Shown here in pieces: positions 1 through 64,000 of a stretch of 64,000 bases of DNA. The notes beneath the pieces are model-generated. The model saw only the letters and a list, made by a program, of their open reading frames with translations, was not told the DNA's origin and ran no database searches. The position numbers and the translations under genes were made by a program. The stretch comes from Parasporobacterium paucivorans DSM 15970 (GTDB lineage Bacteria > Bacillota > Clostridia > Lachnospirales > Lachnospiraceae): positions 1 through 64,000 of the forward strand of contig NZ_FQYT01000003.1 in assembly GCF_900141895.1 (NCBI RefSeq). The letters are read 5' to 3'. How positions within the stretch are numbered: the stretch's first letter is position 1; every line of letters begins with the position of its first letter.

Positions 1-152
1 AGGGTATCCGGTATCGGCCAGCCCAGATTTATATCCTGTGCCAGTTTCCATACCTCGGCAACGGTATTTCTGGAACTGCCGCTACTGCTCGCAACGCTTA
101 CGTTGCTGTAGTCCAGGCTCTTGAGCCTGATAATATCTCGATAATTCACCAT
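1..152 (-). CDS. istA: IS21-family transposase IstA, N-terminal fragment (cut by window edge)
   Basis: About 50 residues are visible, beginning MVNYRDIIRLKSLDYSN. They carry the N-terminal helix-turn-helix of IstA-type transposases, with a serine-rich segment followed by RNTVAEVWK. IstA is a DDE transposase that cuts and joins the element ends with help from the ATPase IstB. The ATG at 152 is preceded by GGAGGT with 8-nt spacing (161-166), which settles the start. The rest of the gene, including the catalytic domain, lies left of the window, so whether it is intact cannot be judged. Confidence 0.75.
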   Translation of the reverse strand, partial: MVNYRDIIRLKSLDYSNVSVASSSGSSRNTVAEVWKLAQDINLGWPIPDT

Positions 153-305
153 GATTATCGACCTCCATAATAGTATTTACACATTTACATGTGTATGAAC
201 TTATTATAGAGGAATGCACTGGCAATCGGAATCACCTGCACTGATTTACCGGAAACAGGTGCACCGAAAAAGCGAAAAGCGTGCACTATTCAATCGGAAT
301 ACCCA
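1..305 (-). mobile_element. IS21-family insertion sequence, upstream (istA-side) end
   Basis: The element ends in 5'-TG on the minus strand at position 305, as IS21-family elements do. Two direct copies of TGCACT-N2/3-CAATCGGAAT lie at 215-232 and 282-300, like the multiple transposase-binding repeats of IS21 ends. An istA-like reading frame with a good ribosome site starts at 152 and runs off the left edge. The boundary at 305 is inferred from where the neighbouring primase gene loses its expected sequence. The other end, istB and the target duplication are outside the window. Confidence 0.75.
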
Positions 306-1511
306 TGTTTTGCTATAGAAGGCTTTTGTCAGCCAAAGACGGAGTTTTTTGCTGTTTATTTTATAGACTTCTTTATGGCCGTCCATTTCTACCGCAGCAT
401 AATTCTCTTCCATGTTATCCTGAAAAAACTGTGCCTTACTGCCTGACTCGATCAGGATGTCCGATTGGGATTCTTTGCTTTCTCCATCGTCTTTCTTTGA
501 TGATAGCCTGGCTTTTCTCCACTCTGGCTCCAACCTATCACGAAGACTCTGCCAGTTCTCCTGGCTGCAGCTATTATGATGGCATCCAGCAGCGACTGCT
601 CCATTGTCAAACTGTATAATGAAGGCGCTGCCATCTGTATGCTCCGGTCTCCATGGACAATTTTCAAGTACATATATGGTCCCATTACCCACAGACTTTA
701 CTTTAGTTACCTTAAGATTTTTATCTGTCAGCCATCTTTCAATGTCGATCTTAGTCGGCGCACATGTACCTACGCTTTTCTCCTCGACTGGATAAAGAGA
801 TGCAATGGCTTGTAACTGATCCTTCATGATTGTTTCTATTGCTTCGGGACAGTCCAGTATCCTTGCCATTCTATGCGGTCTTTCCTCCGTATCCTTTCCT
901 TTACATGCAATGGTTCCATATAGTTTGCATATTCTCGAAGCATTATATGTTGTCTTGTCAACCTCTACCTCTGAATCACTAAATAAAGAATCTAATGCTT
1001 TTAAGACATTCTTCAAGAGATTGGTACCTTCTTGATTGTTCAGAAGATCAATCTTGAACAAAAGATGACCTCCATTCCCACTATCTGCAACGATTGGTGT
1101 TGGCCAACCTTGTGATATCAAAAAATCTTTTATCTCCTGCGTTTTCTTGATTGCCTTGTTATGTTCCGCTTCAGTTGCGGAAATATTTGAAGGCCGCTTA
1201 GGATCCAAATCAATCATAAGTACATTCAGTTTTTCAATGTCTGCATCTGACGTTGTGCTCCTTGCGTATTCAGTCAATTGATTTTCAGAATGTGAAAGAA
1301 GCACCGTTTTTACCGGGTTTATTGTGAAATATATATTATATTTTCCGATATAGGTGTCAATGCATTTGGCAAGGATTTCATCATCATTGAAAAACCCACT
1401 CAAAGTACCTTTTGGAGTTTTTAATATTCTGATTTCAGTCACACTCTCTTTGCCTTTCAGCATTTTAATTTTTTTTAAAACCTTTTTTGTTTCATCATAG
1501 TAAGTCCTCAT
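306..1511 (-). pseudogene. Archaeo-eukaryotic-type primase (AEP) gene, 3' end removed by IS insertion
   Basis: The protein has the marks of an AEP-superfamily primase/polymerase: a metal-binding DLD at residues 101-103 (LMIDLDPKR) and an SGNGGH motif at 144-149, the usual S-x-H signature. Such proteins prime replication of plasmids, integrative elements and some phages, often with a C-terminal helicase. The natural frame ends near residue 402 (LTKAFYSKT); after that the frame reads into the IS21 end and stops at 246. No helicase domain remains, so the gene is truncated and probably inactive. The ATG at 1511 has AGAAAGG upstream. It is probably the replication gene of the element that left the 1-6.9 kb region. 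Confidence 0.75.
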
Positions 1512-1650
1512 AATATTTTTGCCTTTCTGATGATACCTAAGTAATCATCGCTGTTTATTTTAACAAAAGTTCTTTTGTTGCTCATATCTTATAACGACAA
1601 GAGCATCAAAATTATTACCTTTTAGATTAATTTTTATTTTTAAAAGGTAA

Positions 1651-1689
1651 AAAAAATAAGGCTGTAATTATGCAACAGCCTTATTTTTT
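1651..1689 (-). terminator. Intrinsic terminator after the 341-residue gene
   Basis: A perfect 15-bp inverted repeat (arms 1651-1665 and 1675-1689, 9-nt loop) has AAGGCTGT as its GC part flanked by A/T tracts. On the minus strand it ends in a U-rich tract and follows the stop at 1690 directly. The flanking tracts make it potentially bidirectional. Confidence 0.85.
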
Positions 1690-2715
1690 CTATTTTTTAT
1701 TAATTCTTATTATTCCATTTATGGGCAAATTATCAGGTAACCCCTCTTTGTCATTTTTATCCATCAGGTATTCACGCAATACCAATTCCGCATTCTCCAG
1801 CTCATACCTGTCTCTTACAAGGCAGTTATCATCCTCTTTGTTCTTATCATTACACTTTCTTCCCTTTTTCTTAATTTTATCCTTTGCATTTTTTACGTCA
1901 TCATAAAGTCCTTTTACTGATGCATTTACAGCCTCTTTTAAAGCATCAATGTGTTTCATATTATTATAGCCAATCGAAATCTTTACATGTACTGGTAAGC
2001 ATTCGAATTCTCTGAGAATTTCTTTCATCCTGTCCGCATATTCTTTTCCCATCTGCTCTTGTACCTGATAATACGTAAGTTCCATTCGATAACAAATGGA
2101 ACTTATAATCATCATATCCCCGATCAACTCCTCTTTTTCTTCGCTCCATTTTTTTTCCCACTCTGGTCTCGGGAGATATTGTGTTAAAATATTCTTTACC
2201 CTCTTACCTGAATCTTTTAGCTTATATGCATTATTGTATTTTTTCTCTTTTTCGGCCAAATATTTCTTATACTGAATTTCTTTAAGTATTTCCAAGGCAT
2301 TTTCCATATTCTTTCTAGTATCAGTTATCCAGTCATCAGACTCAATCGTGTTTCTGAATTCTCTGTTCAAGATTTTTGTCTGATAATTGTCTTGTCCATA
2401 GTTTTTTTGTAATGCGGCGAAAAAAGCCACCGACAATTCTTCAAAATTTTTACCCGCTTTCTTTTCCAATTCACTCTTTGATTTTTCCATCCTTACATTT
2501 TCAGATATTGAAATATCCTTAAAACATCGAATTACAGGCGTTATATATCTTTTATATGCGCTTTTTTCTTCAATAGAAAGACTATTTATGAAATCTTCTT
2601 CTGTAAAAATTTCACATATCCTCTTTAAATTTTCGTTTTGTACTTTATATTGAGCCCTAACACCTTCGTATCCATTTAACTGTTCTGACACATTGAAAAT
2701 ATCTGATCTAGTCAC
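1690..2715 (-). CDS. Hypothetical lysine-rich helical protein (341 aa)
   Basis: I do not recognise this protein. It is predicted to be mostly helical, with many charged Lys/Glu-rich stretches (for example residues 70-85 and 160-185) and a basic segment KDKIKKKGRKCNDKNKEDD near residue 280. There is no signal peptide or membrane segment. Translation probably starts at the GTG at 2715, preceded by AGAGGGGG about 6 nt upstream. It stands alone between a 550-bp gene-poor stretch and its own terminator. It could be an accessory gene of the element that carried the neighbouring primase, but nothing in the sequence fixes a function. Confidence 0.65.
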   Translation of the reverse strand: MTRSDIFNVSEQLNGYEGVRAQYKVQNENLKRICEIFTEEDFINSLSIEEKSAYKRYITPVIRCFKDISISENVRMEKSKSELEKKAGKNFEELSVAFFAALQKNYGQDNYQTKILNREFRNTIESDDWITDTRKNMENALEILKEIQYKKYLAEKEKKYNNAYKLKDSGKRVKNILTQYLPRPEWEKKWSEEKEELIGDMMIISSICYRMELTYYQVQEQMGKEYADRMKEILREFECLPVHVKISIGYNNMKHIDALKEAVNASVKGLYDDVKNAKDKIKKKGRKCNDKNKEDDNCLVRDRYELENAELVLREYLMDKNDKEGLPDNLPINGIIRINKK

Positions 2716-3262
2716 AATAAACCCCCTCTGTTAAAAAACATCTTCTTCTCTTCTTTTTCAGCCTCGAATACCGACACCATCGACATTATTGGCACCTTTT
2801 TGTTTTCAGTGCCGCAAGTGCCGGTTCTTTTAGATGTTCCAGGGCAAAAAACCCTTCTTTTATTTGCTTTTTTATTGTATCTTCCAATTCATTTTAAAGC
2901 AAACGTCGTATTTCGTCAAAAACTATTTATGTAAACCAAAAAAGGCAGAGGTTTTCGAAGTTATCCCACTGCTCCTCAGTGGGCAAAGTCTGTAATTGAC
3001 CTTTTTGCAAAATTCGAAGCTCTCGTTTTCTCGCGAATCCTCACTTTTTCATTTTTTCTCAAATCGAAGCAATATGACCTATCAGGTTAATGTTTTTCAT
3101 TTCTTTGAGACTAATTCCTCTAAAACGGAACTTTCTTTCACAATTTATTCCTTATTGTCCTTGTGTGCAATTCACCACTTACCGTTTTGTGTACAGGTCA
3201 TCCTGTCTTCCCGGTTGAAATCAAAAAAAACAGCAGCCTCTTTCCTGACTGCTATTCCATTT
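2716..3262. other. Gene-poor interval with one hairpin
   Basis: I see no convincing gene here; the open frames are short and lack ribosome sites. A 7-bp perfect hairpin (CCCACTG/CAGTGGG, arms 2965-2971 and 2977-2983) is present without a U tract, so it is not a clear terminator. The promoter of the 341-residue gene should lie near the left edge of the interval. Confidence 0.5.
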
Positions 3263-3385
3263 TTACTTTCTTTTATTCACAAACGCCCATAGTCTGTGGA
3301 AATCGATTCCTGATTCCTTTGCCGCCTTTTGTGTTGCAGACACCAATTGAATGCCTACAGCTATAATACCCAATATTCTTTTCAT
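3263..3385 (-). CDS. Small hypothetical protein (40 aa) with hydrophobic N-terminus
   Basis: The frame begins MKRILGIIAVGIQLVSATQK and ends in a basic tail (WAFVNKRK). The ATG at 3385 has GGAGAAG about 9 nt upstream. It follows the DUF960 gene by 16 bp in the same direction. The first ~17 residues are hydrophobic enough for a short membrane segment. No function is recognised. Confidence 0.45.
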   Translation of the reverse strand: MKRILGIIAVGIQLVSATQKAAKESGIDFHRLWAFVNKRK

Positions 3386-3401
3386 TAATATTTCTTCTCC
3401 A

Positions 3402-3704
3402 TCAATATTCTCCCGCCAGTAACATTGTCGAATGATCTCCGTCATCAATGACAAATATCTTCGATTCAACAATCTTTACTGCGTCTATCCAGTGTGTCTT
3501 GCTGTACTCTGGTACCTCTTGTTCATGTACTATCTTCTGAAGAAATACTCCGTCAACTTTTTCTTTCTTCAGTGCAAATACCTGTAAATAATCCAGTTCC
3601 TTCTCTCCCTGCAATGATTCAATGCAGTTCCACAGAAAAATCTGCAGGTCTACAGGTATTTCGCATTGTACTCCCCTCGTCATATATCTTGCATTACCAA
3701 ACAT
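3402..3704 (-). CDS. DUF960 family protein
   Basis: This 100-residue protein begins MFGNARYMTRGVQCEIPVDL and continues with ELDYLQVFAL, the opening pattern of the DUF960 family. The family is common in plasmids and mobile islands of Clostridia and other Firmicutes; its function is unknown. The ATG at 3704 has GGAGCTG with about 8-nt spacing. It probably forms one transcript with the 40-residue frame behind it. The length is normal for the family and I see no defect. Confidence 0.75.
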   Translation of the reverse strand: MFGNARYMTRGVQCEIPVDLQIFLWNCIESLQGEKELDYLQVFALKKEKVDGVFLQKIVHEQEVPEYSKTHWIDAVKIVESKIFVIDDGDHSTMLLAGEY

Positions 3705-3880
3705 CTTTTTCAGCTCCGTTACCTTTCAGTTTTTTTCAAAACAATGAGAGGCCTCTGATTTCTTATCATTTTAAATCAGATACCTCCGTATCCTAGTCCA
3801 TTGTTACCGGAATCCACAGCTTATATTTCCTATTCTGCTCTTGTGCACATTCCGCCTGTATTCTCCACACATCTTTTGAA

Positions 3881-3985
3881 TCATTCCTCTATGGCTTCCA
3901 TTAATGTAAGCATAGCACGTTGCTGTTTCCCTCTTATCCGATTCAGTAGCTTCCTATCCCGACACATTCTTATCTTTCGCCACAT
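3881..3985 (-). CDS. Very small basic ORF (34 aa), possibly a remnant
   Basis: The frame MWRKIRMCRDRKLLNRIRG... has a start at 3985 preceded by GTGAGGGAG. About 120 bp beyond its stop the minus strand still reads like coding sequence in another frame (ending KLWIPVTMD near 3797). This may therefore be the 5' part of a decayed gene rather than a functional small one. Confidence 0.3.
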   Translation of the reverse strand: MWRKIRMCRDRKLLNRIRGKQQRAMLTLMEAIEE

Positions 3986-4028
3986 ATTAATCACTCCCTC
4001 ACCTTTCTGATAACAAGTGTCCCTCTGA

Positions 4029-4421
4029 CTAAGAGACCACATCCTTATATATCATGGTAACCGCAAAATCACTCGACAAAATGAACAACTGCCTGTACCA
4101 CTGACATTCTCTCCCTGATTGCTCTGCTTTATTCTTTGGTACCAGGATTGGTTCTGTAAACTCTGCCATCTCTACAGAAGTCCCATACTTTGCCAATAGG
4201 CTCTTGTATTCTTCTGACTCACTTATGATTCCCTGCTCACAGATACAGACATACCCCCCTAGGTCTTCTTCCGGGTCCCGGTCACTCCCATAATACTCGT
4301 CCAGTATTCCGATCGTTTCTTTTGCTGCTGCAATAACTTCCCTGGGGATTATTCTGCCACCGAACAGAGGGTTTACCTGTTCAAGCAAATCCACCTGGCT
4401 GCCATTCCAAAGTTTTATCAT
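4029..4421 (-). CDS. Hypothetical protein (130 aa)
   Basis: I do not recognise this family. The sequence starts MIKLWNGSQVDLLEQVNPLF, is acidic in the middle (YYGSDRDPEEDLGGYVCICEQG), and has no membrane segment. Two in-frame ATGs occur. The one at 4421 is preferred because AGGAGG sits 7 nt upstream, whereas the ATG at 4427 is only 1 nt from it. It lies 38 bp behind the DUF1643 gene in the same direction and is probably in its operon. Confidence 0.6.
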   Translation of the reverse strand: MIKLWNGSQVDLLEQVNPLFGGRIIPREVIAAAKETIGILDEYYGSDRDPEEDLGGYVCICEQGIISESEEYKSLLAKYGTSVEMAEFTEPILVPKNKAEQSGRECQWYRQLFILSSDFAVTMIYKDVVS

Positions 4422-4459
4422 TCTCATCCCTCCTAATACATCGTTTCCTTACGGTTATC

Positions 4460-5152
4460 TCAAATACTTTCCATTTTTGTATCCGTGTTGTCTTGTATTT
4501 CTTTCTTGAGCCCGATTTTTGACAACGTTCCTTTACCTTTCACACTCCTAGGAACTGGCTCTAGTTTTTGTATTGGCCTTACGTAGGGTTTTAGTTTCCA
4601 ATCCCCAATTCGAATGGAGGCAAAAAGGGGGTGCATGGGGGAACAGTCAAACAAATTAAAATCATCCCCTATCTCCACAAGGATATCCTCGTACCCCTCC
4701 AAAAGCAGATTCAGGCGGTATTTTGCCATCTCGACTACCTCGTTTCCTATGAAACTGTTTCCATAGCCGATCAGTATATTGTCATACCCTCTTTTTAATA
4801 CCTCTTCGATATATTCAAAATTGTCATCCAGGCTGTCTATATTTGAAGTTCTTAATTTACTCATTATATCCGGCACCAGATTCAGTATGGTGATCTTCGA
4901 GTACCCAAGCTCTGGACAGCTTAACCGGTTGACCAGGCTGTTGACGGTAGTATCCGTTTCCTGTATGTTCTTTGAGGCTGCATTCAGCATAATGACCACT
5001 ATGGACTTTCCATCTTTTGATGGCTTGAATTCTTTCGTTAGTTCATACCTCTTTTTCTGGTCCTCTGAAAATACCGCCGTTGTTTCTAATATCACTGATT
5101 CTGTGATTGTTCCTTCCACCTCTTCCACTCCTTCTTTGTTGTCCTGGAGCAT
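4460..5152 (-). CDS. DUF1643-like protein
   Basis: The segment VVIMLNAASKNIQETDTTVNSLVNRL followed by GYSKITILNLVPD matches the DUF1643 layout, in which an IMLNPS-like motif precedes a short Asp/Thr segment and an aliphatic strand. The family's function is unknown. The open frame extends upstream to an ATG at 5188, but that start has no properly spaced ribosome site. The ATG at 5152 has AGAAGG 6 nt upstream, giving about 230 residues. The C-terminal ~40 residues are charged. It stands in a row of same-strand genes typical of Lachnospiraceae mobile islands. Confidence 0.65.
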   Translation of the reverse strand: MLQDNKEGVEEVEGTITESVILETTAVFSEDQKKRYELTKEFKPSKDGKSIVVIMLNAASKNIQETDTTVNSLVNRLSCPELGYSKITILNLVPDIMSKLRTSNIDSLDDNFEYIEEVLKRGYDNILIGYGNSFIGNEVVEMAKYRLNLLLEGYEDILVEIGDDFNLFDCSPMHPLFASIRIGDWKLKPYVRPIQKLEPVPRSVKGKGTLSKIGLKKEIQDNTDTKMESI

Positions 5153-5322
5153 ACAAAACCTTCTATATACGGATCCGGTTGAATGCATCCCTTGTTTTTT
5201 GCAGCTCTTAACAGGCTAATATCCTTAAAACAATCATTTTCTAGATAATAAAATAAGCCTTATATCCAAATGATATAAAGCCCCTCTTTCAATCCATAAA
5301 GCATCCTCATATAATGATCCCG

Positions 5323-5850
5323 CTACAATATTCCGCGTTCTTTCAGGGAAACATATCCCATATCTGATAGTATCAGATGATCCAGAAACCGTATTCCCAT
5401 CAGCTTTCCTGCATCCCTGATCCTCTCCGTTATGCATATGTCCTCTTTGCTAGGTGTGATATCGCCACCTGATGGATGATTATGGTATGCGATGAATCCA
5501 TAGGCACTGCACAGCATCGCTGTTTTCATAAGATCCCTTGGTGACACTAAAGCTCCATCAAGTGTTCCAATGCTCACTAACTCAATTGCTATGGGTTCAC
5601 ACCTTGCAGTCAGATATACCGCATAGAAATATTCTTTGTCATAATCCTCAAAGATTTTCCTTCCCAGTTCTGCAGCTGCACCCGGGGTATCGATGTTTCT
5701 TCTTTCGTACAGAGTCGATGTTTTGCGGACAAGTCTCGTCTCCACTATCTGTACCCGTTTTCTAGGGATCTCTGACTGCACAGACAGTTGTATGTCCGAA
5801 AATCTTCTTAATGACATGAATGAACCACTTTGATAGATCTCTTCTTCCAT
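5323..5850 (-). CDS. radC: RadC-like JAB/MPN-domain protein
   Basis: The protein has the JAB metalloprotease-type signature HNHPSGGDITPSKED (about residues 122-136), with the His-x-His-Pro-Ser-Gly and downstream Asp expected to hold zinc. At 175 residues it contains the JAB domain plus a short N-terminal part and lacks the helix-hairpin-helix N-terminus of chromosomal RadC. Short RadC-like proteins of this type are frequent on plasmids, integrative elements and near defence genes; their role is unproven. The ATG at 5850 has AAGGAGG upstream. It follows the DUF5688 gene by 18 bp. Confidence 0.8.
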   Translation of the reverse strand: MEEEIYQSGSFMSLRRFSDIQLSVQSEIPRKRVQIVETRLVRKTSTLYERRNIDTPGAAAELGRKIFEDYDKEYFYAVYLTARCEPIAIELVSIGTLDGALVSPRDLMKTAMLCSAYGFIAYHNHPSGGDITPSKEDICITERIRDAGKLMGIRFLDHLILSDMGYVSLKERGIL

Positions 5851-5868
5851 GCTTCCCTCCTTGATCCA

Positions 5869-6819
5869 TCAGTCCTCTGCAATATGAAATTCATCTAATG
5901 CCAGGTCGTAATAATATACTTCATTAGAAAGGATCTCTTCCACTGGTACCTGAGTGCCGTTTACCTCTCTGACCATTTGACGTAATGATTCTTTTGAAAG
6001 ATTTCCACTCGCCGGCAATAAGATTGCCTCATGAATAGAACTTGGAAGAATATAAATATCAGACTTCTGTTCTACTGCAAAGTTATGAAGAACCCCTGGA
6101 TATAGCAGCACACTTGCACCATTCATGTTGATTGCATTGCTTAGCACATACATCTCCGCCCTATCCTCTTTTTCTCCCTCGATTAACTGGGACAAAATAT
6201 CCGCATACGTATTGTCGTCCTCATCAAATGAGCTGGCAAACTGCTCTCTAATGAGCTCTTTCATGATTTCATTCATGCTCCTCAGCTTTTCCGGGAATAG
6301 GTTTGGCGTGTTTTTATTTGCCAGTTCATCTATCCGGTCGATACCAACTTTCCAATTCTCCAATAATGCCTGAGTAACGGCATAGTACGCGGTTCCTTCT
6401 TCATCCGACTTCACTACGACATAGTATACTTTTGCCATATCTTCGATTATCTTGTGAGGCAGATCCTTCAATCTTTCGCGGTTCATCTCATTGTTGATCA
6501 GTCGGTAAACGATCTGAAATTCTGCCGAGACAAAATCCAGGCAGCCGGCATTCAAGTCGTCTCCCCTCTCCTTATTGTCATTATAGATATCGATGATTTC
6601 CTCCGCTATAGCTTTGACGCTCCTCCCAGATACTACTTCTTTAAAATAATCATTCAGGTAAATCGTAGGTGCCATTTGTCTGTCTGCTTCCATCACTGTG
6701 ATTGCATCCAACATCTTCCCATTATTTTTCAATACCTTGTCCAGCCTCACACTGCAGTTGCCTGGTACCTGCTTTTCCACTTCCTCTTTGACTGCTTGTA
6801 AAAATTCCCGATATTCCAT
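5869..6819 (-). CDS. DUF5688 family protein
   Basis: This 316-residue protein starts MEYREFLQAVKEEVEKQV and contains the central segment about phenol-type helices (IAEEIIDIYNDN) and a C-terminal part on Leu-rich strands ending YYYDLALDEFHIAED, a layout I associate with DUF5688. The family is abundant in Lachnospiraceae accessory DNA and has no known function. The ATG at 6819 is preceded by AAAGGAG. It is the first gene downstream of the terminator that closes the BREX-like operon, so it needs its own promoter in 6820-6862. It probably forms an operon with the RadC-like gene. Confidence 0.65.
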   Translation of the reverse strand: MEYREFLQAVKEEVEKQVPGNCSVRLDKVLKNNGKMLDAITVMEADRQMAPTIYLNDYFKEVVSGRSVKAIAEEIIDIYNDNKERGDDLNAGCLDFVSAEFQIVYRLINNEMNRERLKDLPHKIIEDMAKVYYVVVKSDEEGTAYYAVTQALLENWKVGIDRIDELANKNTPNLFPEKLRSMNEIMKELIREQFASSFDEDDNTYADILSQLIEGEKEDRAEMYVLSNAINMNGASVLLYPGVLHNFAVEQKSDIYILPSSIHEAILLPASGNLSKESLRQMVREVNGTQVPVEEILSNEVYYYDLALDEFHIAED

Positions 6820-6862
6820 TTGTCACTCTCCTTTTCTTTACTAGTTTTGGTTTGACACAAAA

Positions 6863-6901
6863 AATGGACTAATACCTGGTTATCTCAAGTATTAGTCCAT
6901 T
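6863..6901 (-). terminator. Intrinsic terminator of the BREX-like operon
   Basis: A perfect 13-bp inverted repeat (AATGGACTAATAC, arms 6863-6875 and 6889-6901) is followed on the minus strand by TTTTTTG. It lies 80 bp behind the cysteine desulfurase stop and separates the operon from the DUF5688 gene. Confidence 0.85.
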
Positions 6902-6981
6902 ATTATTTATATAATATATATTTAATTTTTTATTTTAATACAAGCTTAAATCTACTATTTTTGAATTTACAAATATCAGGT

Positions 6982-8121
6982 TTAAATAGCGGATTTAATT
7001 TTACCGTATGCGTCGCATATTGCTAAAGCTATGTATTCCACCTCTTCAAAAGTATTATACTTGCCGTAAGAGATACGAATTGTTGATTTCACTCGTTCCT
7101 CTGATAGTCCCAAAGCAAGCAAAACATGTGAAGGCTCGTCTTTTCCTGAGTTGCAGGCAGAACTAGTTGAAATGCAAATGCCCTTCAGGTCAAGAATGTT
7201 CATCAACGATTCTCCAGAAACTCCATTAAATCCAAGGTTCACAGTTCCGGGCAAGTGCGGATCCACATTTCCATTTATCCAAACGTCAGGGATTTTTTCT
7301 CTTATTCTTGCAACTGTAGTTTTAACCATTGCCCGAAGTCGTTCTGCGGTTACCAACATATCCTTTACGCTTTCCTCAATTGCATAACCCGCTGCAACGA
7401 TACCTGCCACATTTTCGGTTCCTGCACGGTGGCCATGTTCCTGCCCACCGCCGAACACCAGGTTGGGCAGGGTAATGCCTGAACGTTTATAGAAAATGCC
7501 GGCTCCCTTTGCTCCATTGAACTTATGGGCAGAAGCCGACAGAAAATCAACGTGGAGTTCATTTACATCAACCGGAATATGGCCAACAGCTTGGACAGCG
7601 TCCGTGTGAAACAGAATGCCTTTATCGTGAAGGTACTGCCCGATTTTCGCTACTGGCTGAACTGTTCCGATTTCGTTGTTGGCGAGCATTATTGAAATTA
7701 GTTTAGTATTTTGTGTAATCTTGGCCATCACATCACTAAGTGAAATAAATCCATTGCTATCAACTGGCAAATATGTGACCTCAATATTCTTACCTTCAAG
7801 AGCATGACAAGCATTCAAAATAGAGTGGTGCTCAATTGATGAAGTTATGATATGGATAACCTCACCGCTAAACATTTCCGCAATACCATGTAATGCCCAA
7901 CTGTTAGCTTCAGAACCACCGGAAGTGAATATGATTTCGGTCGGTTTTGCTCCGATAGCCTCAGCTACTTGTTTACGTGCATGTTCAATAGCATGCTTTG
8001 CTTTTACTCCAAACGAATATTGACTGGATGCATTGCCATATTGCTCCCGCATAAACGGAAGCATTTTTTCAAAAGCTATTTCGGATATTTTTGTTGTAGC
8101 AGCATTATCAGCGTAAATCAC
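6982..8121 (-). CDS. Cysteine desulfurase (NifS/IscS/DndA type), last gene of the BREX-like operon
   Basis: This pyridoxal-phosphate enzyme takes sulfur from cysteine and passes it on as an enzyme persulfide. The PLP lysine is K200 in SASAHKFNGAKG. The catalytic cysteine is C323 in STSSACNSGKDEPSHVL, and the cofactor-contacting His/Asp segments EHHS (97-100) and HTDAVQ (172-177) are present. At 379 residues it is full length. Translation starts at GTG 8121 with GAAGGG 8 nt upstream. Its place 17 bp behind brxL, before the operon terminator, indicates that it works with the system. By analogy with DndA it would supply sulfur and/or build iron-sulfur clusters for the BrxP-like protein. A housekeeping NifS is the alternative, but its co-transcription argues against that. 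Confidence 0.9.
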   Translation of the reverse strand: MIYADNAATTKISEIAFEKMLPFMREQYGNASSQYSFGVKAKHAIEHARKQVAEAIGAKPTEIIFTSGGSEANSWALHGIAEMFSGEVIHIITSSIEHHSILNACHALEGKNIEVTYLPVDSNGFISLSDVMAKITQNTKLISIMLANNEIGTVQPVAKIGQYLHDKGILFHTDAVQAVGHIPVDVNELHVDFLSASAHKFNGAKGAGIFYKRSGITLPNLVFGGGQEHGHRAGTENVAGIVAAGYAIEESVKDMLVTAERLRAMVKTTVARIREKIPDVWINGNVDPHLPGTVNLGFNGVSGESLMNILDLKGICISTSSACNSGKDEPSHVLLALGLSEERVKSTIRISYGKYNTFEEVEYIALAICDAYGKIKSAI

Positions 8122-8138
8122 GATATCATCCCTTCGTT

Positions 8139-9581
8139 TTAATTTTTATATTGAATATCAGGCACATCGCGTTTGCCAGGGATATCGAATTCCTTTGGAG
8201 CAAGCACGCAGAGTTGCTTTTTAATAATCGTCCGCATAGCCTTGGCAGGTTCAAGACAATACTTAATAAATTCATCCGGGTCAATATCAGATTTTGTCTC
8301 GGCCTGTGGAAAAAGTAGTTTTACGAAACCGGTGCACAGACGAGTAATTGCTGTTAGGTCACGTTTATCAGATTTGGGTGGTACAGCAAGGCAGGAGTCT
8401 ACCAATGCTGTATACCTCATGTCATCGCGTAATACATGAAGAACTTCGGCAAAATATTCCGTATTCAGAGCCCATCCGTCAGCTATTATCCCTGTATGAA
8501 AACGAGGAATCTTCCAACCAGGAATAAAACCGTGAAATCGGTCGAGTATTGCCGCTTCACGGAAAATTGGATTTATCTCATTAACCATATTGATATCTGC
8601 ATTGAACTTACTTGCATCAATATTACCTAGAACAATAATGCCTGCATCCGCAATTATCTGTGTGTCAAATCCTTTTACCTCACCAAACTCCATATAACTT
8701 TTCAGAGCCGCCTGTATTTGATCTGGTTGCTCAAATCGTAGAGATTGGATTTCGTCAAAAGCAACGTAGTCAAACCTCGTAATCAATCCGCCAGTTCTTT
8801 TATTGTTGTCATACAAAAGAGAGGCGCGTGAAATTGTACCGCTTGAAACAAGCCATCCCCTCTTACTTATTTTTTCATATACATAACTCTTTCCCGTTCC
8901 CATGGGGGCAAGTTCAATTAGATTAACGCGTCTTTCCACAAATGGTAATAGTCTTTGGAGAAAATACATTTTTTGTTCTTCAGTGTCGTAACCTTCTGGA
9001 TTATAATCAACGGCAGCTATTAGAACATCAAGCCACTCTGCCGTTGTAAATTTCTGACGTGCATCACGGTAATAATCCAAGTCTATACTATAAGGGCAAA
9101 ACGGTTGATATCCGATTAGCTTAATGAATCCACGCGGAGGTCTTTTCGAAAAATCTTGTTCCCAGACGAGGTCGATTATTCCCCAGTTTTCGCTTTCACG
9201 AAGCAGGGTATCTTGCCATCGACTTACAATGTCATTGGCGACTTCGCCGCCAGCACCTGTTTTCACCCCTCCGAAGTCAGGGAGTTCAAAAAGCGTCTTG
9301 CCTGTTTTAACGTCGACAGCAACACGAACTCGGGCAAGAAAACGAACGCTATCGCCATTAACCATTTGAAATTTGAATTGCTCATAATCCTCACGGCTTG
9401 GAATGTATTTCTTGATGTACCGGGTTACGCCATCATAGTCAATATTTCCACTCTCGTCAGAAAACTTCATCACGAGCCAATCGCGCATATATGATGGTAA
9501 ACTAAGGTCTGCAAAAAATTTTGTCCGTTCTGGATTTTTCAGGACAACCATTTCAGCGAAGACCTCTTTAATTTTATTCAT
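8139..9581 (-). CDS. brxL: BrxL-like AAA+ protein, short form without Lon protease domain
   Basis: The N-terminal region with YMRDWLVMKF (31-40) and the AAA+ core with Walker A PMGTGKSY (226-233) and Walker B YVAFDEIQS (272-280) fit BrxL, a DNA-binding AAA+ protein of BREX systems. Canonical type 1 BrxL is roughly 680 residues with a C-terminal Lon-like domain. This protein stops at 480 residues with no visible Ser-Lys protease dyad, so it may act only as an ATP-driven DNA-binding machine. The ATG at 9581 has GGAGG 7 nt upstream. It follows the small zinc-ribbon gene by 11 bp. Confidence 0.85.
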   Translation of the reverse strand: MNKIKEVFAEMVVLKNPERTKFFADLSLPSYMRDWLVMKFSDESGNIDYDGVTRYIKKYIPSREDYEQFKFQMVNGDSVRFLARVRVAVDVKTGKTLFELPDFGGVKTGAGGEVANDIVSRWQDTLLRESENWGIIDLVWEQDFSKRPPRGFIKLIGYQPFCPYSIDLDYYRDARQKFTTAEWLDVLIAAVDYNPEGYDTEEQKMYFLQRLLPFVERRVNLIELAPMGTGKSYVYEKISKRGWLVSSGTISRASLLYDNNKRTGGLITRFDYVAFDEIQSLRFEQPDQIQAALKSYMEFGEVKGFDTQIIADAGIIVLGNIDASKFNADINMVNEINPIFREAAILDRFHGFIPGWKIPRFHTGIIADGWALNTEYFAEVLHVLRDDMRYTALVDSCLAVPPKSDKRDLTAITRLCTGFVKLLFPQAETKSDIDPDEFIKYCLEPAKAMRTIIKKQLCVLAPKEFDIPGKRDVPDIQYKN

Positions 9582-9592
9582 CCATTAACCTC

Positions 9593-9793
9593 CTATAAGA
9601 ACAACGTGCAGCCTTGTTCTTTGAATTCTTGTATCTTAATGACTAGGTCTTCTTGATCGCAAACAATAAACTCAGCAAGACAGACTATGCAGTAGAACTC
9701 AGCAATATCTCTGCCGAGCATTTTTTTTGACAAAGCTACTTCGTCTTTGCTCAATTGCCCATTACAATCAATGCACAGCTTTTTTGTCTTCAT
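9593..9793 (-). CDS. Small zinc-ribbon protein (66 aa) inside the BREX-like operon
   Basis: Two CxxC pairs (C7/C10 in CIDC and C35/C38 in CIVC) make a likely single zinc-binding ribbon, followed by an acidic helix. The start ATG overlaps the pglZ stop by one base (TAATG), so translation is almost certainly coupled. I do not recognise the family by name. Conservation of such a tiny gene between pglZ and brxL would suggest an adaptor or regulatory subunit of the complex, but this is inference. Confidence 0.75.
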   Translation of the reverse strand: MKTKKLCIDCNGQLSKDEVALSKKMLGRDIAEFYCIVCLAEFIVCDQEDLVIKIQEFKEQGCTLFL

Positions 9794-11898
9794 TATGGTA
9801 ATCTCATTTCATTATTGCTAATGCCCTTTGGTTTGCTAGCAACAGTTTTTGTAGGTAGTGCAACTTTACGGGAAATAACTATCACTGGTACAAGGTACTC
9901 TTCAGGGGTCATGCCACCGTGAACCTCACCTGCTACAGCGTTTTCATCAGTGTTTCCGCCTGCTGCATTACCCGACTGCTTGAAATGTTCATATGTTTTC
10001 ATTACGATAAATGATTTTCCATCCAAATCTATACGCTTCATGGACGGAGTTATTGAAACATATGCAGCGTCTCTAAGTTCAACAAACCTCCCGTATGAAC
10101 GTACAATAGAATTCTTGGGAGGGTCAACCGCAAAGTTCTCTGAATCGTGGAAAAGTAGTGCGGCAAGTCTACTGCTGCCGTGGTCGCCGGTAACGATAAC
10201 TCTATTGACCTTTGATAACAGTTCTGCAATATACTCAACAATCTCATTAATTATTTCTATCTGGCGAGCAACACACAAAAAATAATCCTTGTCATCAGGC
10301 ATTCCATTATGGGAAAGCTTATCTAATCTATCCCATTTTTTATCATCTTGCCCCCATTTGTGGTTATATTCCGTTTCACTCGGAAGTAATGATCTCGCAA
10401 CTTCCGACTTTATATCTACTTCAACTACTAATTTCTTTAATTTGTAAATTATCAAGTGAAGCCACTCAGCGCCTAAGCCATCAATCCAAAAGATCATACT
10501 GTCATTTGCACCGCTCTGCTGCATAATTTTATTCCGGCCATCAATGATGTCGAAATCAATTTTATATGGAACATCCGTGCTAGGGCGATTTAGTATTTTG
10601 TTACGACGATACCAGGTGAAGTACTTTGATACTTCATCTGGGGAAATCGTAGCAGGGCTTAAATACTCGGATAAGTCTTGATAATCGTCTTTGATCAATT
10701 CTGATACTACCGCGACATCGGCTCCAGAACGCAGCAAACCACTTACTGTTTTTATGGCGTAAGAACGCTCAGCAAGTGTTTTATATGTTATTAACATCAG
10801 TCTTGTTTCTGGGGAGACAATTTTGTCAAGTTTAGCAAAATAATCGTCACTATATGTAACATCCAGCACTCTAAGAGCGGATTTGCGTTGCCTAATAAAT
10901 TCATCGGGAATTTTTGGCAATTCAAAAATTGAATCTCGTAGGGCATATGGAATCTCTGACGCAGTTTTTGTTTTCCCAACCGCATATGTAAAGTAATCGT
11001 CTGTCGGGTATAATTTATACCATAACCAAAGCAGATTTTGTTCCAAGTCGGTCAATTCAGTGAATCTCGCAAACACCCCCATCGGGTCAAAACCATGACC
11101 GATATTAAGAAGATACCTTATTGTTGCTGCAAAAGGTTCATCTTTCTTAATATTCTTGACAAGATTTCTCCAGAATTCACCATCTCCATAAGCTTTTTTC
11201 AGTTTTTCACCATCGGAAACAAGCGATGTAATATATGTAAATGGCTCGTCAACAATCTTAATCTGGACTCCACCGTAGGTCTTCTCTGCGTAACGAAACA
11301 GCTTTGTTCTGGCAGAAAATGCGCTCCGACTTTTATCTGCGTAGAAAGCCACCCATTTTTCAAGCCACCCTTGCAGGTTAATAGCATCTGTTGTTACTGC
11401 ATCTGCAAAATCCGGCGAGTATATGGTAAGGACATACTCAGATTCTACGTTACCTTCAGTTACTTCCCAAATAAATCTCTGTTGCCGTTCATCTTGAATT
11501 GGGATGATTTGGTCAAAAATCTCACGTCCACCAAAAATGGGAATGATGTATTTAGTCGTTGAGTTCTCGGCTTGTTGCTGTTCCCAAATTCCTGGAAATG
11601 ATGCGGTTGCTTTGTCAGTCTCACGCTTTGTGCATATACGCAAATACTCTCCCAAAGAGATTATTAGAAGTTGCTTTCCCGGATGTATAGCTAATTCGTT
11701 TTTTAAATCCTTAAAGCGTGGCAGGACATCCCCCGTGGTAAACTGAGCAAGGTCAATTTCGACATCACATACAGTTTTTAATTCGATGACGAGAGCAAGA
11801 TAATCATCAAAGTTGCGAACGAATATAAGCCGTGCCGGAAATCTTCCGGGCGTTAGTCTTTCATTAGAAACTTTTGAGATGATTTCGTTAATATTCAT
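9793..11898 (-). CDS. pglZ: PglZ-domain protein (alkaline-phosphatase-like), BREX core component
   Basis: The C-terminal half carries the PglZ core: metal-binding WIDGLGAEWL (471-480), VTGDHGSSRLAAL (569-581) and EVHGGMTPEEYLVPV (659-671), matching the alkaline-phosphatase superfamily metal ligands Asp, Asp-His and His. The N-terminal ~430 residues are helical and should be the partner-binding part. PglZ is the signature gene of BREX and Pgl phage-defence systems; its substrate is unknown. The 701-residue length is normal. The ATG at 11898 is preceded by AGGAGG. It sits between the brxC-like gene (12 bp away) and the zinc-ribbon gene, which overlaps its stop. Confidence 0.9.
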   Translation of the reverse strand: MNINEIISKVSNERLTPGRFPARLIFVRNFDDYLALVIELKTVCDVEIDLAQFTTGDVLPRFKDLKNELAIHPGKQLLIISLGEYLRICTKRETDKATASFPGIWEQQQAENSTTKYIIPIFGGREIFDQIIPIQDERQQRFIWEVTEGNVESEYVLTIYSPDFADAVTTDAINLQGWLEKWVAFYADKSRSAFSARTKLFRYAEKTYGGVQIKIVDEPFTYITSLVSDGEKLKKAYGDGEFWRNLVKNIKKDEPFAATIRYLLNIGHGFDPMGVFARFTELTDLEQNLLWLWYKLYPTDDYFTYAVGKTKTASEIPYALRDSIFELPKIPDEFIRQRKSALRVLDVTYSDDYFAKLDKIVSPETRLMLITYKTLAERSYAIKTVSGLLRSGADVAVVSELIKDDYQDLSEYLSPATISPDEVSKYFTWYRRNKILNRPSTDVPYKIDFDIIDGRNKIMQQSGANDSMIFWIDGLGAEWLHLIIYKLKKLVVEVDIKSEVARSLLPSETEYNHKWGQDDKKWDRLDKLSHNGMPDDKDYFLCVARQIEIINEIVEYIAELLSKVNRVIVTGDHGSSRLAALLFHDSENFAVDPPKNSIVRSYGRFVELRDAAYVSITPSMKRIDLDGKSFIVMKTYEHFKQSGNAAGGNTDENAVAGEVHGGMTPEEYLVPVIVISRKVALPTKTVASKPKGISNNEMRLP

Positions 11899-11910
11899 CG
11901 TAACGCCCTC

Positions 11911-14900
11911 CTAATTTAAGAAATTGTTGTATAACTCCGGATTCATATCAAGAAGTTTCAAAACAGCATTTCGTAGCTCTTCATCTGACATAGTCTTGAC
12001 GCGCGTTTTCGCCTGTTCTTGGTACGTCTTTTGCAAGTATGTATCAAGTGTAGCACGAATTTCAGGAATTTTCGTTTCCCAAGAATAGACATCCGATGAA
12101 AGCTTTGCATTCGTCTTTAGCCTATCTATAAGGACTTTTCTATCTGATATAAACGCAGCACGGTAATTTTCACCAATATAAGCAAAAAACCTATCCGATA
12201 TATAAGTTGTATCTTGCAAAACAGCAAGGTTGTTTCCTTTAAGGAAGGATAAAGCCTTGGTGAGGGCATCTTTATCTACAGCTCTGCCGTCCTGAAGAGC
12301 CCTAATGGTTCGCACAGATGCACTATGTGTTTCATCAAACAACCATATTATTGGTACATTATTGTTATTACACCATTCCTGTATAGAGGCTGTTCCGCTG
12401 ATATCTTGCCATTGCTTTTTCGCTGCCGCCGAATCCCGATTATGCTTTATGTTTTCAAGTAGCCCATTTAATTTAACATCGAAGATAGAAACTGGGGTTT
12501 CATAGGATTGTTGTTTTAGAGCGGTGTAGATTTCTTCTAATTCATCGTCAGTATACGTGATTTGTCGAGCATTAAAAATGGCTTCTAACAATAATTTGGG
12601 CTTCGATAAATGTTCCCATGCTGTTTTAGCACGGCCTTCCAATGTCGAAACAACACTCTCCTTATTCGTAAGTTCGGCCCATGACGATTTGGATATTTCA
12701 CGTAATTGTTTAAGTGCAGGAATCCAGCTTACGGGTAGGGTTTCGATTACCGTCCCCGGAACTTTCATATTCTCGAAAACATTATTTAAAGTGTTTTGAA
12801 CCGAACGGTATGTTTTTACACCCACGCCAATTTCAGAATTCACCGTGGCAATAACACCAAACTCTTGTGCAAGTTCTCCAAGCTTTTCAATCACTTGCGT
12901 TTCACGCCAGGCCGAAATAGAATCCTGTAAATATATGCGAAGTGCATCAAAGATATCCTTATCATTTAGGTTAAGCCGTTCACTCAGCGTTTCAAGCTCT
13001 CCAATATTAGAAAACATAAACCTTCTGAAGGCCGATAGCATGGCTGATTTGTCCCACAACGCATTTGTTATCACTTGGCGTAACTGACCACGTCCGTTGA
13101 ATTGTGTCAGAACTTCTGCCATGACACTCTCTTGATCTTCTGTGGTTTCATAAATAAAATCACATAATAGGTCTGTAAGCTTGATAACTACAGCCTTGGA
13201 CTCGTCGCCACCAAATTTGTCACTACCCATATACTTTAGCGCCCAAACAGGAACACCAATCACAATTGTTTTTTGTCTGATAAATTTTCTTGCCTCAGCT
13301 TCACTCACCGATTCCTGAGGGGATAACATAAAGATCTTCTGAATGTATTGCTTAAACTTTTGCCAGATAGCAGAACCTGACGAAAGATTATGATTGATTG
13401 TTTTTCCGTCTAACATCTTATTAACCATACTCGCTAAATTCCCAGCTGTTGGTGGCAGCGTATTGACACCGTCAAACCAGTTAAAAGTGCCATTGACAAG
13501 CGAACGAATCGCAAGCCCAATAAAGCACCCAACAGCCATTGAATTGTAGTATCCAAATGGAGGTTGCTGCAATTTAGCCCAAAGTACATCAATCGGAATC
13601 TTTGCACCTTGCGCTAATTCTTGTTGGAAAAACGTTGCTAGACTAGATATTGGCTCTACACTACTTCCGCTTAGGTTCTTTAGGGTATCTAAATCATTAA
13701 CATCCCACGCCTCAACAGTCTTTAGTGCATTTACAATATTGTTAACTTGATTATTGCTGCCTGCTTTGGTGATGCCAGTTAAAACAACATTGCTGTTACA
13801 TTTTTTATAAGCCGTATTTACGGTCACAAGGCGTTCGGGCGCAGCAGGGAATACATCAAATAGCACATCCTTTTCAATGCGCTTCATAAGATCGCTTTTC
13901 CCATATATACCTGTGTACTGGATTTCGCCATAATACGCAGAAATCTGAGAATCTGCCGATGGTCCCGCCCAAGTCGCAACAATCATGCTCGATTCTATAT
14001 CGTACTTCCCAGCATCACCAGTTTTTCCGTCATCAGCGCATAATTCTTTATGAGTAATAGCTTTATGCCAACGGTCAATTATCTCTGCCGTACATGGTTC
14101 ACGAAGCAAAGTAACGACGAGCCGATTGCTATCGTCTTCAGCGGCAATCTGTTTAATTTTTGTCTGAAACCTCGTGTATTCACTCGCTTCAGAAACAACT
14201 ACCACGAGAATTCCTATTTTATACGGAAACTTCTGTAATTCTTTTTTGATTTCGCCTAGTCGAGCCGAAAGAGATGTTGTCTCAGAGGAACAGGCTGCTA
14301 TATAAACTCGACCAAATGTTGCCCTTGTATTATCCCACATAGCACTCTCGAGTGCCTTTGAGAATACGCCCTTGTCAGAAAAAAGTGCATATCGGGTATA
14401 TTTCTTTTGGGTCATCTCAAGGCGAACATCGAAGGTGTCGGTGTTTCCTGTGTATGGCAACTCTAATCTTACGTCACCATTAGATTGTTCACCTAGGCTG
14501 AGAAGACCAATTTCCTTAAACGATGTGAGATACTCGTCAATCGTTGCCTGCTCTAACTGTCCGCGAAAACACTTGTAGAGCGTATTTCTGGTAGCTCCAC
14601 TTCGCCCAAACGTGTGGCTCTGTTTGCTATATAGATTGCTAATGTTGCTCCCGCTCATTACAGCTATGAGGAGCAATGCCGCCTTAAAGACGTGAATAGC
14701 ATACTCATCAGAGATGGAATCTGATTTGTTTTGGAAATGCTGAATAACTTTGCGGGTCTCCGCACTAAAGTCTCGTACATCGCTGCCGCGAGTGAAAAAG
14801 TAATCCCATAAATAATCAGCAGTTAGCCACTGCCATTTGTCGGGCTCATTATTCTCAATATAGTGGATAAACCCGACACCCTCTGAGGATTCATTTCGAT

Positions 14901-16128
14901 CTTTCATGAAACGGAATAAGGTCCTCTGCGATGCGCCAAAGTTTTGTGCCACCGTAGCAAGCATAGACAAAGTCATTGGGTGAATCGGACACAGCTTCGA
15001 CATGCGTTCGTTGATATTTATGCTTTGATCAAGGTTATCGAATTCTGCATTATACTTTTGGATGGATTTGAGTAAATCCTTTTTAATATCTTCCCATTGA
15101 TGCGCCATCCCTGGGCGAGGTATAATCGAATCACCAATTAAGTCATAGGCCGCACTCTCAGTGATATGGAATTCTAATTTATGATAACGGTGGAGAATTC
15201 GCTCATATGTTTCCTCACCGAGTTCCGATACCCACGTTGGGTCGTGGTGAACGATAAGGCACATAAAGAATGGGGCATTCTGTTTTGTCTTGCCGTCTTT
15301 ATCGACAGACTTGCAAAATTCTGAGAGGCGTTGAAGTACATTGTCATCTCCACAGTCGCGCAAAAACCCGGTGAATTCGTCCCAAATGAAAACTATGCCA
15401 GTTTCCTGCAGCCCATTTCCTGCAATGATATCTTTTATCCACTCCTCAAATCTATCCACAACACCTGTGAACATATTACGATGATTATCATCACATATAC
15501 GCTTAACCAAGTGGATAGCATCCGAGTCTCCATCCAATACAGCTTGTTGGAATTCTTCAATATCAGAATACTGGTCAGAAAGACCATAAAGCAGGTCTGT
15601 GAAAAGATACTCCCAGTTTATGCTCTTGTCGTTTATTGCATCTTTGGCCGCGTTAATGAGAGAGCTTGTCCCATAGTATGCTTTACCGCCAAACTTTTCA
15701 GCCAATTTTTCTTTAATTTTAACTTCCATCTCCATCATGAGATGTGTCCCGCTTTTGATGTCAGTTGCTCCGCTTGTCCAAACCACTAAAAAATCGCCTT
15801 TCTCGCGAATTTTTATAAAGCGTTTCCTGTACTCCGCGAGTGACGGCTTGTTGAGGAATGAATCGATGTTGGCAATGCTATCCTCAAATAGATGCTTTAA
15901 AACAATAGCTGCATAGCTTTTGCCCGTGCCATATGCACCATGAATCCAAAACGATCGACGTTTGTCGTTGTCTTCCCAAAGAATGGTTTGACAAACTGCT
16001 TCCATGGCTCGTTGCATATCTCCATGGACGATGTACTCTTGCCATAGATTAGGGTTTCGTTCTTCTGCATCCAAGTCTACGACTGATTCATAGTTGGCAG
16101 ATAGTTCAATATAATTGCTGTATTTCAT
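11911..16128 (-). CDS. brxC: BrxC/PglY-like giant P-loop ATPase
   Basis: This 1405-residue protein has a Walker A motif GAYGTGKS at 64-71 in the early, BrxC-like position. A Walker B GIVFIWDEF follows at 244-252, with the acidic pair D250/E251. The remaining ~1100 residues are long helical segments with no motif I can name. BrxC/PglY proteins are core ATPases of BREX systems and are thought to organise the modification and defence complex on DNA. The length is somewhat above the usual ~1200. The ATG at 16128 has GGAG about 9 nt upstream. It follows brxP by 14 bp and precedes pglZ by 12 bp. Confidence 0.85.
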   Translation of the reverse strand: MKYSNYIELSANYESVVDLDAEERNPNLWQEYIVHGDMQRAMEAVCQTILWEDNDKRRSFWIHGAYGTGKSYAAIVLKHLFEDSIANIDSFLNKPSLAEYRKRFIKIREKGDFLVVWTSGATDIKSGTHLMMEMEVKIKEKLAEKFGGKAYYGTSSLINAAKDAINDKSINWEYLFTDLLYGLSDQYSDIEEFQQAVLDGDSDAIHLVKRICDDNHRNMFTGVVDRFEEWIKDIIAGNGLQETGIVFIWDEFTGFLRDCGDDNVLQRLSEFCKSVDKDGKTKQNAPFFMCLIVHHDPTWVSELGEETYERILHRYHKLEFHITESAAYDLIGDSIIPRPGMAHQWEDIKKDLLKSIQKYNAEFDNLDQSININERMSKLCPIHPMTLSMLATVAQNFGASQRTLFRFMKDRNESSEGVGFIHYIENNEPDKWQWLTADYLWDYFFTRGSDVRDFSAETRKVIQHFQNKSDSISDEYAIHVFKAALLLIAVMSGSNISNLYSKQSHTFGRSGATRNTLYKCFRGQLEQATIDEYLTSFKEIGLLSLGEQSNGDVRLELPYTGNTDTFDVRLEMTQKKYTRYALFSDKGVFSKALESAMWDNTRATFGRVYIAACSSETTSLSARLGEIKKELQKFPYKIGILVVVVSEASEYTRFQTKIKQIAAEDDSNRLVVTLLREPCTAEIIDRWHKAITHKELCADDGKTGDAGKYDIESSMIVATWAGPSADSQISAYYGEIQYTGIYGKSDLMKRIEKDVLFDVFPAAPERLVTVNTAYKKCNSNVVLTGITKAGSNNQVNNIVNALKTVEAWDVNDLDTLKNLSGSSVEPISSLATFFQQELAQGAKIPIDVLWAKLQQPPFGYYNSMAVGCFIGLAIRSLVNGTFNWFDGVNTLPPTAGNLASMVNKMLDGKTINHNLSSGSAIWQKFKQYIQKIFMLSPQESVSEAEARKFIRQKTIVIGVPVWALKYMGSDKFGGDESKAVVIKLTDLLCDFIYETTEDQESVMAEVLTQFNGRGQLRQVITNALWDKSAMLSAFRRFMFSNIGELETLSERLNLNDKDIFDALRIYLQDSISAWRETQVIEKLGELAQEFGVIATVNSEIGVGVKTYRSVQNTLNNVFENMKVPGTVIETLPVSWIPALKQLREISKSSWAELTNKESVVSTLEGRAKTAWEHLSKPKLLLEAIFNARQITYTDDELEEIYTALKQQSYETPVSIFDVKLNGLLENIKHNRDSAAAKKQWQDISGTASIQEWCNNNNVPIIWLFDETHSASVRTIRALQDGRAVDKDALTKALSFLKGNNLAVLQDTTYISDRFFAYIGENYRAAFISDRKVLIDRLKTNAKLSSDVYSWETKIPEIRATLDTYLQKTYQEQAKTRVKTMSDEELRNAVLKLLDMNPELYNNFLN

Positions 16129-16142
16129 TAATATTATCTCCT

Positions 16143-18470
16143 TTACCCTACGATTAAATCGAGTACGTCGATTGCTTTTTTTTCTGGTACAAGCATTATA
16201 TTGTCAAGATCTTGAACAAATGCTACGCGGATAAATTCCGAATAATGCAGTGCGATGTCTTGCACAATTGCCTTGAAGTTGTTTGGGTTCAATCCAAAGA
16301 TTGATACTGGGTCAACACCTTTTGCTTCGGCATTACCGCGAGCATTGTCAAGTTGCGTCAGCGTGAATGTGTACCTCCCAGTTTCTTCGGCAAACTTATA
16401 TAGCGCGTAGAGGACAGAAATCGCTTCTGGCGTATCCCAACCTTGCTTAATAAACTTGAAGCTCGTGCCGTCTGGAATCGGGATGCCTTGTTTGAGCGCA
16501 GTGCCAATTGGTGAATGTCGAAATGTTTCGAGCAGAGCAGTCACTGCATTGTCGCGTGTTGACGGTGAATAGTCGTCACCAAGCATGAACACCAATTCTG
16601 CCTTGTCGTATGTTTCTCCTGGTTGCGCGTATAGCATATACCACTTTGCAATTACTGAGCTATACGCAAGATTTGTCCAAATTATCGACCATACAAGTGG
16701 ATTACCTGATCCAAGAGGAAGTAATCGTTCACATAGAGGGGTAAGAATCCCCGATTTGTCACCCTTGCTTGACGGTGAAAGTAGCCCGGCTTCCCTTACC
16801 CAGACACGGAGTGCATCGTACTGGCGGTTGCCAAGATGTTTCATTGAAAAGCAATCCGTGCCGTACTCAAAGAAATGCTCTAGCCACGGACGTCGAAATC
16901 CAAAATGTTGATAGCGATTCATACCTTTAAGATTCATGCCGAACCCTCCTGTTGTGTGTAGAGATTTTGCCGCCAAGCAGCCTTTTGTTCCCGTAAATTC
17001 GATGCAATTCGCACAATGTATGCATAGCTCCTCACGAATGAGGATTGTGTTATCTTCGCTTATCTCAAATGCTCCTGTCGGACACTGCACAACACATGCT
17101 TTACAACCAACACAATAAGCAACTTTATTTGCAACCCCTCGTAAATGGCTAATAATAAACCTATTCATTGAAGAGTAAGGGGAATAGGTTATTGTATCGT
17201 CGTCAATAGAAAATTTGTAGCTTTGATGGTCCATCAACTGAGTGTACGTATTCCCTTTTTTTTCGACAATTTCACCAAGTAGTTTGCTAACTTCCAACCA
17301 TTTGCTCATCTGGCGAGAAAATCGGAAAATAATTTTATCTCCATCTATTACTTCAGTGACGCGATTCCCTCCATCTTTTAACCCACGGCCACCCATGCGT
17401 CCTTTCCATCCACCTTCTTCTATGTATTTTCTTTGTTCTTTTGCTGTCTTTGTGTTATTAGCATAATCCTCTACCTTGTTTAACAAAGTGGCAAGTTCAT
17501 CTGGATAGGCATCATTGGCGATTCCATCCCACCAAGCTGAAGACATAGGACATATTTTGCAGCCCACACGGAATAAACCAATTCTATAAGCATCATTAAA
17601 AAGAATCTTGTTTTTTAATAAATACAGATAAATTTCGGCTGTACCCCATTCCAAGATGGGACTGCAGTTAACCTGACTTATATTTTTTACTCCTTCGCCG
17701 ATTGCTTCATACATCGATCGAGCAGCACTTTCTTCCTTCCGAACACCGTCAAAAACCACAGCCCTTGCATCATGATCTCCAGTTATCTCTCTAAGCTTGA
17801 TTATTGTAGGTACTGACTTATGTACCGAACAGCACCAGCGCAACCTACGCCCAGGAGGACCGAATGCATCCCAACTTTCATCTGGTGACATATGACTTGC
17901 TGCTTCATAAAAACGTAGTTTGCCCCAATGTTTCATCGAACGCTTAACAGACTCAAGGGTTGCATTTAATTCCATGCCCGTATTGCTGAAGATAACAACA
18001 AACTCGTCAGGACGTAGCGCTTTCGCCACAAGGTCAAGAAGAACGAGGCTGTCTTTACCTCCTGAAAAGGCGACAACGAACTTCAATCCCAACGCGGCAT
18101 ACTCATCATAAACGCGACGAATGAACCCAACTGCGGTTTCTTCAAGACCTCTCATCAGGCTCTCATTTGTTTTCCAGAGGGAGGCTATGTTAATTGCTTT
18201 TAACTTTAACCCATCTTTCTTAACATTTATAGTTGGCTTAGAATAGAAGCTGCCACCTATAGCTTCGGCGACAACTTCTCCGTTTAATATATATCGCCTG
18301 ATACCTTCTGCCCACAGTAGAGGGGCGTCAGTCTTTGGATATTCCCAATGAGCATCGAGCCCAAAGTTGTCAAGCTCCTCCTTAAATACAGGACGGATTT
18401 CTTTAATTACCTTAGCATCCGGAACGAGGAGGTATATTCCATTCTTTTTAGTCCACTTATAACCGTACAT
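16143..18470 (-). CDS. brxP: BrxP-like PP-loop protein with APS-reductase-type [4Fe-4S] site and ferredoxin domain
   Basis: Numbered from the ATG at 18470 (775 aa), the PP-loop SGGKDS is at 136-141. It is followed by the iron-sulfur signature CC (213-214) ... CKIC (304-307), which is the CC-X~80-CxxC pattern of APS reductases and DndC. The substrate-reducing C-terminal cysteine motif of true reductases is absent. A two-cluster ferredoxin follows: C453, C456, C459, C463 and C483, C486, C489, C498. The last ~230 residues are unassigned. The layout suggests ATP-dependent activation and sulfur transfer, probably to DNA, with built-in electron supply. The frame runs up to a TTG at 18521, but the ATG at 18470 lies 4 nt after the upstream stop with GGAG 10 nt before it, and is preferred. 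Confidence 0.85.
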   Translation of the reverse strand: MYGYKWTKKNGIYLLVPDAKVIKEIRPVFKEELDNFGLDAHWEYPKTDAPLLWAEGIRRYILNGEVVAEAIGGSFYSKPTINVKKDGLKLKAINIASLWKTNESLMRGLEETAVGFIRRVYDEYAALGLKFVVAFSGGKDSLVLLDLVAKALRPDEFVVIFSNTGMELNATLESVKRSMKHWGKLRFYEAASHMSPDESWDAFGPPGRRLRWCCSVHKSVPTIIKLREITGDHDARAVVFDGVRKEESAARSMYEAIGEGVKNISQVNCSPILEWGTAEIYLYLLKNKILFNDAYRIGLFRVGCKICPMSSAWWDGIANDAYPDELATLLNKVEDYANNTKTAKEQRKYIEEGGWKGRMGGRGLKDGGNRVTEVIDGDKIIFRFSRQMSKWLEVSKLLGEIVEKKGNTYTQLMDHQSYKFSIDDDTITYSPYSSMNRFIISHLRGVANKVAYCVGCKACVVQCPTGAFEISEDNTILIREELCIHCANCIEFTGTKGCLAAKSLHTTGGFGMNLKGMNRYQHFGFRRPWLEHFFEYGTDCFSMKHLGNRQYDALRVWVREAGLLSPSSKGDKSGILTPLCERLLPLGSGNPLVWSIIWTNLAYSSVIAKWYMLYAQPGETYDKAELVFMLGDDYSPSTRDNAVTALLETFRHSPIGTALKQGIPIPDGTSFKFIKQGWDTPEAISVLYALYKFAEETGRYTFTLTQLDNARGNAEAKGVDPVSIFGLNPNNFKAIVQDIALHYSEFIRVAFVQDLDNIMLVPEKKAIDVLDLIVG

Positions 18471-18474
18471 ATTT

Positions 18475-20496
18475 CTATCGCTCCAATATCTTAACCGTTC
18501 TGTTTTCATCTGTGAAAGCAAAGCGGTAGTCTTTTAATGCTTTATGCAAATTATAAATCAGTTCATTGCCCTCTAGCATACCTGCATTACGCAATATAAT
18601 CCGAAGGTCTTCAGTTAGCATCCTCTTGGATAGCAAATCTTTCTCAAAACAATAACGATGAATTACATCCGCAAACGATGTTATTTCTGATTTTGCATTC
18701 ACAATTGCTGCACCTAACGTGTCAAGTGCTTGCCCGTCAAGGCCCGAGAAGATTATTCGATAACCAATATTCCTATGCAAACGTAACATTTCTTGCAAGA
18801 GTATTGCCGTCCAAGGAATATCACCCTTAATTGTTGGCAAGGACGAAAACCATTCTTCAGTAATATCGCGTAAAATAATGTATGGAACCTTTTCTCCAGC
18901 AAAGAGTCGATCTAAAGCCTTTGTTACCGCAACACACCGTTCGCTTGTCAAATCAATGGTTTCCGTAAGGATAAATGTTCTACTTGCGTAAAACAAAAGC
19001 AATCCTTGGCGGATAATTGTTGCGTTAATAGGTGAACCTTGCTTGATTTGGGCAAAATAATCGTCGATTTGTTCCCGGGTAATTGTTCCTCCGTAATGAC
19101 GTGTGAGGTTTATAATAACCCCGACATAACTTTGTGGATAGTTCGGCACAGTTTTCCAGATATGTGGGTTGTTTAGCACATACTCGTCCGAAAAGGCCTG
19201 TCGCATAAATCTCCAAAGGTCATCGGCGTCATTAATGGCATTATCATTTAAGAACATCGAAAGTGCATCTTGAGCTGCGTTCCAAAGAATACCGATGTTG
19301 CTGTACCCGTAAAGTGTTTGAAAGTGGGCCTCAAGAATTTGTTGAATGCCTGATTTACCCTCATCCAAATCAATGATACAATCAAGTGGGGAAGGAGAAA
19401 TACTCTTAGCATCAGGTTGTTCATGTATATACTCACAAGCTTTACTTTCAACCTTCTGAAATTCAGAGGCATAAAACCGTTCAAACGCAGATAATGAAGC
19501 CGTGAACTGATTATGTCGTGAACTATTTGCACCACGAAAGCTACTGTCATTGTTAAGTAATACAATATACTTTCTAATCACTTCTAATGTGCCGTGAGAA
19601 TCATTGGCCGATTTTTGAGCTAACTCCGAATAGTTTCGGAATATCTGCTTCACGGCTCTACGGTAGTTTTGAGCAGTTTTTTTTGCATAATTCTCATACT
19701 CCAGCCATTCTTGAAATCTTTTTTCCACGCTTTCATTCCAAATGTTAACAATGCCCATTTTAAGGAAATCACTTTCAGAAGAGGTCTCAACAAAATGATA
19801 ATTGTGCTCTGAAGTGTCCTGGTATGGTTCCAGTTCCACCAAGCTATAAATTCTTTTATCGTCGTCATTTCGCTCAATGCAAAAACATGGAATAGGGTCT
19901 TTGTTTGAGTATCCGGAATTTTCACAAGCATATTCAATAGTTGTACGAACAACTTTAACGGGATTCTGTGCTCCGAAAGTATGTAGGTTTTGCTTAATTA
20001 TGCTGCTGTAAATTTCTTCAACTGTCATTGCGCGTTCTTCAGCTTCCAACACCTTTATTATAGCATCTTTTATGGTCATTCGCGCAGTTAGGTTCTCATC
20101 ATTTGCTGAGATAACCCCACTTATCTTTCGATGAAAGACGGGTTTTGATTTCAAGAACTTTAGGTATAACTGACCATCTCGAAAAAACGCGGAGCAAGTT
20201 TTCCTATCCAGAATCCTGAAAAACTTGTTATCCATTGCTTTTTTATAAATATCTTCAAAAGCAGAGTGCTTTGTTATTTCCCATAAAGGGGCGTAGGAAA
20301 TTTTCCTACGGAGCAATTGCTCGGAAGCATTGTCCAAAGAACGAATTATGTTGTCAAGGTCGCCCTGCTTAATTTTTCTGCTGGACAGCCAAGCAAAAAA
20401 TGCAGACTTAACCATTATGAAATCATAATAACCAGGTAGGTCATCACTTTTCACTTCATCATTAGAATCCAATTTCACTTCAAGTTCAGTTTCCAT
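18475..20496 (-). CDS. HARE-HTH-like / integrase-SAM-like protein, first gene of the BREX-like operon
   Basis: I do not know this 673-residue protein by name. Residues ~139-220 (TIKDAIIKVLEAEERAMTVE..., with a Val/Tyr-rich end RIYSLVE) resemble the HARE-HTH winged domain, which occurs in DNA-modification and restriction proteins and in chromatin factors. Residues ~256-345 (VEKRFQEWLEYENYAKKTAQ...) look like the SAM-like core-binding domain of tyrosine recombinases. No recombinase catalytic domain follows: the R/H/Y motifs are absent. The C-terminal 300 residues are helical and unassigned. The ATG at 20496 has AAGGAGG at good spacing. Its position next to the promoter suggests a DNA-recognition subunit, possibly giving sequence specificity. 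That role is inference. Confidence 0.75.
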   Translation of the reverse strand: METELEVKLDSNDEVKSDDLPGYYDFIMVKSAFFAWLSSRKIKQGDLDNIIRSLDNASEQLLRRKISYAPLWEITKHSAFEDIYKKAMDNKFFRILDRKTCSAFFRDGQLYLKFLKSKPVFHRKISGVISANDENLTARMTIKDAIIKVLEAEERAMTVEEIYSSIIKQNLHTFGAQNPVKVVRTTIEYACENSGYSNKDPIPCFCIERNDDDKRIYSLVELEPYQDTSEHNYHFVETSSESDFLKMGIVNIWNESVEKRFQEWLEYENYAKKTAQNYRRAVKQIFRNYSELAQKSANDSHGTLEVIRKYIVLLNNDSSFRGANSSRHNQFTASLSAFERFYASEFQKVESKACEYIHEQPDAKSISPSPLDCIIDLDEGKSGIQQILEAHFQTLYGYSNIGILWNAAQDALSMFLNDNAINDADDLWRFMRQAFSDEYVLNNPHIWKTVPNYPQSYVGVIINLTRHYGGTITREQIDDYFAQIKQGSPINATIIRQGLLLFYASRTFILTETIDLTSERCVAVTKALDRLFAGEKVPYIILRDITEEWFSSLPTIKGDIPWTAILLQEMLRLHRNIGYRIIFSGLDGQALDTLGAAIVNAKSEITSFADVIHRYCFEKDLLSKRMLTEDLRIILRNAGMLEGNELIYNLHKALKDYRFAFTDENRTVKILER

Positions 20497-20645
20497 TATT
20501 CTTGCCTCCTTCTGTGATAATACTTTGAAATATTATTCTCGTTTATGTCAGAAGTTACTCTCAATCTTAATCCTCTCACTTATCTCGGTTGCTTTGAACT
20601 TCCACTGCAGCCCAACCTTGAGACATCAACTCAAAATTTGTATTA

Positions 20646-20674
20646 ATTATATTCCAATTTATTCATATTAACAA
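20646..20674 (-). promoter_or_regulatory. Sigma-A-type promoter of the BREX-like operon
   Basis: On the minus strand TTGTTA (20669-20674), a 17-nt spacer and TATAAT (20646-20651) form a near-consensus promoter. The predicted start is near 20639, leaving a leader of about 140 nt before the ATG at 20496. I see no obvious operator or riboswitch in the leader. Confidence 0.75.
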
Positions 20675-21103
20675 CATAAAGTTTGCAAATTCATACAATT
20701 GTCACTGTAATGGGTCTGTTTTAATACAAATACTATTCGGGCATTTATCCTGTCGGCAGGGGTTTCTTCAAGCATATAATTGTCATTTCTCTCAACAAAC
20801 CATCTTCCAATTTTTGTACTATTAATTAGGGAAAATATCCGGTATTTCGCTGATTATAGAACCTCTCTTATCTAGCCTCCTCTCTTCAGTATGCTTTGAT
20901 ACTGCCTCAGGAAGTCTCTCGAATAAAATGAAGCTGTCGTCATCCTTCAAAAAATAGCAGCTTCTGATCTCTATATAAATTCGTATACTTCATCTTCTCA
21001 AAAATGCTTTATATTATTTCATGGCGCTCACCCGGGCGACCATATGACGTCCACTAACGTCTCGTTGATTCCACTTAAATCCAGTAACTTTTCATTTTTA
21101 GAC
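20675..21103. other. Interval between BREX-like operon and tRNA-Lys flank, with a broken ORF
   Basis: No intact gene is visible. On the minus strand an ATG at 20993 opens MKYTNLYRDQKLLFF and stops. The adjacent frame stays open from 20989 to a stop at 20822 (LKDDDSFILFERLPEAVSKH...). A single frameshift near 20945 would join them, so this is probably the remnant of a small gene of about 55 residues. Confidence 0.4.
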
Positions 21104-21154
21104 AAAAAAATAAGCACCTACCCCAAGGCTCTTCCGTCCCCAAAGCTGGTACTT
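21104..21154 (-). terminator. Native terminator of tRNA-Lys, displaced by the prophage
   Basis: On the minus strand AAGTACC (21148-21154) can pair with GGTGCTT (21112-21118), followed by ATTTTTTTG. It begins 4 nt behind the left 51-bp tRNA copy. This is where the terminator of the tRNA-Lys transcript would have been before the prophage separated gene and flank. Confidence 0.65.
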
Positions 21155-21158
21155 ACAA

Positions 21159-21209
21159 TGCGCCTCCAGGGGATCGAACCCTGCACACCCTGATTAAGAG
21201 TCAGGTGCT
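21159..21209. repeat. attL core: 51-bp copy of the tRNA-Lys 3' end
   Basis: It is identical to 55593-55643 and lacks the 5' part of the tRNA, so it is not a functional tRNA gene. The bases on either side differ from the right copy, which fixes the 51-bp limits. Confidence 0.95.
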
Positions 21210-21250
21210 TCAACCTCTACGATACCGATAGAATATAGCTTGTAGGATTT

Positions 21251-21272
21251 TTTGACTAAACTTTGACTAAAC
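21251..21272 (+). repeat. Two tandem 11-bp integrase arm-type repeats, left end
   Basis: TTTGACTAAAC occurs twice head to tail (21251-21261, 21262-21272), 41 bp inside the left core. Five related copies lie inside the right end. Such repeats are expected binding sites for the integrase N-terminal domain. Confidence 0.75.
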
Positions 21273-21310
21273 ATACTTGTATTAACGTGTGAAAGTGTGG
21301 TCGATTCCAA

Positions 21311-21336
21311 TCAAAAATAACCCCTCCGAAGAGGGG
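21311..21336 (-). terminator. Terminator of the late phage operon
   Basis: CCCCTC-TTCG-GAGGGG (arms 21331-21336 and 21321-21326) with a stable TTCG loop is followed on the minus strand by TTATTTTTG. It comes directly after the last late gene. Confidence 0.9.
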
Positions 21337-21342
21337 CGTTTC

Positions 21343-21444
21343 CTACTGTTCCAAAGCTATCCGTACTAACTCTCTATACTTCTCTGGCACTTGCTCAATT
21401 GTAATGTGCCCCATCTGAATCTGCATTACTAGAAAGTCTATCAT
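21343..21444 (-). CDS. XkdX-like small phage protein (33 aa)
   Basis: The sequence MIDFLVMQIQMGHITIEQVP with a YRELV segment resembles the tiny XkdX family, usually found at the end of tail-fibre operons. Its ATG overlaps the stop of the preceding gene by 4 bases. It is the last gene before the late terminator. Its function is unknown. Confidence 0.7.
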   Translation of the reverse strand: MIDFLVMQIQMGHITIEQVPEKYRELVRIALEQ

Positions 21445-21707
21445 AATACTACCCCCATCATTTCCAAGAGTGCTGATTCTACTGCTTGCAACCGTTCCAT
21501 ATCGGATGGTATTGTGGTTACACTTGACTTGATTGCTTCTATTTCCTCAACTGTTAATCCCTCCGCCCATGTTTCTGTTATAAAATCCCATTTCGGATGG
21601 TAGAAACCTTGTGCCGGTTCTACATCTAATCCAATTTCTGTTAATTCGTCAAACGTGAAATCATCACGGATGAATAAGTTTGTTTGTTTGTCTATTACGC
21701 GTGTCAT
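21441..21707 (-). CDS. Hypothetical phage protein (88 aa) beside the tail fibre
   Basis: This acidic 88-residue protein begins MTRVIDKQTNLFIRDDFTFD and has a short helix on VEEIEAIKSSVTTIPSDMERLQAVESALLEM. Proteins of this size commonly sit between the fibre gene and the XkdX-like gene of Firmicutes phages; they may be fibre-assembly factors. The role here is not proven. Confidence 0.6.
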   Translation of the reverse strand: MTRVIDKQTNLFIRDDFTFDELTEIGLDVEPAQGFYHPKWDFITETWAEGLTVEEIEAIKSSVTTIPSDMERLQAVESALLEMMGVVL

Positions 21708-21722
21708 TTAATTCTCCTCTCA

Positions 21723-23528
21723 TCATGATAATCTAATTGTTACATTGTCAAAACTAACCCTTGTAGTTCCAGCTCCCTTTATTCGCACCAACACTGAGCT
21801 GTCGGAATTAACATATATGACTCCAAAACTAAGAGTGCTCACAACTAATGAATATTTATTTTTAGATGGCACATAATTAGCTTGCAAATTAAATGCAATT
21901 GTATTTTCTGCTCCACCAGTTATACCACCCTTAAATTCTAATTCGCCAAATGAGTTCTTGCGATAACCAAATGTTCCATCTGCACTGCCAACGTCAACCC
22001 ACCCATTCAACAATGTCGGAGTAATCCATGCTTCTTGTACCTTACTCGCCTTATCGTTATACATCTGCCTGCTTGTCAACAATGGATTCACTGTACCGTC
22101 AAACCAACTGTTCGGATAGTTTGCCATGATTGCATCCATTTCAGCCAGGGATGGTTCGTTTCCAGCACCGAATGTGGCTGTTAGGTCAATGGCTAATACA
22201 TATTTAACCTCAGCGACTTTATCTAGTGCAATTGCTAACTCTGCATATTGGTGACCAATTCCAACTTGAAATACCCCAGCTTGGTTTGTAATAACACTTA
22301 CCGAATTAAAAGTATACCATTGATTGGCAACGGGAGAACTCTGTCCGTTAATAATTGCCGTGCCACCAGTTGAACCAACTAATCGAGGATAAAGTAATAG
22401 ACAGGATTCATTTGTTACTCGTGCCATTATTTTAGTGTAAACTTTTTTGCCCGTAACACAGTCAATGCTTGTGTTATTAAATGCACGAACATAATAATCT
22501 GCGCCTGTGCCTTTAATTGACATAGTATTATTGCTTGCAGATAATGATGCACCCAAATATGGAGTCCATCCCGTAGTCCCATTACTAAAATCCCCATTCG
22601 TAACTAAATTAGTAGCTGGGAAATTTAACTTTGTACCAGCATAAACCAACGCATCCCCCACCTCATCAGTAGGATAAAATGAGTTTGTGTCGGTGAATGG
22701 GATAATATCTCCACTATAATCACCCTTTAACGCAATAGGTAGCCAATAAGTCGCATTAGTAGGAAGATTACCTGTGCTTGCCAAAATACAGACGTAGGAC
22801 GAGCCGTTGTAAGCCACTTTATTATTGACTACATAGGCTTTTACTGCGGAATAGGTTTCAAATACGTTTCGGGCGTTTTCGTTTGAAATTCGGACTGATT
22901 CATTCGCATTTCTCCCAGCCTCTCCGTCCACAATATCGTTATATACTCCGAGAGCATTATCCTCAGAAGTCTTTGCGTGTTGTTCCGAAGTCAAAGCATT
23001 CTGTTCCGATAACAAGGCATTGGCGGCACTTGTGGATGCATTCGTTGCGCTCGTTTCCGCATTACTCTCAGCCAACTCCGCACCCGTCTGGGCGGTTTCG
23101 CAAGCGGATTGGACTGTGGCGAGGCTATCGACTGCAGCCGTAACTTCCGCGATCAGCGCCGTAACGATGTCCGGTGCGCCGGTAGCCGGAGTAGTGCCTT
23201 TAAGCCCTGTGCCGACTGCCCATTTAAGCATCGGCGCCGGGTCTACTGTATCACCCTCGCGGACAATCAGCTGGATATAGTTTATCGCCGGTTTCAAGTA
23301 ATTGGAATAAACCGGAAGCTGCACCTTTCCGTCCACTACACTCAGGACAGCCGATTCCACTTCTGCCGGATTAAACCGGGCGGTCACGGTCTTTCCGGTC
23401 AGGTCGTATGGGGCCGTGCCGTCTGTGGTGATTAATACGGAAAGTGTCACGATGCCCGAAGTCGTATCAAATGCCTGGTCGGTAATCGGTACAGTAATGA
23501 GTTTTTTGCTCATATCTAATGTTATCAT
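21723..23528 (-). CDS. BppU-type tail fibre / receptor-binding protein
   Basis: Residues 1-110 (MITLDMSKKLITVPITDQAF..., with YDLTGKTVTARFNP) match the BppU/DUF2479 N-terminal domain that anchors baseplate fibres. Residues 140-200 form an Ala/Ser/Glu-rich coiled coil (TSATNASTSAANALLSEQ). A short insert resembling a carbohydrate-binding segment (YNGSSYVC) follows near 240. The C-terminal ~300 residues are Thr/Asn/Gly-rich and probably carry the receptor-binding head, with a FGAGNEPSLAEMDAIM segment often seen in Clostridial phage fibres. It is unusual that the gene lies after the lysis genes. The ATG at 23528 is close behind the amidase stop. Confidence 0.75.
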   Translation of the reverse strand: MITLDMSKKLITVPITDQAFDTTSGIVTLSVLITTDGTAPYDLTGKTVTARFNPAEVESAVLSVVDGKVQLPVYSNYLKPAINYIQLIVREGDTVDPAPMLKWAVGTGLKGTTPATGAPDIVTALIAEVTAAVDSLATVQSACETAQTGAELAESNAETSATNASTSAANALLSEQNALTSEQHAKTSEDNALGVYNDIVDGEAGRNANESVRISNENARNVFETYSAVKAYVVNNKVAYNGSSYVCILASTGNLPTNATYWLPIALKGDYSGDIIPFTDTNSFYPTDEVGDALVYAGTKLNFPATNLVTNGDFSNGTTGWTPYLGASLSASNNTMSIKGTGADYYVRAFNNTSIDCVTGKKVYTKIMARVTNESCLLLYPRLVGSTGGTAIINGQSSPVANQWYTFNSVSVITNQAGVFQVGIGHQYAELAIALDKVAEVKYVLAIDLTATFGAGNEPSLAEMDAIMANYPNSWFDGTVNPLLTSRQMYNDKASKVQEAWITPTLLNGWVDVGSADGTFGYRKNSFGELEFKGGITGGAENTIAFNLQANYVPSKNKYSLVVSTLSFGVIYVNSDSSVLVRIKGAGTTRVSFDNVTIRLS

Positions 23529-23538
23529 GTGTGCCCTC

Positions 23539-24537
23539 CTATGCTATCCGTATCTGTAATTTGTCAATCTGTCTGCCGAAGATCCCGGCATAATCCGATA
23601 AATCAGCCACCCACGGAAGATAGTCGGTTGAGCCTATCAGCGACACCCGGTACTGTACGCTATATCCCGGCAAGTTATTCAATGCCATCTGTACACCGTC
23701 AATATTTCTGCCCCATACTCCGGCAAAGTCTGTCCGGTCATTTACAAATGGAAGCCAGCCGCCGCCTATTGTATGGACACGATACCGGATAGAGCCTTTC
23801 GATAACGATGCCATGATGCCTTGAATCGCTCTGTTTTCTATTCCGGCATAATCTGAATCGTTTACAACATTCGGAAGCCATGCGCCCCTTGAATTGCCCA
23901 CCTGATAGGTAACATCGATACCCGGCTTGACAACTGCCGGAGTAGGTGCTGGCGCAACTACCGGAGTAGCAACTACCGGCTCATTATTGACTGTTTCAGC
24001 CACTAATCCGAAATAGGCTATCAGAGTATCAGCCACACCTTTTGCGTATGCTCTTTGCCCTGCTTCCGTGACGATATAATCCATGTCGGCTGAATCCATG
24101 AAGCCACCCTCAAATAAGATTGTTGGGAAATTGCAGATTGTTGTCATGTAAAGCAATCCATATTTAACGCCACGATTACGGAGGCCGGTACTTGCAGACA
24201 CCTTTTCCGTCATTAATTTAGCAATGGCGATGGAGTCCGCTCTGGCTCCGTTTCTAACCCATGACTCAATGCCTAATCCTCCACCGGCGTTATGATGTAT
24301 TGACACGGAAGCAATCGGATTGAGTGCTTTAATCTTTGCCATCCTGGTAGCCAGGGGAACGTCTGTATTCCCGGTAATATCATCCACCCGGACAACCGTT
24401 ACACCGCAGGCGGTCAGGATTTCCGTAATGTAATTGCATACCTTATTATTGAGTTCCCATTCGTGGATGCCGGATAAAGTTATCTTGCCGGCGGTCTTTA
24501 AACCGTGGCCCGCATCTAAACAAATTATTTTGCTCAT
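23539..24537 (-). CDS. Endolysin: N-acetylmuramoyl-L-alanine amidase (Amidase_3) with three C-terminal repeats
   Basis: The catalytic domain (1-178) has the Amidase_3 zinc ligands and acid in order: H11 (DAGHG), E27, H81 (SIHHN) and E143 (LFEGGFMD). It cleaves the bond between MurNAc and L-alanine of peptidoglycan. A Pro/Ala/Val linker (185-205) leads to three ~40-residue repeats (about 209-245, 250-288, 294-330). Each has a (Y/W)LP-V-D and (D/A)AG-x-x-x-R-x-I pattern, similar to Clostridial hydrophobic W repeats, and probably binds the wall. There is no signal peptide, so release depends on the holins next door. Confidence 0.9.
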   Translation of the reverse strand: MSKIICLDAGHGLKTAGKITLSGIHEWELNNKVCNYITEILTACGVTVVRVDDITGNTDVPLATRMAKIKALNPIASVSIHHNAGGGLGIESWVRNGARADSIAIAKLMTEKVSASTGLRNRGVKYGLLYMTTICNFPTILFEGGFMDSADMDYIVTEAGQRAYAKGVADTLIAYFGLVAETVNNEPVVATPVVAPAPTPAVVKPGIDVTYQVGNSRGAWLPNVVNDSDYAGIENRAIQGIMASLSKGSIRYRVHTIGGGWLPFVNDRTDFAGVWGRNIDGVQMALNNLPGYSVQYRVSLIGSTDYLPWVADLSDYAGIFGRQIDKLQIRIA

Positions 24538-24548
24538 ATTATTTCCCC

Positions 24549-24737
24549 CTATAACTGCTCTGCATCGGTCGGATTATTAACCACTCCGAGAATTGTCAGT
24601 ATCTGAAGCAATAACGCCCCGACTTGTTGAATCTGGTCGCCCACTCCGATATCAATTACACCGACTAATACTAAAATCGACACTACCTGTGCTATGATTG
24701 CTACCCATAATACTTTTGACTTCCATCTGTTCTGCAT
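24549..24737 (-). CDS. Small phage holin (62 aa)
   Basis: A charged N-terminus (MQNRWKSK) is followed by a hydrophobic helix VLWVAIIAQVVSILVLVGVI and a second hydrophobic segment LLLQILTILGVV, then an acidic tail (NNPTDAEQL). This is the form of small class II or phi LC3-type holins. It lies between the larger holin and the amidase with 2- and 11-bp gaps, so all three form a lysis cassette. It may act as second holin or antiholin. Confidence 0.8.
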   Translation of the reverse strand: MQNRWKSKVLWVAIIAQVVSILVLVGVIDIGVGDQIQQVGALLLQILTILGVVNNPTDAEQL

Positions 24738-24739
24738 AT

Positions 24740-25171
24740 TTATTCCTCCGATTTCTTTATCAATATATCGATTGCATTTCGTAACGGAGCCGGTACTTTC
24801 AATCCCATCAGCCCAGCGTTTTCTATTATGGAAATACCCTCGTTTGCTATGTAGCCGATAATGACGGCGTTCCTTATAAAATCCGTTCCGGTTAATCTGT
24901 CCATCTGGGCTCCAACCAGAACAATGACAAGGGCCATGCCTTTACGACACAACCCCTTTGCACCGGCTTTGGATTCCAGCCCGCCATTTTTAGTTTTGTT
25001 GGACTTCTTAAACACCCCCGCCACAACTAACCCGGTAATATAGTCTGCCGCCATAAATAATATTAAAGTTTGTAGCGCCATGTCCCATCCTCCAAGTAAG
25101 TTTGCTGCAATGCTGCCGATCACGCCGATAAGGGCTAATATTTCCGGTTTGACTGTCGTTATTTTATCCAT
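24740..25171 (-). CDS. Phage holin (Holin_4/TcdE-like family)
   Basis: This 143-residue protein has membrane segments around LALIGVIGSIAANLLGG (12-28), LQTLILFMAADYITGLVVAG (33-52) and GMALVIVLVGAQMDRL (77-92). A conserved DYITG and KxxxGxxxK-like basic loop lie between them, as in the Holin_4 family that includes TcdE. It makes the membrane lesion that lets the amidase out at the end of infection. It is the first gene of the lysis cassette, 2 bp ahead of the small holin. Confidence 0.9.
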   Translation of the reverse strand: MDKITTVKPEILALIGVIGSIAANLLGGWDMALQTLILFMAADYITGLVVAGVFKKSNKTKNGGLESKAGAKGLCRKGMALVIVLVGAQMDRLTGTDFIRNAVIIGYIANEGISIIENAGLMGLKVPAPLRNAIDILIKKSEE

Positions 25172-25181
25172 AGTCGCCCCC

Positions 25182-26009
25182 TTAGTCCGTGGTCTTGGTG
25201 TAACGTAGGGTTACATAACCACTGTATGAGCTTCGGTTCTGCGCTGTCATAATCGTTATGTTTGTCGCATTCACGGCAACTTCCGTCACGAAGGTCGTGT
25301 TCACTGTGACTGATGGCAATGGAAGATATGTTGTTCCGTCTGTCATGTATGAGTTTTCTGCCGCGATCATGCAGATTCCCATGTTTGCGATCCCATGCGC
25401 AACATTCTTAGTCGTAGCATTTGGCATAACACCACATGATATGGTTTTTTCATACAGGGGCTTTCCGTTAATCCATTTGCCAACAATGTGCTCTGTGGTG
25501 GAGGCGTTTACCATATCATTAATGCTCGGCTCCAAACTAAACATCTGCTCAACCGCCGTAATGGATAGGCCGGCAATCTTGACACGGAATAAAGCCATCT
25601 CTCTGAGCGCGGCTTCTTGCCATAAGTTGCCGGTTGTCAGCGCTGGATCCGCAGCAGTTCCGCTCGTGGCTGTACCTTTGACAATATCTATTTCAAAAGT
25701 ATCAATCCCGCCTGAAGTGGAGAGCCTCGCCACAATCAAATCGTTTCGGTTGTATCCGGTCGTTCCATTCTCAACGGCAACATCCTCGTATTCTCCGTAT
25801 GGAATACGACCGAAGTGACCGCCATTCACCAGCAGGCCATCGGAAAGCCGTACTAAGTTATTGCTGACGATTGTAGCTGCCAATTTGCTTCCGATATTTA
25901 GCACGCAATCGCCTCCAAGCAATCCACTGTATAGCCCGGCATCGTCCTCTGCCAAGATATGTGCTGCATCTTCTGCAGCCGTATTTATCGTTATCGCTTT
26001 AAACCCCAT
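25182..26009 (-). CDS. Baseplate/tail-tip structural protein (275 aa)
   Basis: The protein begins MGFKAITINTAAEDAAHILA and includes FGRIPYGEYEDVAVENGTTGYNRNDLIVARL, a segment common in phage tail proteins that sit between the Gp37-like baseplate protein and the holin. The C-terminal half is Thr/Asn/Val-rich beta structure. It is probably part of the tail tip or a fibre attachment protein. Its position between the Gp37-like gene (adjacent stop/start) and the holin supports this. Confidence 0.65.
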   Translation of the reverse strand: MGFKAITINTAAEDAAHILAEDDAGLYSGLLGGDCVLNIGSKLAATIVSNNLVRLSDGLLVNGGHFGRIPYGEYEDVAVENGTTGYNRNDLIVARLSTSGGIDTFEIDIVKGTATSGTAADPALTTGNLWQEAALREMALFRVKIAGLSITAVEQMFSLEPSINDMVNASTTEHIVGKWINGKPLYEKTISCGVMPNATTKNVAHGIANMGICMIAAENSYMTDGTTYLPLPSVTVNTTFVTEVAVNATNITIMTAQNRSSYSGYVTLRYTKTTD

Positions 26010-26981
26010 TTAATCACCCACCTTGAATTCAATTTTTTCAGTGTTCCCACTGATTTTCAGTATCTTCTGTTTTATTGGCTTAACCATGGAAAGCCCGGTT
26101 ATTCGTTCCCGGCCTCCGACTAAATCCCCGATATTTGCGCTGATTTCTCCGATTGTCATTTGAAGCGACTGGTAATTAAGCAATTCTGCAAAGCGATCTA
26201 GACCAGCTTCTGTTAGGGAGGCCATATCTTCCGCATTGGGATAATCAAATACCGCCACTCTCTCAGCTAGTCCGGAATAATATTTTAGGGAGCCAATTGT
26301 TCCGTCTGCTTGTAGATATAAATGGACAACTTCCCGGGCTGTCAGCTCTCCGGAGCCTAGGCAGATTAGATGATTGATTCCGCATCGATAATCCCGCGTC
26401 AAGAAGTCAATCTGATGGTCCTGACTATATTCCAATGTGTCAGAATAGTCCATGATGGCCACGGCCCCGAGATGGACCAGCATATCCGTTACATCAAAGT
26501 AGATATTCAGCCGGGCCCCCACGGATGCAAGCATCTTTTCCAGCCCAGCCAGCATGGTTGTGTATCGGTCAAACTGATAATTTACGGTAAAGCCACTTAA
26601 TTCCGTATCGGCAATGATTAATCCATCAAATACGGACCCGATCAGCGAAGCCATAACCGTGTTCGCATCCCCTGATACTGTTTTATAAGCAATACCGGCT
26701 GGCGGTTCAATGATTTTCTGGACCAATAACCCGCGCCATGTGTAGCCTTTTAATTTGATTGTGTTGTCCTGCGTATTAACCTTGATATCTTCAATGATTC
26801 CGCCGTATTCCGTGCCATTTGCGTATAGCAGATAGCCATATGTATACGAATTCAAGCCCCAGTCATCCAGGTCGAGTGTGAGCTCAAAATCATTTGTGTT
26901 CCCCAGGTCGATATCCAACGTCTTTGACATATTGAGATAACCAAGCTCCACCTTTTTATCTGTCGCGATTATAAAATCCAT
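26010..26981 (-). CDS. Gp37-like (ReqiPepy6-type) baseplate protein
   Basis: The N-terminus MDFIIATDKKVELGYLNMSKTLDID...FELTLDLDDW and the block YGGIIEDIKVNTQDNTIKLKGYTWRGLL fit the siphovirus ReqiPepy6 Gp37-like family. This family resembles the tail-hub half of tail-associated proteins. It would form the ring below the distal tail protein. The 323 residues match the short hub proteins of this phage type, and no lysozyme domain is fused. Its start overlaps the end of the distal tail gene by 13 bp. Confidence 0.75.
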   Translation of the reverse strand: MDFIIATDKKVELGYLNMSKTLDIDLGNTNDFELTLDLDDWGLNSYTYGYLLYANGTEYGGIIEDIKVNTQDNTIKLKGYTWRGLLVQKIIEPPAGIAYKTVSGDANTVMASLIGSVFDGLIIADTELSGFTVNYQFDRYTTMLAGLEKMLASVGARLNIYFDVTDMLVHLGAVAIMDYSDTLEYSQDHQIDFLTRDYRCGINHLICLGSGELTAREVVHLYLQADGTIGSLKYYSGLAERVAVFDYPNAEDMASLTEAGLDRFAELLNYQSLQMTIGEISANIGDLVGGRERITGLSMVKPIKQKILKISGNTEKIEFKVGD

Positions 26982-27811
26982 TTCGGCTCACTCCTTTCCT
27001 CGTATATCGTTATGTCAATCGCGAAATCCCCGGCCCATGACACAGAATTAACGCCCGGAAGCACCCTTGCAAAGTTGTCATAAGATTTATTCCGATAATT
27101 AAATAGATTGACTTGTCCGCCGGTGCCCTGCGTTTTAATAATCGTCCGCGCTGCCGTGTCAATAGTCAGGTATTCGCCGGCATTTAATACGGTATTCACG
27201 GAATAAGTATTGTTTCCAATAATCACACTGGGATTTGTAATCGGGCCATACATGACAATCCGCGCATCCGAAGCGGCAAAGTGTCCATTGGTTAGGGTTT
27301 TAAGTGTCAGCCCATTCGCATACCTTTGTGCGTACTTGCCCGCGTACCGTTTATTATCGGAAGATATGACGCTCTGGATGGGTAAATTATTACTATTCTC
27401 TGTTTTCCAGAATGGATATTCGGAAATCATGCTTACCGTACAATCAAGAAACGCCTCATCCTTCTCCCAGTCTTTTTTGCTGGACTGGATAAGATAGCAG
27501 GTCATATACTGATCGCCGATATATAACTTGCCCGGCAGCAGGTTTAATACATCCACTTCCGTATATGCATGAAAGTTGTTTAAAGCCTCATAAAAGGCTT
27601 CTTTTGATATAGCCAATACACTGAGGGTCAAGTCCTTTTTCTTCATCCCTCGCTTGAATTTCGTTATCCTGCCACCCATTCCGAGGTCTATACTGTCATA
27701 TTCCCATTCATACTCAAAAAAATCACCCGTCTGCAGATAATAGGGCGATTCCATAAGGTCGATTCTTTGGTTTAAATGATTGATGTAATAAATGTCCTGA
27801 ATGGTAATCAC
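26969..27811 (-). CDS. Distal tail protein (Dit-like)
   Basis: This 280-residue protein with IDLMESPYYLQTGDFFEYEWEYD and LTLSVLAISKEAFYEALNNFHAYTEVD has the architecture of the siphovirus distal tail protein family: an N-terminal hub-binding part and a galectin-like C-terminal half. It connects the tail tube to the baseplate. The start overlaps the tape-measure stop by 4 bases and the hub gene follows, as is standard. Confidence 0.8.
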   Translation of the reverse strand: MITIQDIYYINHLNQRIDLMESPYYLQTGDFFEYEWEYDSIDLGMGGRITKFKRGMKKKDLTLSVLAISKEAFYEALNNFHAYTEVDVLNLLPGKLYIGDQYMTCYLIQSSKKDWEKDEAFLDCTVSMISEYPFWKTENSNNLPIQSVISSDNKRYAGKYAQRYANGLTLKTLTNGHFAASDARIVMYGPITNPSVIIGNNTYSVNTVLNAGEYLTIDTAARTIIKTQGTGGQVNLFNYRNKSYDNFARVLPGVNSVSWAGDFAIDITIYEERSEPKWIL

Positions 27812-29610
27812 CCCCTAGCTACATCGGCAATAACGCGGCCAAATTCCCGGCCATCAACTTTGATTCCCATCCCGCTGATTGCATTCGCCATTACTGTGCC
27901 TAATTTGTTATAGTCCATCGAGTTACTACTGCTTGACGTTGCCGCCATTGTCGTTCCAATTCCGTACACTGCGCCCACACTTCCGACATCAGACTGGATT
28001 CCGTTTACCAGTTTACCCATGCTTCCGCGTATTTTACCGCCGAGATCAGGCGCGTTATCTTCTACACCTACGCCGATACCCAACATTAAGTTTTTACCTA
28101 TCAAGTCACGCATGAGTGTAGAAGGGGAATGGATGCCGAGGAAATCTTTTACAATGTCTACCGCACCGCCCAGGGCTTCCGTAAATGACTTGCCCAGTCC
28201 TTTTGCGGCCGCAACAAACCCATCCTTGATTCCGGTCAAGATATCTCCGCCGATTTTTGCCCAGTCTGTCTGCGCAAGAGCATCCACGATTGCAATAACT
28301 ATATCCGGGATGGCCGCTATAAGTTGCGGAATGGCCTCTGAAAGGCCCTGAATCAGCATGACGATAATATCTATACCCATTCCTATGATTAGCGGCAGGT
28401 TGTCCACTATTGCATTGACAATACTAATTATAATAGTTGGAATTTGCTCTACTAACTGCGGCAAGGCATTCATTATTCCGTTCGCCAGCCCCATCAATAC
28501 GCCCATTCCGGTCTGTATCATCCAGGGGATATTTGATGATAATTGATTGCAAAATTCCAATATTAATGAAAGCGCCATGGCAAATAATTGTGGTGCCATC
28601 TGCGCAATTCCGGTAACAAGAGCGCGCAGCATTCCGAATCCGGCCGTTATTAGTTGAGGGATGTTTTCTGTCAATCCCTGCAGTATCGTATTAATAACCA
28701 GCATCGCCATATCGATGACCATGGGGATATTTTCCGTAATACCCGTCAGGACATCGGTCAGCATAGTACTGCCAGCTTCAATTAATCCCTCCGCGCCGCC
28801 CGTTTTAAATGCTTCTGTTAATTTCGCCACTGCATCAATTGCAGCAGGTAAAATACTGCCCGTAAGTCCCGCCTGAATTCCCTCAGTCAGAGACCCGACT
28901 AATTGGAGTGCATTATCTTTCAATGTGGATAGCTTACCCGCGAATGTTTCGGACTGTGCCGCCATGGACCCAAAGTATTTACCACCTGCAGCCGTGCTTC
29001 TCTCCATGGATGCCGTTATTTCATCAACCGATATCGTTCCCTCGCTAATCCGGTCATACAGACTGGCCATACTCTCGCCGGTTGATTGCGATATTTCCAT
29101 AAGTGGATTATATCCGGATTCAATCATTTGCTTGATATCTTCTAATGATACCTTGCCCGCACTGGACATCTGACCGTAAGCCGTCGCGATCCGCGTCATC
29201 TTCTCGGAGCTGCCCTGGCTAATATCGCCCAACATCATCATCTGTTCGATAGCACCATCAGCCGTGAAGCCGTAATTCATTAATAATTGTGTGGTGTCTG
29301 CTAAATCCGTTAATTCAAACGGAGTAGATGCCCCTAATTCCTTCAATTTGTCAATAACTTCCGTGGCCTTTTCAGCGCTTCCAGTCATTACGGCAAAGGA
29401 TGTTTCATACGTTTCAATTTGACTGTTATATTTAACACCTATAACCGCACCGGCACCCATTGCGGCGGCTACTGCGGCTACTGCGGCGGCGGCGGCTGTC
29501 AATCCGGCAGAAGCTAGCCCTGCGGCCTTTCCTCCGGTATCGTTCAACCCCTTCTTTAAGCCGGAATCATCCAGTTCGGTACCAATCTTTATTGTTCCAT
29601 CACTGGCCAT
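27808..29610 (-). CDS. Tail tape measure protein (short, 600 aa)
   Basis: The N-terminal third contains the tape-measure signature about Lys-Leu and QMMMLGDISQGSSEKMTRIATAYGQMSSAGKVSLEDIKQMIESGYNPL (shared part of TIGR02675-type domains). An Ala/Gly-rich helix is at 28-62. Residues 230-470 are repeated amphipathic and hydrophobic segments of the IPQLI/LPQLV type that line the tube. The C-terminus holds FLGIHSPSTLMRDLIGKNLMLGIGVG. It sets the tail length: 600 residues imply a tail near 90 nm by the usual 0.15 nm per residue rule. No peptidase domain is fused. Confidence 0.9.
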   Translation of the reverse strand: MASDGTIKIGTELDDSGLKKGLNDTGGKAAGLASAGLTAAAAAVAAVAAAMGAGAVIGVKYNSQIETYETSFAVMTGSAEKATEVIDKLKELGASTPFELTDLADTTQLLMNYGFTADGAIEQMMMLGDISQGSSEKMTRIATAYGQMSSAGKVSLEDIKQMIESGYNPLMEISQSTGESMASLYDRISEGTISVDEITASMERSTAAGGKYFGSMAAQSETFAGKLSTLKDNALQLVGSLTEGIQAGLTGSILPAAIDAVAKLTEAFKTGGAEGLIEAGSTMLTDVLTGITENIPMVIDMAMLVINTILQGLTENIPQLITAGFGMLRALVTGIAQMAPQLFAMALSLILEFCNQLSSNIPWMIQTGMGVLMGLANGIMNALPQLVEQIPTIIISIVNAIVDNLPLIIGMGIDIIVMLIQGLSEAIPQLIAAIPDIVIAIVDALAQTDWAKIGGDILTGIKDGFVAAAKGLGKSFTEALGGAVDIVKDFLGIHSPSTLMRDLIGKNLMLGIGVGVEDNAPDLGGKIRGSMGKLVNGIQSDVGSVGAVYGIGTTMAATSSSSNSMDYNKLGTVMANAISGMGIKVDGREFGRVIADVARG

Positions 29611-29656
29611 TTTGTTTCATCACCTGCCTTATATATGGAATAAGGGATGCCCGCAA

Positions 29657-30274
29657 TTAAGCAGACACCCCCTTGAATCTTTTCTGGACATAATCAAGCA
29701 TCATCCGGTCACGTTTCGCCAGTGCCAGCTTGCTGTCCACTTTTATTTCACTATCAATGGCATATTGTTTTTTCATATCGGAATAGAATTTCTTTTGTGC
29801 TTTGCTCATGCCGGCCGTGTCGATAGAGCGATACCCCATGATTTTACAAAGTTTATGTTCTTCGGATAATCCATCAAACATGGCTTTAAACTTCCACCAG
29901 TGTAGGTCATTGCCCGGTATCTGGTTTAAATCAATGCCGTACTGGGTTAGGAAGGCGGCATAAAAAAAAGCGGCGTCCTGCTCAAAGTCATAACACCGCC
30001 GCACCGTCTTCTTCGTGGGCTTGTCTGCGCTGTTTTCCGCCTCATTTCCGCATCTGTAAAACCATAACAGGGTTTCTATCGCCTCCGGGATATCGTGCGG
30101 AATATCGCCCTTAAAAAAGATATTCAAGGCATTGGCCGTCTTCTCCTGTTCCGTAAGTTTCCGGTCAAAGATACACATTTCAATCAATATAAATGCCCTA
30201 AATCCATATTCAACCGGATACCCCGCATCCTTAACCATGACACTCTCCGGCAAGGCATCAATTAAGATATTCAT
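29657..30274 (-). CDS. Bacteriophage Gp15-like protein (tail assembly)
   Basis: This 205-residue protein carries the Gp15-family pattern: AFILIEMCIFD near the start, then ALNIFFKGDIPHDIPEAIETLLWFYRCG, then RCYDFEQDAAFFYAAFLTQYGIDL and LHWWKFKAMFDGL. The family is always found just before the tape measure gene and is thought to be the second tail-assembly chaperone. Its ATG overlaps the preceding stop by one base (TAATG). I saw no slippery sequence at that junction. Confidence 0.85.
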   Translation of the reverse strand: MNILIDALPESVMVKDAGYPVEYGFRAFILIEMCIFDRKLTEQEKTANALNIFFKGDIPHDIPEAIETLLWFYRCGNEAENSADKPTKKTVRRCYDFEQDAAFFYAAFLTQYGIDLNQIPGNDLHWWKFKAMFDGLSEEHKLCKIMGYRSIDTAGMSKAQKKFYSDMKKQYAIDSEIKVDSKLALAKRDRMMLDYVQKRFKGVSA

Positions 30275-30579
30275 TACCTTAACCGTTTAGGGTTATATTT
30301 GGCGGAAATCGTGTCTTTTTGGCGCTTTACTTCGTCGAGTAGCTGATAATAACAGTCCTGCGCCTTTGTGTAGCTCGTTACTCCATCCAACACCTTAACC
30401 CCAGTCGCATCTTCAAAGAAATCCGCAAGCATTTTGACGGAACCCTTGATAAAGGCCGAACCTTTCAGTTCAGACAGCCCCTTCTCGGTTTCTCCCATCT
30501 TATCAATTGCCTGCTCAAACTTCTCCATGTGCAGATAATCTGTCGAATCAAATTCAAACTCTATGCCATTGATGTTCAT
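30274..30579 (-). CDS. Tail assembly chaperone-like protein (DUF6673-like, 101 aa)
   Basis: The small protein starts MNINGIEFEFDSTDYLHMEKFEQAID and continues helical to YYQLLDEVKRQKDTISAKYNPKRLR. Position and size, between the tail tube and Gp15, fit the first tail-assembly chaperone. The one-base overlap with Gp15 suggests coupled translation rather than frameshifting. The family name is from memory and uncertain. Confidence 0.65.
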   Translation of the reverse strand: MNINGIEFEFDSTDYLHMEKFEQAIDKMGETEKGLSELKGSAFIKGSVKMLADFFEDATGVKVLDGVTSYTKAQDCYYQLLDEVKRQKDTISAKYNPKRLR

Positions 30580-30602
30580 ATATTATTTCTCCTTAATTGT
30601 TG

Positions 30603-31103
30603 TTAAGCTGCAGCATATGTGTAAGCTACTGGTTCTGCACCTACTTTTTTCAGTTCAATGTCGATGGATGAGCTTTCTCCGGACTTTCCAGCACTATCCG
30701 AATTGACAATAATGGTAATCTGTCCTTTTTCGCCTTTTCCGGTCAGGATGTTAAAATAAACATAATTGGTAATGGCGGCCTGTCCGGTTGCGCCAACTGT
30801 TCCGATAAGGAAGTCCTGTGCGTCGTCTCCGATATACCTATCCCCTGTCAACTTGAAACTTCTCTGCGATCCAGTCTTTAATGTGCTCTTTCCGTCACGA
30901 ATAAACTGTTTTTCTACGGTAACTGGATTCATTTGTGCATCTAATCCCTCAACACCCATCTGTACCACTCCATAAGCCGTAACGGCAGTAGGTGTGACGG
31001 CGTCCGGCGCTAAATCAATCGCAAATACATAATCATCATTAGTCACCCAGCCCTCAAACGCGGCGTCAGGTGTAATGCCTGTCATTAGTGTGCTTAATAC
31101 CAT
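30603..31103 (-). CDS. Major tail tube protein
   Basis: This 166-residue beta-rich protein (DYVFAIDLAPDAVTPTAVTAYGVVQMGVEGLDAQMNPVT, then FIRDGKSTLKTGSQRSFKLTGDR) fits phage tail tube proteins, which polymerise into the tail shaft. It comes between the tail terminator and chaperone genes, as expected. The ATG at 31103 has AGAGGGG upstream; a second ATG at 31085 is possible. Confidence 0.75.
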   Translation of the reverse strand: MVLSTLMTGITPDAAFEGWVTNDDYVFAIDLAPDAVTPTAVTAYGVVQMGVEGLDAQMNPVTVEKQFIRDGKSTLKTGSQRSFKLTGDRYIGDDAQDFLIGTVGATGQAAITNYVYFNILTGKGEKGQITIIVNSDSAGKSGESSSIDIELKKVGAEPVAYTYAAA

Positions 31104-31121
31104 GTGTCAATACCCCTCTTT

Positions 31122-31553
31122 CTATTTTGCTTCGTAATATGTTACTTTACACTGCAGCATATACTGTGCTACGGTGCCTGATTCATCTATCCCGGATAAA
31201 TTAGGCATATTCTGCATGGATTCAATTCTTGTCACATTGCAGGACGTGCCGAAGTCCGGGTAGTTCTTTGCTTTGTTCTGTTCGTCAATCCAGTCCTGGA
31301 AGCCTTGCGCCATTTCCATAGCCAGCATATTGACATCGTCGTTATCTACCGAATATGGCTTCTGGATTAATATGGCGAAACCGTATTCCCGGATCGCGCC
31401 GCTCAAATATCTTTTGATATCCTTATTGGCGTATTGCGTAAGAAATGAAATACTCTCCACCTCTGGACGCCCGACATTGAAATCAAGGACCCGCCCGGCA
31501 ATAGTGGTAACGTGGTCCTGCAGATACGTCTGCATGGCTTCATGCTTACTCAT
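31122..31553 (-). CDS. Minor capsid / tail terminator-like protein
   Basis: The 143-residue sequence (MSKHEAMQTYLQDHVTTIAG..., with VESISFLTQYANKDIKRYL and a mid AMEMAQGFQDWIDEQN) is like the third of the three small 'minor capsid' proteins that follow N4-gp56-type capsid genes in Firmicutes phages. By position it should be the tail terminator at the head-tail joint. Start and stop abut its neighbours. Confidence 0.65.
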   Translation of the reverse strand: MSKHEAMQTYLQDHVTTIAGRVLDFNVGRPEVESISFLTQYANKDIKRYLSGAIREYGFAILIQKPYSVDNDDVNMLAMEMAQGFQDWIDEQNKAKNYPDFGTSCNVTRIESMQNMPNLSGIDESGTVAQYMLQCKVTYYEAK

Positions 31554-31554
31554 A

Positions 31555-31980
31555 TCACACCTTCTTCTTGATGTAGTTCTGTATAGCCGTTTCTAAATCC
31601 TTACCGCGCGCTGACTTCATGGCTTTATCCCAGTGAGATGTCGCTAATGGATGGCGAAATTTACTGTATTGGAGATTCTTACCGGTCACAATCTTTGATT
31701 CGTTCTTGTTGGCCCAGGCACTTCCGCTTGTTACGCCAACCATGACTTTGCCATAATACTGGAATCGGGCATATGGCCCCGGATATTCAATAATCCCCTT
31801 GCCACCATCAACATAAGCCTTTGCTCCCCTGGACATAACCAGAGAATCCGCAGGAGTATATGGCTCCATGAGTTTTTTTGCCTCACTTGCCATAAATAAC
31901 TGCGTTTTGTCGCCTCCGGTTGTAAAATTGGAAATAGTGCTTATCGGTTTATTCCACGAAAATGATGTTTTTATCCCCAT
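31555..31980 (-). CDS. Minor capsid protein, head-tail joining (141 aa)
   Basis: Reading from the ATG at 31980, directly after the preceding stop, the protein begins MGIKTSFSWNKPISTISNF. It contains KAYVDGGKGIIEYPGPYARFQYYGKVMVG and a basic end FRHPLATSHWDKAMKSARGKDLETAIQNYIKK, as in the second small minor capsid protein of this module. The frame is open up to 32055, but that would overlap the neighbour by 74 bp without a ribosome site. It is probably a neck protein. Confidence 0.7.
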   Translation of the reverse strand: MGIKTSFSWNKPISTISNFTTGGDKTQLFMASEAKKLMEPYTPADSLVMSRGAKAYVDGGKGIIEYPGPYARFQYYGKVMVGVTSGSAWANKNESKIVTGKNLQYSKFRHPLATSHWDKAMKSARGKDLETAIQNYIKKKV

Positions 31981-31981
31981 A

Positions 31982-32401
31982 CTACACACCATTAACCCGG
32001 TAATGCCCGCCCACCATCCGTGAGTTGTCGCTAAATGATTTGATACGGAAGGCATCCGGTTTATATTTAGTCAATAAGTTGGTTGCCGTGTTTGGGCTGG
32101 TGGCGGTCACGGTGTCCGATACCTCCCCGAGAACTATAATGTCATCCACCCCAAGAGTAAAATGCCCCGCCTTGTCGTCCATAGCTTCCCACGATTCCCG
32201 GTTGGCATAATTACCACTTTCCGGGATCCGCAGGATGTAGCTGCTTGCCATGGTTAAAATGTTGGAGCCTGTTACCGTTTGGACTATGGAAGATTTATAA
32301 AATACATTATGGAGCACCGTTCTAAACCACGTTTCCGTGCTGTTTAAAGCCTTATAGCGGTTGTAAATCGTTACCGTATCGATATAACTAGGATTAGGCA
32401 T
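31982..32401 (-). CDS. Head closure / DUF6751-like phage protein
   Basis: The 139 residues (MPNPSYIDTVTIYNRYKALN..., LRIPESGNYANRESW, FTLGVDDIIVLGEVSD) match the DUF6751-like protein that occupies the head-closure position in this type of neck module. It is expected to close the portal channel and dock the tail. It starts 1 bp after the connector gene. Confidence 0.65.
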   Translation of the reverse strand: MPNPSYIDTVTIYNRYKALNSTETWFRTVLHNVFYKSSIVQTVTGSNILTMASSYILRIPESGNYANRESWEAMDDKAGHFTLGVDDIIVLGEVSDTVTATSPNTATNLLTKYKPDAFRIKSFSDNSRMVGGHYRVNGV

Positions 32402-32402
32402 A

Positions 32403-32765
32403 TTAAAACCCCCTATAGAGCAGATTCGTGTCGTAAAGATATTCTATCATTACGGCTTCAATCCGGGAATTCACGGCATCTTCAGTCATTTCTGCATCGT
32501 TGAATGTTCCGCTTTCCCCATCATTACTGTACGACTTCAAAATCATGCCACTTGCACCTTTTAGCGATTCATACTGATAAAGGATATCTGCTATTTCGCA
32601 GGCGCATAGCTTCACGCTTTCCGCATAGCTGGCAGTTATGATAATGTTGCCCAGTGTCCGCATATTCAGCCGATTTTCAGCCTTGCGTGCCCACTTTGAA
32701 AAGACGGCTTCGGGAATGGAGCCGCCGTATGTCGTAAAATAATACTCATAATCAATAAATGCCAT
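32403..32765 (-). CDS. Head-tail connector (Gp6-like adaptor)
   Basis: The sequence MAFIDYEYYFTTYGGSIPEAVFSKWARKAENRLNMRTLGNI with a long acidic helix typical of gp6/gp15-like adaptors is encoded directly behind the capsid gene. Such adaptors sit under the portal ring. Length (120 aa) is normal. Confidence 0.75.
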   Translation of the reverse strand: MAFIDYEYYFTTYGGSIPEAVFSKWARKAENRLNMRTLGNIIITASYAESVKLCACEIADILYQYESLKGASGMILKSYSNDGESGTFNDAEMTEDAVNSRIEAVMIEYLYDTNLLYRGF

Positions 32766-32783
32766 TCCCTACTACCCCCTTAA

Positions 32784-33896
32784 TTAAGATAATTTGATAT
32801 CAGCAGTTGCAAGGGTTACATAACCAACTTTTACGGCCAGACCGGTGCTTGCATCAAACTCAACAACTTCGATGATGTCGCCTACTGCGCAAGTTCCGAT
32901 TGTTTTAGCTGCACCGGAGGTCATTGCTGTGCCGGCATAAGTTGCTGTAGCCAGTCCGTAAGTTACTCTGGTAGCTGGATTCTTTTTGTATGCCAGAGTG
33001 TTGGAACCTTCTGCGGTTACTGTCAGTTTTGTATCGCCTACTGCCACTGTACCGATTGCTACAGTAATAGCAATGGAGCCGGGGCTGTATACCGCACGGA
33101 TAGCTGCGCTTCTCAATACCTTGTGTCCATAAACATCACGGCCCTGTACTGCGGATGCGCCGATAAATGTACCGGAACCGGAAAGGTCCTGGATGTGTAC
33201 TGGTACGGCAAATTCCTCTGCTCTGGTAGCAAAACGAGGATGGCCAGCGATCATGGAAAGGTTTGCGGTTGTATCGTTCCATTCGATTACATTGAAGTTA
33301 GCGATCTTGCCAACTACACCGGATTCTTTTACTTCATCGCCAAGAGAAGATGCAGAAATGAACTCAGGGCTTTTCAGGACAAGCGCCATGGAATCAGGAG
33401 TTACAAGCAGATATCTCTTGCCATCATTAGGGATGTTTGCCTTGCTCATGGCTGTGCGGATATCCACGATTTTTCCGTAAATATTGGTGTTGTCGAGTGC
33501 AGATTCATTCACTACGGTTGCGCCTGCCACAAGAGTGGTTGCTCCGTCTGTATCAATCTGAGCGGCAAGGGAATAACCAGCGGAATCAAGACGATCTGCA
33601 ACTAAATTATCAGGTACGCTTGCTGCATCGTATCCGTCGATAATCTCATTAACTGCTTTGTCTTTGTTGATAACGAGTGTTTCGTAAGACGTAGAACCGG
33701 CAGCGCCCGTGATTCCGGCTGCTTTATCATAATCCGATACAGCAACTTCGGTATCTCTTACCGGGATTTTTACGGAACCGGCAGCAGGGCTACCCTCATA
33801 ATCATTGTTGAATACAACTCCATCTTTCAATACGAGTTCTTTTCTTACTTTTGCCTTTACCATTTTGGAATATCTTTCCTGTGCTGTATGTGCCAT
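32784..33896 (-). CDS. Major capsid protein (N4-gp56 family)
   Basis: This 370-residue protein opens MAHTAQERYSKMVKAKVRKELV and has GSVKIPVRDTEVAVSDYDKA and NEIIDGYDAASVPDNLVADRLDSAGYSLAAQIDTDG. These match the N4-gp56-like branch of HK97-fold capsid proteins. The C-terminal ~80 residues (SIAITVAIGTVAVGDTKLTV...) look like an added Ig-like or surface domain. It follows the scaffold gene by 21 bp. No prohead protease gene is visible, consistent with a separate scaffold. Confidence 0.85.
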   Translation of the reverse strand: MAHTAQERYSKMVKAKVRKELVLKDGVVFNNDYEGSPAAGSVKIPVRDTEVAVSDYDKAAGITGAAGSTSYETLVINKDKAVNEIIDGYDAASVPDNLVADRLDSAGYSLAAQIDTDGATTLVAGATVVNESALDNTNIYGKIVDIRTAMSKANIPNDGKRYLLVTPDSMALVLKSPEFISASSLGDEVKESGVVGKIANFNVIEWNDTTANLSMIAGHPRFATRAEEFAVPVHIQDLSGSGTFIGASAVQGRDVYGHKVLRSAAIRAVYSPGSIAITVAIGTVAVGDTKLTVTAEGSNTLAYKKNPATRVTYGLATATYAGTAMTSGAAKTIGTCAVGDIIEVVEFDASTGLAVKVGYVTLATADIKLS

Positions 33897-33917
33897 TTTT
33901 ATTACCTCTCTCTATTC

Positions 33918-34475
33918 TTATAATTTTATGCCGGGATTACGCTTTAAAAACGCTTCCTCGACTGGGTCAACTTTGTTTGATTTGCCTTTTTGACGCTCAC
34001 CCCAAGAACCTTTACTGCCTTCCGATTCTTCATCGTCACTGTCTGCCTTATAACCTTTTTGGAATACTGGAAACTTCTTGACTACCTTTTCGATAGCTTC
34101 ATCCATGTCCGTATCCTCATCAACATAGGCTTTCGCCAGGGCAATGGCTTCTTTGGTGTACTCTTTGGCGATATCGTGGTCATAGCACAATACCTTTTCT
34201 TCGAGTGCGGTCAGCTTCTTGTTTTCTTCGGTGCCTTTGTCTGCAGGTTTGTCCTCTGGCTTATCGGATTCCGGTTTCTTCTCTGCCTTTTTCTTCTCGC
34301 GTGCCAGCCTGTCCCTTACGGCCTTATCGATATCTGCCTGTGTAAACTTCTTTTCCGACTGTTCATCTTCCTGATCGCCGTCATCAGTACCCCCGGCGCC
34401 CTCGCCGTCTTTGTTGTCCGTGTCTTCTGCAAAAAACTGTAACTTATACTTCATTAACTGATTCATTTCTTTCAT
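33918..34475 (-). CDS. Phage scaffolding protein (DUF4355/GP20-like)
   Basis: From the ATG at 34475 (GGGAGG 6 nt upstream) the protein reads MKEMNQLMKYKLQFFAEDT. It is followed by a Gly/Asp/Glu-rich linker, a helical charged middle (KKFTQADIDKAVRDRLAREKKKAEKK) and a basic tail ending FLKRNPGIKL. This is the form of DUF4355-type scaffolds that guide capsid assembly. It lies immediately before the capsid gene. The frame is open to 34544 but without support. Confidence 0.8.
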   Translation of the reverse strand: MKEMNQLMKYKLQFFAEDTDNKDGEGAGGTDDGDQEDEQSEKKFTQADIDKAVRDRLAREKKKAEKKPESDKPEDKPADKGTEENKKLTALEEKVLCYDHDIAKEYTKEAIALAKAYVDEDTDMDEAIEKVVKKFPVFQKGYKADSDDEESEGSKGSWGERQKGKSNKVDPVEEAFLKRNPGIKL

Positions 34476-34594
34476 GTGATTCCTCCCGTAAGGCCGTCGC
34501 CGATTTCCGTGCAGTTTAATGTCGCCAAGCACGTTTATGGACACAAAAAGAGGACGCTTTTACACGTCCTTGATGCAGATAATAGGATCACCTC

Positions 34595-35752
34595 CTAAAC
34601 CTTGCTTAATCCGTCTACTGTTACACGTTTGCGCTGTTGTGGAATCCCCATCGCCTCGCTGAATTCATTGTATTGTGCACTTGTTCCACGATAGGACGCG
34701 CGATATATTGACATTTCATCCTTATCGGCTCCTCCTTTTTCCAGTAGCTTAATCTCTTGCCGTTGCTTACGCATGAGTGCTTCAAGTTGCCGTTGTCGTT
34801 GCGTGGCCTCATACGTGGTGTATTCCTGCCCTTTATATGGAGTAGGTGTATTCTCGTCTGCGTTCATCTGTTTAAGCTGCTTATCCGTGTAGTTTCGCAC
34901 GCTGGCACCCGGTACAAACGGATTATAGGAATGATAGCAGTTGATTCCAAGTAGGCCACCCGCACTTCCTAATCCACAGATGGTCGTTAATTGCTTTTTG
35001 CTATATACTTTGCCTTGCCACTTCTGGTGAGATGGACGCGCCCCGCCGTGCCAATCAACCTCGAAATAGTCCGTATCTAACTGTTCAGCCACATCATCGT
35101 TAATTTTAGCGACTGTCTGATTAAACCCGGTCATTAAAGCCATTCTCATAGCTGATTCCACCCGGAAGGAGCGACCGCTTGCATAATCCACGGTACGCAG
35201 GCCGGAGGATGTCATTTCCCCAACTATACGCTTTAAGATACTGTTGTAATCATAAGTGCCGGTTGTCAGGTCCATCATGGCACCATCCAGAGCCTCCTGG
35301 TAATACTTTGATAGCTCCGTAAATACAATCTTTCCATTCACACGTTTAGCAAAGCCCATTGTGTTGGTTATGTTGCGGAACGTCCCGGAAGTCTGCTTCT
35401 TTACCGCGCCGATAATGGTCTGCAGTTCCTTGTTTTCTTTGAACGGTATCAGCTTAACCCCGGAAGCATCATATAGCGCCTTATCGCGGATATAAGCCTG
35501 TCCAAGTGTATCGGAATACAATCGGGCCATTTCTTTATCGGAGAAGCCCAATAGGTCTTGTAGCGTTTCACGGATATATTCATCTGATTCCCCCAGCATG
35601 CGCAATCTGTTTAACTGCCAATCGGCTGTCGCTGATATTTCCATGCTTGCCCGGATGCGCTCCACTAAATCAGCCATGATTCTATCTTCCGTGGATGATA
35701 CCGCAGCGCTTAGTTTAATCGGGATACCCTCTAATTCGTCGGAATGTAGCAC
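34595..35752 (-). CDS. Phage minor capsid protein 2 (head morphogenesis)
   Basis: The protein starts at GTG 35752 with GAGGTG close upstream. Its C-terminal half has DYFEVDWHGGARPSHQKWQGKVYSKKQL and GLLGINCYHSYNPFVPG, the signature of the phage_min_cap2 family (SPP1 gp7-like). A few copies bind the portal inside the head and help DNA ejection. At 385 residues it is full length, and it follows the portal gene by 9 bp. Confidence 0.85.
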   Translation of the reverse strand: MLHSDELEGIPIKLSAAVSSTEDRIMADLVERIRASMEISATADWQLNRLRMLGESDEYIRETLQDLLGFSDKEMARLYSDTLGQAYIRDKALYDASGVKLIPFKENKELQTIIGAVKKQTSGTFRNITNTMGFAKRVNGKIVFTELSKYYQEALDGAMMDLTTGTYDYNSILKRIVGEMTSSGLRTVDYASGRSFRVESAMRMALMTGFNQTVAKINDDVAEQLDTDYFEVDWHGGARPSHQKWQGKVYSKKQLTTICGLGSAGGLLGINCYHSYNPFVPGASVRNYTDKQLKQMNADENTPTPYKGQEYTTYEATQRQRQLEALMRKQRQEIKLLEKGGADKDEMSIYRASYRGTSAQYNEFSEAMGIPQQRKRVTVDGLSKV

Positions 35753-35761
35753 TTAATCACC

Positions 35762-37114
35762 TCACATCTGCAGGTTATCCGGTAATATGTCGGCCTGTTC
35801 CGGTATCATTCGCTTAGCGGTTTCTTCATCCTCTGCATACCACTTCGCCCGGTACTCCCATAACGACATAACGCCCATGGCTACATCCTGTCTGTCCTGC
35901 GTGCGCTCCGTTGCTTTATCCTCAATTATGGAATCATCAAAGCTGACTGTTACCTCGATATCACTTTGGTTGCCCAATAAAGCAGATATTCCCTTTACGA
36001 GGCCCCGCAATGCATATTCCAGGATGATTTTATGCTTCTTTAAGTTTTGGAATAGCTCAGACTGTTCGGAAATAATCTCTGTTGCCGTTTTTACCCCCGC
36101 GCCATCAAACTGGAATCGACTGTTGCCTAATCCACACTTAAACGACAATAAATCAAGCATCTTCTGGATGCCTGCGTTATGCTCATCTGCCCGGATTGGC
36201 ACGCTGATATGCGTTATCTTATTATCTGATTCCCTTCCGCCCGGTATCGCATAAAATCGCGTATCGTTTTTGTTGAATACCGGCTTTTTAACCCCGTCGG
36301 CGGTTAGCTGAATCGTTGCCATGGATAACGGAACAATTATCTTTGTCTTTCCCAGCTCAAACTCATTGCAATAGGAATCGTAAGCTAAATCCACACCCTC
36401 TAGCTGGTCGATGGCGTTAGCAAATACCGATATCCCCATTGGGCTGTCTAAATCGATGTTATTCACGATATTCGGCGTCATGATCTGGAATAACGGAATG
36501 GATATGCCCGTTTCCACAATAGGCAGCAGGCCCTCTGGTAATTCCATATCCTTGCCGGTGTCTGCGTTGATATAGTGGTTTTCAATCTCATATAATCCAC
36601 GCGCATTCTTCCGGTGTATCTGCAGATATGTGACTTCTAAACCGCCTACCTGCCGGGAGCTAGCAAAAGCGCATTCTGTGATATCTCCATTGTCCCATGC
36701 TAACGGATGAATCATATCGGCCCGCACGTAATCAATAATGATTTGGCCGTTGTCCATGTATTCCACAAAAGCGCCTGTGCCGAACGCGAATATCAATTCG
36801 ATAAGTTGATTGGCCCGAATGTCAAAGTTGTTATGCTCGAAGATTGCTTCTAGCTGCTTATTCAGTGCCTCTTTACTTGTCGTAACGGCTGTCTTTTCGT
36901 TCATGAGAAGATTCGCCCAGTCCTCACAGACACGCTTCGCCATTGCAAGGGAATAGCGGTCAAACGATATTGTTTCGAGGCCGTTAAATACAGTATACTG
37001 GTGGAAGCCTTTGACATATCCCTGATACCAGTCCTGCCATTCCAAGATATATGATTCCGTTTCGTCCGATATCGTGTTATATCCGTTGTTGCCTAAATAT
37101 TCTCGTATGTTCAT
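35762..37114 (-). CDS. Portal protein (SPP1 Gp6-like)
   Basis: The 450-residue protein (MNIREYLGNNGYNTISDETESYILEWQDWYQGYVKGFHQYTV..., DRYSLAMAKRVCEDWANLLMNEK, later GLGNSRFQFDG) fits the SPP1-type portal, a dodecamer at one capsid vertex through which DNA is packaged. Its position between large terminase and minor capsid protein is canonical. No lesion is seen. Confidence 0.9.
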   Translation of the reverse strand: MNIREYLGNNGYNTISDETESYILEWQDWYQGYVKGFHQYTVFNGLETISFDRYSLAMAKRVCEDWANLLMNEKTAVTTSKEALNKQLEAIFEHNNFDIRANQLIELIFAFGTGAFVEYMDNGQIIIDYVRADMIHPLAWDNGDITECAFASSRQVGGLEVTYLQIHRKNARGLYEIENHYINADTGKDMELPEGLLPIVETGISIPLFQIMTPNIVNNIDLDSPMGISVFANAIDQLEGVDLAYDSYCNEFELGKTKIIVPLSMATIQLTADGVKKPVFNKNDTRFYAIPGGRESDNKITHISVPIRADEHNAGIQKMLDLLSFKCGLGNSRFQFDGAGVKTATEIISEQSELFQNLKKHKIILEYALRGLVKGISALLGNQSDIEVTVSFDDSIIEDKATERTQDRQDVAMGVMSLWEYRAKWYAEDEETAKRMIPEQADILPDNLQM

Positions 37115-37128
37115 TGCTTACCACCTCA

Positions 37129-38427
37129 CTATAAATATAATATTTCGTCCTGCACGCTCTCCGTCGTATATTCCATACTGTCCAGACTATCAATGTTCAT
37201 CTTGCCATCGTCCAGCCTTATGTCTTTGTTTGCCTGCTTATCATCATATACGGCACCTTCTAAGGCTTCCCGTGTATGTGTGCAGGACTTATGTATCTTG
37301 TATCGCATCTGCGCCATCATGGAGTTATAAAAAGCGATCCGGTTATTGATTGAACCCTTGATCGCGTTCTTTATGTCAATATTGATTCTGTTTTTCATTA
37401 CCGCCGCTTCCAGTCCAGATATCAATGTCTGCTCCGCGCTATCACAATATGCCTCATAACACTTATATTTCATCTGTACCTGGCGTACAAAGTCGCAGAA
37501 GTCCGCTTCTAATTGGGCTGGATTAATGCGTTCCTTCCGGTAATACTCCTTTATGGTTACGACTTCCTTGTATCCATAAGTGAATCCGGTAAACGTGAAT
37601 GAATGGGCCGACTTCGTTCCGCCGAAATCCACTCCGATTATTCCGTACTGAATCGGGTTAGCGGCCAGCCAATCATCATCGACTATATAGTTATCCACAT
37701 TGTCGGCAAATGTCTGATAGATCAATCCTTCGGAGGCTACCCATAAACCTAAAATAAAGCGCTTGAAGAACACGCCCGTAAATGCATTGTGGAAAAACGC
37801 TTTCTTGACCGGGCTTAATGTCAAGTTATCATCCATTGTGAAATGCAGATGATACACGCCCTTTTGTTTAGCCTTTAATATGAATTCCGCATTGATGTAG
37901 TGATACGGCCCTTCCGGGTTACAGTTCAACCATATTTTCGCGCCATCCACGGAACACCTGGCTATCATCTGATCTATAAATGACTGTGGAAATAAAGCGG
38001 CCTCATCCGCATAAGCTCCGGCAGCCGTTAAACCTTGCAAGGCATCCTGCGATGCTTCGGTGTTGGCTCCGTATAAATAATAAGTATTGGTACCTACTTC
38101 GATATGGGCATCACTACCGGAACGGATATATATATACGGCCAGTTCCATGCTTCAAGAATCTGCAGCATTGGCTTGACCACGTTCTTTTTGAGTGCACCC
38201 ATGCTCTTGCCGGCCAGGATAAATGATTCCCCGGAGTATAACTCTTGTGACCATTGAAGGAATCCGCAAATACAGGCGATTGTCTTACCGGACCGGATAG
38301 ATCCATCAGCAATAACAAAATCATTCTCTGCAGACTTTATCCCCGGCCTCCACCAGTTCATGAGCCTTAACTGTTGCTTACTGAATGGCTTGAAATTAAA
38401 CGTCGTCGGCTTGCGCGGTTTCCTCAT
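37129..38427 (-). CDS. terL: Terminase large subunit (PBSX/SPP1 type)
   Basis: The ATPase half has a Walker A-like DGSIRSGKT at 41-49 and Walker B GAYADEAALF at 137-146. The nuclease half has IGVDFGGTK with D267 as a likely metal ligand. The enzyme cuts concatemeric phage DNA and drives it into the prohead. With an SPP1-type portal, headful (pac) packaging is likely. Its ATG at 38427 has GGAGG upstream and overlaps the end of terS by 32 bp in another frame. Confidence 0.95.
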   Translation of the reverse strand: MRKPRKPTTFNFKPFSKQQLRLMNWWRPGIKSAENDFVIADGSIRSGKTIACICGFLQWSQELYSGESFILAGKSMGALKKNVVKPMLQILEAWNWPYIYIRSGSDAHIEVGTNTYYLYGANTEASQDALQGLTAAGAYADEAALFPQSFIDQMIARCSVDGAKIWLNCNPEGPYHYINAEFILKAKQKGVYHLHFTMDDNLTLSPVKKAFFHNAFTGVFFKRFILGLWVASEGLIYQTFADNVDNYIVDDDWLAANPIQYGIIGVDFGGTKSAHSFTFTGFTYGYKEVVTIKEYYRKERINPAQLEADFCDFVRQVQMKYKCYEAYCDSAEQTLISGLEAAVMKNRINIDIKNAIKGSINNRIAFYNSMMAQMRYKIHKSCTHTREALEGAVYDDKQANKDIRLDDGKMNIDSLDSMEYTTESVQDEILYL

Positions 38428-38908
38428 CGCTTACCTCCGTGTCATCGTCAAACAGGCTGCTCAAATCGTCCTGCGATGGCTTAATTGCATTCAGGAAGCT
38501 CTTGATTCCTTCCGAGTTATCCGTTTTGCCCATCATTACATCGTTTGTATATTTCTCGCGCTCATTACGGATGCGCAGTTCTTCCAGTTCCATCTCTGAT
38601 TTGACCGTCTGCCCGATTGTGTCGCGAATAGCCGTATATGCTTTTACATCGCCTTCCATTGCCTTTTTTATTATGGCCGCGTTCACGGCGCTTTCCACTG
38701 TGCTTTTAACGCCCATAGCTTCAAGCATTGGGGTTATATCGGGACTGTCTATTTTGGCGGTTAATAAGGCGTTTAAGACCTTTCGGAAGTCTGCTTTTTC
38801 TCGCCTGACCTTGGCGGATTGTTCGCATCCCTTGCGCTGTATCTCTCGTAGCTCGCTCGTTGGTCGAGAATCAAACCCTTTTCCTTTTAAGTTCTCCGGA
38901 TTCGCCAT
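38396..38908 (-). CDS. terS: Terminase small subunit
   Basis: Read from the ATG at 38908 (AAGGAAGGTGAGG upstream), the protein is about 170 residues: MANPENLKGKGFDSRPTSELREIQRKG, a helical DNA-binding N-terminus, an oligomerisation helix (EMELEELRIRNEREKY) and an acidic tail ending EETAQADDV. It recognises the packaging site and feeds TerL. Its place directly before terL supports the call. Confidence 0.8.
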   Translation of the reverse strand: MANPENLKGKGFDSRPTSELREIQRKGCEQSAKVRREKADFRKVLNALLTAKIDSPDITPMLEAMGVKSTVESAVNAAIIKKAMEGDVKAYTAIRDTIGQTVKSEMELEELRIRNEREKYTNDVMMGKTDNSEGIKSFLNAIKPSQDDLSSLFDDDTEVSDEETAQADDV

Positions 38909-38935
38909 CACCTCACCTTCCTTCACTTTGTATAT

Positions 38936-39193
38936 TTATCTTCTAATACCTTTTTGACTGTTATAATACATCTGCTTTCGTTCCCTTAACTGTCCATACT
39001 CCGTATCACTCAACAGTCTGCGACACGATCCCATCAGGTAGCTGCTATACGGCATCTTGTTATCCCTGATGCATCGGAGTAATGTCTGGCAGCCTTTGTA
39101 GGTGCTGAGATGCGCGTGCTGATGATAGGCTCCACCAATCCGTACTACCATGTAATTGTTGTGTTGTTTAATGATATCTAATTTAATATCCAT
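38936..39193 (-). CDS. Hypothetical phage protein (85 aa)
   Basis: No family is recognised. The sequence (MDIKLDIIKQHNNYMVVRIGGAYHQHAHLSTYKGCQ..., basic C-terminus ending SQKGIRR) has no membrane segment. It is the gene just before terS and probably transcribed from the late promoter. Small proteins here can be packaging accessories, but there is no direct evidence. Confidence 0.6.
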   Translation of the reverse strand: MDIKLDIIKQHNNYMVVRIGGAYHQHAHLSTYKGCQTLLRCIRDNKMPYSSYLMGSCRRLLSDTEYGQLRERKQMYYNSQKGIRR

Positions 39194-39296
39194 GTATTAT
39201 CCCTTCTCGGGTCACAACATGTATCCCGCACAGTCCCGCCTCTAGTGCATTGTTGGGATACCCAACCCGATAGCATAAAGCTATCTCACCATAATT

Positions 39297-39437
39297 TTAT
39301 TTCAGCTTATTCTCAACACATCGCTCGTCCGGCACGCTCATATACCGAATCGCCCCGTTACTCATCCTCTGCTTAATTACTTTCCCGCATTGCTTTGATG
39401 CCAGATGCGGGCATCTTACACATGTTTTGCGTTTCAT
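39297..39437 (-). CDS. Small Cys-containing phage protein (46 aa)
   Basis: The start at 39437 (AAAGGG upstream) gives MKRKTCVRCPHLASKQCGKV... with C6, C9, C17 and a later C in DERCVENK, a possible small zinc knuckle. It is the first gene behind the late promoter. The open frame continues to 39527, but the extension lacks a ribosome site. Confidence 0.55.
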   Translation of the reverse strand: MKRKTCVRCPHLASKQCGKVIKQRMSNGAIRYMSVPDERCVENKLK

Positions 39438-39563
39438 ATGGTTTGATTCCCTTTCGATTAAGGAGGTGGAGCACACTCTGGGTTTCAAGTGCACTCCGAT
39501 TATGAATGCAACAAAAAGAGCACCCACGAATGAGCGCCCTTGTGATAATCTCTTTATATTAAC

Positions 39564-39596
39564 ATTATACTCGATATAGAACGGACAGAACGGACA
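39564..39596 (-). promoter_or_regulatory. Putative late promoter with tandem activator repeats
   Basis: On the minus strand TATAAT (39564-39569) is preceded by two adjacent 9-bp copies of TGTCCGTTC (39588-39596, 39579-39587) in place of a good -35. The arrangement suggests activator binding, most simply by the late regulator encoded just upstream (39599-40027). Confidence 0.6.
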
Positions 39597-39598
39597 AC

Positions 39599-40027
39599 TT
39601 ATGTTTTAACCATGTCCTTTTTGAAGTATCTATCATACGTTTTCCGTATGCAATCCGCCGTATTATATCCACCTAGTTCCATTGCAATTTGATTCCAGCT
39701 CATACATGATACGTTGCGGAAGTACATTATCTGCCTCATTTGGCTATCCGGCACACTGTTGATATAATGCATTATCTTCCCGCGTTGCAACTGTATCTCT
39801 GCTAACTTGCCTTTGATTATCTCCCGGACTGTTTCCATCTCGATGGCAGTATTCCCGGTCGAATCCGATATCCCGGTATTAAACGGCATCCCGGTCAGCA
39901 CTTGCCCCTTAACGAGGGATTGGCATTGCATCCGTTCTAATTCCCGTTGCCACATTTTGATTTCATCGTTGATGTAATATATCTGTTTGAGTTCTTCCCT
40001 TGTCAATATAAACCCCCTTATGCTCAT
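39599..40027 (-). CDS. Late transcription regulator (ArpU/DUF1492-like)
   Basis: The 142-residue protein ends in a sigma-region-4-like helix-turn-helix: YRNVSCMSWNQIAM-type segment (MYFRNVSCMSWNQIAMELGGYNTADCIRKTYDRYF, residues ~101-135). An N-terminal coiled helix precedes it. Such proteins sit at the early/late boundary of Firmicutes phages and switch on late genes. Its stop is immediately before the putative late promoter, whose tandem repeats are the likely target. Confidence 0.75.
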   Translation of the reverse strand: MSIRGFILTREELKQIYYINDEIKMWQRELERMQCQSLVKGQVLTGMPFNTGISDSTGNTAIEMETVREIIKGKLAEIQLQRGKIMHYINSVPDSQMRQIMYFRNVSCMSWNQIAMELGGYNTADCIRKTYDRYFKKDMVKT

Positions 40028-40149
40028 AATTTGCCCATTTAAGCCATTTGATTATTTACCCTTACATTGTACCGACTAACCCTACACAATCCCGATTTGC
40101 CTATCGCAATCAATCAGATTCGCTATCTCCGGACTATATAACCACACAC

Positions 40150-40263
40150 TCAATCATCCCAATAGTCCGTATCGTTATCCAGCGTTATCAGCGACGTAAT
40201 GATTATCCCGGCCGATGCCCCGACTGCTAAGCCGATTAGTAAGCCTATTATTATATTGGTCAT
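40150..40263 (-). CDS. Single-span membrane peptide (37 aa)
   Basis: MTNIIIGLLIGLAVGASAGI, with a further IITSLITL, is one glycine-rich transmembrane helix, followed by an acidic tail (DNDTDYWDD). The ATG at 40263 has GGAGG 7 nt upstream and lies right after the Gp49-like gene. No function is known. Confidence 0.6.
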   Translation of the reverse strand: MTNIIIGLLIGLAVGASAGIIITSLITLDNDTDYWDD

Positions 40264-40264
40264 G

Positions 40265-40528
40265 CTATTCCTCCGATAATTCACATTGCAGCTTATATCC
40301 CTCTAGCTCCCACAGTTTGTTTTTGATTCTATCCATGCATATTCCATATCCTATTGTTGCGCTAAAATTCTCCGGGCTTACGCAGGCGCTTGATTCGGTC
40401 AATATAAATCCATTTTCAAGTTGTACTGTTACTATTAGGCACTTATCAAACGCTACATCCGCTACGACCATCGCCGTATTAATTAAATCGTCAATCTGTT
40501 CCTGAGTTACCGTTCTTCCTTTTTTCAT
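40265..40528 (-). CDS. Gp49-like phage protein (87 aa)
   Basis: The pattern VQLENGFILTESSACVSPENF followed by IGYGICMDRIKNKLWELEGYKL matches the phage Gp49-like family, in which a conserved G-Y/E-S-A-C-V-x-P-x-N-F segment precedes a KxWxLEGYxL end. The molecular role is unknown. Present in many Firmicutes phages among the small early genes. Confidence 0.8.
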   Translation of the reverse strand: MKKGRTVTQEQIDDLINTAMVVADVAFDKCLIVTVQLENGFILTESSACVSPENFSATIGYGICMDRIKNKLWELEGYKLQCELSEE

Positions 40529-40544
40529 GATTTGCTCTCCTTTT

Positions 40545-40961
40545 CTATTTATAGATATCTGCGATCAGTGTCGGCTCGGTGTCAGTCCATTGGATGGATT
40601 GGAATAGCCCAGAAAGACAAAACCATACACATCCTCCATACGCACTCAAATCCCATCTATCCTCGTGTTTTATTGGCTTAGTAGTGAATAAGTTTAAATC
40701 TCCATTCTTATTTCTTACAATCCACTCATATTCTTCTGGAAGATTTCTTGCAATTACCTTTTCATCCTCCGTAAATTGTTTTGGTATCATGATTTCACGC
40801 TCCAATAATTTATCAAGAAATACTGAGGTTTCAGACCAATTCGGATTTCTCACACTATTAACTAATAATTTATTATCAAGTATTTTATATTTTGAATCAC
40901 TCACGTTGAAGTAAAATATCACACCCTCGGGCACCTCTAAAAATTCTGATAATGTTTTCAT
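40545..40961 (-). CDS. Hypothetical phage protein (138 aa)
   Basis: The sequence MKTLSEFLEVPEGVIFYFNV continues with a Trp/Tyr-rich C-terminal half (EEYEWIVRNKNGDLNLFTTKP, CVWFCLSGLFQSIQW). I do not recognise a named family, though proteins of this look are common among small phage early genes. Its ATG overlaps the upstream stop by 4 bases. Confidence 0.6.
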   Translation of the reverse strand: MKTLSEFLEVPEGVIFYFNVSDSKYKILDNKLLVNSVRNPNWSETSVFLDKLLEREIMIPKQFTEDEKVIARNLPEEYEWIVRNKNGDLNLFTTKPIKHEDRWDLSAYGGCVWFCLSGLFQSIQWTDTEPTLIADIYK

Positions 40962-41308
40962 TCTTCATTCTCCTTTTCTTCTGCTGGTTGATTAAAATAC
41001 GCTAAGATACCATCTTTCCAACAACAATCTCCACATTCATAAAATTTACTTGTTTTATCTGTATGGTGTGTTTTGTAGTATATGCAACTTCTACATCCAA
41101 CCGGATACCAATCATCTCTGCTTTCGTTCGTGGCTTTATCAATAAACTCCGCCAAACTCTCGTTACTCTCCCGGATAGCCTCGCCGTTGGTTTTGGGTGG
41201 AATCGGCTCGAATTCACTCGAATACGCATGAGAACATTCCACGCATGGCATTTCATCATCGTCCTTGTCTTGGTACTTGCAAAACTCACATCCTTTATAT
41301 TCGCTCAT
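40958..41308 (-). CDS. Cys-rich putative zinc-binding phage protein (116 aa)
   Basis: From ATG 41308 the protein starts MSEYKGCEFCKYQDKDDDEMPCVECSHAY, with CxxC pairs, and has another Cys group near the end (GCRSCIYY, CGDCCWKDG). It resembles the 102-residue protein at 43620-43928 in layout (GCEFCKF..., PKTN.E...ES...L..FI), so the two are probably diverged paralogues inside one phage. Function unknown. The ATG overlaps the preceding stop (ATGA). Confidence 0.65.
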   Translation of the reverse strand: MSEYKGCEFCKYQDKDDDEMPCVECSHAYSSEFEPIPPKTNGEAIRESNESLAEFIDKATNESRDDWYPVGCRSCIYYKTHHTDKTSKFYECGDCCWKDGILAYFNQPAEEKENEE

Positions 41309-41592
41309 TCCTTTCCCTCCCACTTTAAAATCTGATAACATTCAAGACATATCCTTTGGTCATCTTCTAGTACGTCTCCACACGATGGACATAAGGGTTC
41401 AGCTTCGTCACCTGCTGAAAAGTAGGATTGATGTGAAGGTGTCCAGATGACAGACTTTGGTATCTGCTTTTCCCTAGCCTCAATCAAAAATTTTAATTCC
41501 TTGGTAGCTATAGTAGTTTCACCTAGTCCGTCAATTCTAAATGTAGCAGATTCAGTTTTTTGTATCATTTCAATAATTTCTTGTTTGTTCAT
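41305..41592 (-). CDS. Phage protein with C-terminal zinc ribbon (95 aa)
   Basis: The N-terminal helix (MNKQEIIEMIQKTESATFRID) is followed by a C-terminal CPSCG...CLEC ribbon. The ATG at 41592 is behind AAAGGAG. No named family; role unknown. Confidence 0.6.
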   Translation of the reverse strand: MNKQEIIEMIQKTESATFRIDGLGETTIATKELKFLIEAREKQIPKSVIWTPSHQSYFSAGDEAEPLCPSCGDVLEDDQRICLECYQILKWEGKE

Positions 41593-41609
41593 CCTTGACA
41601 ACTCCTTTC

Positions 41610-41768
41610 CTACAAACTAACACCAAGTTTTTCTTTAATATAGTTTTCAACATCATTACATTCTTCCTCTAAGATATTCCAACTTTCAATCAAGTCCTTA
41701 TAACTATTTCTTCTCATTTCCTTCATCGCCATGCGAAACCATGCGTCTAGTTTTTCAGGTCTATCCAT
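41610..41768 (-). CDS. Small acidic helical phage protein (52 aa)
   Basis: MDRPEKLDAWFRMAMKEMRR is followed by an amphipathic acidic helix ending YIKEKLGVSL. The ATG lies within the last codons of the interrupted gene upstream. No family recognised. Confidence 0.5.
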   Translation of the reverse strand: MDRPEKLDAWFRMAMKEMRRNSYKDLIESWNILEEECNDVENYIKEKLGVSL

Positions 41769-42081
41769 CTATTCCACCACCTTTTACAGTTTCTATAAAA
41801 TAAACTAACATTCCGTACACTTCTTGTTCGGTAAATTCTTCATGCTCATGATTTATTATGTTACTCGTAATCGCTTCTAGATTTTCAACCACTTTATCCA
41901 CATCATAGACGGTAGGTTGGTTATTAATCATTTCTCTCAATATTGTCCCATATGCTTTAAGTGTCTTTTCGATTATATCCTTTGTGGCATCTTCATCTTC
42001 AATGTCTACACTTGTTTAATATGGGCTGTCTTCGTTTTCTAATTCCTTTAATAATACTTTTCTGCTGATTAAATCACTCAT
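41761..42081 (-). pseudogene. Phage gene with an in-frame nonsense codon (about 106 aa)
   Basis: The ATG at 42081 opens MSDLISRKVLLKELENEDSPY and meets TAA at codon 22. In the same frame the sequence continues TSVDIEDEDATKDIIEKTLK...QPTVYDVDKVVENLEAITSN to a stop at 41761. The two halves together match a common phage protein type (MSDLISR start, PTVYDVDKVVE middle), so the TAA is a true interruption in one gene. The rest of the frame is undamaged, which points to a recent mutation, stop-codon read-through or a sequencing error. Confidence 0.75.
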
Positions 42082-42221
42082 TCCCTCGCCTCCCAATCTT
42101 CGCACCCTTCGTCGTGCCCACCGTCATGCACTCCGTAGTTCTCGCACTCCTCGTTTCCGCAGATGAAATCTCCTTGTCTGTCTTTCAGGCTATATATACA
42201 CGTTCCGCAACATTTTTTCAT
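42078..42221 (-). CDS. Cys-rich small phage protein (47 aa)
   Basis: MKKCCGTCIYSLKDRQGDFI is followed by CGNEECENYG, giving a likely zinc-binding knuckle, and an acidic tail. The stop overlaps the next ATG by 4 bases (ATGA). Function unknown. Confidence 0.6.
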   Translation of the reverse strand: MKKCCGTCIYSLKDRQGDFICGNEECENYGVHDGGHDEGCEDWEARE

Positions 42222-42222
42222 A

Positions 42223-42381
42223 TTAGCTTTCCTCCATTAACTTTTTCTTTAGCTTTGCGTACTCTTCGTCAAAGTTCACACAAAACTTATCTCTATTCGG
42301 GTCATCCTTTAATTCTTCCATCGTTTTCACAAGGTCTAATAAAAACCTTAATGTTGCTCCGTTCATTCTTCCTCCGTTCAT
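42223..42381 (-). CDS. Small helical phage protein (52 aa)
   Basis: MNGGRMNGATLRFLLDLVKT leads into a charged helix ending KLKKKLMEES. The ATG at 42381 overlaps the YopX-like stop (ATGA) and has AGGAGG 7 nt upstream. No function is known. Confidence 0.55.
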   Translation of the reverse strand: MNGGRMNGATLRFLLDLVKTMEELKDDPNRDKFCVNFDEEYAKLKKKLMEES

Positions 42382-42749
42382 TGTTTGTCCTCCTGGATTA
42401 GTTCTGGGTTTTCGTAGATGTTGCCGATTACGTGCATCCTTGTGTTTGACACATGATACAATCCGTTATGCTCACACCGGAATCTAAATCCATATGCCTC
42501 TTCCGACCAGACTACGGTCATTGTCTCAAGTTGTTCATCGAAGAATCTAATGCTTACAATGTCCCCCTCATAAATCTCTTTTCCGTTCGTATCGTGCAGG
42601 CCGGTGTATTGCATTAGTTCAATTTCGTCAAGGCATCTCCACGGATACCCATTACAATTCATCATTTTTGTTTCAAAATTAATATTGTAAACCGGAATTA
42701 TCTCCTTAAGATTCTTTTCCCATGCCCGAAACTTTATCTGTCTACTCAT
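42378..42749 (-). CDS. YopX-like phage protein
   Basis: From the ATG at 42749 (CGGAGG upstream) the protein starts MSRQIKFRAWEKNLKEIIPV and contains LMQYTGLHDTNGKEIYEGDIVSI and HVIGNIYENPEL. These are the three hallmark segments of the YopX family. It is widespread in phages and of unknown function. At 123 residues it is full length. The frame extends to 42812 but without a supported start. Confidence 0.9.
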   Translation of the reverse strand: MSRQIKFRAWEKNLKEIIPVYNINFETKMMNCNGYPWRCLDEIELMQYTGLHDTNGKEIYEGDIVSIRFFDEQLETMTVVWSEEAYGFRFRCEHNGLYHVSNTRMHVIGNIYENPELIQEDKQ

Positions 42750-43005
42750 TATTATCCTCCGTCTTTCCATTAGCCATATGGAAGCTAAGTCTTGCGATAA
42801 TCCGCAATGCATCCGCCGTCAGTGCTTTGTTGGGCATCCTTGCGTTTCTAAACTTTTCTTCTTCCCACCAGGGAATATCATTTACGCCCTCAAGCTTTCT
42901 TGCGCGCCGTTTCTTTATTTCCGCATCAATCCATTCTTTGTGTATACGCTCTTCTTCCACCAATTCCAGAAGCCCTTGTATTAATTTCAGCTTATTCATA
43001 CTCAT
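42742..43005 (-). CDS. Hypothetical phage protein (87 aa)
   Basis: The protein is helical and charged (LIQGLLELVEEERIHKEWIDAEIKKRRARKLEG), with a WWEEEKFRNARM segment. Its ATG overlaps the MazG-like stop and its end overlaps the YopX-like start, so the three are tightly coupled. Family not recognised. Confidence 0.6.
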   Translation of the reverse strand: MSMNKLKLIQGLLELVEEERIHKEWIDAEIKKRRARKLEGVNDIPWWEEEKFRNARMPNKALTADALRIIARLSFHMANGKTEDNNE

Positions 43006-43295
43006 TCCCCCTCCTCAATCCGTGCCAACTGTCGCTCAATCTTGCGTTCTATTTCCGTGTTGACCGCGTGATTAATTTCCATCAGGTATTTTAGTTCCGT
43101 TGATGTTATGTAGACGTCTGCCAGCTCCGAAACTACGGCTTCTTCTGCTTTTCGGATTTCAGCCAGCGTTCCGCTTTTTCTTGCCTGTTTAAGTTTCTGA
43201 ATCGCCACAATCAGTTCTGCGTTTTCTTCAATCGCCTTGTCTAGCTGCGTGTCCAGGCCGTAGTGGTCGGCTATAAATTTGATGTCACTCTGCAT
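43002..43295 (-). CDS. MazG-like nucleotide pyrophosphohydrolase
   Basis: From ATG 43295 (CGGAGG upstream) the protein has DKAIEENAELIVAIQKL and AEEAVVSELADVYI, the EExxE...ExxD metal-binding pattern of MazG-type all-alpha NTP pyrophosphatases. Phage versions may adjust nucleotide pools or ppGpp. The protein is 97 residues, a short single-domain form. Overlaps both neighbours by a few bases. Confidence 0.75.
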   Translation of the reverse strand: MQSDIKFIADHYGLDTQLDKAIEENAELIVAIQKLKQARKSGTLAEIRKAEEAVVSELADVYITSTELKYLMEINHAVNTEIERKIERQLARIEEGE

Positions 43296-43623
43296 TGTTG
43301 GTTTCCTCCGTTTCAATCAGCTTGTCCAGATACCATTTGGCTTTCTTGATGTCCTCGAGACCGTTCTTGTCCTCGTATCTCCAAAGATATTTTATGACGT
43401 TTGCGACACATACCGCCCGGATGCCTACCTTTCCGACTGTGGCGGATTCTAGCGCATCGATGCACTCTACTTTACCCTGACGGTAATGGGATGGGTTTAT
43501 GTTGTCAGGTGCCGGAGTGGTTTTGATTGGCATGAAGTTGCTCCCGCCGATGCAGGTCAAGCAAAGTCCACGTTTTGTTTTATCATTGAAATACGCACAT
43601 TCCTTGCAATCAATCATCATCAT
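43285..43623 (-). CDS. DUF3310 (SaV-like) phage protein with Cys-rich N-terminus
   Basis: The C-terminal half NPSHYRQGKVECIDALES ... ANVIKYLWRYEDKNGLEDIKKAKWYLDKLIE is diagnostic of DUF3310, a family found in phages and linked to nucleotide metabolism. The N-terminal ~30 residues hold a Cys knuckle (CKECAYF...CLTC). The ATG at 43623 overlaps the previous stop (ATGA), replacing the longer frame to 43686. Confidence 0.85.
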   Translation of the reverse strand: MMMIDCKECAYFNDKTKRGLCLTCIGGSNFMPIKTTPAPDNINPSHYRQGKVECIDALESATVGKVGIRAVCVANVIKYLWRYEDKNGLEDIKKAKWYLDKLIETEETNNAE

Positions 43624-43928
43624 TTGCTTTCCCCCTCGCTTTCTGCTGGTTGATTTAGCCATTCCTCTGTCGTGCGTTCGTCGCATCCCTCATGGTTGCA
43701 CACGTCGTATATTTCGCACTCCATGCACTTTCCTGCTATACACTTATATGTTATTCGATTAATAAAATTCCCCAGCTTCTCCGGGCTTTCCGTGAGTGAT
43801 TCGAAATTAGTCTTTTTCGGCTTCGGCTGGAAATTGTCCGGCGCATTGTATCTGCATTCCTTACACGGCCACAATCCGCTATCCACGCCCTCAAACTTGC
43901 AAAACTCACATCCTCTATCTTCGTTCAT
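43620..43928 (-). CDS. Cys-rich putative zinc-binding phage protein (102 aa)
   Basis: From ATG 43928 (GGAGG upstream) it starts MNEDRGCEFCKFEGVDSGLW and later has CMECEIYDVCNHEGCDE. It shares its layout with the protein at 40958-41308, so gene duplication or exchange between related phages is likely. Function unknown. Confidence 0.65.
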   Translation of the reverse strand: MNEDRGCEFCKFEGVDSGLWPCKECRYNAPDNFQPKPKKTNFESLTESPEKLGNFINRITYKCIAGKCMECEIYDVCNHEGCDERTTEEWLNQPAESEGESK

Positions 43929-43929
43929 G

Positions 43930-44100
43930 TTATTCCTCCTTATTCGCATTTAACTTTCTACCACATACGGGACAAAAATACGCAATACCACCAATAACCA
44001 TATTGTCTTCTGTTACAACTGCGTTTCCCTCATCGTCTATCCAATTAAATTCAAATCTATAACCCTTGTTGCACCAATCACATTCTTTTTTCTTAGTCAT
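43930..44100 (-). CDS. Small zinc-knuckle protein (56 aa)
   Basis: CDWC near the N-terminus and CPVCG near the C-terminus probably bind one zinc. It begins MTKKKECDWCNKGYRFEF and ends KLNANKEE, and lies 12 bp behind the methyltransferase. It ends 1 bp before the next ATG. Function unknown. Confidence 0.65.
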   Translation of the reverse strand: MTKKKECDWCNKGYRFEFNWIDDEGNAVVTEDNMVIGGIAYFCPVCGRKLNANKEE

Positions 44101-44112
44101 GCTTTCTCCCTT

Positions 44113-44775
44113 CTATTCGGAATAAGCCAACTTCTCCTCAATTGTTGGTCTATCAATATAATTAAATATATCCTGTTGCGCCATCGCCATATCTAACCTG
44201 TTTTTTGCACTGTAATAATACTCCCCGTCTAATTCAAATCCGGTAAATTCAAATCCTAGATTGTGACAAGCTATCAGGCTTGATGCGCTTCCGACGTGTG
44301 TATCAAGTATTTTGTCGCCAAGTTTCGCATACTTATTCAATGTCCACTCATATAGCTTTATTGGCTTCTGTGTGGGATGGAAGCGATTTATGTCCATCGG
44401 GTTGAGCTTGTAAATTCTTGCGCTTTCATCAAATGATGTCCATGCCATCTCGCACTCGGTAAAACTCCGTCCATACATTGACTCTCCTTTATCCCACACA
44501 ATAAAGCACCTTGTTGTAGGAAGTGGAAAATAGTTCCCCCCCCATATAACTTGGTTCTTGCTTATCCTGAATAACTCATTGAAGTATTCAGCTGACGGAA
44601 TTGCGTTATCCCATTTTTTTTGCTTTCGCTTTTTCGTCATCCCCTTTTTGAGCCCCATGTTCATATTTATGTTTATTCCGTAAGGCGGGTCCACTATGGC
44701 CAAATCAAAATATTTATCTGGAAATTCCGCCATCCCAACCATGCAATCCTCGTTATAAAACCCCGGTAGCCTCAT
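44113..44775 (-). CDS. Phage DNA adenine/cytosine-N4 methyltransferase (orphan)
   Basis: The catalytic DPPYG is at 29-33, the FHPTQKP motif at 132-138 and the AdoMet-binding ILDTHVGSASS at 156-166. The order, catalytic motif before AdoMet motif, is that of beta-class amino-methyltransferases. It methylates adenine N6 or cytosine N4 in a short site that cannot be read from the sequence. No restriction partner is adjacent, so it probably protects phage DNA against host restriction. Length (220 aa) is normal for phage orphan enzymes. Confidence 0.9.
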   Translation of the reverse strand: MRLPGFYNEDCMVGMAEFPDKYFDLAIVDPPYGININMNMGLKKGMTKKRKQKKWDNAIPSAEYFNELFRISKNQVIWGGNYFPLPTTRCFIVWDKGESMYGRSFTECEMAWTSFDESARIYKLNPMDINRFHPTQKPIKLYEWTLNKYAKLGDKILDTHVGSASSLIACHNLGFEFTGFELDGEYYYSAKNRLDMAMAQQDIFNYIDRPTIEEKLAYSE

Positions 44776-44888
44776 GCTTCCCCCTCCGCATCGTCCTGAT
44801 GCCTATCCATCCATTCTCCCCTGCGCTCCTGGTCACGCTCAAACTTCTCGTGTTCGTATTTCAGGTCAGTTAATTCGGCGTTGGTCAT
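44772..44888 (-). CDS. Small charged phage protein (38 aa)
   Basis: MTNAELTDLKYEHEKFERDQ is followed by an acidic tail. Its stop overlaps the methyltransferase ATG by 4 bases, and its start overlaps the previous gene, so it is a coupled reading frame in the early operon. Confidence 0.55.
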   Translation of the reverse strand: MTNAELTDLKYEHEKFERDQERRGEWMDRHQDDAEGEA

Positions 44889-45160
44889 TTTAATCCCTCC
44901 GCATTCGGATTCAGCCGTTTCCGGGCTTTGTCCCAATTCACCCAAAATGGATCATCCCGCTTTACCTTGCACACAAACGGCGTTTTAGCTTCGACTTCCC
45001 CGGCATCCTCAAATTTATATATGCCTTTCATCAATATGTCTTTTCCGACAAAATCCTCTGTCTTTATCGTGTAGCCGAAGTATTTGGTTATTGCGCCGCG
45101 TCTGCATTTGGTCAGCTCGGGGATGAGTACCCCGGATTCGTATACGTTATATAGTTTCAT
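44885..45160 (-). CDS. Hypothetical phage protein (91 aa)
   Basis: The sequence MKLYNVYESGVLIPELTKCRRGAITKYFGYTIKTEDFVGKDILMKGIY... shows a beta-rich small domain and ends in a basic helix. Similar small proteins occur in many Firmicutes phages, but I cannot name a family. Overlaps both neighbours by 4 bases. Confidence 0.6.
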   Translation of the reverse strand: MKLYNVYESGVLIPELTKCRRGAITKYFGYTIKTEDFVGKDILMKGIYKFEDAGEVEAKTPFVCKVKRDDPFWVNWDKARKRLNPNAEGLK

Positions 45161-45390
45161 TTGATTATTCCTCCCCGATTCGCCTTGTCGGATTGCTGCG
45201 TGATGAAAGCCATCATTTCCGATACAGTATTATTATGCTCCTTGTACTTTTCTAACAGTTTCAAGCCGTCCTCATATGCAGCTTCCGAGTTCGCATCCGT
45301 CCTATCCATCGTCATCATGCGTTCAAACAACAGATACGATTCGGAATATATTGCTTTAACAGTCTTATATATAGATTCTTTTTCAGACAT
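45157..45390 (-). CDS. Hypothetical helical phage protein (77 aa)
   Basis: The start at 45390 is MSEKESIYKTVKAIYSESYL, with GGAAAGGAG about 11 nt upstream. The open frame reaches 45474, but that part is translated GGTAACC repeat sequence, not protein-like. It is the first gene downstream of the iteron cluster. Function unknown. Confidence 0.6.
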   Translation of the reverse strand: MSEKESIYKTVKAIYSESYLLFERMMTMDRTDANSEAAYEDGLKLLEKYKEHNNTVSEMMAFITQQSDKANRGGIIK

Positions 45391-45410
45391 AAATATAAAT
45401 ACTCCTTTCC

Positions 45411-45631
45411 GGTAACACATTTTTCGACTTGGTAACCGTACGGTAACCGACTTTTTTAAACTCTTGGTTACCACTTTAAGCCTTATTATATATAGCTTTC
45501 AGAGTTTGGTAACCGGGTAACCGGTTTTTTTAGCCCCTATACGCGCAAGATGTTTTTTTTAAAATTTTTCAATTTTTTAATTTCTAGTACAGGGTGGTTG
45601 TTTTTTTCGGTTACCCGGTTACTCGGTTACC
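45411..45631. repeat. Iteron-like GGTAACC cluster around an AT-rich core: candidate phage replication origin
   Basis: Seven exact copies of the palindromic 7-mer GGTWACC lie at 45431, 45442, 45466, 45508, 45516, 45609 and 45625. Two variants lie at 45411 and 45617. The flanking C/G makes the left group read GGTAACCG and the right group CGGTTACC, pointing at each other across an AT-rich stretch (45527-45606, with T8 and T6 runs). The block is the only sizeable gap in the early operon and lies next to the DUF927 helicase and primase genes. Confidence 0.6.
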
Positions 45632-45634
45632 AGC

Positions 45635-47536
45635 TTATTTTTTATTGAATGGCAAGGTATCTTCTTCACCGTCCGATACGGTCATAAACTCTTGGCCCTC
45701 TGACGGAAGTTTAAGGAATACGCATCGACTCCCGGTCTTGCTTCCGTTAATCTTTTTCAGTTTGGCGGTTCTCCCCTCGCTATCACATTGGATCAGGCCG
45801 TTCTTCTTCGCCCAGGACAGGAATGACTTACTGGAGAAGTTGCCATCCTTGCACATATCATTGAATATGTTGGATATAATCATTACATACTCGTCCTCGA
45901 TAACTCCCCACACCTCGCCGACAACATCGTGTCGCTCTTTAAAGAATTTATTTGTATTGACTGATACGGCCGATAGGATAAACTCATACGCCCGCTCATT
46001 CTCCGACACCTCGCCTTTATTCTTCAAGATGTCAACACAGGTCTTCAGGTCTAAATAGATTCCATCCCGGAAGATGTGGTCTGTTGCGATCATGTCGGCA
46101 GCCATCAGAATAGACATCGGTAAAGTCTGTTTTTCTTCCTTCTCCACTCCCTGCTCTTTGGCCAGCTCGTTAATCTGTCGCAGGAAGTCCTGCTGAATCT
46201 CCCGGACCGTATCAAATCCCATCTGGTTAATCGCATCAATAAATCTCCGCCCGGCGTGGCCATAATGTTGTTTGAGCGATTCCACCACCTCGTTACCATT
46301 CGGGAAGATATAACCGTCCCCCATTTCAATATCAATAATTCGGTTGATTGCGCCGCCCTGCATGGTTTCCGTCACAAGTGAGTGTTCTCCATTGGTCAGG
46401 ATTACGTTTTTCCACGATGTGGGCTTATTCAGTCCCAGGCTCGCATTAGCCCGGTCTTTACCGTGTCCGGAGCAGAGCATATAGACTAATTCGGAAAAAT
46501 CTCCGCCATATTTGTTTTTAAGCTGCGCCATATCGTCCACCAGGAATGGAAAGTTATTGAGAAAGTCCAGCCGGAGTTCTAATGCCGTTACGGTCGATTT
46601 GGGATCCGTGATATAATCGGCATCCGGTTTCGCCCATACCGAAGCGGCCAGCATGATAGCGACCGTCTTTCCTTTTCCGGTATCACCCCACAGATTGACG
46701 ATGAATGGCAATGCGTTTAATGGCTCGACCAGGGCAGATGCGAAACTCCCGGCCATGTAAAACGCTGGCTCAATTCTTCCGGTCTTGCGCACTTCTCCGA
46801 TAAGGGATAGCCATGTTTCTTCGCTTCCTTCTTCATGGATTGCCTCGTATGTGGATTTATATTTTGTTTCCGAATCAAATATCGTACTGCAACCGTATGG
46901 CATATACTCTCCATTTACCCAGCCCAGCTTTGAGGTGGACACCTGGACCGGAATCGTGTCGATGTTGTAGTTTTCAATGTCCGATAAGTACCTAACCAAA
47001 TTCCTGGCCGTTTCGGATGTGACTGACACGCCGTAATCCGCAAGGCTTACAATCTTGTTTGCCGAAGCAATAACGCCTTTGTCAACAATGATGTTGTTCC
47101 AGCGGTTCCCCTTTTTGTAATCCAGCTTGATTTTCTCCTTGCCGGTTTCGACATTAATCAGGCGCTGCGTCGGGAAAATCGGATGGTAGCAGGCTATGAT
47201 CTCGCCGCTGAATGGGGAAAATGTCTTCACGCCGTTTCCGTTGGCTATCCAGCTTCCGCATTGCATCTCGTTTATCTTGGTGTGGCCGAAGTCGGTCATG
47301 CGCTCCATCGAATCATGGATAACCGCCGGAGCGTTTTCTTTATCGTACTTTGCCTTGGCTTTCTTATAGGCGGTCACCAGCTTAGTAAATTTAGTCTTTA
47401 CGCCCAGTACATCGGCCCGGTCGGTAAGGGATAAGAGCATCCTTGCCTTGTATATTTCATCCTCTTCGCTGAATACCTCGCACAAAATGTCGTCCGATAG
47501 GATACTGTCGGCATCCAGACTGTTTAATTCTTGCAA
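45635..47536 (-). CDS. DUF927-type replicative helicase/ATPase
   Basis: The ATPase core has Walker A WGDTGKGKT (283-291) and Walker B FPFLVDD (329-335). It is followed by GHGKDRANASLGLNKPTSWKNVILTNGEHSL, as in DUF927 proteins. These are hexamer-type helicases used by phages and integrative elements, usually behind a primase domain. Here the primase zinc finger is a separate gene just upstream, 6 bp away. The N-terminal 200 residues are beta-rich. At 633 residues it is complete. It is the likely helicase loaded at the adjacent iterons. Confidence 0.85.
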   Translation of the reverse strand: MQELNSLDADSILSDDILCEVFSEEDEIYKARMLLSLTDRADVLGVKTKFTKLVTAYKKAKAKYDKENAPAVIHDSMERMTDFGHTKINEMQCGSWIANGNGVKTFSPFSGEIIACYHPIFPTQRLINVETGKEKIKLDYKKGNRWNNIIVDKGVIASANKIVSLADYGVSVTSETARNLVRYLSDIENYNIDTIPVQVSTSKLGWVNGEYMPYGCSTIFDSETKYKSTYEAIHEEGSEETWLSLIGEVRKTGRIEPAFYMAGSFASALVEPLNALPFIVNLWGDTGKGKTVAIMLAASVWAKPDADYITDPKSTVTALELRLDFLNNFPFLVDDMAQLKNKYGGDFSELVYMLCSGHGKDRANASLGLNKPTSWKNVILTNGEHSLVTETMQGGAINRIIDIEMGDGYIFPNGNEVVESLKQHYGHAGRRFIDAINQMGFDTVREIQQDFLRQINELAKEQGVEKEEKQTLPMSILMAADMIATDHIFRDGIYLDLKTCVDILKNKGEVSENERAYEFILSAVSVNTNKFFKERHDVVGEVWGVIEDEYVMIISNIFNDMCKDGNFSSKSFLSWAKKNGLIQCDSEGRTAKLKKINGSKTGSRCVFLKLPSEGQEFMTVSDGEEDTLPFNKK

Positions 47537-47542
47537 TTCTTA

Positions 47543-48016
47543 TCACTTCCTCTCCATGTGGCACTCCAATTTGTGATATTCATATGGCAATTTATTCTGA
47601 TACCAGCACCACTCGTCCGATAATGGCTCGGATTCTGCTATCAAATTCTGATAGACCGTGATGTAGTCGCATATTCGCCTTAATTCAGCCTTTTCTATTC
47701 GTTCGGTTTCAATCCTCTGTCTGGCTCGCCTTTGTGCCTGTTCTGCCAGTGTTTTGGCCTTGAATGATGGCTTATCCGTTCCGCCTAGCAACTCAAACGC
47801 CGTCCGGAAGTCGCATTGAGCAAAGTGCATTGTCAGGTCGAATATATCCATGCCTTTTCCGCAGACGTAGCAGTAATAAAAATCCCGGCTTACTTTGGCA
47901 TTTAGATCCGTACCGCCATGACAGATTCCATTACATCGGCCATGCTTGACTTTTACCCCGTACCGTTCCAGCACTTCCGGGACAGACACGATTGCTTTTA
48001 TTTCGTCTTTGGTCAT
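47543..48016 (-). CDS. CHC2 zinc-finger primase-like protein
   Basis: The N-terminus TKDEIKAIVSVPEVLERYGVKVKHGRCNGICHGGTDLNAKVSRDFYYCYVCGKGMDIFDLTMHF is the DnaG-type zinc-binding domain (Cys-x3-Cys/His ... CYVC). The C-terminal half is a basic helical tail. No TOPRIM catalytic domain follows in 157 residues, so it probably recognises template sites for the helicase or for a host primase. Overlaps the ERCC4-type nuclease gene by 4 bases. Confidence 0.8.
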   Translation of the reverse strand: MTKDEIKAIVSVPEVLERYGVKVKHGRCNGICHGGTDLNAKVSRDFYYCYVCGKGMDIFDLTMHFAQCDFRTAFELLGGTDKPSFKAKTLAEQAQRRARQRIETERIEKAELRRICDYITVYQNLIAESEPLSDEWCWYQNKLPYEYHKLECHMERK

Positions 48017-48543
48017 GTGTCGCCTCCCAGCAGTTCAATGATTCGTTTCCCGGTTTGAGTTTTCTCACAAAACTCGAACTCGCACCCGTATTTCCGTTCC
48101 TGCGTCTGCATCACTTTTGCCAGCGTTTCCCCGGTCATTGCATTCGTTTCTCGCCATCCTCCGGCTATCCAGTATTCGTTGCCGGCTGGATCCGTTTCGA
48201 TTTTATCCGGAATGCGTATCTTGCCCCTTGGGTTCTGCCAGCTCGCCACATCGTCAATGGATTTTATATCCGGACCGTGTTCGATTAGGATTATTAATTT
48301 AATGCCCATTTCCTGAGCCCTCACTAGCTCCCGGCGGAAGCGGTCGTGTCCTTGACAGACATTCGCGCATATTTCAGATAGATTTTGCTTACGGTCGATT
48401 ATCACTCTTGGGTTATCCAGGGACATATAGTCCCCGGTCCATAATTTCGATATATAGTGCTTCACTCGTTGGCGGTCGAACTCTGCCACGATCTTCTTAA
48501 TAGCTCTCGCTTTCTCGCGAGAATCAATTTGTATCGTCAGCAT
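48013..48543 (-). CDS. ERCC4/XPF-type nuclease
   Basis: The start MLTIQIDSREKARAIKKIV and VIIDRKQNLSEICANV reproduce the ERCC4 active-site pattern (DxRE ... DRK). The enzyme cuts branched DNA and in phages is usually encoded with recombination genes, as here with SSB and Erf. At 176 residues it is a stand-alone nuclease domain. The ATG at 48543 has a ribosome site AGGAGG. Confidence 0.85.
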   Translation of the reverse strand: MLTIQIDSREKARAIKKIVAEFDRQRVKHYISKLWTGDYMSLDNPRVIIDRKQNLSEICANVCQGHDRFRRELVRAQEMGIKLIILIEHGPDIKSIDDVASWQNPRGKIRIPDKIETDPAGNEYWIAGGWRETNAMTGETLAKVMQTQERKYGCEFEFCEKTQTGKRIIELLGGDT

Positions 48544-48553
48544 GATGTTCCTC

Positions 48554-48976
48554 CTAGTTAAACGGCATTCCCTCGTCCTCTACGCCATCAGGTATGTTCA
48601 TAAATTCATTGTTCTTCGCCTTGCCGGGATCCGGTCGGTTTGTCTGTGCCTGTTCTCCGGCGGCCTTACCTTTTGGAAATTCCACATTGTCAACCATTAC
48701 GTCGGTCGTGTATACTTTTACTCCGTCTTTATTGGTATAACTTCCGGTCTGAATTCTGCCTTCCAGCTCGATTCCGTCGCCCCTGTGAAAATATTTTTCA
48801 ATAAATTCTGCGGTCTGTTTGAATGCCTTGCAGTTGATAAAGTCAGCGGTCACTCCGTCGTTAGTCTTAAATTTGCGGTCTGCAGCTAATGAAAATGATG
48901 CAATAGACATTCCGGCATCCGTATATCTGACCTCCGGGTCCTTAGTTAATCTTCCTGATAAAATTACACGATTCAT
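48554..48976 (-). CDS. ssb: Single-stranded DNA-binding protein
   Basis: MNRVILSGRLTKDPEVRYTD, the typical OB-fold start, is followed by FINCKAFKQTAEFIEKYFHRGDGIELEGRIQTGSY. The acidic C-terminus ends DEGMPFN, a variant of the DDDIPF partner-binding tail with one residue extra. It coats single strands during phage replication and Erf-mediated annealing. It lies 5 bp behind erf. Confidence 0.95.
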   Translation of the reverse strand: MNRVILSGRLTKDPEVRYTDAGMSIASFSLAADRKFKTNDGVTADFINCKAFKQTAEFIEKYFHRGDGIELEGRIQTGSYTNKDGVKVYTTDVMVDNVEFPKGKAAGEQAQTNRPDPGKAKNNEFMNIPDGVEDEGMPFN

Positions 48977-48980
48977 AGTA

Positions 48981-49679
48981 TTATTCTCCTTTAGTTTTAG
49001 AATTATTTAATGCTTTCATCACGGTCGAGAACATTCCCTCTGTGATTTCTGCAATGCTATCCACCTTGTAACGATTACAAATTGCTTCCGGCGCTATGCC
49101 GATGCGTGTCAGTTCCGATTCGATAACTTTGATTTTATTGGAGTCAATCGGCTGCATGGCGATTTCAAGCGCTTCCCTTTCCACTTCCGGTTTCTGTACC
49201 GGCTTCTGTTCCGGCTTCTGCTTTGCCTGTGGCTTCTGCGCTTGTTTTGGCGCTACTGCGTGCGCTTCCGCATCCGGGTCCAACATTTCCTCAGTCGGTA
49301 TACAAAACACTTGAAAACAGACGTATTTAAACGCTATGGACATTGCTTTATTCGTAACCTTGTCCCCGGAATCCATTGCTTCCCCAATTACTGTGGCGCT
49401 AAGATTTGAGCCGTCATCCGTGAAAAACTTGTAAGCCATTTTTAATCTGGAATAAAACATTGTTCCGCCGCTCTTGGTCTGCCTTTCTTCCCTTGTTTCA
49501 TCCAGCACTTCCGGGACAATAAAAACCTTGTGCTTAACCATTGCCGGCTGCAGCGCGTTCATTACGTCATCCACGCCCCGGTAAAAAAATCCTTGCTGCT
49601 GATTCTTCTTATTCTTTTCGATTGCCCCGATCTCGCTCATTACGGAGCTGATGGCCTGATATATCTTTCCGTTTTCCAT
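48981..49679 (-). CDS. erf: Erf-family single-strand annealing protein
   Basis: The N-terminal domain (IYQAISSVMSEIGAIEKNKKNQQQGFFYRGVDDVMNALQPAMVKHKVFIVP..., AMDSGDKVTNKAMSIAFKYVCFQVFCIPTEE) is the Erf core that forms annealing rings. A Pro/Gln/Lys-rich linker (145-170) with PQKP-type repeats joins it to a C-terminal helical domain. It pairs complementary strands in phage recombination and concatemer formation. Neighbouring ssb and nuclease genes complete the module. Confidence 0.9.
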   Translation of the reverse strand: MENGKIYQAISSVMSEIGAIEKNKKNQQQGFFYRGVDDVMNALQPAMVKHKVFIVPEVLDETREERQTKSGGTMFYSRLKMAYKFFTDDGSNLSATVIGEAMDSGDKVTNKAMSIAFKYVCFQVFCIPTEEMLDPDAEAHAVAPKQAQKPQAKQKPEQKPVQKPEVEREALEIAMQPIDSNKIKVIESELTRIGIAPEAICNRYKVDSIAEITEGMFSTVMKALNNSKTKGE

Positions 49680-49687
49680 GTATCCTC

Positions 49688-49795
49688 CTATTTTGATTTC
49701 CCTTTATTAACTTTCATTGCCGATACCTTCTGCGGTTTCTTCCGTCCGATTAATGCGGAATAGCCGTTCTGCTTTGAGGCGCGCGACTTGGCCAT
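49688..49795 (-). CDS. Small basic phage protein (35 aa)
   Basis: MAKSRASKQNGYSALIGRKK is rich in Lys/Arg. The ATG overlaps the stop of the DUF1351 gene by one base (TAATG). Nucleic-acid binding is possible but not shown. Confidence 0.5.
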   Translation of the reverse strand: MAKSRASKQNGYSALIGRKKPQKVSAMKVNKGKSK

Positions 49796-50754
49796 TATTT
49801 CAGCCTCCACTCAACACCTATGGAATTCATATACATTTCAACCTGGCGGAGTTCGTCATCCGTTCCGGCTATCTCATATATTGTTGGAGTGATCCATTCA
49901 AGCGGTTCGGCATCAAACGGCGCTTCCAAATCTTCTTCATCCGTAAATGTCGGAATAGGACCCGGTTCAACTACGGCTTTGACACTCAACATTTCATCAA
50001 TGGCTTTCTTGCGTTCCTCGTCCCTGATTCTTTGTTCCTCCGCTACCCTGTCACGCTCTTCCCTGCGGATTCTAGCCACTTCCGCTTCTCGCTTGGATTC
50101 TTCTTCGGCTTTTCTTTTCTCTGCCTCTCTTGCCACGATTTCAGCCTTCTGTGTCTCGTACTTAGTTATGTAAACGATGGCGTTATTCAGGCTCAAGTCC
50201 GTCTTGTAGATTTCAAGAGCTGCCTGTGTGCATTCGGAGTTCATGGCCTGGATAGCTTCAATGGCTGACTTGGTACTACTCATGACGGTACACATCTCTT
50301 CCTCTGCATCCTTCAGGCTTACGGTCTTGTTTTCCCATTTTGGATTGTAGATTTTATCCAGGGGAAGAAACTCTTGCAGATCGCCAACCAAACTTGTGTA
50401 TAAATATTCAATCTTCTTTTTCTTCTCAGCCTTCTGCTGTTCTTCAAAATCCTTAATCTGGCCGTCTATCAAATTGACTGGCTTATCAATTAAAGCGGTC
50501 AGTTCTTTTACCCTTGAATCAAAATCATCATATGGCTGCATGAATGCCTTTTTAACCTCGATACGGCGATCGCTGAGTGCTTTCTGCATTTTACGAAGGG
50601 AAGCAATTTCTTTCTTGGCGGCCGGGATGGATTCTTCCATAACCACCGCACCTTCGTATGCTGATACAATACCGTTGATTCCGGCTTTCATTTCCTCAAA
50701 GTTAAAATTGATTACACCTAAGTTCTGCTGAATTACTACCTCTAAATTGTTCAT
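49795..50754 (-). CDS. DUF1351 phage protein
   Basis: The family start MNNLEVVIQQNLGVINFNFEEMKAGINGIVSAYEG and KALSDRRIEVKKAFMQPYDDFDSRVKELTALIDKPVNLIDGQIKDFEEQQK are diagnostic. A long charged coiled coil (REAEKRKAEEESKREAEVARIRRE) occupies ~205-255. The family is encoded next to Erf or RecT recombinases and may assist recombination. The exact role is unknown. Confidence 0.85.
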   Translation of the reverse strand: MNNLEVVIQQNLGVINFNFEEMKAGINGIVSAYEGAVVMEESIPAAKKEIASLRKMQKALSDRRIEVKKAFMQPYDDFDSRVKELTALIDKPVNLIDGQIKDFEEQQKAEKKKKIEYLYTSLVGDLQEFLPLDKIYNPKWENKTVSLKDAEEEMCTVMSSTKSAIEAIQAMNSECTQAALEIYKTDLSLNNAIVYITKYETQKAEIVAREAEKRKAEEESKREAEVARIRREERDRVAEEQRIRDEERKKAIDEMLSVKAVVEPGPIPTFTDEEDLEAPFDAEPLEWITPTIYEIAGTDDELRQVEMYMNSIGVEWRLK

Positions 50755-50918
50755 TATTCCATTTCCCCCACTTCCACTTCATCCTTATAATCCCATTCGC
50801 ATTCCACCATGCAGTCGTTGACTGTATCAATCACAAAATCATTCACATCGCACATGTCCGGAATGTCAATATCCATATTCGCGTGCCTTATCTTGACTTC
50901 AATCCATACTTTCCTCAT
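50754..50918 (-). CDS. Small acidic phage protein (54 aa)
   Basis: MRKVWIEVKIRHANMDIDIP leads to an acidic C-terminal half with DYKDEVEVGEME. Start and stop overlap both neighbours (ATGA and TAATG), so it is a coupled gene. Function unknown. Confidence 0.6.
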   Translation of the reverse strand: MRKVWIEVKIRHANMDIDIPDMCDVNDFVIDTVNDCMVECEWDYKDEVEVGEME

Positions 50919-51253
50919 GGCGTTACCTCGTTGATGGCCTCGGTTATCTCTAATGATTCAAAAAAGTATTCCCTTATGGCATCCTGACACTGCTTAAAGC
51001 CATCCTGTATATTTGGGTTAGCTGTGTACAGATGCGCCTTGATAATCCCCAGGTGGTTCTCCCTGCGCCAATCGAAAACCTCTGGCTTACCCATTGTGAG
51101 AGAATTTTCCCCAAACGATGTAAACCATGAATTATCTATCACAAATCTTTCCTCATTCGCCCCGATCACGTTGTACTGCTGGACTTCCTTGATAATCTCG
51201 CCACTATTCCTCCGGCCCAGTGTAAATTCAAATACCATATCTCCAACTTTCAT
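50915..51253 (-). CDS. Hypothetical phage protein (112 aa)
   Basis: The N-terminal part (MKVGDMVFEFTLGRRNSGEIIKEVQQYNVIG) looks like a small beta-barrel. The C-terminal half is a helix (NIQDGFKQCQDAIREYFFESLEITEAI). The ATG at 51253 has GGAGG upstream. No family recognised. Confidence 0.6.
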   Translation of the reverse strand: MKVGDMVFEFTLGRRNSGEIIKEVQQYNVIGANEERFVIDNSWFTSFGENSLTMGKPEVFDWRRENHLGIIKAHLYTANPNIQDGFKQCQDAIREYFFESLEITEAINEVTP

Positions 51254-51273
51254 TGATTTCCTCCTATTTCGTG

Positions 51274-51612
51274 CTATAATTCTTTACTTGGTCCTTCCGG
51301 CAATGGCATCCAGTGAGTTATGCAATCCTTGTGTTTTCTATAAACCGAATCTCCGTCTATATCCCATTCTCCAATATAAAATCCATCCTCCGGCGCTATG
51401 ATTTCGTATTCTTTGTTAAAGAGTGTATTAAATACCCTTTCACTTTTTGAGTGTCCTGGATGTCTATCCACCCTATTATCTATTACTGTTCCGGCCTTGT
51501 AGTATGCAAGCAGTCCGACTTGGAAATCCTCCAGGCATTCATCGTAGTAGCAGGTTAATATGCTTTGTTCGTCCTCCGGCAATCTTTCTTTTACGCTAAT
51601 CCATTTACTCAT
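51274..51612 (-). CDS. DUF551 phage protein
   Basis: The sequence ends with VYRKHKDCITHWMPLPEGP, the DUF551 signature (THWMPLPxxP), and begins MSKWISVKERLPEDEQSILTCYYD. The family is very common in phages of Gram-negative and Gram-positive hosts and of unknown role. Length 112 aa is normal. Confidence 0.9.
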   Translation of the reverse strand: MSKWISVKERLPEDEQSILTCYYDECLEDFQVGLLAYYKAGTVIDNRVDRHPGHSKSERVFNTLFNKEYEIIAPEDGFYIGEWDIDGDSVYRKHKDCITHWMPLPEGPSKEL

Positions 51613-51640
51613 TTTACTTTTCTCCTTTATGTGCTATAAT

Positions 51641-51844
51641 TTAATTGACTTTTTGTTCCTGCCCCTCGGTTGCCGCTGATGGGCTTTTTTCTTGCTCGGC
51701 TACCTCTTTAATAATCTGCTGCGCCTTCTCCAATGCATAAATATACGTCTGGGAGTGCTTGCTGGGCTTTCCGTCATAACATTCCAGGATGCCGTTGATT
51801 TCTGTGGTTATGAGGCGGTAGGCGGTTTTCAGTGGTTCGGTCAT
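51641..51844 (-). CDS. Hypothetical phage protein (67 aa)
   Basis: MTEPLKTAYRLITTEINGIL continues as a helical bundle segment with a Ser/Glu/Gln-rich tail. Not recognised. The ATG at 51844 follows the tiny frame upstream at a suitable distance behind GGAGGG. Confidence 0.55.
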   Translation of the reverse strand: MTEPLKTAYRLITTEINGILECYDGKPSKHSQTYIYALEKAQQIIKEVAEQEKSPSAATEGQEQKVN

Positions 51845-51855
51845 GCGGGGCCCTC

Positions 51856-51918
51856 CTATTCCGCTTCTTGAATCAGATCCATAATATTTATCTGTTCGTC
51901 CGGCTTATATGTCAGCAT
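51856..51918 (-). CDS. Very short ORF (20 aa), possible leader peptide
   Basis: The frame starting MLTYKPDEQINIMDLIQEAE has AAGGAGG 6 nt before its ATG at 51918, a better site than most genes nearby. It lies between the transglycosylase and the 67-residue gene and could act as a coupled leader. Confidence 0.35.
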   Translation of the reverse strand: MLTYKPDEQINIMDLIQEAE

Positions 51919-51928
51919 TTCTTCCTCC

Positions 51929-52534
51929 TTAATCGTAAAATGCTAACTCCTGCGCCCTTGCTATAATTTCCGTTGCGTACCGTGTCGGACTGTCTGCATT
52001 GTTCCAGGCGTACCGCTCCCCGCCATTAAAAGCCGATAAAGCCCATTCAATCCCATTACCCTTACTTATTAACTCTAATAGATAATCCACCCCTACAATC
52101 ACGTTTGGAATCGGCTGAAGCATATCGGAGGCGGTATATCCGTACTTTGCCATCCGGTCTGCGTGGAATCTGATTTGAATCTGCATGAGGCCGTAACTCT
52201 TGCCCTGGTCGCCGATTACCAATGCATCATAATCGCTCTCATACTCGATAATCGCCAAAACTAAATAAGGGCTGATTTCTTTATCGGAACAATATTGATA
52301 TAACCATTGGTCAAATTCTTCTCCGATTGGAGAGATAATGCTTGATGATACAGATGTTTCTGTTGGTGCTTCTGTCGGGATCTCGATTGTCACTGCTTCG
52401 GTCTGAATTTCCGTCATTGCTTTTACCGGCTCCGCTTCGACTGGCTTGTCATTGTACAGCCACATTCCGCAGATCATGGCGGTCAATCCGATTCCGGTTA
52501 ACGCTGGATATAAAATGTCTTGTTTTAGGTTGAT
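51929..52534 (-). CDS. Membrane-anchored lytic transglycosylase (SLT type), non-standard start likely
   Basis: The SLT domain (about residues 55-180 counted from the first ATG) has catalytic E83 in EYESDYD, SYGLMQIQ at 98-105 and AFNGG near 153. It cuts the glycan strand of peptidoglycan. The first ATG (52486) lies inside a hydrophobic stretch with no ribosome site. In frame upstream the sequence reads NLKQDILYPALTGIGLTAM, completing a membrane anchor, and GGAGG lies 8 nt before an ATC codon at 52534 (an ATA is at 52540). Initiation at an ATC or ATA codon is therefore suspected. Location in the early region rather than the lysis cassette is unusual; an entry or cell-wall role is possible. Confidence 0.7.
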   Translation of the reverse strand: MNLKQDILYPALTGIGLTAMICGMWLYNDKPVEAEPVKAMTEIQTEAVTIEIPTEAPTETSVSSSIISPIGEEFDQWLYQYCSDKEISPYLVLAIIEYESDYDALVIGDQGKSYGLMQIQIRFHADRMAKYGYTASDMLQPIPNVIVGVDYLLELISKGNGIEWALSAFNGGERYAWNNADSPTRYATEIIARAQELAFYD

Positions 52535-52547
52535 ACGTATCGCCTCC

Positions 52548-52736
52548 TTAGATTAAAATCCCTCGTTTTCTCAACTTCTCAAATTCTTCTGTATCAATTA
52601 TAAACTTACCGCCCCGGCTGGTCCTGTTCGCAAACTTGACGGCCTGTTTATGATGGACGATCCTTTTTAGGTAGTCCCGGCTGAATCCCAGTTCGGTCAA
52701 TTCTGATATAGACATGAGCGGCTTGGGATAGTTCAT
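52548..52736 (-). CDS. Excisionase/Cro-type small DNA-binding protein (62 aa)
   Basis: From ATG 52736 (GGGAGGG upstream): MNYPKPLMSISELTELGFSR, DYLKRIVHHK and a second strand KFIIDTEEFEKLRKRG form a MerR/Xis-like winged helix. Such proteins act as excisionases or early regulators. A perfect operator (52760-52774) lies 24 bp upstream of the start, so it is under switch control. The longer frame from 52766 would overlap that operator and is rejected. Confidence 0.7.
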   Translation of the reverse strand: MNYPKPLMSISELTELGFSRDYLKRIVHHKQAVKFANRTSRGGKFIIDTEEFEKLRKRGILI

Positions 52737-52759
52737 TGCGCTCCCTCCCTTCGTGATTC

Positions 52760-52774
52760 CGTCCAATTTGGACG
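52760..52774. promoter_or_regulatory. Perfect palindromic operator CGTCCAATTTGGACG
   Basis: This 15-bp palindrome is the best of four related sites, the others being in the divergent switch region. It is placed between the Cro-like gene and the excisionase-like gene, where a bound regulator would control the latter. Confidence 0.75.
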
Positions 52775-52792
52775 CTTGAAAAGCAAAAAAAA

Positions 52793-53005
52793 TTACGGAC
52801 GTTTGAAATTTACAAGAGCTACGCCCGTCTTTTCGCTAATCTGGAAAAGGTTGCTGACACTCATACTCCTCATATTTTGTTCGTATCTTCTGTAAGAGCG
52901 GTATGGAATGCCCACTAATTCGGCAAATTCCTCTTGATTCATCCCGAACAACATCCGTAATTCTTTAAGGGTTACAACCCCTGTAATAGTAATCTGGTCT
53001 AACAT
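52793..53005 (-). CDS. Cro-like helix-turn-helix regulator (70 aa)
   Basis: From ATG 53005 (GGAGGTGATTAC upstream) it reads MLDQITITGVVTLKELRMLF and has an HTH of the XRE type (GMNQEEFAELVGIPYRSYRRYEQNMR). It is the first gene of the leftward early operon, facing the rightward repressor gene, which is the Cro position. The longer frame to 53065 would run into the -10 region and is rejected. Confidence 0.8.
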   Translation of the reverse strand: MLDQITITGVVTLKELRMLFGMNQEEFAELVGIPYRSYRRYEQNMRSMSVSNLFQISEKTGVALVNFKRP

Positions 53006-53035
53006 GTAATCACCTCCTGGCATTATTTTGTAAGC

Positions 53036-53050
53036 CGTCCGTATTGGACG
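53036..53050. promoter_or_regulatory. Operator between Cro-like gene and leftward promoter
   Basis: CGTCCGTATTGGACG matches the perfect operator in 12 of 15 positions (outer arms identical, centre changed). It lies just downstream of the leftward -10. Confidence 0.65.
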
Positions 53051-53055
53051 TTTTA

Positions 53056-53084
53056 AGAATAGCACTTATGTGTGTAGGTGTCAA
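53056..53084 (-). promoter_or_regulatory. Leftward early promoter of the prophage
   Basis: TTGACA (53079-53084), a 17-nt spacer and TATTCT (53056-53061) on the minus strand. An operator-like half (CCAATTTGGACG, 53087-53098) touches the -35 and another lies downstream of the -10, so occupied operators would block it. Confidence 0.8.
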
Positions 53085-53116
53085 CCCCAATTTGGACGTT
53101 TTTTAAAAAATATTTC

Positions 53117-53145
53117 TTGTATTCCGTCCAATAGTGTCTTATAAT
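53117..53145 (+). promoter_or_regulatory. Rightward promoter for the repressor gene, with operator half-site in the spacer
   Basis: TTGTAT (53117-53122), 17-nt spacer and TATAAT (53140-53145). CGTCCAAT (53125-53132) lies inside the spacer, so a bound regulator could repress this promoter too. The start near 53152 leaves a leader of about 47 nt. Confidence 0.75.
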
Positions 53146-53198
53146 GGGATTACACTTATACATGAAGTGAGATTGAAAAATAGGAGGCAGGCGGCAAT

Positions 53199-53558
53199 AT
53201 GGAAGGTACACTATATATTGAGATAGGCAGAAGATTAAACGCAGCTAGACTTGAAAACGGCTTCACACTTGAGTATGTGGCGCGCAAACTAAACGTAACC
53301 GCCAAGACAATACGCAGATATGAGGACGGAGATAGAAAAGTAACTCTGGGCACACTGAAAGACCTATGCGATATTCTTGGAATGGACTACTATCAACTAT
53401 TAAAAGATTTACAGGGCAATGGCGGACGCACGCCGACACCTATCAAAGAAGTGCAGCTTGATCCGGAAACAATGGCATTAATCGATGCGACAAAAGAGCT
53501 TAGTCCAGCAGACAAAGAAAAGGCGTTGGAAATCGTCAAGTTGCTTGCTAAGAAATAA
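53199..53558 (+). CDS. XRE-family lysogeny repressor (CI-like, 119 aa)
   Basis: An N-terminal HTH (GRRLNAARLENGFTLEYVARKLNVTAKTIRRYEDGDRKVTLGTLKDLCDILGM, about 10-65) is followed by a short helical C-terminus (ELSPADKEKALEIVKLLAKK). It lacks a LexA/CI-type self-cleavage domain, so induction must work otherwise, perhaps through the gene behind it. The ATG at 53199 has AGGAGG upstream. It is divergent from the Cro-like gene across the operator region, so it is the probable CI-type repressor. Confidence 0.8.
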   Translation: MEGTLYIEIGRRLNAARLENGFTLEYVARKLNVTAKTIRRYEDGDRKVTLGTLKDLCDILGMDYYQLLKDLQGNGGRTPTPIKEVQLDPETMALIDATKELSPADKEKALEIVKLLAKK

Positions 53559-53581
53559 AACAAGGGAAAGAGGAACGAGCT

Positions 53582-53734
53582 ATGAGGATAGTAGGAGAAG
53601 GGTTGCCAGATGATATTATGGGGATTATGAAGGGAGGCGAGATGATTGTGAGTGATGCGCTCGATATTGGGGCGCAGATAGATGTGTTTTTATATTTTTT
53701 GGATAACCTATCCACTATATCGGATAAATCGTAA
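53582..53734 (+). CDS. Small protein behind the repressor (50 aa)
   Basis: MRIVGEGLPDDIMGIMKGGE... ends YFLDNLSTISDKS. The ATG has AAAGAGG at good spacing and follows the repressor by 23 bp. Its last 20 bp overlap the 3' end of the convergent HTH gene at 53715. It might modulate the repressor, but nothing shows this directly. Confidence 0.55.
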   Translation: MRIVGEGLPDDIMGIMKGGEMIVSDALDIGAQIDVFLYFLDNLSTISDKS

Positions 53735-53924
53735 ACAATTCGCCAATATCCACATTAAGAGCGATTGCAATCCGCGCAAGCGTTAATATAGATGGATTCC
53801 TGTTCCCGTTCTCGATTTCGGATATCTGACTGTCACTAACACCTGATATCTTTTCGAGTTCGGCAAGGGTCAATCCCTTATTGTATCTAATTTGTGCAAT
53901 ATGATATATAATTTTTATGTCCAT
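53715..53924 (-). CDS. Second XRE-family regulator, probably from a leaderless mRNA (69 aa)
   Basis: The protein is an HTH domain alone (MDIKIIYHIAQIRYNKGLTLAELEKISGVSDSQISEIENGNRNPSILTLARIAIAL). No Shine-Dalgarno sequence precedes the ATG at 53924. Instead an extended -10 (TGATATAAT, 53932-53940) ends 7 nt before it, so transcription probably starts at or next to the ATG. Its gene converges on the 50-residue gene. It could be a second repressor or an integrase-side regulator. Confidence 0.75.
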   Translation of the reverse strand: MDIKIIYHIAQIRYNKGLTLAELEKISGVSDSQISEIENGNRNPSILTLARIAIALNVDIGELFTIYPI

Positions 53925-53991
53925 GCTGATTATTATATCACTTATTTTATTTTATGCCGTCCTATATTGTGGATGGAGAAGGGGAGACAAT

Positions 53992-54240
53992 ATGACTTGT
54001 CCAAAATGTAATTCAGAAAATGTAAATACGCAGGTAGTGTCGGAGATGACGCTCAAAACAAAGCACCGGGGAATTATCTATTGGCTGTTTATTGCCTGGT
54101 GGTGGCTTCCTATAAAGTGGTTAATTTTCACTATCCCGGCAATTATCGTTAAATTATTCAGGCCGAAACGGTATAAAACTACCACAACGCATATAACAAA
54201 ATGTGTCTGCCAGGGCTGTGGAAATACCTGGGACGCATAA
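53992..54240 (+). CDS. Zinc-ribbon membrane protein (82 aa)
   Basis: From ATG 53992 (GGGGAG upstream): CPKC (3-6) near the start pairs with CQGC near the end to form a split zinc ribbon. Between them lies one hydrophobic segment (IIYWLFIAWWWLPIKWLIFTIPAIIVKL). The protein is expressed rightward just before the integrase, a position typical of lysogenic-conversion or superinfection-exclusion genes. The longer frame to 53917 lacks a ribosome site. Confidence 0.65.
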   Translation: MTCPKCNSENVNTQVVSEMTLKTKHRGIIYWLFIAWWWLPIKWLIFTIPAIIVKLFRPKRYKTTTTHITKCVCQGCGNTWDA

Positions 54241-54263
54241 CGCCATAGCCGGGAGGTGATTTT

Positions 54264-55385
54264 ATGGCTAAAGCAAAAGAACAAAAATACACACCGCGAT
54301 CTGACGGAAGATACCACACCCGGATACGCACCGGGGAGCATGATGATAACGGAAGGGCAATATCTATTCCGCTGTATGCTGCCAGCAGCGCAAAGTTGGA
54401 AAAACTAATCATTGATACGAAAGTGGACTTAAAAAACGGAACCTATAAAAAGCCAGATGAAGTTACCGTGGAATCATATGCCGAGAAGTGGCTCAAGACC
54501 TATAAGAGCAATAAGTCCACCAATACTAAGCAAATGTACGCCTGGATTGTTAAAGGGCATATAATCCCTAAAATAGGCACAAAACGGCTTGTGGATGTAA
54601 CCCACTCCGATATACAATGGATTATTAACGATATGGGAAGCAAAAGGAGGACCTGCGAACAGATCATGCTGACACTCCGGCAAATCATAAAGGCAGCCAT
54701 CCGGGATGATATCATCAAAAAGAGTCCATGCGAAGATATTGAGCTTCCAGCAAAGACAAAATCAGAGAAACGTGCCCTGACCGATAAGGAAGTGGAGGCC
54801 ATGAAGAAATGCGACTTTACCGAAAAGGAATCTGCTTTTGTCGGCTTACTATATTATTTTGGACTGCGCCGGGAAGAAGTGATTGCCCTGATGCGGAATG
54901 ATTTCGACTTTGAAAAAAAGACTCTCACAATCAGCCGGGCCATTGTATTTGATGTGAATAAGGCTGTGGTAAAGGATACGAAGTCCCAGGCCGGGAAAAG
55001 AGAGCTTGTCATTCCAGATGCATTCCTCTCCGAGATACAAAGCTATATATCGACCATAGACGGACTTTATCTGTTTACTAAGAGTGACGGAGGATTAATA
55101 AGTAAAGTTGCTTTCAGGCTCCTATTTGATGCGATACGGAACAAGATAAACGCAAAGATGGGAGGCAATGAGAAGATAAAAGCCACGGACTTGACCGCCT
55201 ACACATTCCGTCATAATTATTGCACATTGCTATACTATTCCGGGATCTCGACAAAGAAGGCTGCAGAGCTGATGGGTCACAAAGATATACAGATGATAAT
55301 GAGGATATATGCCCACCTGGACGAGCAGAAGGAAAAGACGGAAGAAAAAATAAACACGATGTTCGACAAAAAGATTGCATTATAA
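54264..55385 (+). CDS. int: Prophage tyrosine integrase
   Basis: The 373-residue enzyme has an N-terminal arm-binding domain (~5-60), a SAM-like core-binding domain (~66-165) and a catalytic domain. Active-site residues are R202 (GLRREE), K240, R316 (in YTFRHN), H339 (MGHKD) and the nucleophile Y349 (RIYAHLD). The His of the usual HxxR box is Y313, a variant known in other Firmicutes phage integrases. It joins the phage to the 51-bp tRNA-Lys core and should bind the 11-bp arm repeats at both ends. The ATG at 54264 has GGGAGG upstream, and a terminator follows. Confidence 0.95.
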   Translation: MAKAKEQKYTPRSDGRYHTRIRTGEHDDNGRAISIPLYAASSAKLEKLIIDTKVDLKNGTYKKPDEVTVESYAEKWLKTYKSNKSTNTKQMYAWIVKGHIIPKIGTKRLVDVTHSDIQWIINDMGSKRRTCEQIMLTLRQIIKAAIRDDIIKKSPCEDIELPAKTKSEKRALTDKEVEAMKKCDFTEKESAFVGLLYYFGLRREEVIALMRNDFDFEKKTLTISRAIVFDVNKAVVKDTKSQAGKRELVIPDAFLSEIQSYISTIDGLYLFTKSDGGLISKVAFRLLFDAIRNKINAKMGGNEKIKATDLTAYTFRHNYCTLLYYSGISTKKAAELMGHKDIQMIMRIYAHLDEQKEKTEEKINTMFDKKIAL

Positions 55386-55400
55386 TTTACAAATAAAAAG

Positions 55401-55430
55401 GCCCCTACCGTAATGGTAAGGGCTTAATTT
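55401..55430 (+). terminator. Integrase terminator
   Basis: GCCCCTACC/GGTAAGGGC (arms 55401-55409 and 55415-55423, one mismatch) is followed by TTAATTTTTT on the plus strand, 15 bp after the integrase stop. Confidence 0.85.
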
Positions 55431-55503
55431 TTTGACTAAACTTTGACTAAACTTTGACTAAATTACACCCCCAAAATGGGCCTTGACTAAACTTTGACTA
55501 CAC
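55431..55503 (+). repeat. Five 11-bp integrase arm-type repeats, right end
   Basis: Copies of TTTGACTAAAC (with small variations) begin at 55431, 55442, 55453, 55482 and 55493, all in one direction and mostly 11 bp apart. The same repeat occurs twice inside the left end. Confidence 0.8.
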
Positions 55504-55534
55504 TTATTTCGGCTTATTTCAACCTACTTCCACT

Positions 55535-55587
55535 AATTAAAAAAGTGCCTAAACCCTAGAGTTCTTGCGCCTCCCAGGCTTAAACAC
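55535..55587 (-). terminator. Phage-borne replacement terminator for tRNA-Lys
   Basis: On the minus strand GTGTTTAAGCC (55577-55587) can pair with GGTTTAGGCAC (55545-55555), 11 bp with some G-U pairs, followed by TTTTTTAATT. It lies just behind the tRNA 3' end, inside the prophage. Confidence 0.65.
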
Positions 55588-55592
55588 TCGAC

Positions 55593-55643
55593 TGCGCCTC
55601 CAGGGGATCGAACCCTGCACACCCTGATTAAGAGTCAGGTGCT
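55593..55643. repeat. attR core: 51-bp repeat inside tRNA-Lys
   Basis: Identical to 21159-21209. It runs from the discriminator base of the tRNA to nucleotide 23, so recombination leaves the tRNA sequence unchanged. Confidence 0.95.
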
Positions 55644-55665
55644 CTACCAGATGAGCTAGAAGCGC
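55593..55665 (-). tRNA. tRNA-Lys (CTT)
   Basis: The 73-nt cloverleaf has acceptor GCGCTTC/GAGGCGC, a D arm, an anticodon loop CTCTTAA (anticodon CTT, reads AAG), a TTCGATC T loop and discriminator A. CCA is not encoded. The gene is complete because the prophage restores its 3' part. Confidence 0.95.
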
Positions 55666-55788
55666 TTATTTTTTTCACAACGTAAGTGCTATTATAATGT
55701 AATATTCCAGAAAATGCAAGAGTTTTTGTCCGGCATTTTCAAATAATTTCATGGCACCCAGATTTTTCATCCGGGTGCTCAATAATAA

Positions 55789-56433
55789 TTATGCTTTTTT
55801 TCTTTCCGCAATGAGTTTACAGATGGGATGTCCAAGTCCGGAGAATTTCTCCTCGTATTCCGTCATCACATTTCCTTCATTCATAGCATCATTATGCAGG
55901 TCTTTTGTATAAGCGGTGATCTCGAAATTGGTCAAAGGTATCTGCTCCAGAGAAAAATCAAATAGGTCCATGTTATCGGTTTTAAATTCGATTCTGCCGT
56001 CCTTTCTGAGAATCCGGTCGTATCTGCCAAAGAACTCCTTGGATGTCAATCTTCTTTTTGCATGCCGGTCCTTTGGCCATGGATCAGAAAAATTCAGATA
56101 GATCCAGTCTACTTCCCCTTCGCCAAACACTGCTGCTATATCTTCCGCATCCATTCCGATGAAATACAGATTGTCCATCTTCATCTTTTCCCTTTTTTCA
56201 AGGGCACGGTATAAAACGCTGGCATATTTCTCTATTCCGACATAGTTGATTCCAGGATTCTGCTGGGCAAGCCGGGTGAGGAACCTGCCTTTTCCCATTC
56301 CGATCTCGATGTATAAGGGATTGCTGTTATTAAAGACCTCCCTCCATTTATTCCGGTATTCTTCCGGATTATTGATTACATAAGGGCTTTCCGCTATGGC
56401 TTCTTTCGAGCCCCGCACATTTCTTAATCGCAT
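55789..56433 (-). CDS. trmB: tRNA (guanine-N7-)-methyltransferase
   Basis: The 214-residue protein has the TrmB pattern: EIGMGKGRFLTRLAQQNP (AdoMet site), YVGIEKYASVLYRAL, and INFSDPWPK-type motif (YLNFSDPWPKDRHAKRRL) with TSKEF behind it. It makes 7-methylguanosine at position 46 of tRNAs. The ATG at 56433 has AGGAG upstream. It is chromosomal, divergent from the carboxypeptidase gene. Confidence 0.95.
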   Translation of the reverse strand: MRLRNVRGSKEAIAESPYVINNPEEYRNKWREVFNNSNPLYIEIGMGKGRFLTRLAQQNPGINYVGIEKYASVLYRALEKREKMKMDNLYFIGMDAEDIAAVFGEGEVDWIYLNFSDPWPKDRHAKRRLTSKEFFGRYDRILRKDGRIEFKTDNMDLFDFSLEQIPLTNFEITAYTKDLHNDAMNEGNVMTEYEEKFSGLGHPICKLIAERKKA

Positions 56434-56565
56434 TTATTTTCTCCTATATTTTTTTATTATCATACATTATTTTTCTTGAATTAAAAAGCTTGTTTGTGGT
56501 GAATTTTTTGCGCAGACGTGGTATATTGTTAAATAGAAAAAATTTATATATGGGAGCTTATATCA

Positions 56566-57903
56566 ATGAAAAAATTTATCACGGCCATTTCGGCCTTTAT
56601 TATACTTTTCACATGCGTCTTTTCCTTTAATACCACGCAAATACTGGCGGCTTCTGAATCCTGGCCAGCCTATCCGGAAATCTTTGCGGAAACCGGTGTT
56701 GTAATCGAGGCTTCAACAGGGACGGTTCTCTATGATAAGGGTGCCCACAACCAGATGTATCCGGCCAGCATCACAAAAGTTCTGACCGCTCTCGTGGCTC
56801 TTCATAACTCCTCCTTAGATGAAACGGTCACATTTTCACACGATGCTGTCTTTTCACTTGAAATCGGCGATGCAAATATCGGTATGAAAGAGGGCGAGAC
56901 ACTGACGATGGAGGACTGCCTGTACGGACTTCTCCTTGCAAGCGCCAATGAAACTGCCAACGCCATTGCTGAGCACGTGGGCGGTTCAACCGATGGTTTT
57001 GCCAAAATGATGAATGAGACCGCCAAGGAAGCTGGTGCCCTGAATTCCCATTTCACTAACCCTTCCGGTCTTTTTGATGAAAATCATTATACCACAGCCT
57101 ATGACATGGCAATGATAACAAGGGAAGCCATCAAGAACAGTTCTTTTTTAGAGATTGAAAAAAATACCACGCATACCGTGGGGGCCACAAATCTGACTGC
57201 CGAGGTACGCAACCTGACTAATCGGCACAAAATGCTATTTCCTTCAAATTCCGTGTATTATGAGGGAATATTGGGTGGAAAGACCGGCTACGTGGACCAG
57301 TCCGGAAATACCCTTATTACTTTCGCCCGACGAAACAATATGACCCTCATCAGCGTAGTCATGAGGTCTGACAGCTACCATGTGTACGAAGACACAACCA
57401 GCCTCCTTAATTATGGTTTTGATAACTTTACAAAGGCTAATGTATCCGAAAGTGAAACCTTGTTTTCAGATTCCCAAAGCAGCAGTTCTATCTTTAAATC
57501 TGACTACCCGGCCGTTTATATCGATTCCAAAGATAGCGTCGTATTTCCTTCCAACGCAGCGTTTTCGGACCTTACCGCAACGCTGTCCCTGGATAAAAAC
57601 CCGGATGATGACCTGTATGCAACTCTGGAATACTCCTATGATGGAGTTAATGTGGGCTCCGCTTCCCTTAAAACCAATTCCCTCTTCGCAGGAAACATGG
57701 CCTTTACGCCTTTGCTCACGGAGGACGGAACGGCCACGGAAAAATCTGGCTCCTTTAATTTCAATGTCTGGCTGATTCCCGTTATCATAGTAGTGGTTGT
57801 TCTTGCCATCCTTTTCCAGAATTACCGCAGAAAGCTGGCCATGGCCAGAAAGAGAAAGCGGCTTCACAGAAAAAAATCAACTGATTCCTATAACAGATTT
57901 TAG
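56566..57903 (+). CDS. D-alanyl-D-alanine carboxypeptidase (penicillin-binding protein 5/DacF type)
   Basis: A signal peptide (MKKFITAISAFIILFTCVFS, cut after a nearby Ala) precedes the serine enzyme domain: SITK (S of PASITK ~residue 69), SAN (LASANETAN ~127) and KTG (GGKTGYVDQSG ~242). It trims the terminal D-Ala from peptidoglycan stems. The C-terminal domain ends in a membrane helix (VWLIPVIIVVVVLAILF) and a very basic cytoplasmic tail, an integral anchor rather than the amphipathic helix of classical PBP5. At 445 residues it is complete, and a terminator follows. Confidence 0.92.
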   Translation: MKKFITAISAFIILFTCVFSFNTTQILAASESWPAYPEIFAETGVVIEASTGTVLYDKGAHNQMYPASITKVLTALVALHNSSLDETVTFSHDAVFSLEIGDANIGMKEGETLTMEDCLYGLLLASANETANAIAEHVGGSTDGFAKMMNETAKEAGALNSHFTNPSGLFDENHYTTAYDMAMITREAIKNSSFLEIEKNTTHTVGATNLTAEVRNLTNRHKMLFPSNSVYYEGILGGKTGYVDQSGNTLITFARRNNMTLISVVMRSDSYHVYEDTTSLLNYGFDNFTKANVSESETLFSDSQSSSSIFKSDYPAVYIDSKDSVVFPSNAAFSDLTATLSLDKNPDDDLYATLEYSYDGVNVGSASLKTNSLFAGNMAFTPLLTEDGTATEKSGSFNFNVWLIPVIIVVVVLAILFQNYRRKLAMARKRKRLHRKKSTDSYNRF

Positions 57904-57914
57904 AAAATATTAAA

Positions 57915-57950
57915 GCCGGAATTCCTTGTTATACAAGGTTTTCCGGCATT
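57915..57950 (+). terminator. Terminator after the carboxypeptidase gene
   Basis: GCCGGAA/TTCCGGC outer arms (57915-57921 and 57941-57947) enclose CCTTG/CAAGG, with a short T-rich tail (ATTATTTG). It lies directly before the convergent tRNA-Arg. Confidence 0.75.
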
Positions 57951-57955
57951 ATTTG

Positions 57956-58032
57956 TGGTGTTCCCGAGGTGATTCGAACACCCGGCCTACCGCTTAGGAG
58001 GCGGTCGCTCTATCCAGCTGAGCTACGGAAAC
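57956..58032 (-). tRNA. tRNA-Arg (CCT), CCA encoded
   Basis: Acceptor GTTTCCG pairs with CGGGAAC, the discriminator is A and CCA is encoded. The anticodon loop CTCCTAA gives anticodon CCT (reads AGG), and TTCGAAT is the T loop. Confidence 0.95.
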
Positions 58033-58134
58033 AATTATTTAAATATTTACTTCCCTTCGAATTGCGGAAATAAGTCTGATGTCATCTGAAACACATCATA
58101 TATAATATCCTGAATCACTCTTAAAGTCAACAAC

Positions 58135-59016
58135 TTATTCATTAAAATCAACAGTCCCCTGCAGCCAGATGGATCCCTTAAACCTTCTTCCCGGTTCCGG
58201 TTCTCCCAGTAAATCCTTTTTGTTTATCCCCACAGTAAAAAGCAATTCATTACAATTCAGGTGGATTTTATAGACTTCCTCCTTCGTCTCCGGACTTACT
58301 ATGGATTTCACATCCACAATATCCGCCACAACCGTATACAGATCACACTCCACGCCATAAGGCATGAAGGAAGAATCGACGATAGAAAAAACGTCTTCTT
58401 TTAAGATCCTCCTTGATATTTTTGTATAGGTATCGATATCTTCGATTGTCAGGCTCTCCATCGCGTCCGGATCTCCGTTTTTGGCCGCTTTCAGAAGGTT
58501 TTTCCGGTTCTTTAATGCAACCTTGTCCTTCCGTTTATCGCTTTCCGTTTTCCTGATGGGAAGAAGTATCGTCCCATTCATGGAAAGAGCGGCGAACCTT
58601 ACAGGATACCTCTTTTTCAGCTTTCTGCCTTCTTCTGAAAGATTTACATAATCCAGATTATTCTGCAGATAATATATTAAAGAAACCCCAACTCTCAGGT
58701 CCTCGCTTATACAGGAATGGGAGTTCTTGGAGATATGCTTTTCCACCACGACATCCTCGCCCGGTTGGGCATAATCCCCCATAATATATGGATAATAATA
58801 TTCTATGTTGAATTCATCCTCTTCATCCATGTATCCGTGGACAATTATCCCCATGCCATCCATGAATTCCTTTTTGATCTCAACAATATTATCTCCGTTG
58901 CCCAGATGGATCATTCTTCTCTCGTCAGGATCTTTTATTACTTTTTCAATAAGTTTCCTGACTTCTTTTATATTTTGGATTTCTTTAAATCCGACGGCTC
59001 CTAAATAGCTATGCAT
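58135..59016 (-). CDS. DUF3881 family protein
   Basis: The 293 residues start MHSYLGAVGFKEIQNIKEVRKLIEKV and carry the family's YYYPYIMGDYAQPGEDVVVEKH and YYLQNNLDYVNL segments. DUF3881 is, to my knowledge, largely confined to Lachnospiraceae and has no known function. It supports the host assignment. It stands 9 bp behind serS on the same strand and may be co-transcribed. Confidence 0.85.
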   Translation of the reverse strand: MHSYLGAVGFKEIQNIKEVRKLIEKVIKDPDERRMIHLGNGDNIVEIKKEFMDGMGIIVHGYMDEEDEFNIEYYYPYIMGDYAQPGEDVVVEKHISKNSHSCISEDLRVGVSLIYYLQNNLDYVNLSEEGRKLKKRYPVRFAALSMNGTILLPIRKTESDKRKDKVALKNRKNLLKAAKNGDPDAMESLTIEDIDTYTKISRRILKEDVFSIVDSSFMPYGVECDLYTVVADIVDVKSIVSPETKEEVYKIHLNCNELLFTVGINKKDLLGEPEPGRRFKGSIWLQGTVDFNE

Positions 59017-59025
59017 TCATTACTC

Positions 59026-60309
59026 CTATATTTTTTCAATACGGGTCTTTCCCCCCATATATCCTCTTAGCACTTCAGGAATCACAATGCTTCCATCCGC
59101 CTGCTGAAAATTCTCCAGAATTGCAGCCGTTGTTCTGCCAATTGCCACTCCGCTTCCATTCAATGTGTGGACAAATTTCGCCTTATCCGTCACATTGTCC
59201 TTATATTTAATATTTGCCCTTCTTGCCTGGAAATCCTCAAAGTTGCTACAGCTGGATATTTCCACATATCTGTTGTAGCTGGGCATCCATACCTCTATAT
59301 CATATTTTAAGGCTGCTGTGAATCCCAAATCACCCACACAGATTTTAACGACTCTGTATGGCAGACCCAGCATCTGTAACACAGCCTCTGCATCTCTGGT
59401 TAATTTCTCCAGTTCCTCATAAGAATCTTCGGGTCTTGTGAATTTGACCAGCTCCACCTTATTAAACTGATGCTGCCTGATCAGACCCCTGGTATCCCTG
59501 CCGGCTGACCCTGCCTCAGCCCTAAAGCAAGCCGTATATGCACAATGTTTGATGGGCAGCCTGTTGCCGTCCAATATCTGTTCTCTGTACATATTTGTGA
59601 CGGGCACCTCCGCTGTCGGTACCAGGAAGTATTCTTTGCCATCACCTGTCACCTTATAGGCATCTTCCTCAAATTTGGGCAGCTGGCCGGTTCCCGTCAT
59701 GCTCTCCCGGCTGACCATAAACGGCGGGAAAACCTCGGTATATCCGTGTTTTTCGTTATGTGTATCCAGAAAGAAATTCATTATGGATCTTTCAAGCCTT
59801 GCTCCCGCTCCCTTGTAGAAGGTGAATCTGGATCCACTGACTTTTGCGCCCGCTTCCGCATCAATGATGTCCAGATCTGAACCTAAGTCCCAATGGGGCT
59901 TGGGTTCAAAATCAAAACTGGTCGGTTCTCCCCATCTTCTGATTTCCACATTGTCTTCGTCCGTCTTACCAGGAGGAACGGTCTTGTTCGGAATATTTGG
60001 AATGGTGAGCATATAATTATTCAGTTCCAGTTCCGCATCATTGACCTGTCCGTTAAATTCCTTGATTTTATTGGAAAGTTCCTTCATTTCCTGCATCAGT
60101 ACAGAGGTGTCTCTGCCTTCCTTTTTCATCAGTGGAACCTGTTTAGACGCCTTGTTCTGCTCATTTTTAAGCAGTTCGACCTCTGCCAGGAGTTTGCGGC
60201 GGTTCTCGTCCAGTTCCTTGAATTTATCTAAGTCGAAGTCTTCATTTCTTGAAGCCATCGCTTCTTTAACTTCTTCAAAATTATTTCTCAGTAATTTTAT
60301 ATCTAACAT
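59026..60309 (-). CDS. serS: Seryl-tRNA synthetase
   Basis: The N-terminal coiled coil (~28-100) that grips the tRNA is followed by the class II core: motif 2 [29 protein letters not shown] and motif 3 [15 protein letters not shown]. The ATG at 60309 ([10 protein letters not shown]) has TTGGAGG upstream, so it is preferred over an earlier one at 60333. It charges tRNA-Ser. No T-box leader was seen in the short upstream gap. Confidence 0.95.
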
Positions 60310-60372
60310 TTTTTTCCTCCAACCAATCACCATGGATCTGCCACACTTTAATACGACATTATAGCATGTATA

Positions 60373-60885
60373 TTATTCGTTTACAATGGCTTTATTTATC
60401 GCTTCTTTTTCCTCATCCCCAAGAACAATATAGGACTCACCCCGGATAATCTCCTTGATATAGGTATAACAGCCTTCCCTGCTGTGCATGGATGTGAGGA
60501 CAAAACCGGTATTGTTTTCGTCCAGAAGGGCAAGTGCAAAGCTCAGCTTTCCACCCATTTCATTAAAGGCATCGTATTTTACAATTGCTGCCTTCTGGTA
60601 AGAAATCCTGATTTTTTCTGATATTTCCTGAATCAGAGCGGTTTTGGATTCATTTTCTTTCTTCAGGTATTCCAGTTCCTCAAACCTGTTTTTTATAAGA
60701 TCTTCCAGCGTTTCCGCATTTTTTCCCATTAAAAACCTGTCGTATCTTTTCTTGAGTTTATTTGTGGCCCTTAATGTAAGGATTGTAATAATCACCAGAA
60801 TTATTACCAGTCCGAGCAATACAAAAATGTAAACGGCCGGATCCAGAGCATCCAGTCCCAATGAATCAAATATTTTACTGTTCAT
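60373..60885 (-). CDS. DUF4446 membrane protein
   Basis: One N-terminal membrane helix (VYIFVLLGLVIILVIITILTL), a coiled coil (LEDLIKNRFEELEYLKKENESKT) and a C-terminal domain with VKYDAFNEMGGKLSFALALLDENNTGFVLTSMHSREGCYTYIKEI make up this family. It is usually encoded next to parB in Firmicutes; function unknown. It lies 21 bp behind parB and is probably in its operon. Confidence 0.9.
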   Translation of the reverse strand: MNSKIFDSLGLDALDPAVYIFVLLGLVIILVIITILTLRATNKLKKRYDRFLMGKNAETLEDLIKNRFEELEYLKKENESKTALIQEISEKIRISYQKAAIVKYDAFNEMGGKLSFALALLDENNTGFVLTSMHSREGCYTYIKEIIRGESYIVLGDEEKEAINKAIVNE

Positions 60886-60906
60886 GTAAATTTCCCCTAT
60901 GTCCTT

Positions 60907-61785
60907 TTAATTATCTATTTTCATGAGCATCTCCAGGATCCGGTCCAGATCCTCGTCCGAGTAATACTCTATTTCTATTTTACCTTTGCCTTTTGCTTTT
61001 TGGCTCAGCCGCACCTTGGTTCCAATTATATTTTCGATGCTTTTCTCAATATCCCTGAAAATGGGGTTGTTTGCCTTTTTCTCCGGGGCCTTCTGTTTCC
61101 CTGAAGTGAGTTTTTTGACAATCGCTTCTGTTTCCCGTACGCTCAGATCATGTTCAATGATTTTTAGGGCAACGTCATTTTGCTGCTTCGGATTATCGAG
61201 ACCAAGAAGCGCCCTGGCGTGTCCTGTGGATAAACTTCCGGAAATCAGCTGCTGCTGTACATCCTCGGCCAGTTTCAAAAGACGCATGGTGTTGGTTATC
61301 AGAGATCTGCTCTTTGAAACCCTTTGGGCGATGTCCTCCTGTTTAAGTTCAAACTCATCAATCAATTTTTTATAAGCCTTCGCTTCCTCTATCGGATTCA
61401 GCTTTTCTCTTTGAATGTTCTCAATCAGGGAGATTTCGATGACTTCCCGGTCGTCATAGTCTTTAATAATGACGGGAACTTCCTTTAATCCGGCCATTTT
61501 GGCGGCTCTCCATCGGCGCTCACCGGCAATGATTTCATAATATTTGTCTTTTTTCAGTACCAGGATCGGCTGCAGAATTCCGTACAGCCGTATGGACTCC
61601 GAAAGTTCAGTCAGAGCATCCTTGTTGAATTCTTTCCTTGGCTGTTCCCTGTTTGGCTCTACCAGATTTGTACTGAGCATCAGAATCCCTTCATTTGATT
61701 CCGATGAAAATGCCTTGTCTTCAACAATCTCCGGTATGAGAGAGTCTAATCCCTTTCCAAGCCCGGTTTTCCTTGTCTTATTCAT
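60907..61785 (-). CDS. parB: Chromosome partitioning protein ParB/Spo0J
   Basis: The 292-residue protein has the CTP-binding N-terminus (REQPRKEFN..., ENIQREKLNPIEEAKAYKKLI with GERRWRA box IIAGERRWRAAKMAGL), a helix-turn-helix (LKQEDIAQRVSKSRSLITNTMRLL) and a C-terminal dimer domain. It loads onto parS and spreads, serving chromosome segregation and SMC loading. Its start overlaps parA by 4 bases. Two parS sites lie 0.9 kb away beyond parA. Confidence 0.95.
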   Translation of the reverse strand: MNKTRKTGLGKGLDSLIPEIVEDKAFSSESNEGILMLSTNLVEPNREQPRKEFNKDALTELSESIRLYGILQPILVLKKDKYYEIIAGERRWRAAKMAGLKEVPVIIKDYDDREVIEISLIENIQREKLNPIEEAKAYKKLIDEFELKQEDIAQRVSKSRSLITNTMRLLKLAEDVQQQLISGSLSTGHARALLGLDNPKQQNDVALKIIEHDLSVRETEAIVKKLTSGKQKAPEKKANNPIFRDIEKSIENIIGTKVRLSQKAKGKGKIEIEYYSDEDLDRILEMLMKIDN

Positions 61786-62597
61786 CTCCCTTTTTTCCTT
61801 CCTCTTTCGGTGTACTCCTGCACTTCATCTGGTTCCATCTCCTTTTTTATGACTTCATCCGCAAGATTTCTATAACTTTCAGCACCAACCGACTTCGTAT
61901 CATACAGATTTATGGGCAGACCATGACTGGGCGCCTCCGCCAGCCTAACGTTCCTTGGAATGATAGTCTTGTATATATTCTGTCTTAGATTTGACTTTAC
62001 ATTTTCTACCACTTCCAGAGAAAGATTTGTGCGGGCATCATACATGGTAAATACGACCCCTTCAATTTTCAATTCCGGATTCAGTCTTTGCTTTACAAGG
62101 TTTATTGTGTGAACAAGCTGGGTCAGTCCCTCCAGAGCGTAATACTCGCATTGAATGGGAACCAGCACCGCATCAGCCGTAGTCATGGCATTCACGGTCA
62201 GAATATTCAGGGAGGGGGGGCAGTCAATTATGATAAAATCATATTCTTCCTTGATTTTATCGATATTCTTCTTCAGTATGAACTCCCTGCCCTCCACGCC
62301 GATCAGGTCGATTTCCGCTCCGGACAGATTGACATTAGAGGGAAGAAGTGACAAGTTTTCAATCACATTCTGGATTATACACTCCTCCAGAGTGGCTTCT
62401 CCCAGCAGGAAATGGTATATGGTTTTGGCCAGATTGTTCTTGTCGACACCCAGTCCGCTTGTAGTGTTTCCCTGTGGATCCGTGTCGATGGTAAGGACTT
62501 TCTTGCCTCTTTCAGCCAGGCAGGCAGAAAGGTTGATGGCTGTTGTTGTCTTTCCCACCCCGCCCTTTTGATTGGCTACTGCGATTATTCTTCCCAT
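61782..62597 (-). CDS. parA: Chromosome partitioning ATPase ParA/Soj
   Basis: The deviant Walker A KGGVGKTT is at residues 11-18 (QKGGVGKTTTAINLSACLA), Walker A' DTDPQGNTTSGL follows and Walker B is DFIIIDCPPSLNIL. The 271 residues are typical of Soj. It works with ParB and parS in origin segregation and control of DnaA. The ATG at 62597 has AAGGGGG upstream. A parS site lies close to its promoter. Confidence 0.95.
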   Translation of the reverse strand: MGRIIAVANQKGGVGKTTTAINLSACLAERGKKVLTIDTDPQGNTTSGLGVDKNNLAKTIYHFLLGEATLEECIIQNVIENLSLLPSNVNLSGAEIDLIGVEGREFILKKNIDKIKEEYDFIIIDCPPSLNILTVNAMTTADAVLVPIQCEYYALEGLTQLVHTINLVKQRLNPELKIEGVVFTMYDARTNLSLEVVENVKSNLRQNIYKTIIPRNVRLAEAPSHGLPINLYDTKSVGAESYRNLADEVIKKEMEPDEVQEYTERGRKKGR

Positions 62598-62666
62598 TTC
62601 TTCCCCCTTAAATTTTTTTCCATTATATCACCTATCTGTTTCAATATCTACAAACAATTAGTAAAA

Positions 62667-62682
62667 TGTTTCACGTGAAACA
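62667..62682. promoter_or_regulatory. parS site 1
   Basis: TGTTTCACGTGAAACA is the exact consensus for ParB/Spo0J binding. It is placed between parA and rsmG, 28 bp from the second copy. Confidence 0.97.
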
Positions 62683-62702
62683 TTTTAGATTTACAAAAAA
62701 AC

Positions 62703-62732
62703 AGAAGAATGTTTCACGTGAAACATTCTTCT
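62703..62732 (-). terminator. parS site 2 nested in a terminator hairpin
   Basis: A second exact parS (62710-62725) is extended by 7-bp complementary arms (AGAAGAA/TTCTTCT) to a perfect 30-bp palindrome. It overlaps the rsmG stop (62731). On the minus strand it is followed by GTTTTTTTG, so the same DNA should also terminate the mnmG-rsmG transcript. Confidence 0.85.
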
Positions 62733-63453
62733 AGGTCAATGGCTTTTTTGCCGGCATTCCGGGCTTTCTCGGATATTTTTCCGGAGTCTTTCCGGTCTTT
62801 TTTATAACCAGCAGGGTTCTTTTGATTTCCGAATCTGGCAAGTCAAAAGAAGTGATACTTTCCACTCTTCCACCCAGCAGTGCAATCGGGTGCTCTGCAC
62901 CTTTTACTTCATCCTGGATCTCACCTGCTTTATATGACACAAAAACACCATTTTCTTCCACAAAGGGCAGGCAGTACTCCGAAAGAACCGCCAGGTTTGA
63001 TACGGCTCGTGACACGCACATATCATACCTTTCCCTATATTGGGGGTCCTGACCCATTTCCTCCGCCCTTCCATGGACGGCGGAAATGTCCCTCAAATCC
63101 AAGGCTTCGATAACTTCTGTGAGAAATCCAACCCTCTTACTTAGGGAATCCATGAGTGTTACGGAAATCTGAGGAAAAACGATTTTTATGGGTATTCCCG
63201 GAAATCCGGCCCCCGTCCCTACATCAATGACTGATTTTACGCCATTCATATTGACAGCCTTTACACAGGAAAGACTATCCACAAAATGTTTCAAAATCAC
63301 TTCGTCAAAATCCGTGATGGAGGTCAGGTTCATAACTTTGTTCTTTTCAATCAGCAATTCGTAATACTTGACGAACTGTTCCATCTGGGAATCCGATAAA
63401 GAAACATTCATTTTCTCCAGCCTGTTTGCAAAATCCTGAAGATTGTATTTCAT
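62731..63453 (-). CDS. rsmG: 16S rRNA (guanine-527-N7)-methyltransferase
   Basis: The AdoMet site VIDVGTGAGFPGIPIKIVFP and the neighbouring LMDSLSKRVGFL, with CVSRAVSNLAVL later, mark RsmG (GidB). It methylates G527 of 16S rRNA. The ATG at 63453 (MKYNLQDFANRL) with AGAGG upstream is preferred to the longer frame from 63495. It is 10 bp behind mnmG. Confidence 0.95.
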   Translation of the reverse strand: MKYNLQDFANRLEKMNVSLSDSQMEQFVKYYELLIEKNKVMNLTSITDFDEVILKHFVDSLSCVKAVNMNGVKSVIDVGTGAGFPGIPIKIVFPQISVTLMDSLSKRVGFLTEVIEALDLRDISAVHGRAEEMGQDPQYRERYDMCVSRAVSNLAVLSEYCLPFVEENGVFVSYKAGEIQDEVKGAEHPIALLGGRVESITSFDLPDSEIKRTLLVIKKTGKTPEKYPRKPGMPAKKPLT

Positions 63454-63463
63454 TATAGGACCT

Positions 63464-64000
63464 CTACTTTCTACGAATATTTTCAATTGCCACAAGCAAG
63501 ACGGCTATGTCCGCAGGCGAAACGCCGGAGATTCTTCCTGCCTGCCCAATAGATGCCGGTCTGTACAGGGTCAGTTTCTGACGTGCTTCCTTCCGCAATC
63601 CCTCTATGGAATCATAGTCCAGATCGGGTTCGATTTTCCGGTTTTCCAGCTTCTTGAACTGTTCTACCTGCCTCATCTGCCGCTGTATATATCCGTTATA
63701 TTTAATATTTATGTTAATCTGTTCGACTATATCGTCAGCAACTGGAAGTCTCTCCGGGTCAAACTCGGCCAGCATTTCATAAGTCAGTTCCGGGCGACGG
63801 ATCAATTCAGCCAGGGAAGATCCTGTTTTGAGAAGGGAGCTTCTATTCTTTTCGAGAAATTCCTGCACTTGGCTGTTCGCTCCCACTGGGGTGTTTTCCA
63901 GCCGCAAGAGCTCCTTTTCAATCAGTCTCTCTTTTTCAACTAATTTCTGGTACCTCTCCTGGTTGATGAGTCCCGTTTCAAACCCGATCTTTGTAAGACG
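63464..64000 (-). CDS. mnmG: tRNA uridine-5-carboxymethylaminomethyl modification enzyme MnmG, C-terminal part
   Basis: The visible 178 residues read RLTKIGFETGLINQERYQKL at the window edge and end GRISGVSPADIAVLLVAIEN plus IRRK. This is the C-terminal helical domain of MnmG (GidA), with the conserved YxGYIxRQ-type segment (IKYNGYIQRQMRQVEQFKKLENRKIEPDLDYDSIEGL). With MnmE it modifies the wobble uridine of tRNAs. The FAD-binding N-terminus lies right of the window. Confidence 0.95.
   Translation of the reverse strand, partial: RLTKIGFETGLINQERYQKLVEKERLIEKELLRLENTPVGANSQVQEFLEKNRSSLLKTGSSLAELIRRPELTYEMLAEFDPERLPVADDIVEQININIKYNGYIQRQMRQVEQFKKLENRKIEPDLDYDSIEGLRKEARQKLTLYRPASIGQAGRISGVSPADIAVLLVAIENIRRK

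What the first reader, a model, noticed from the sequence alone, without database searches (positions are those of the whole stretch)
6863..20674. Type 4 BREX-like operon that appears to be built for sulfur modification
One promoter-to-terminator operon joins BREX core genes (BrxC-like ATPase, PglZ, BrxL) with a PP-loop protein and a cysteine desulfurase. The PP-loop protein carries the CC-X~80-CxxC iron-sulfur signature of APS reductases and DndC. No DNA methyltransferase is present, unlike type 1 BREX. Established knowledge: type 4 BREX has a PAPS-reductase-like gene (brxP), and Dnd systems use a desulfurase plus DndC to make DNA phosphorothioates. Inference: this system marks host DNA with sulfur instead of methyl and uses the BREX machinery to recognise unmarked phage DNA. 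DndD and DndE are absent, so specificity and nicking must come from other subunits.
Basis: partly seen in the sequence, partly recalled or inferred. Interest (0 to 1): 0.88.

Follow-up and report, generated by a model that had tools for sequence, protein, structure and literature searches.

The report
Sulfur-marking BREX operon with leader gene
This is a bacterial anti-phage gene cluster of an already described kind (type 4 BREX, which marks DNA with sulfur); the less ordinary part is its first gene, a patchwork DNA-binding-type protein that recurs at the head of many such clusters and that I did not find described.

Summary
Seven tightly packed minus-strand genes (20496-6982) end in a strong terminator and match type 4 BREX: BrxP (E=7e-231), BREX-4 PglZ and BrxL above curated cut-offs, BrxC, a DndA/SspA/NifS-type cysteine desulfurase and a small four-cysteine-motif protein. 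No methyltransferase domain was found. BrxP carries the PP-loop, CC-X89-CxxC and eight further invariant cysteines.

The sulfur interpretation is sound but published: brxPCZL is listed among phosphorothioate-making families (PMC11931770), and the desulfurase (56% of taxa) plus the small zinc protein are reported for type 4 BREX (PMC12839542). Modification in this strain is untested.

It belongs to a mosaic family of putative DNA-binding proteins just upstream of brxP: 16 of 28 systems with readable upstream DNA (13 of 25 when only systems found through BrxP count), and 8 of 8 with a desulfurase. The family's C-terminal module also heads four PbeA/PbeC (CxC ABC-ATPase) operons, another phosphorothioate-related system. 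Its role (recognition/sensor subunit or operon regulator) is inferred. The operon lies outside the neighbouring tRNA-Lys prophage.

The parts
18475..20496 (-). ORF1 'leader', 673 aa: domain A (~24-123), HARE-HTH-like (~140-220), integrase SAM-like/core-binding (~259-336, no catalytic domain found), C-terminal module remotely like LeadC (~380-673)
16143..18470 (-). brxP: PP-loop/PAPS-reductase, CC-X89-CxxC, ferredoxin-type eight-cysteine cluster, C-terminal SspB/DUF4007-like region
11911..16128 (-). brxC ATPase (Walker A G64-S71, D250-E251)
9793..11898 (-). pglZ, BREX-4 type (D473, D526/H530, D572-H573-G574, H660 invariant)
9593..9793 (-). 66-aa CxxC...CxxC protein (Zn66) with a fifth invariant cysteine near the C-terminus (C62)
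8139..9581 (-). brxL, 480 aa: BrxL_N + ATPase domain matched by Pfam; the protein ends soon after the ATPase domain
6982..8121 (-). cysteine desulfurase (DndA/SspA/NifS-type; SAHK and SSAC motifs present)
6863..6901 (-). intrinsic terminator of the operon
20646..20674 (-). promoter-like match (TTGTTA-17-TATAAT), unproven

Best explanation
A type 4 BREX anti-phage operon. The desulfurase takes sulfur from cysteine and hands it on (perhaps through the five-cysteine 66-aa protein) to BrxP. BrxP uses ATP at its PP-loop and its Fe-S centres to put sulfur into the DNA backbone; its SspB-like C-terminus and the BrxC ATPase place the complex on DNA. PglZ (metal-dependent, nuclease/phosphatase-like) and BrxL (DNA-binding AAA+ ring) then block phage DNA. 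ORF1 is a modular DNA-binding-type protein that belongs to the system and most likely reads DNA for it (a target or sensor subunit), or else switches the operon. Shown here: gene content, order, intact catalytic motifs, recurrence. Inferred from print: phosphorothioation and phage blocking. Inferred by me: the roles of ORF1 and of the 66-aa protein.
For: Family models: BrxP, BrxC, BrxL, PglZ and DndA/SspA; PglZ over the BREX-4 cut-off and BrxL over its cut-off. Conserved catalytic and Fe-S residues. Phosphorothioate synthesis by brxPCZL stated in PMC11931770. Leader family just upstream of brxP in 16 of 28 evaluable systems, 13 of 25 without the three that were found through the leader or given. 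All 7 strong LeadC hits (E<1e-100) in 398 genomes lie upstream of brxP, 6 within 48 nt and 1 with a single 238-aa gene between; 6 of the 7 helped build the model, 1 (G414) did not. A further genome found with ORF1 alone (G147) proved to have a 727-aa gene with domain A and LeadC (E 5e-96) a few nt in front of a full-length brxP.
Against: No wet data for this strain. 12 systems readable past brxL lack an operonic desulfurase and 10 of 28 lack a leader-family or sigma-type gene, so neither is essential to the kind. ORF1 has no confident structure (mean pLDDT 37), its Pfam matches are below the curated cut-offs, and the LeadC model misses ORF1 at E <= 1e-5. Parts of ORF1 also occur elsewhere: in G113 its HARE region matches a 283-aa protein that is not a leader.
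Confidence: 0.83

Rival explanations
1. ORF1 is a transcriptional regulator of the operon, the slot that BrxR fills in type 1 BREX (recalled; PMC9122589 on BrxR seen in a search listing only), and has no part in DNA marking or phage recognition.
For: First gene of the operon; some relatives carry sigma-70 region 4; in two genomes (G361, G434) a sigma-factor-type gene sits ~30 nt upstream of brxP instead.
Against: Sizes of roughly 460-1320 aa with several stacked DNA-binding-type modules are large for a simple regulator; the close spacing to brxP and the sharing with PbeA/PbeC operons fit a working subunit as well.
Confidence: 0.4
2. The desulfurase and BrxP serve an unrelated pathway such as tRNA thiolation or sulfate assimilation and are only neighbours of BREX genes.
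For: Desulfurases are general sulfur donors; the tree does not cleanly separate BREX desulfurases from the genome's own NifS-like copies.
Against: brxP is followed by brxC, pglZ and brxL across distant genomes; BrxP has ferredoxin-type and SspB-like extensions; the desulfurase follows brxL, directly or after the 66-aa gene, in all 8 systems that have it.
Confidence: 0.04
3. The operon is cargo of the adjacent prophage, as the IMG/VR record implies.
For: IMG/VR UViG_2585427596_000001 is 55383 bp and, from the matched stretch, spans about window 3-55385 including the operon.
Against: The prophage has its own 51-bp repeats in tRNA-Lys at 21159-21209 and 55593-55643 with an integrase at 54264-55385; the operon lies outside by ~0.5 kb; G+C is ~0.46 in the prophage next to it and 0.38-0.43 in the operon.
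Confidence: 0.05

Closest known systems
Type 4 BREX (brxPCZL), with desulfurase and small zinc-finger protein as in Rakesh & Krishnan 2026 (PMC12839542)
   Same: BrxP-BrxC-PglZ-BrxL, cysteine desulfurase, small CxxC protein; no methyltransferase domain
   Different: Adds a mosaic leader gene in front of brxP that the text I read (sections 34 and 38, section 35 part 1 of 2, and term passages; no supplements or figures) does not describe
SspABCD (SspD, SspB, SspC, SspA)
   Same: PAPS-reductase-like, SspB-like region, ATPase and desulfurase; cross-matches to DndC/SspC/SspD/SspA models and to Ssp-like loci
   Different: Here the SspB-like part is fused to BrxP; the BREX desulfurase is 24-27% identical to the copies in three Ssp-like loci and branches apart from them; four such loci have no PglZ or BrxL hit in the fetched 16-20 kb
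Dnd (DndABCDE)
   Same: Desulfurase plus PP-loop Fe-S protein
   Different: No convincing DndD in the genome (two weak hits; the same search rings in 12 of 14 control genomes); no DndD or DndE match among the operon's proteins
CxC ABC-ATPase / PbeABCD systems
   Same: Four loci (G544, G470, G280, G322:C6) carry a protein with the LeadC module at the head of a PbeA-PbeC-small-protein operon
   Different: PbeA HKD-helicase and CxC ATPase instead of BREX genes; weaker LeadC scores (E 9e-30 to 7e-6)

Membership tests
Type 4 BREX | BrxP-like PAPS reductase | tested here: met
   PDLC02510 E=7e-231 over aa 18-790 of the long frame
Type 4 BREX | BREX-4 type PglZ | tested here: met
   NF033445 282.9 bits, cut-off 140
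Type 4 BREX | BrxC-type ATPase with Walker motifs | tested here: met
   PDLC02475 E=9e-69; Walker A and B residues invariant or nearly so in 10 proteins
Type 4 BREX | BrxL | tested here: met
   TIGR02688 399.5 bits, cut-off 329.3
Type 4 BREX | No methyltransferase in the operon | tested here: met
   no MTase domain in the seven proteins
Type 4 BREX | SspB/DUF4007-like part | tested here: inconclusive
   window BrxP does not hit PF13182 alone; 4 of 16 aligned BrxP proteins do; ~290-aa proteins of Ssp-like loci match the BrxP profile
Type 4 BREX | Makes DNA phosphorothioate | not testable with these tools
   needs LC-MS or iodine cleavage
Dnd | DndD/DndE pair | tested here: not met
   no DndD or DndE match among the operon's proteins; own genome shows only two weak DndD-profile hits, best E 1.7e-5, and the search rings in 12 of 14 control genomes; DndE was not searched genome-wide
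Type 1/2/3 BREX | BrxX/PglX methyltransferase | tested here: not met
   none among the operon's proteins; not searched genome-wide
Leader family (proposed here) for ORF1 | Gene just upstream of brxP, same strand | tested here: met
   ORF1 stop and brxP ATG 4 nt apart
Leader family (proposed here) for ORF1 | Shared domain A | tested here: met
   BLAST E 3e-14 with G309 and 4e-19 with G458; 8e-43 with G428 over domain A plus the HARE region
Leader family (proposed here) for ORF1 | LeadC C-terminal module | tested here: inconclusive
   hhalign score 37.2, Prob 41%, against a best of 26.1 in 200 column shuffles, 0 of 200 as high; but no HMM hit at E <= 1e-5
BrxR (type 1 BREX regulator) | WYL domain (recalled) | tested here: not met
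   no WYL hit in ORF1 at E <= 0.1

The most novel reading that the evidence does not exclude
ORF1 belongs to a family of exchangeable DNA-reading subunits that serve two otherwise distinct phosphorothioate-type defence machines, type 4 BREX and the CxC ABC-ATPase/Pbe systems. A common C-terminal module docks on the machine while swapped N-terminal modules (domain A, HARE-HTH, integrase-type SAM, sigma-70 region 4 and others) choose the DNA to be marked or attacked. The 66-aa protein, with four zinc-type cysteines and a fifth invariant cysteine near its C-terminus, would be the sulfur relay between desulfurase and BrxP.
Probability: 0.3. Interest if true: 0.68.

Novelty: new member of a known kind. 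Interest (0 to 1): 0.4.

Why it matters
The operon itself adds one more type 4 BREX with its own desulfurase. If the leader family is a true component, it offers a direct handle on an open question: how phosphorothioate systems choose their sites or sense phage DNA. Swapping leaders between type 4 BREX operons would test it in one experiment.

Tried and rejected
AlphaFold2 on ORF1 with two sequences gave mean pLDDT 37; no fold search was made on it. PDB sequence searches with LeadC, the 66-aa protein and ORF1 found nothing convincing. PADLOC (E<=0.001) and PHROGs (E<=0.01) have no match for ORF1; among its relatives PADLOC gave only a weak Cas12f hit in L006 (E 0.003) and matches to MzaA, mostly to its last ~60 positions, in sigma-region-bearing proteins, which I took as no more than the shared sigma-type part. 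IMG/VR scans gave one full-length BrxP, the window's own record; the other hits listed (capped at 80) are partial or single PAPS-reductase stretches. No ORF1 match in the phage or plasmid collections; the few BrxP relatives there covering 80% or more of the query are ~30-34% identical. Desulfurase tree: BREX copies are not one supported clade (39% of bootstrap trees), so a dedicated desulfurase lineage is not shown. Comparison of the ORF1 C-terminus with the G428/G199 type failed (E 0.48), while that type matched LeadC weakly (Prob 49%, E 1.7e-4, no shuffle control). The idea that the operon belongs to the prophage was rejected. The promoter match is unproven. A draw of genomes around G160 gave only 10 genomes and no new system.

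Rows dropped before counts. Systems were taken from BrxP matches that span most of the model or score E<1e-150, plus the broken G434: 16 of 37 matching genomes and 9 of 13 (the window's genome is in both); the other 21 and 4 genomes have shorter or weaker matches, many with an SspB/SspC-like order, and were left out. The 28-system count leaves out G785 (292 bp upstream; its cut-off first gene matches LeadC) and G885 (2 bp upstream) from the 30 tabulated. Three of the 28 were not found through BrxP (window given; L006 by ORF1; G414 by LeadC) and all three have leaders, hence 13 of 25 without them. G322_C43 is counted although a 238-aa gene lies between (so one search does not list its 987-aa leader); G199 is counted by its 47% identity to the G428 leader, not by an HMM hit. 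G147 came last, was found through ORF1, and is in none of these counts. The leader/desulfurase comparison uses 8 systems with a desulfurase (G785's leader is a 95-aa fragment) and 12 that I judged by eye readable past brxL (G457 has only 1.7 kb there); L006, G322_C43, G322_C30, G386, G199, G434, G652, G765, G885 and G414 were left out as cut or decayed. Not Pfam-scanned: leaders of G878, G685, G683, G765, G199, G147 and the G434 sigma-type gene.
Full report
WHAT IS THERE. The minus strand from 20496 to 6982 holds seven genes with gaps of 17 nt or less: ORF1, brxP, brxC, pglZ, a 66-aa gene, brxL and a cysteine desulfurase. PADLOC models give BrxP (E=7e-231), BrxC (9e-69), PglZ (4e-35), BrxL (2e-180) and DndA/SspA (6e-137 and 5e-136); NCBIfam puts PglZ over the BREX-4 cut-off and BrxL over its own. 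No methyltransferase domain was found in them. A 16-pair hairpin with a T-run closes the operon (z=-5.8, 0 of 200 shuffles as stable); promoter-like matches are not clearly in excess in the region, so the promoter is unproven.

MOTIFS. Across 16 BrxP proteins the PP-loop SGGKDS, C213, C304, C307 and eight ferredoxin-type cysteines are invariant, and C214 nearly so. PglZ keeps D473, D526, H530, D572-H573 and H660 (13 of 13); BrxC and BrxL keep Walker A and B residues (10 and 11 proteins); the desulfurase has SAHK and SSAC. So no part looks broken.

IS IT KNOWN. Yes, in the main. PMC11931770 (passages) says phosphorothioate synthesis is known for dndABCDE, sspBCD and brxPCZL, and that type 4 BREX acts against viruses without restriction endonuclease activity, citing Yuan et al. 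2024 (not held). PMC12839542 (section 34 read) reports the desulfurase in 255 of 457 taxa and the small zinc-finger protein.

GENOME CONTEXT. BrxP is the only PAPS_reduct match in the 97.5% complete genome. The desulfurase is not the only one: 14 Aminotran_5 matches, four of them put in a tree with it. In that 15-protein tree a single BREX clade is not supported (39% of bootstrap trees), and three of the genome's own copies fall in the same unresolved group. To the right lies a 34-kb prophage in tRNA-Lys (51-bp repeats 21159-21209 and 55593-55643; integrase 54264-55385). The operon is outside it; further left are genes with DUF5688, RadC, DUF1643 and DUF960 domains, which I take, from recall, as mobile-element-type. 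An IMG/VR 'viral' record took in both operon and prophage.

THE LEADER GENE. ORF1 has only weak HARE-HTH and integrase SAM-like Pfam matches, below cut-off. A homologue 61% identical along its length sits in the same place in a Firmicutes MAG (L006), where HARE-HTH passes its cut-off. I took type 4 BrxP loci from draws of 398 (phylum) and 391 (class) genomes plus two phage contigs and one plasmid and read their upstream genes. Of 30 systems tabulated, 28 have at least 1.3 kb upstream: 16 have a leader-family gene in front of brxP (15 within 48 nt; in G322_C43 a 238-aa gene lies between), 2 have a sigma-70-type gene there, 10 have neither. Without the window, L006 and G414, which were not found through BrxP, it is 13 of 25. 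Eight systems with a desulfurase beside brxL (window, G458, G485, MT835511, G878, G785, G685, G683) all have a leader (a cut-off fragment in G785) and the 66-aa gene; of 12 systems read past brxL without a desulfurase, 4 have a leader and 5 the 66-aa gene. These rows are related by descent, so I attach no p-value.

LEADER ARCHITECTURE. Modules seen: domain A (window, L006, G428, G309, G458, and weaker in MT835511, G765, G878, G683 and G685), HARE-HTH (L006, G428 over cut-off), integrase SAM-like (MT835511, G192 over cut-off), sigma-70 region 4 (G160, G322, G414 over cut-off), and a ~460-aa C-terminal module, LeadC. No nuclease or recombinase catalytic domain was hit in the leaders scanned. ORF1's own C-terminus matches LeadC only remotely: hhalign score 37.2, Prob 41%, against a best of 26.1 in 200 column shuffles (0 of 200 as high), reversed 16.1; the LeadC HMM does not find ORF1 at E<=1e-5. 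I read this as distant homology, not proof.

LINKAGE TEST. Searching 398 genomes with LeadC gave 12 places. The 7 strongest (E<1e-100) are all upstream of brxP, 6 within 48 nt and G322_C43 with one gene between; six helped build the model, the seventh (G414) did not and runs into a contig-end brxP 2 nt later. Of the 5 weaker places, 4 (G544, G470, G280, G322:C6) head an operon of PbeA, PbeC and a small protein: G544 and G470 by PADLOC models, G280 and G322:C6 by BLAST to G544 (PbeA 41% and 34%, PbeC 31% and 30%). This is the CxC ABC-ATPase system that PMC10853773 (passages) ties to Dnd. The fifth (G152) has no such neighbour. Searching 150 family genomes with ORF1 gave, besides the window's own, two partial matches. 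G147 turned out to have a 727-aa gene with domain A and LeadC (E 5e-96) a few nt before a full-length brxP and brxC, with no pglZ or brxL in the next 2 kb fetched. G113 shares only the HARE region, in a 283-aa protein of restriction-endonuclease look (by eye, recalled Mrr type), and is not a leader.

PRINT ON THE LEADER. I found no description of it in the passages of PMC12839542 and PMC10853773 that I read, nor by searches. PMC12839542 does mention HARE-HTH, but fused to nucleases, and sigma-type HTH in BrxL. Supplements were not searchable and Yuan et al. was not held, so it may be known there.

MECHANISM. Most likely: desulfurase to (perhaps) the 66-aa protein to BrxP to DNA, with the SspB-like BrxP tail and BrxC placing the complex, and PglZ and BrxL blocking phage DNA; the leader reads DNA for the complex or controls the operon. 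The 66-aa protein has five invariant cysteines in 16 of 16 sequences, one near the C-terminus, which would suit a sulfur relay; against that, PMC12839542 likens it to transcriptional regulators, it occurs in systems without a desulfurase, and one relative (G925) has no BREX gene around it. Marking, blocking and both new roles are inferences.

VERDICT. A real, intact-looking member of a known kind, with a recurrent leader component that I did not find described. Interest is moderate.

Noticed in passing
window 21159-55643: Prophage in tRNA-Lys: 51-bp att-type repeats, integrase 54264-55385, amidase 23539-24537; TTGACTAAAC-type repeats near both ends (21247-21272 and 55427-55503) could be integrase arm sites.
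   Followed up: partly
IMGVR_UViG_2585427596_000001 (L005): IMG/VR viral record, 55383 bp, spans about window 3-55385 and so includes the BREX operon that lies outside the prophage repeats.
   Followed up: yes
L057:630-2108 (G361) and L069:15977-17419 (G434): Sigma-70-type genes (75% identical to each other; in G361 Pfam regions 1.1, 2, 3 and 4 pass the cut-off) about 30 nt upstream of brxP, in place of a leader; the G434 brxP is in fragments.
   Followed up: partly
L196, L197, L198, L200 (G544, G470, G280, G322:C6): Leader-type proteins of 958-1320 aa head PbeA-PbeC-small-protein operons.
   Followed up: partly
L049:6162-6875 (G322): 238-aa protein with an HNH-like CxxC...H pattern (read by eye; no PADLOC hit) between leader and brxP.
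   Followed up: no
L055:3420-6608 (G458): PLD-helicase of the type IV methyl-directed restriction class (PADLOC mREase_IV E=1.5e-210) next upstream of the leader.
   Followed up: no
L066/L067 (G386): Decayed type 4 BREX: brxP profile match with four in-frame stops and no BrxC, PglZ, BrxL or 66-aa hit in the fetched ~39 kb.
   Followed up: no
L201:9547-9870 (G925): A relative of the 66-aa CxxC protein with no BREX gene hit in the surrounding 20 kb, so the family also exists outside BREX.
   Followed up: partly
L076 (MT835511.1): An unverified 'Bacteriophage sp.' contig carries the full seven-gene set; 6 of 9 flanking proteins scanned match PHROG families (unknown, kinase, sigma factor), none structural, so phage origin is uncertain.
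   Followed up: partly
L209:8810-9658 (G113): 283-aa protein with a HARE-type N-terminus like ORF1's and a restriction-endonuclease look (by eye), with a PAPS-reductase-type gene ~7 kb away.
   Followed up: partly
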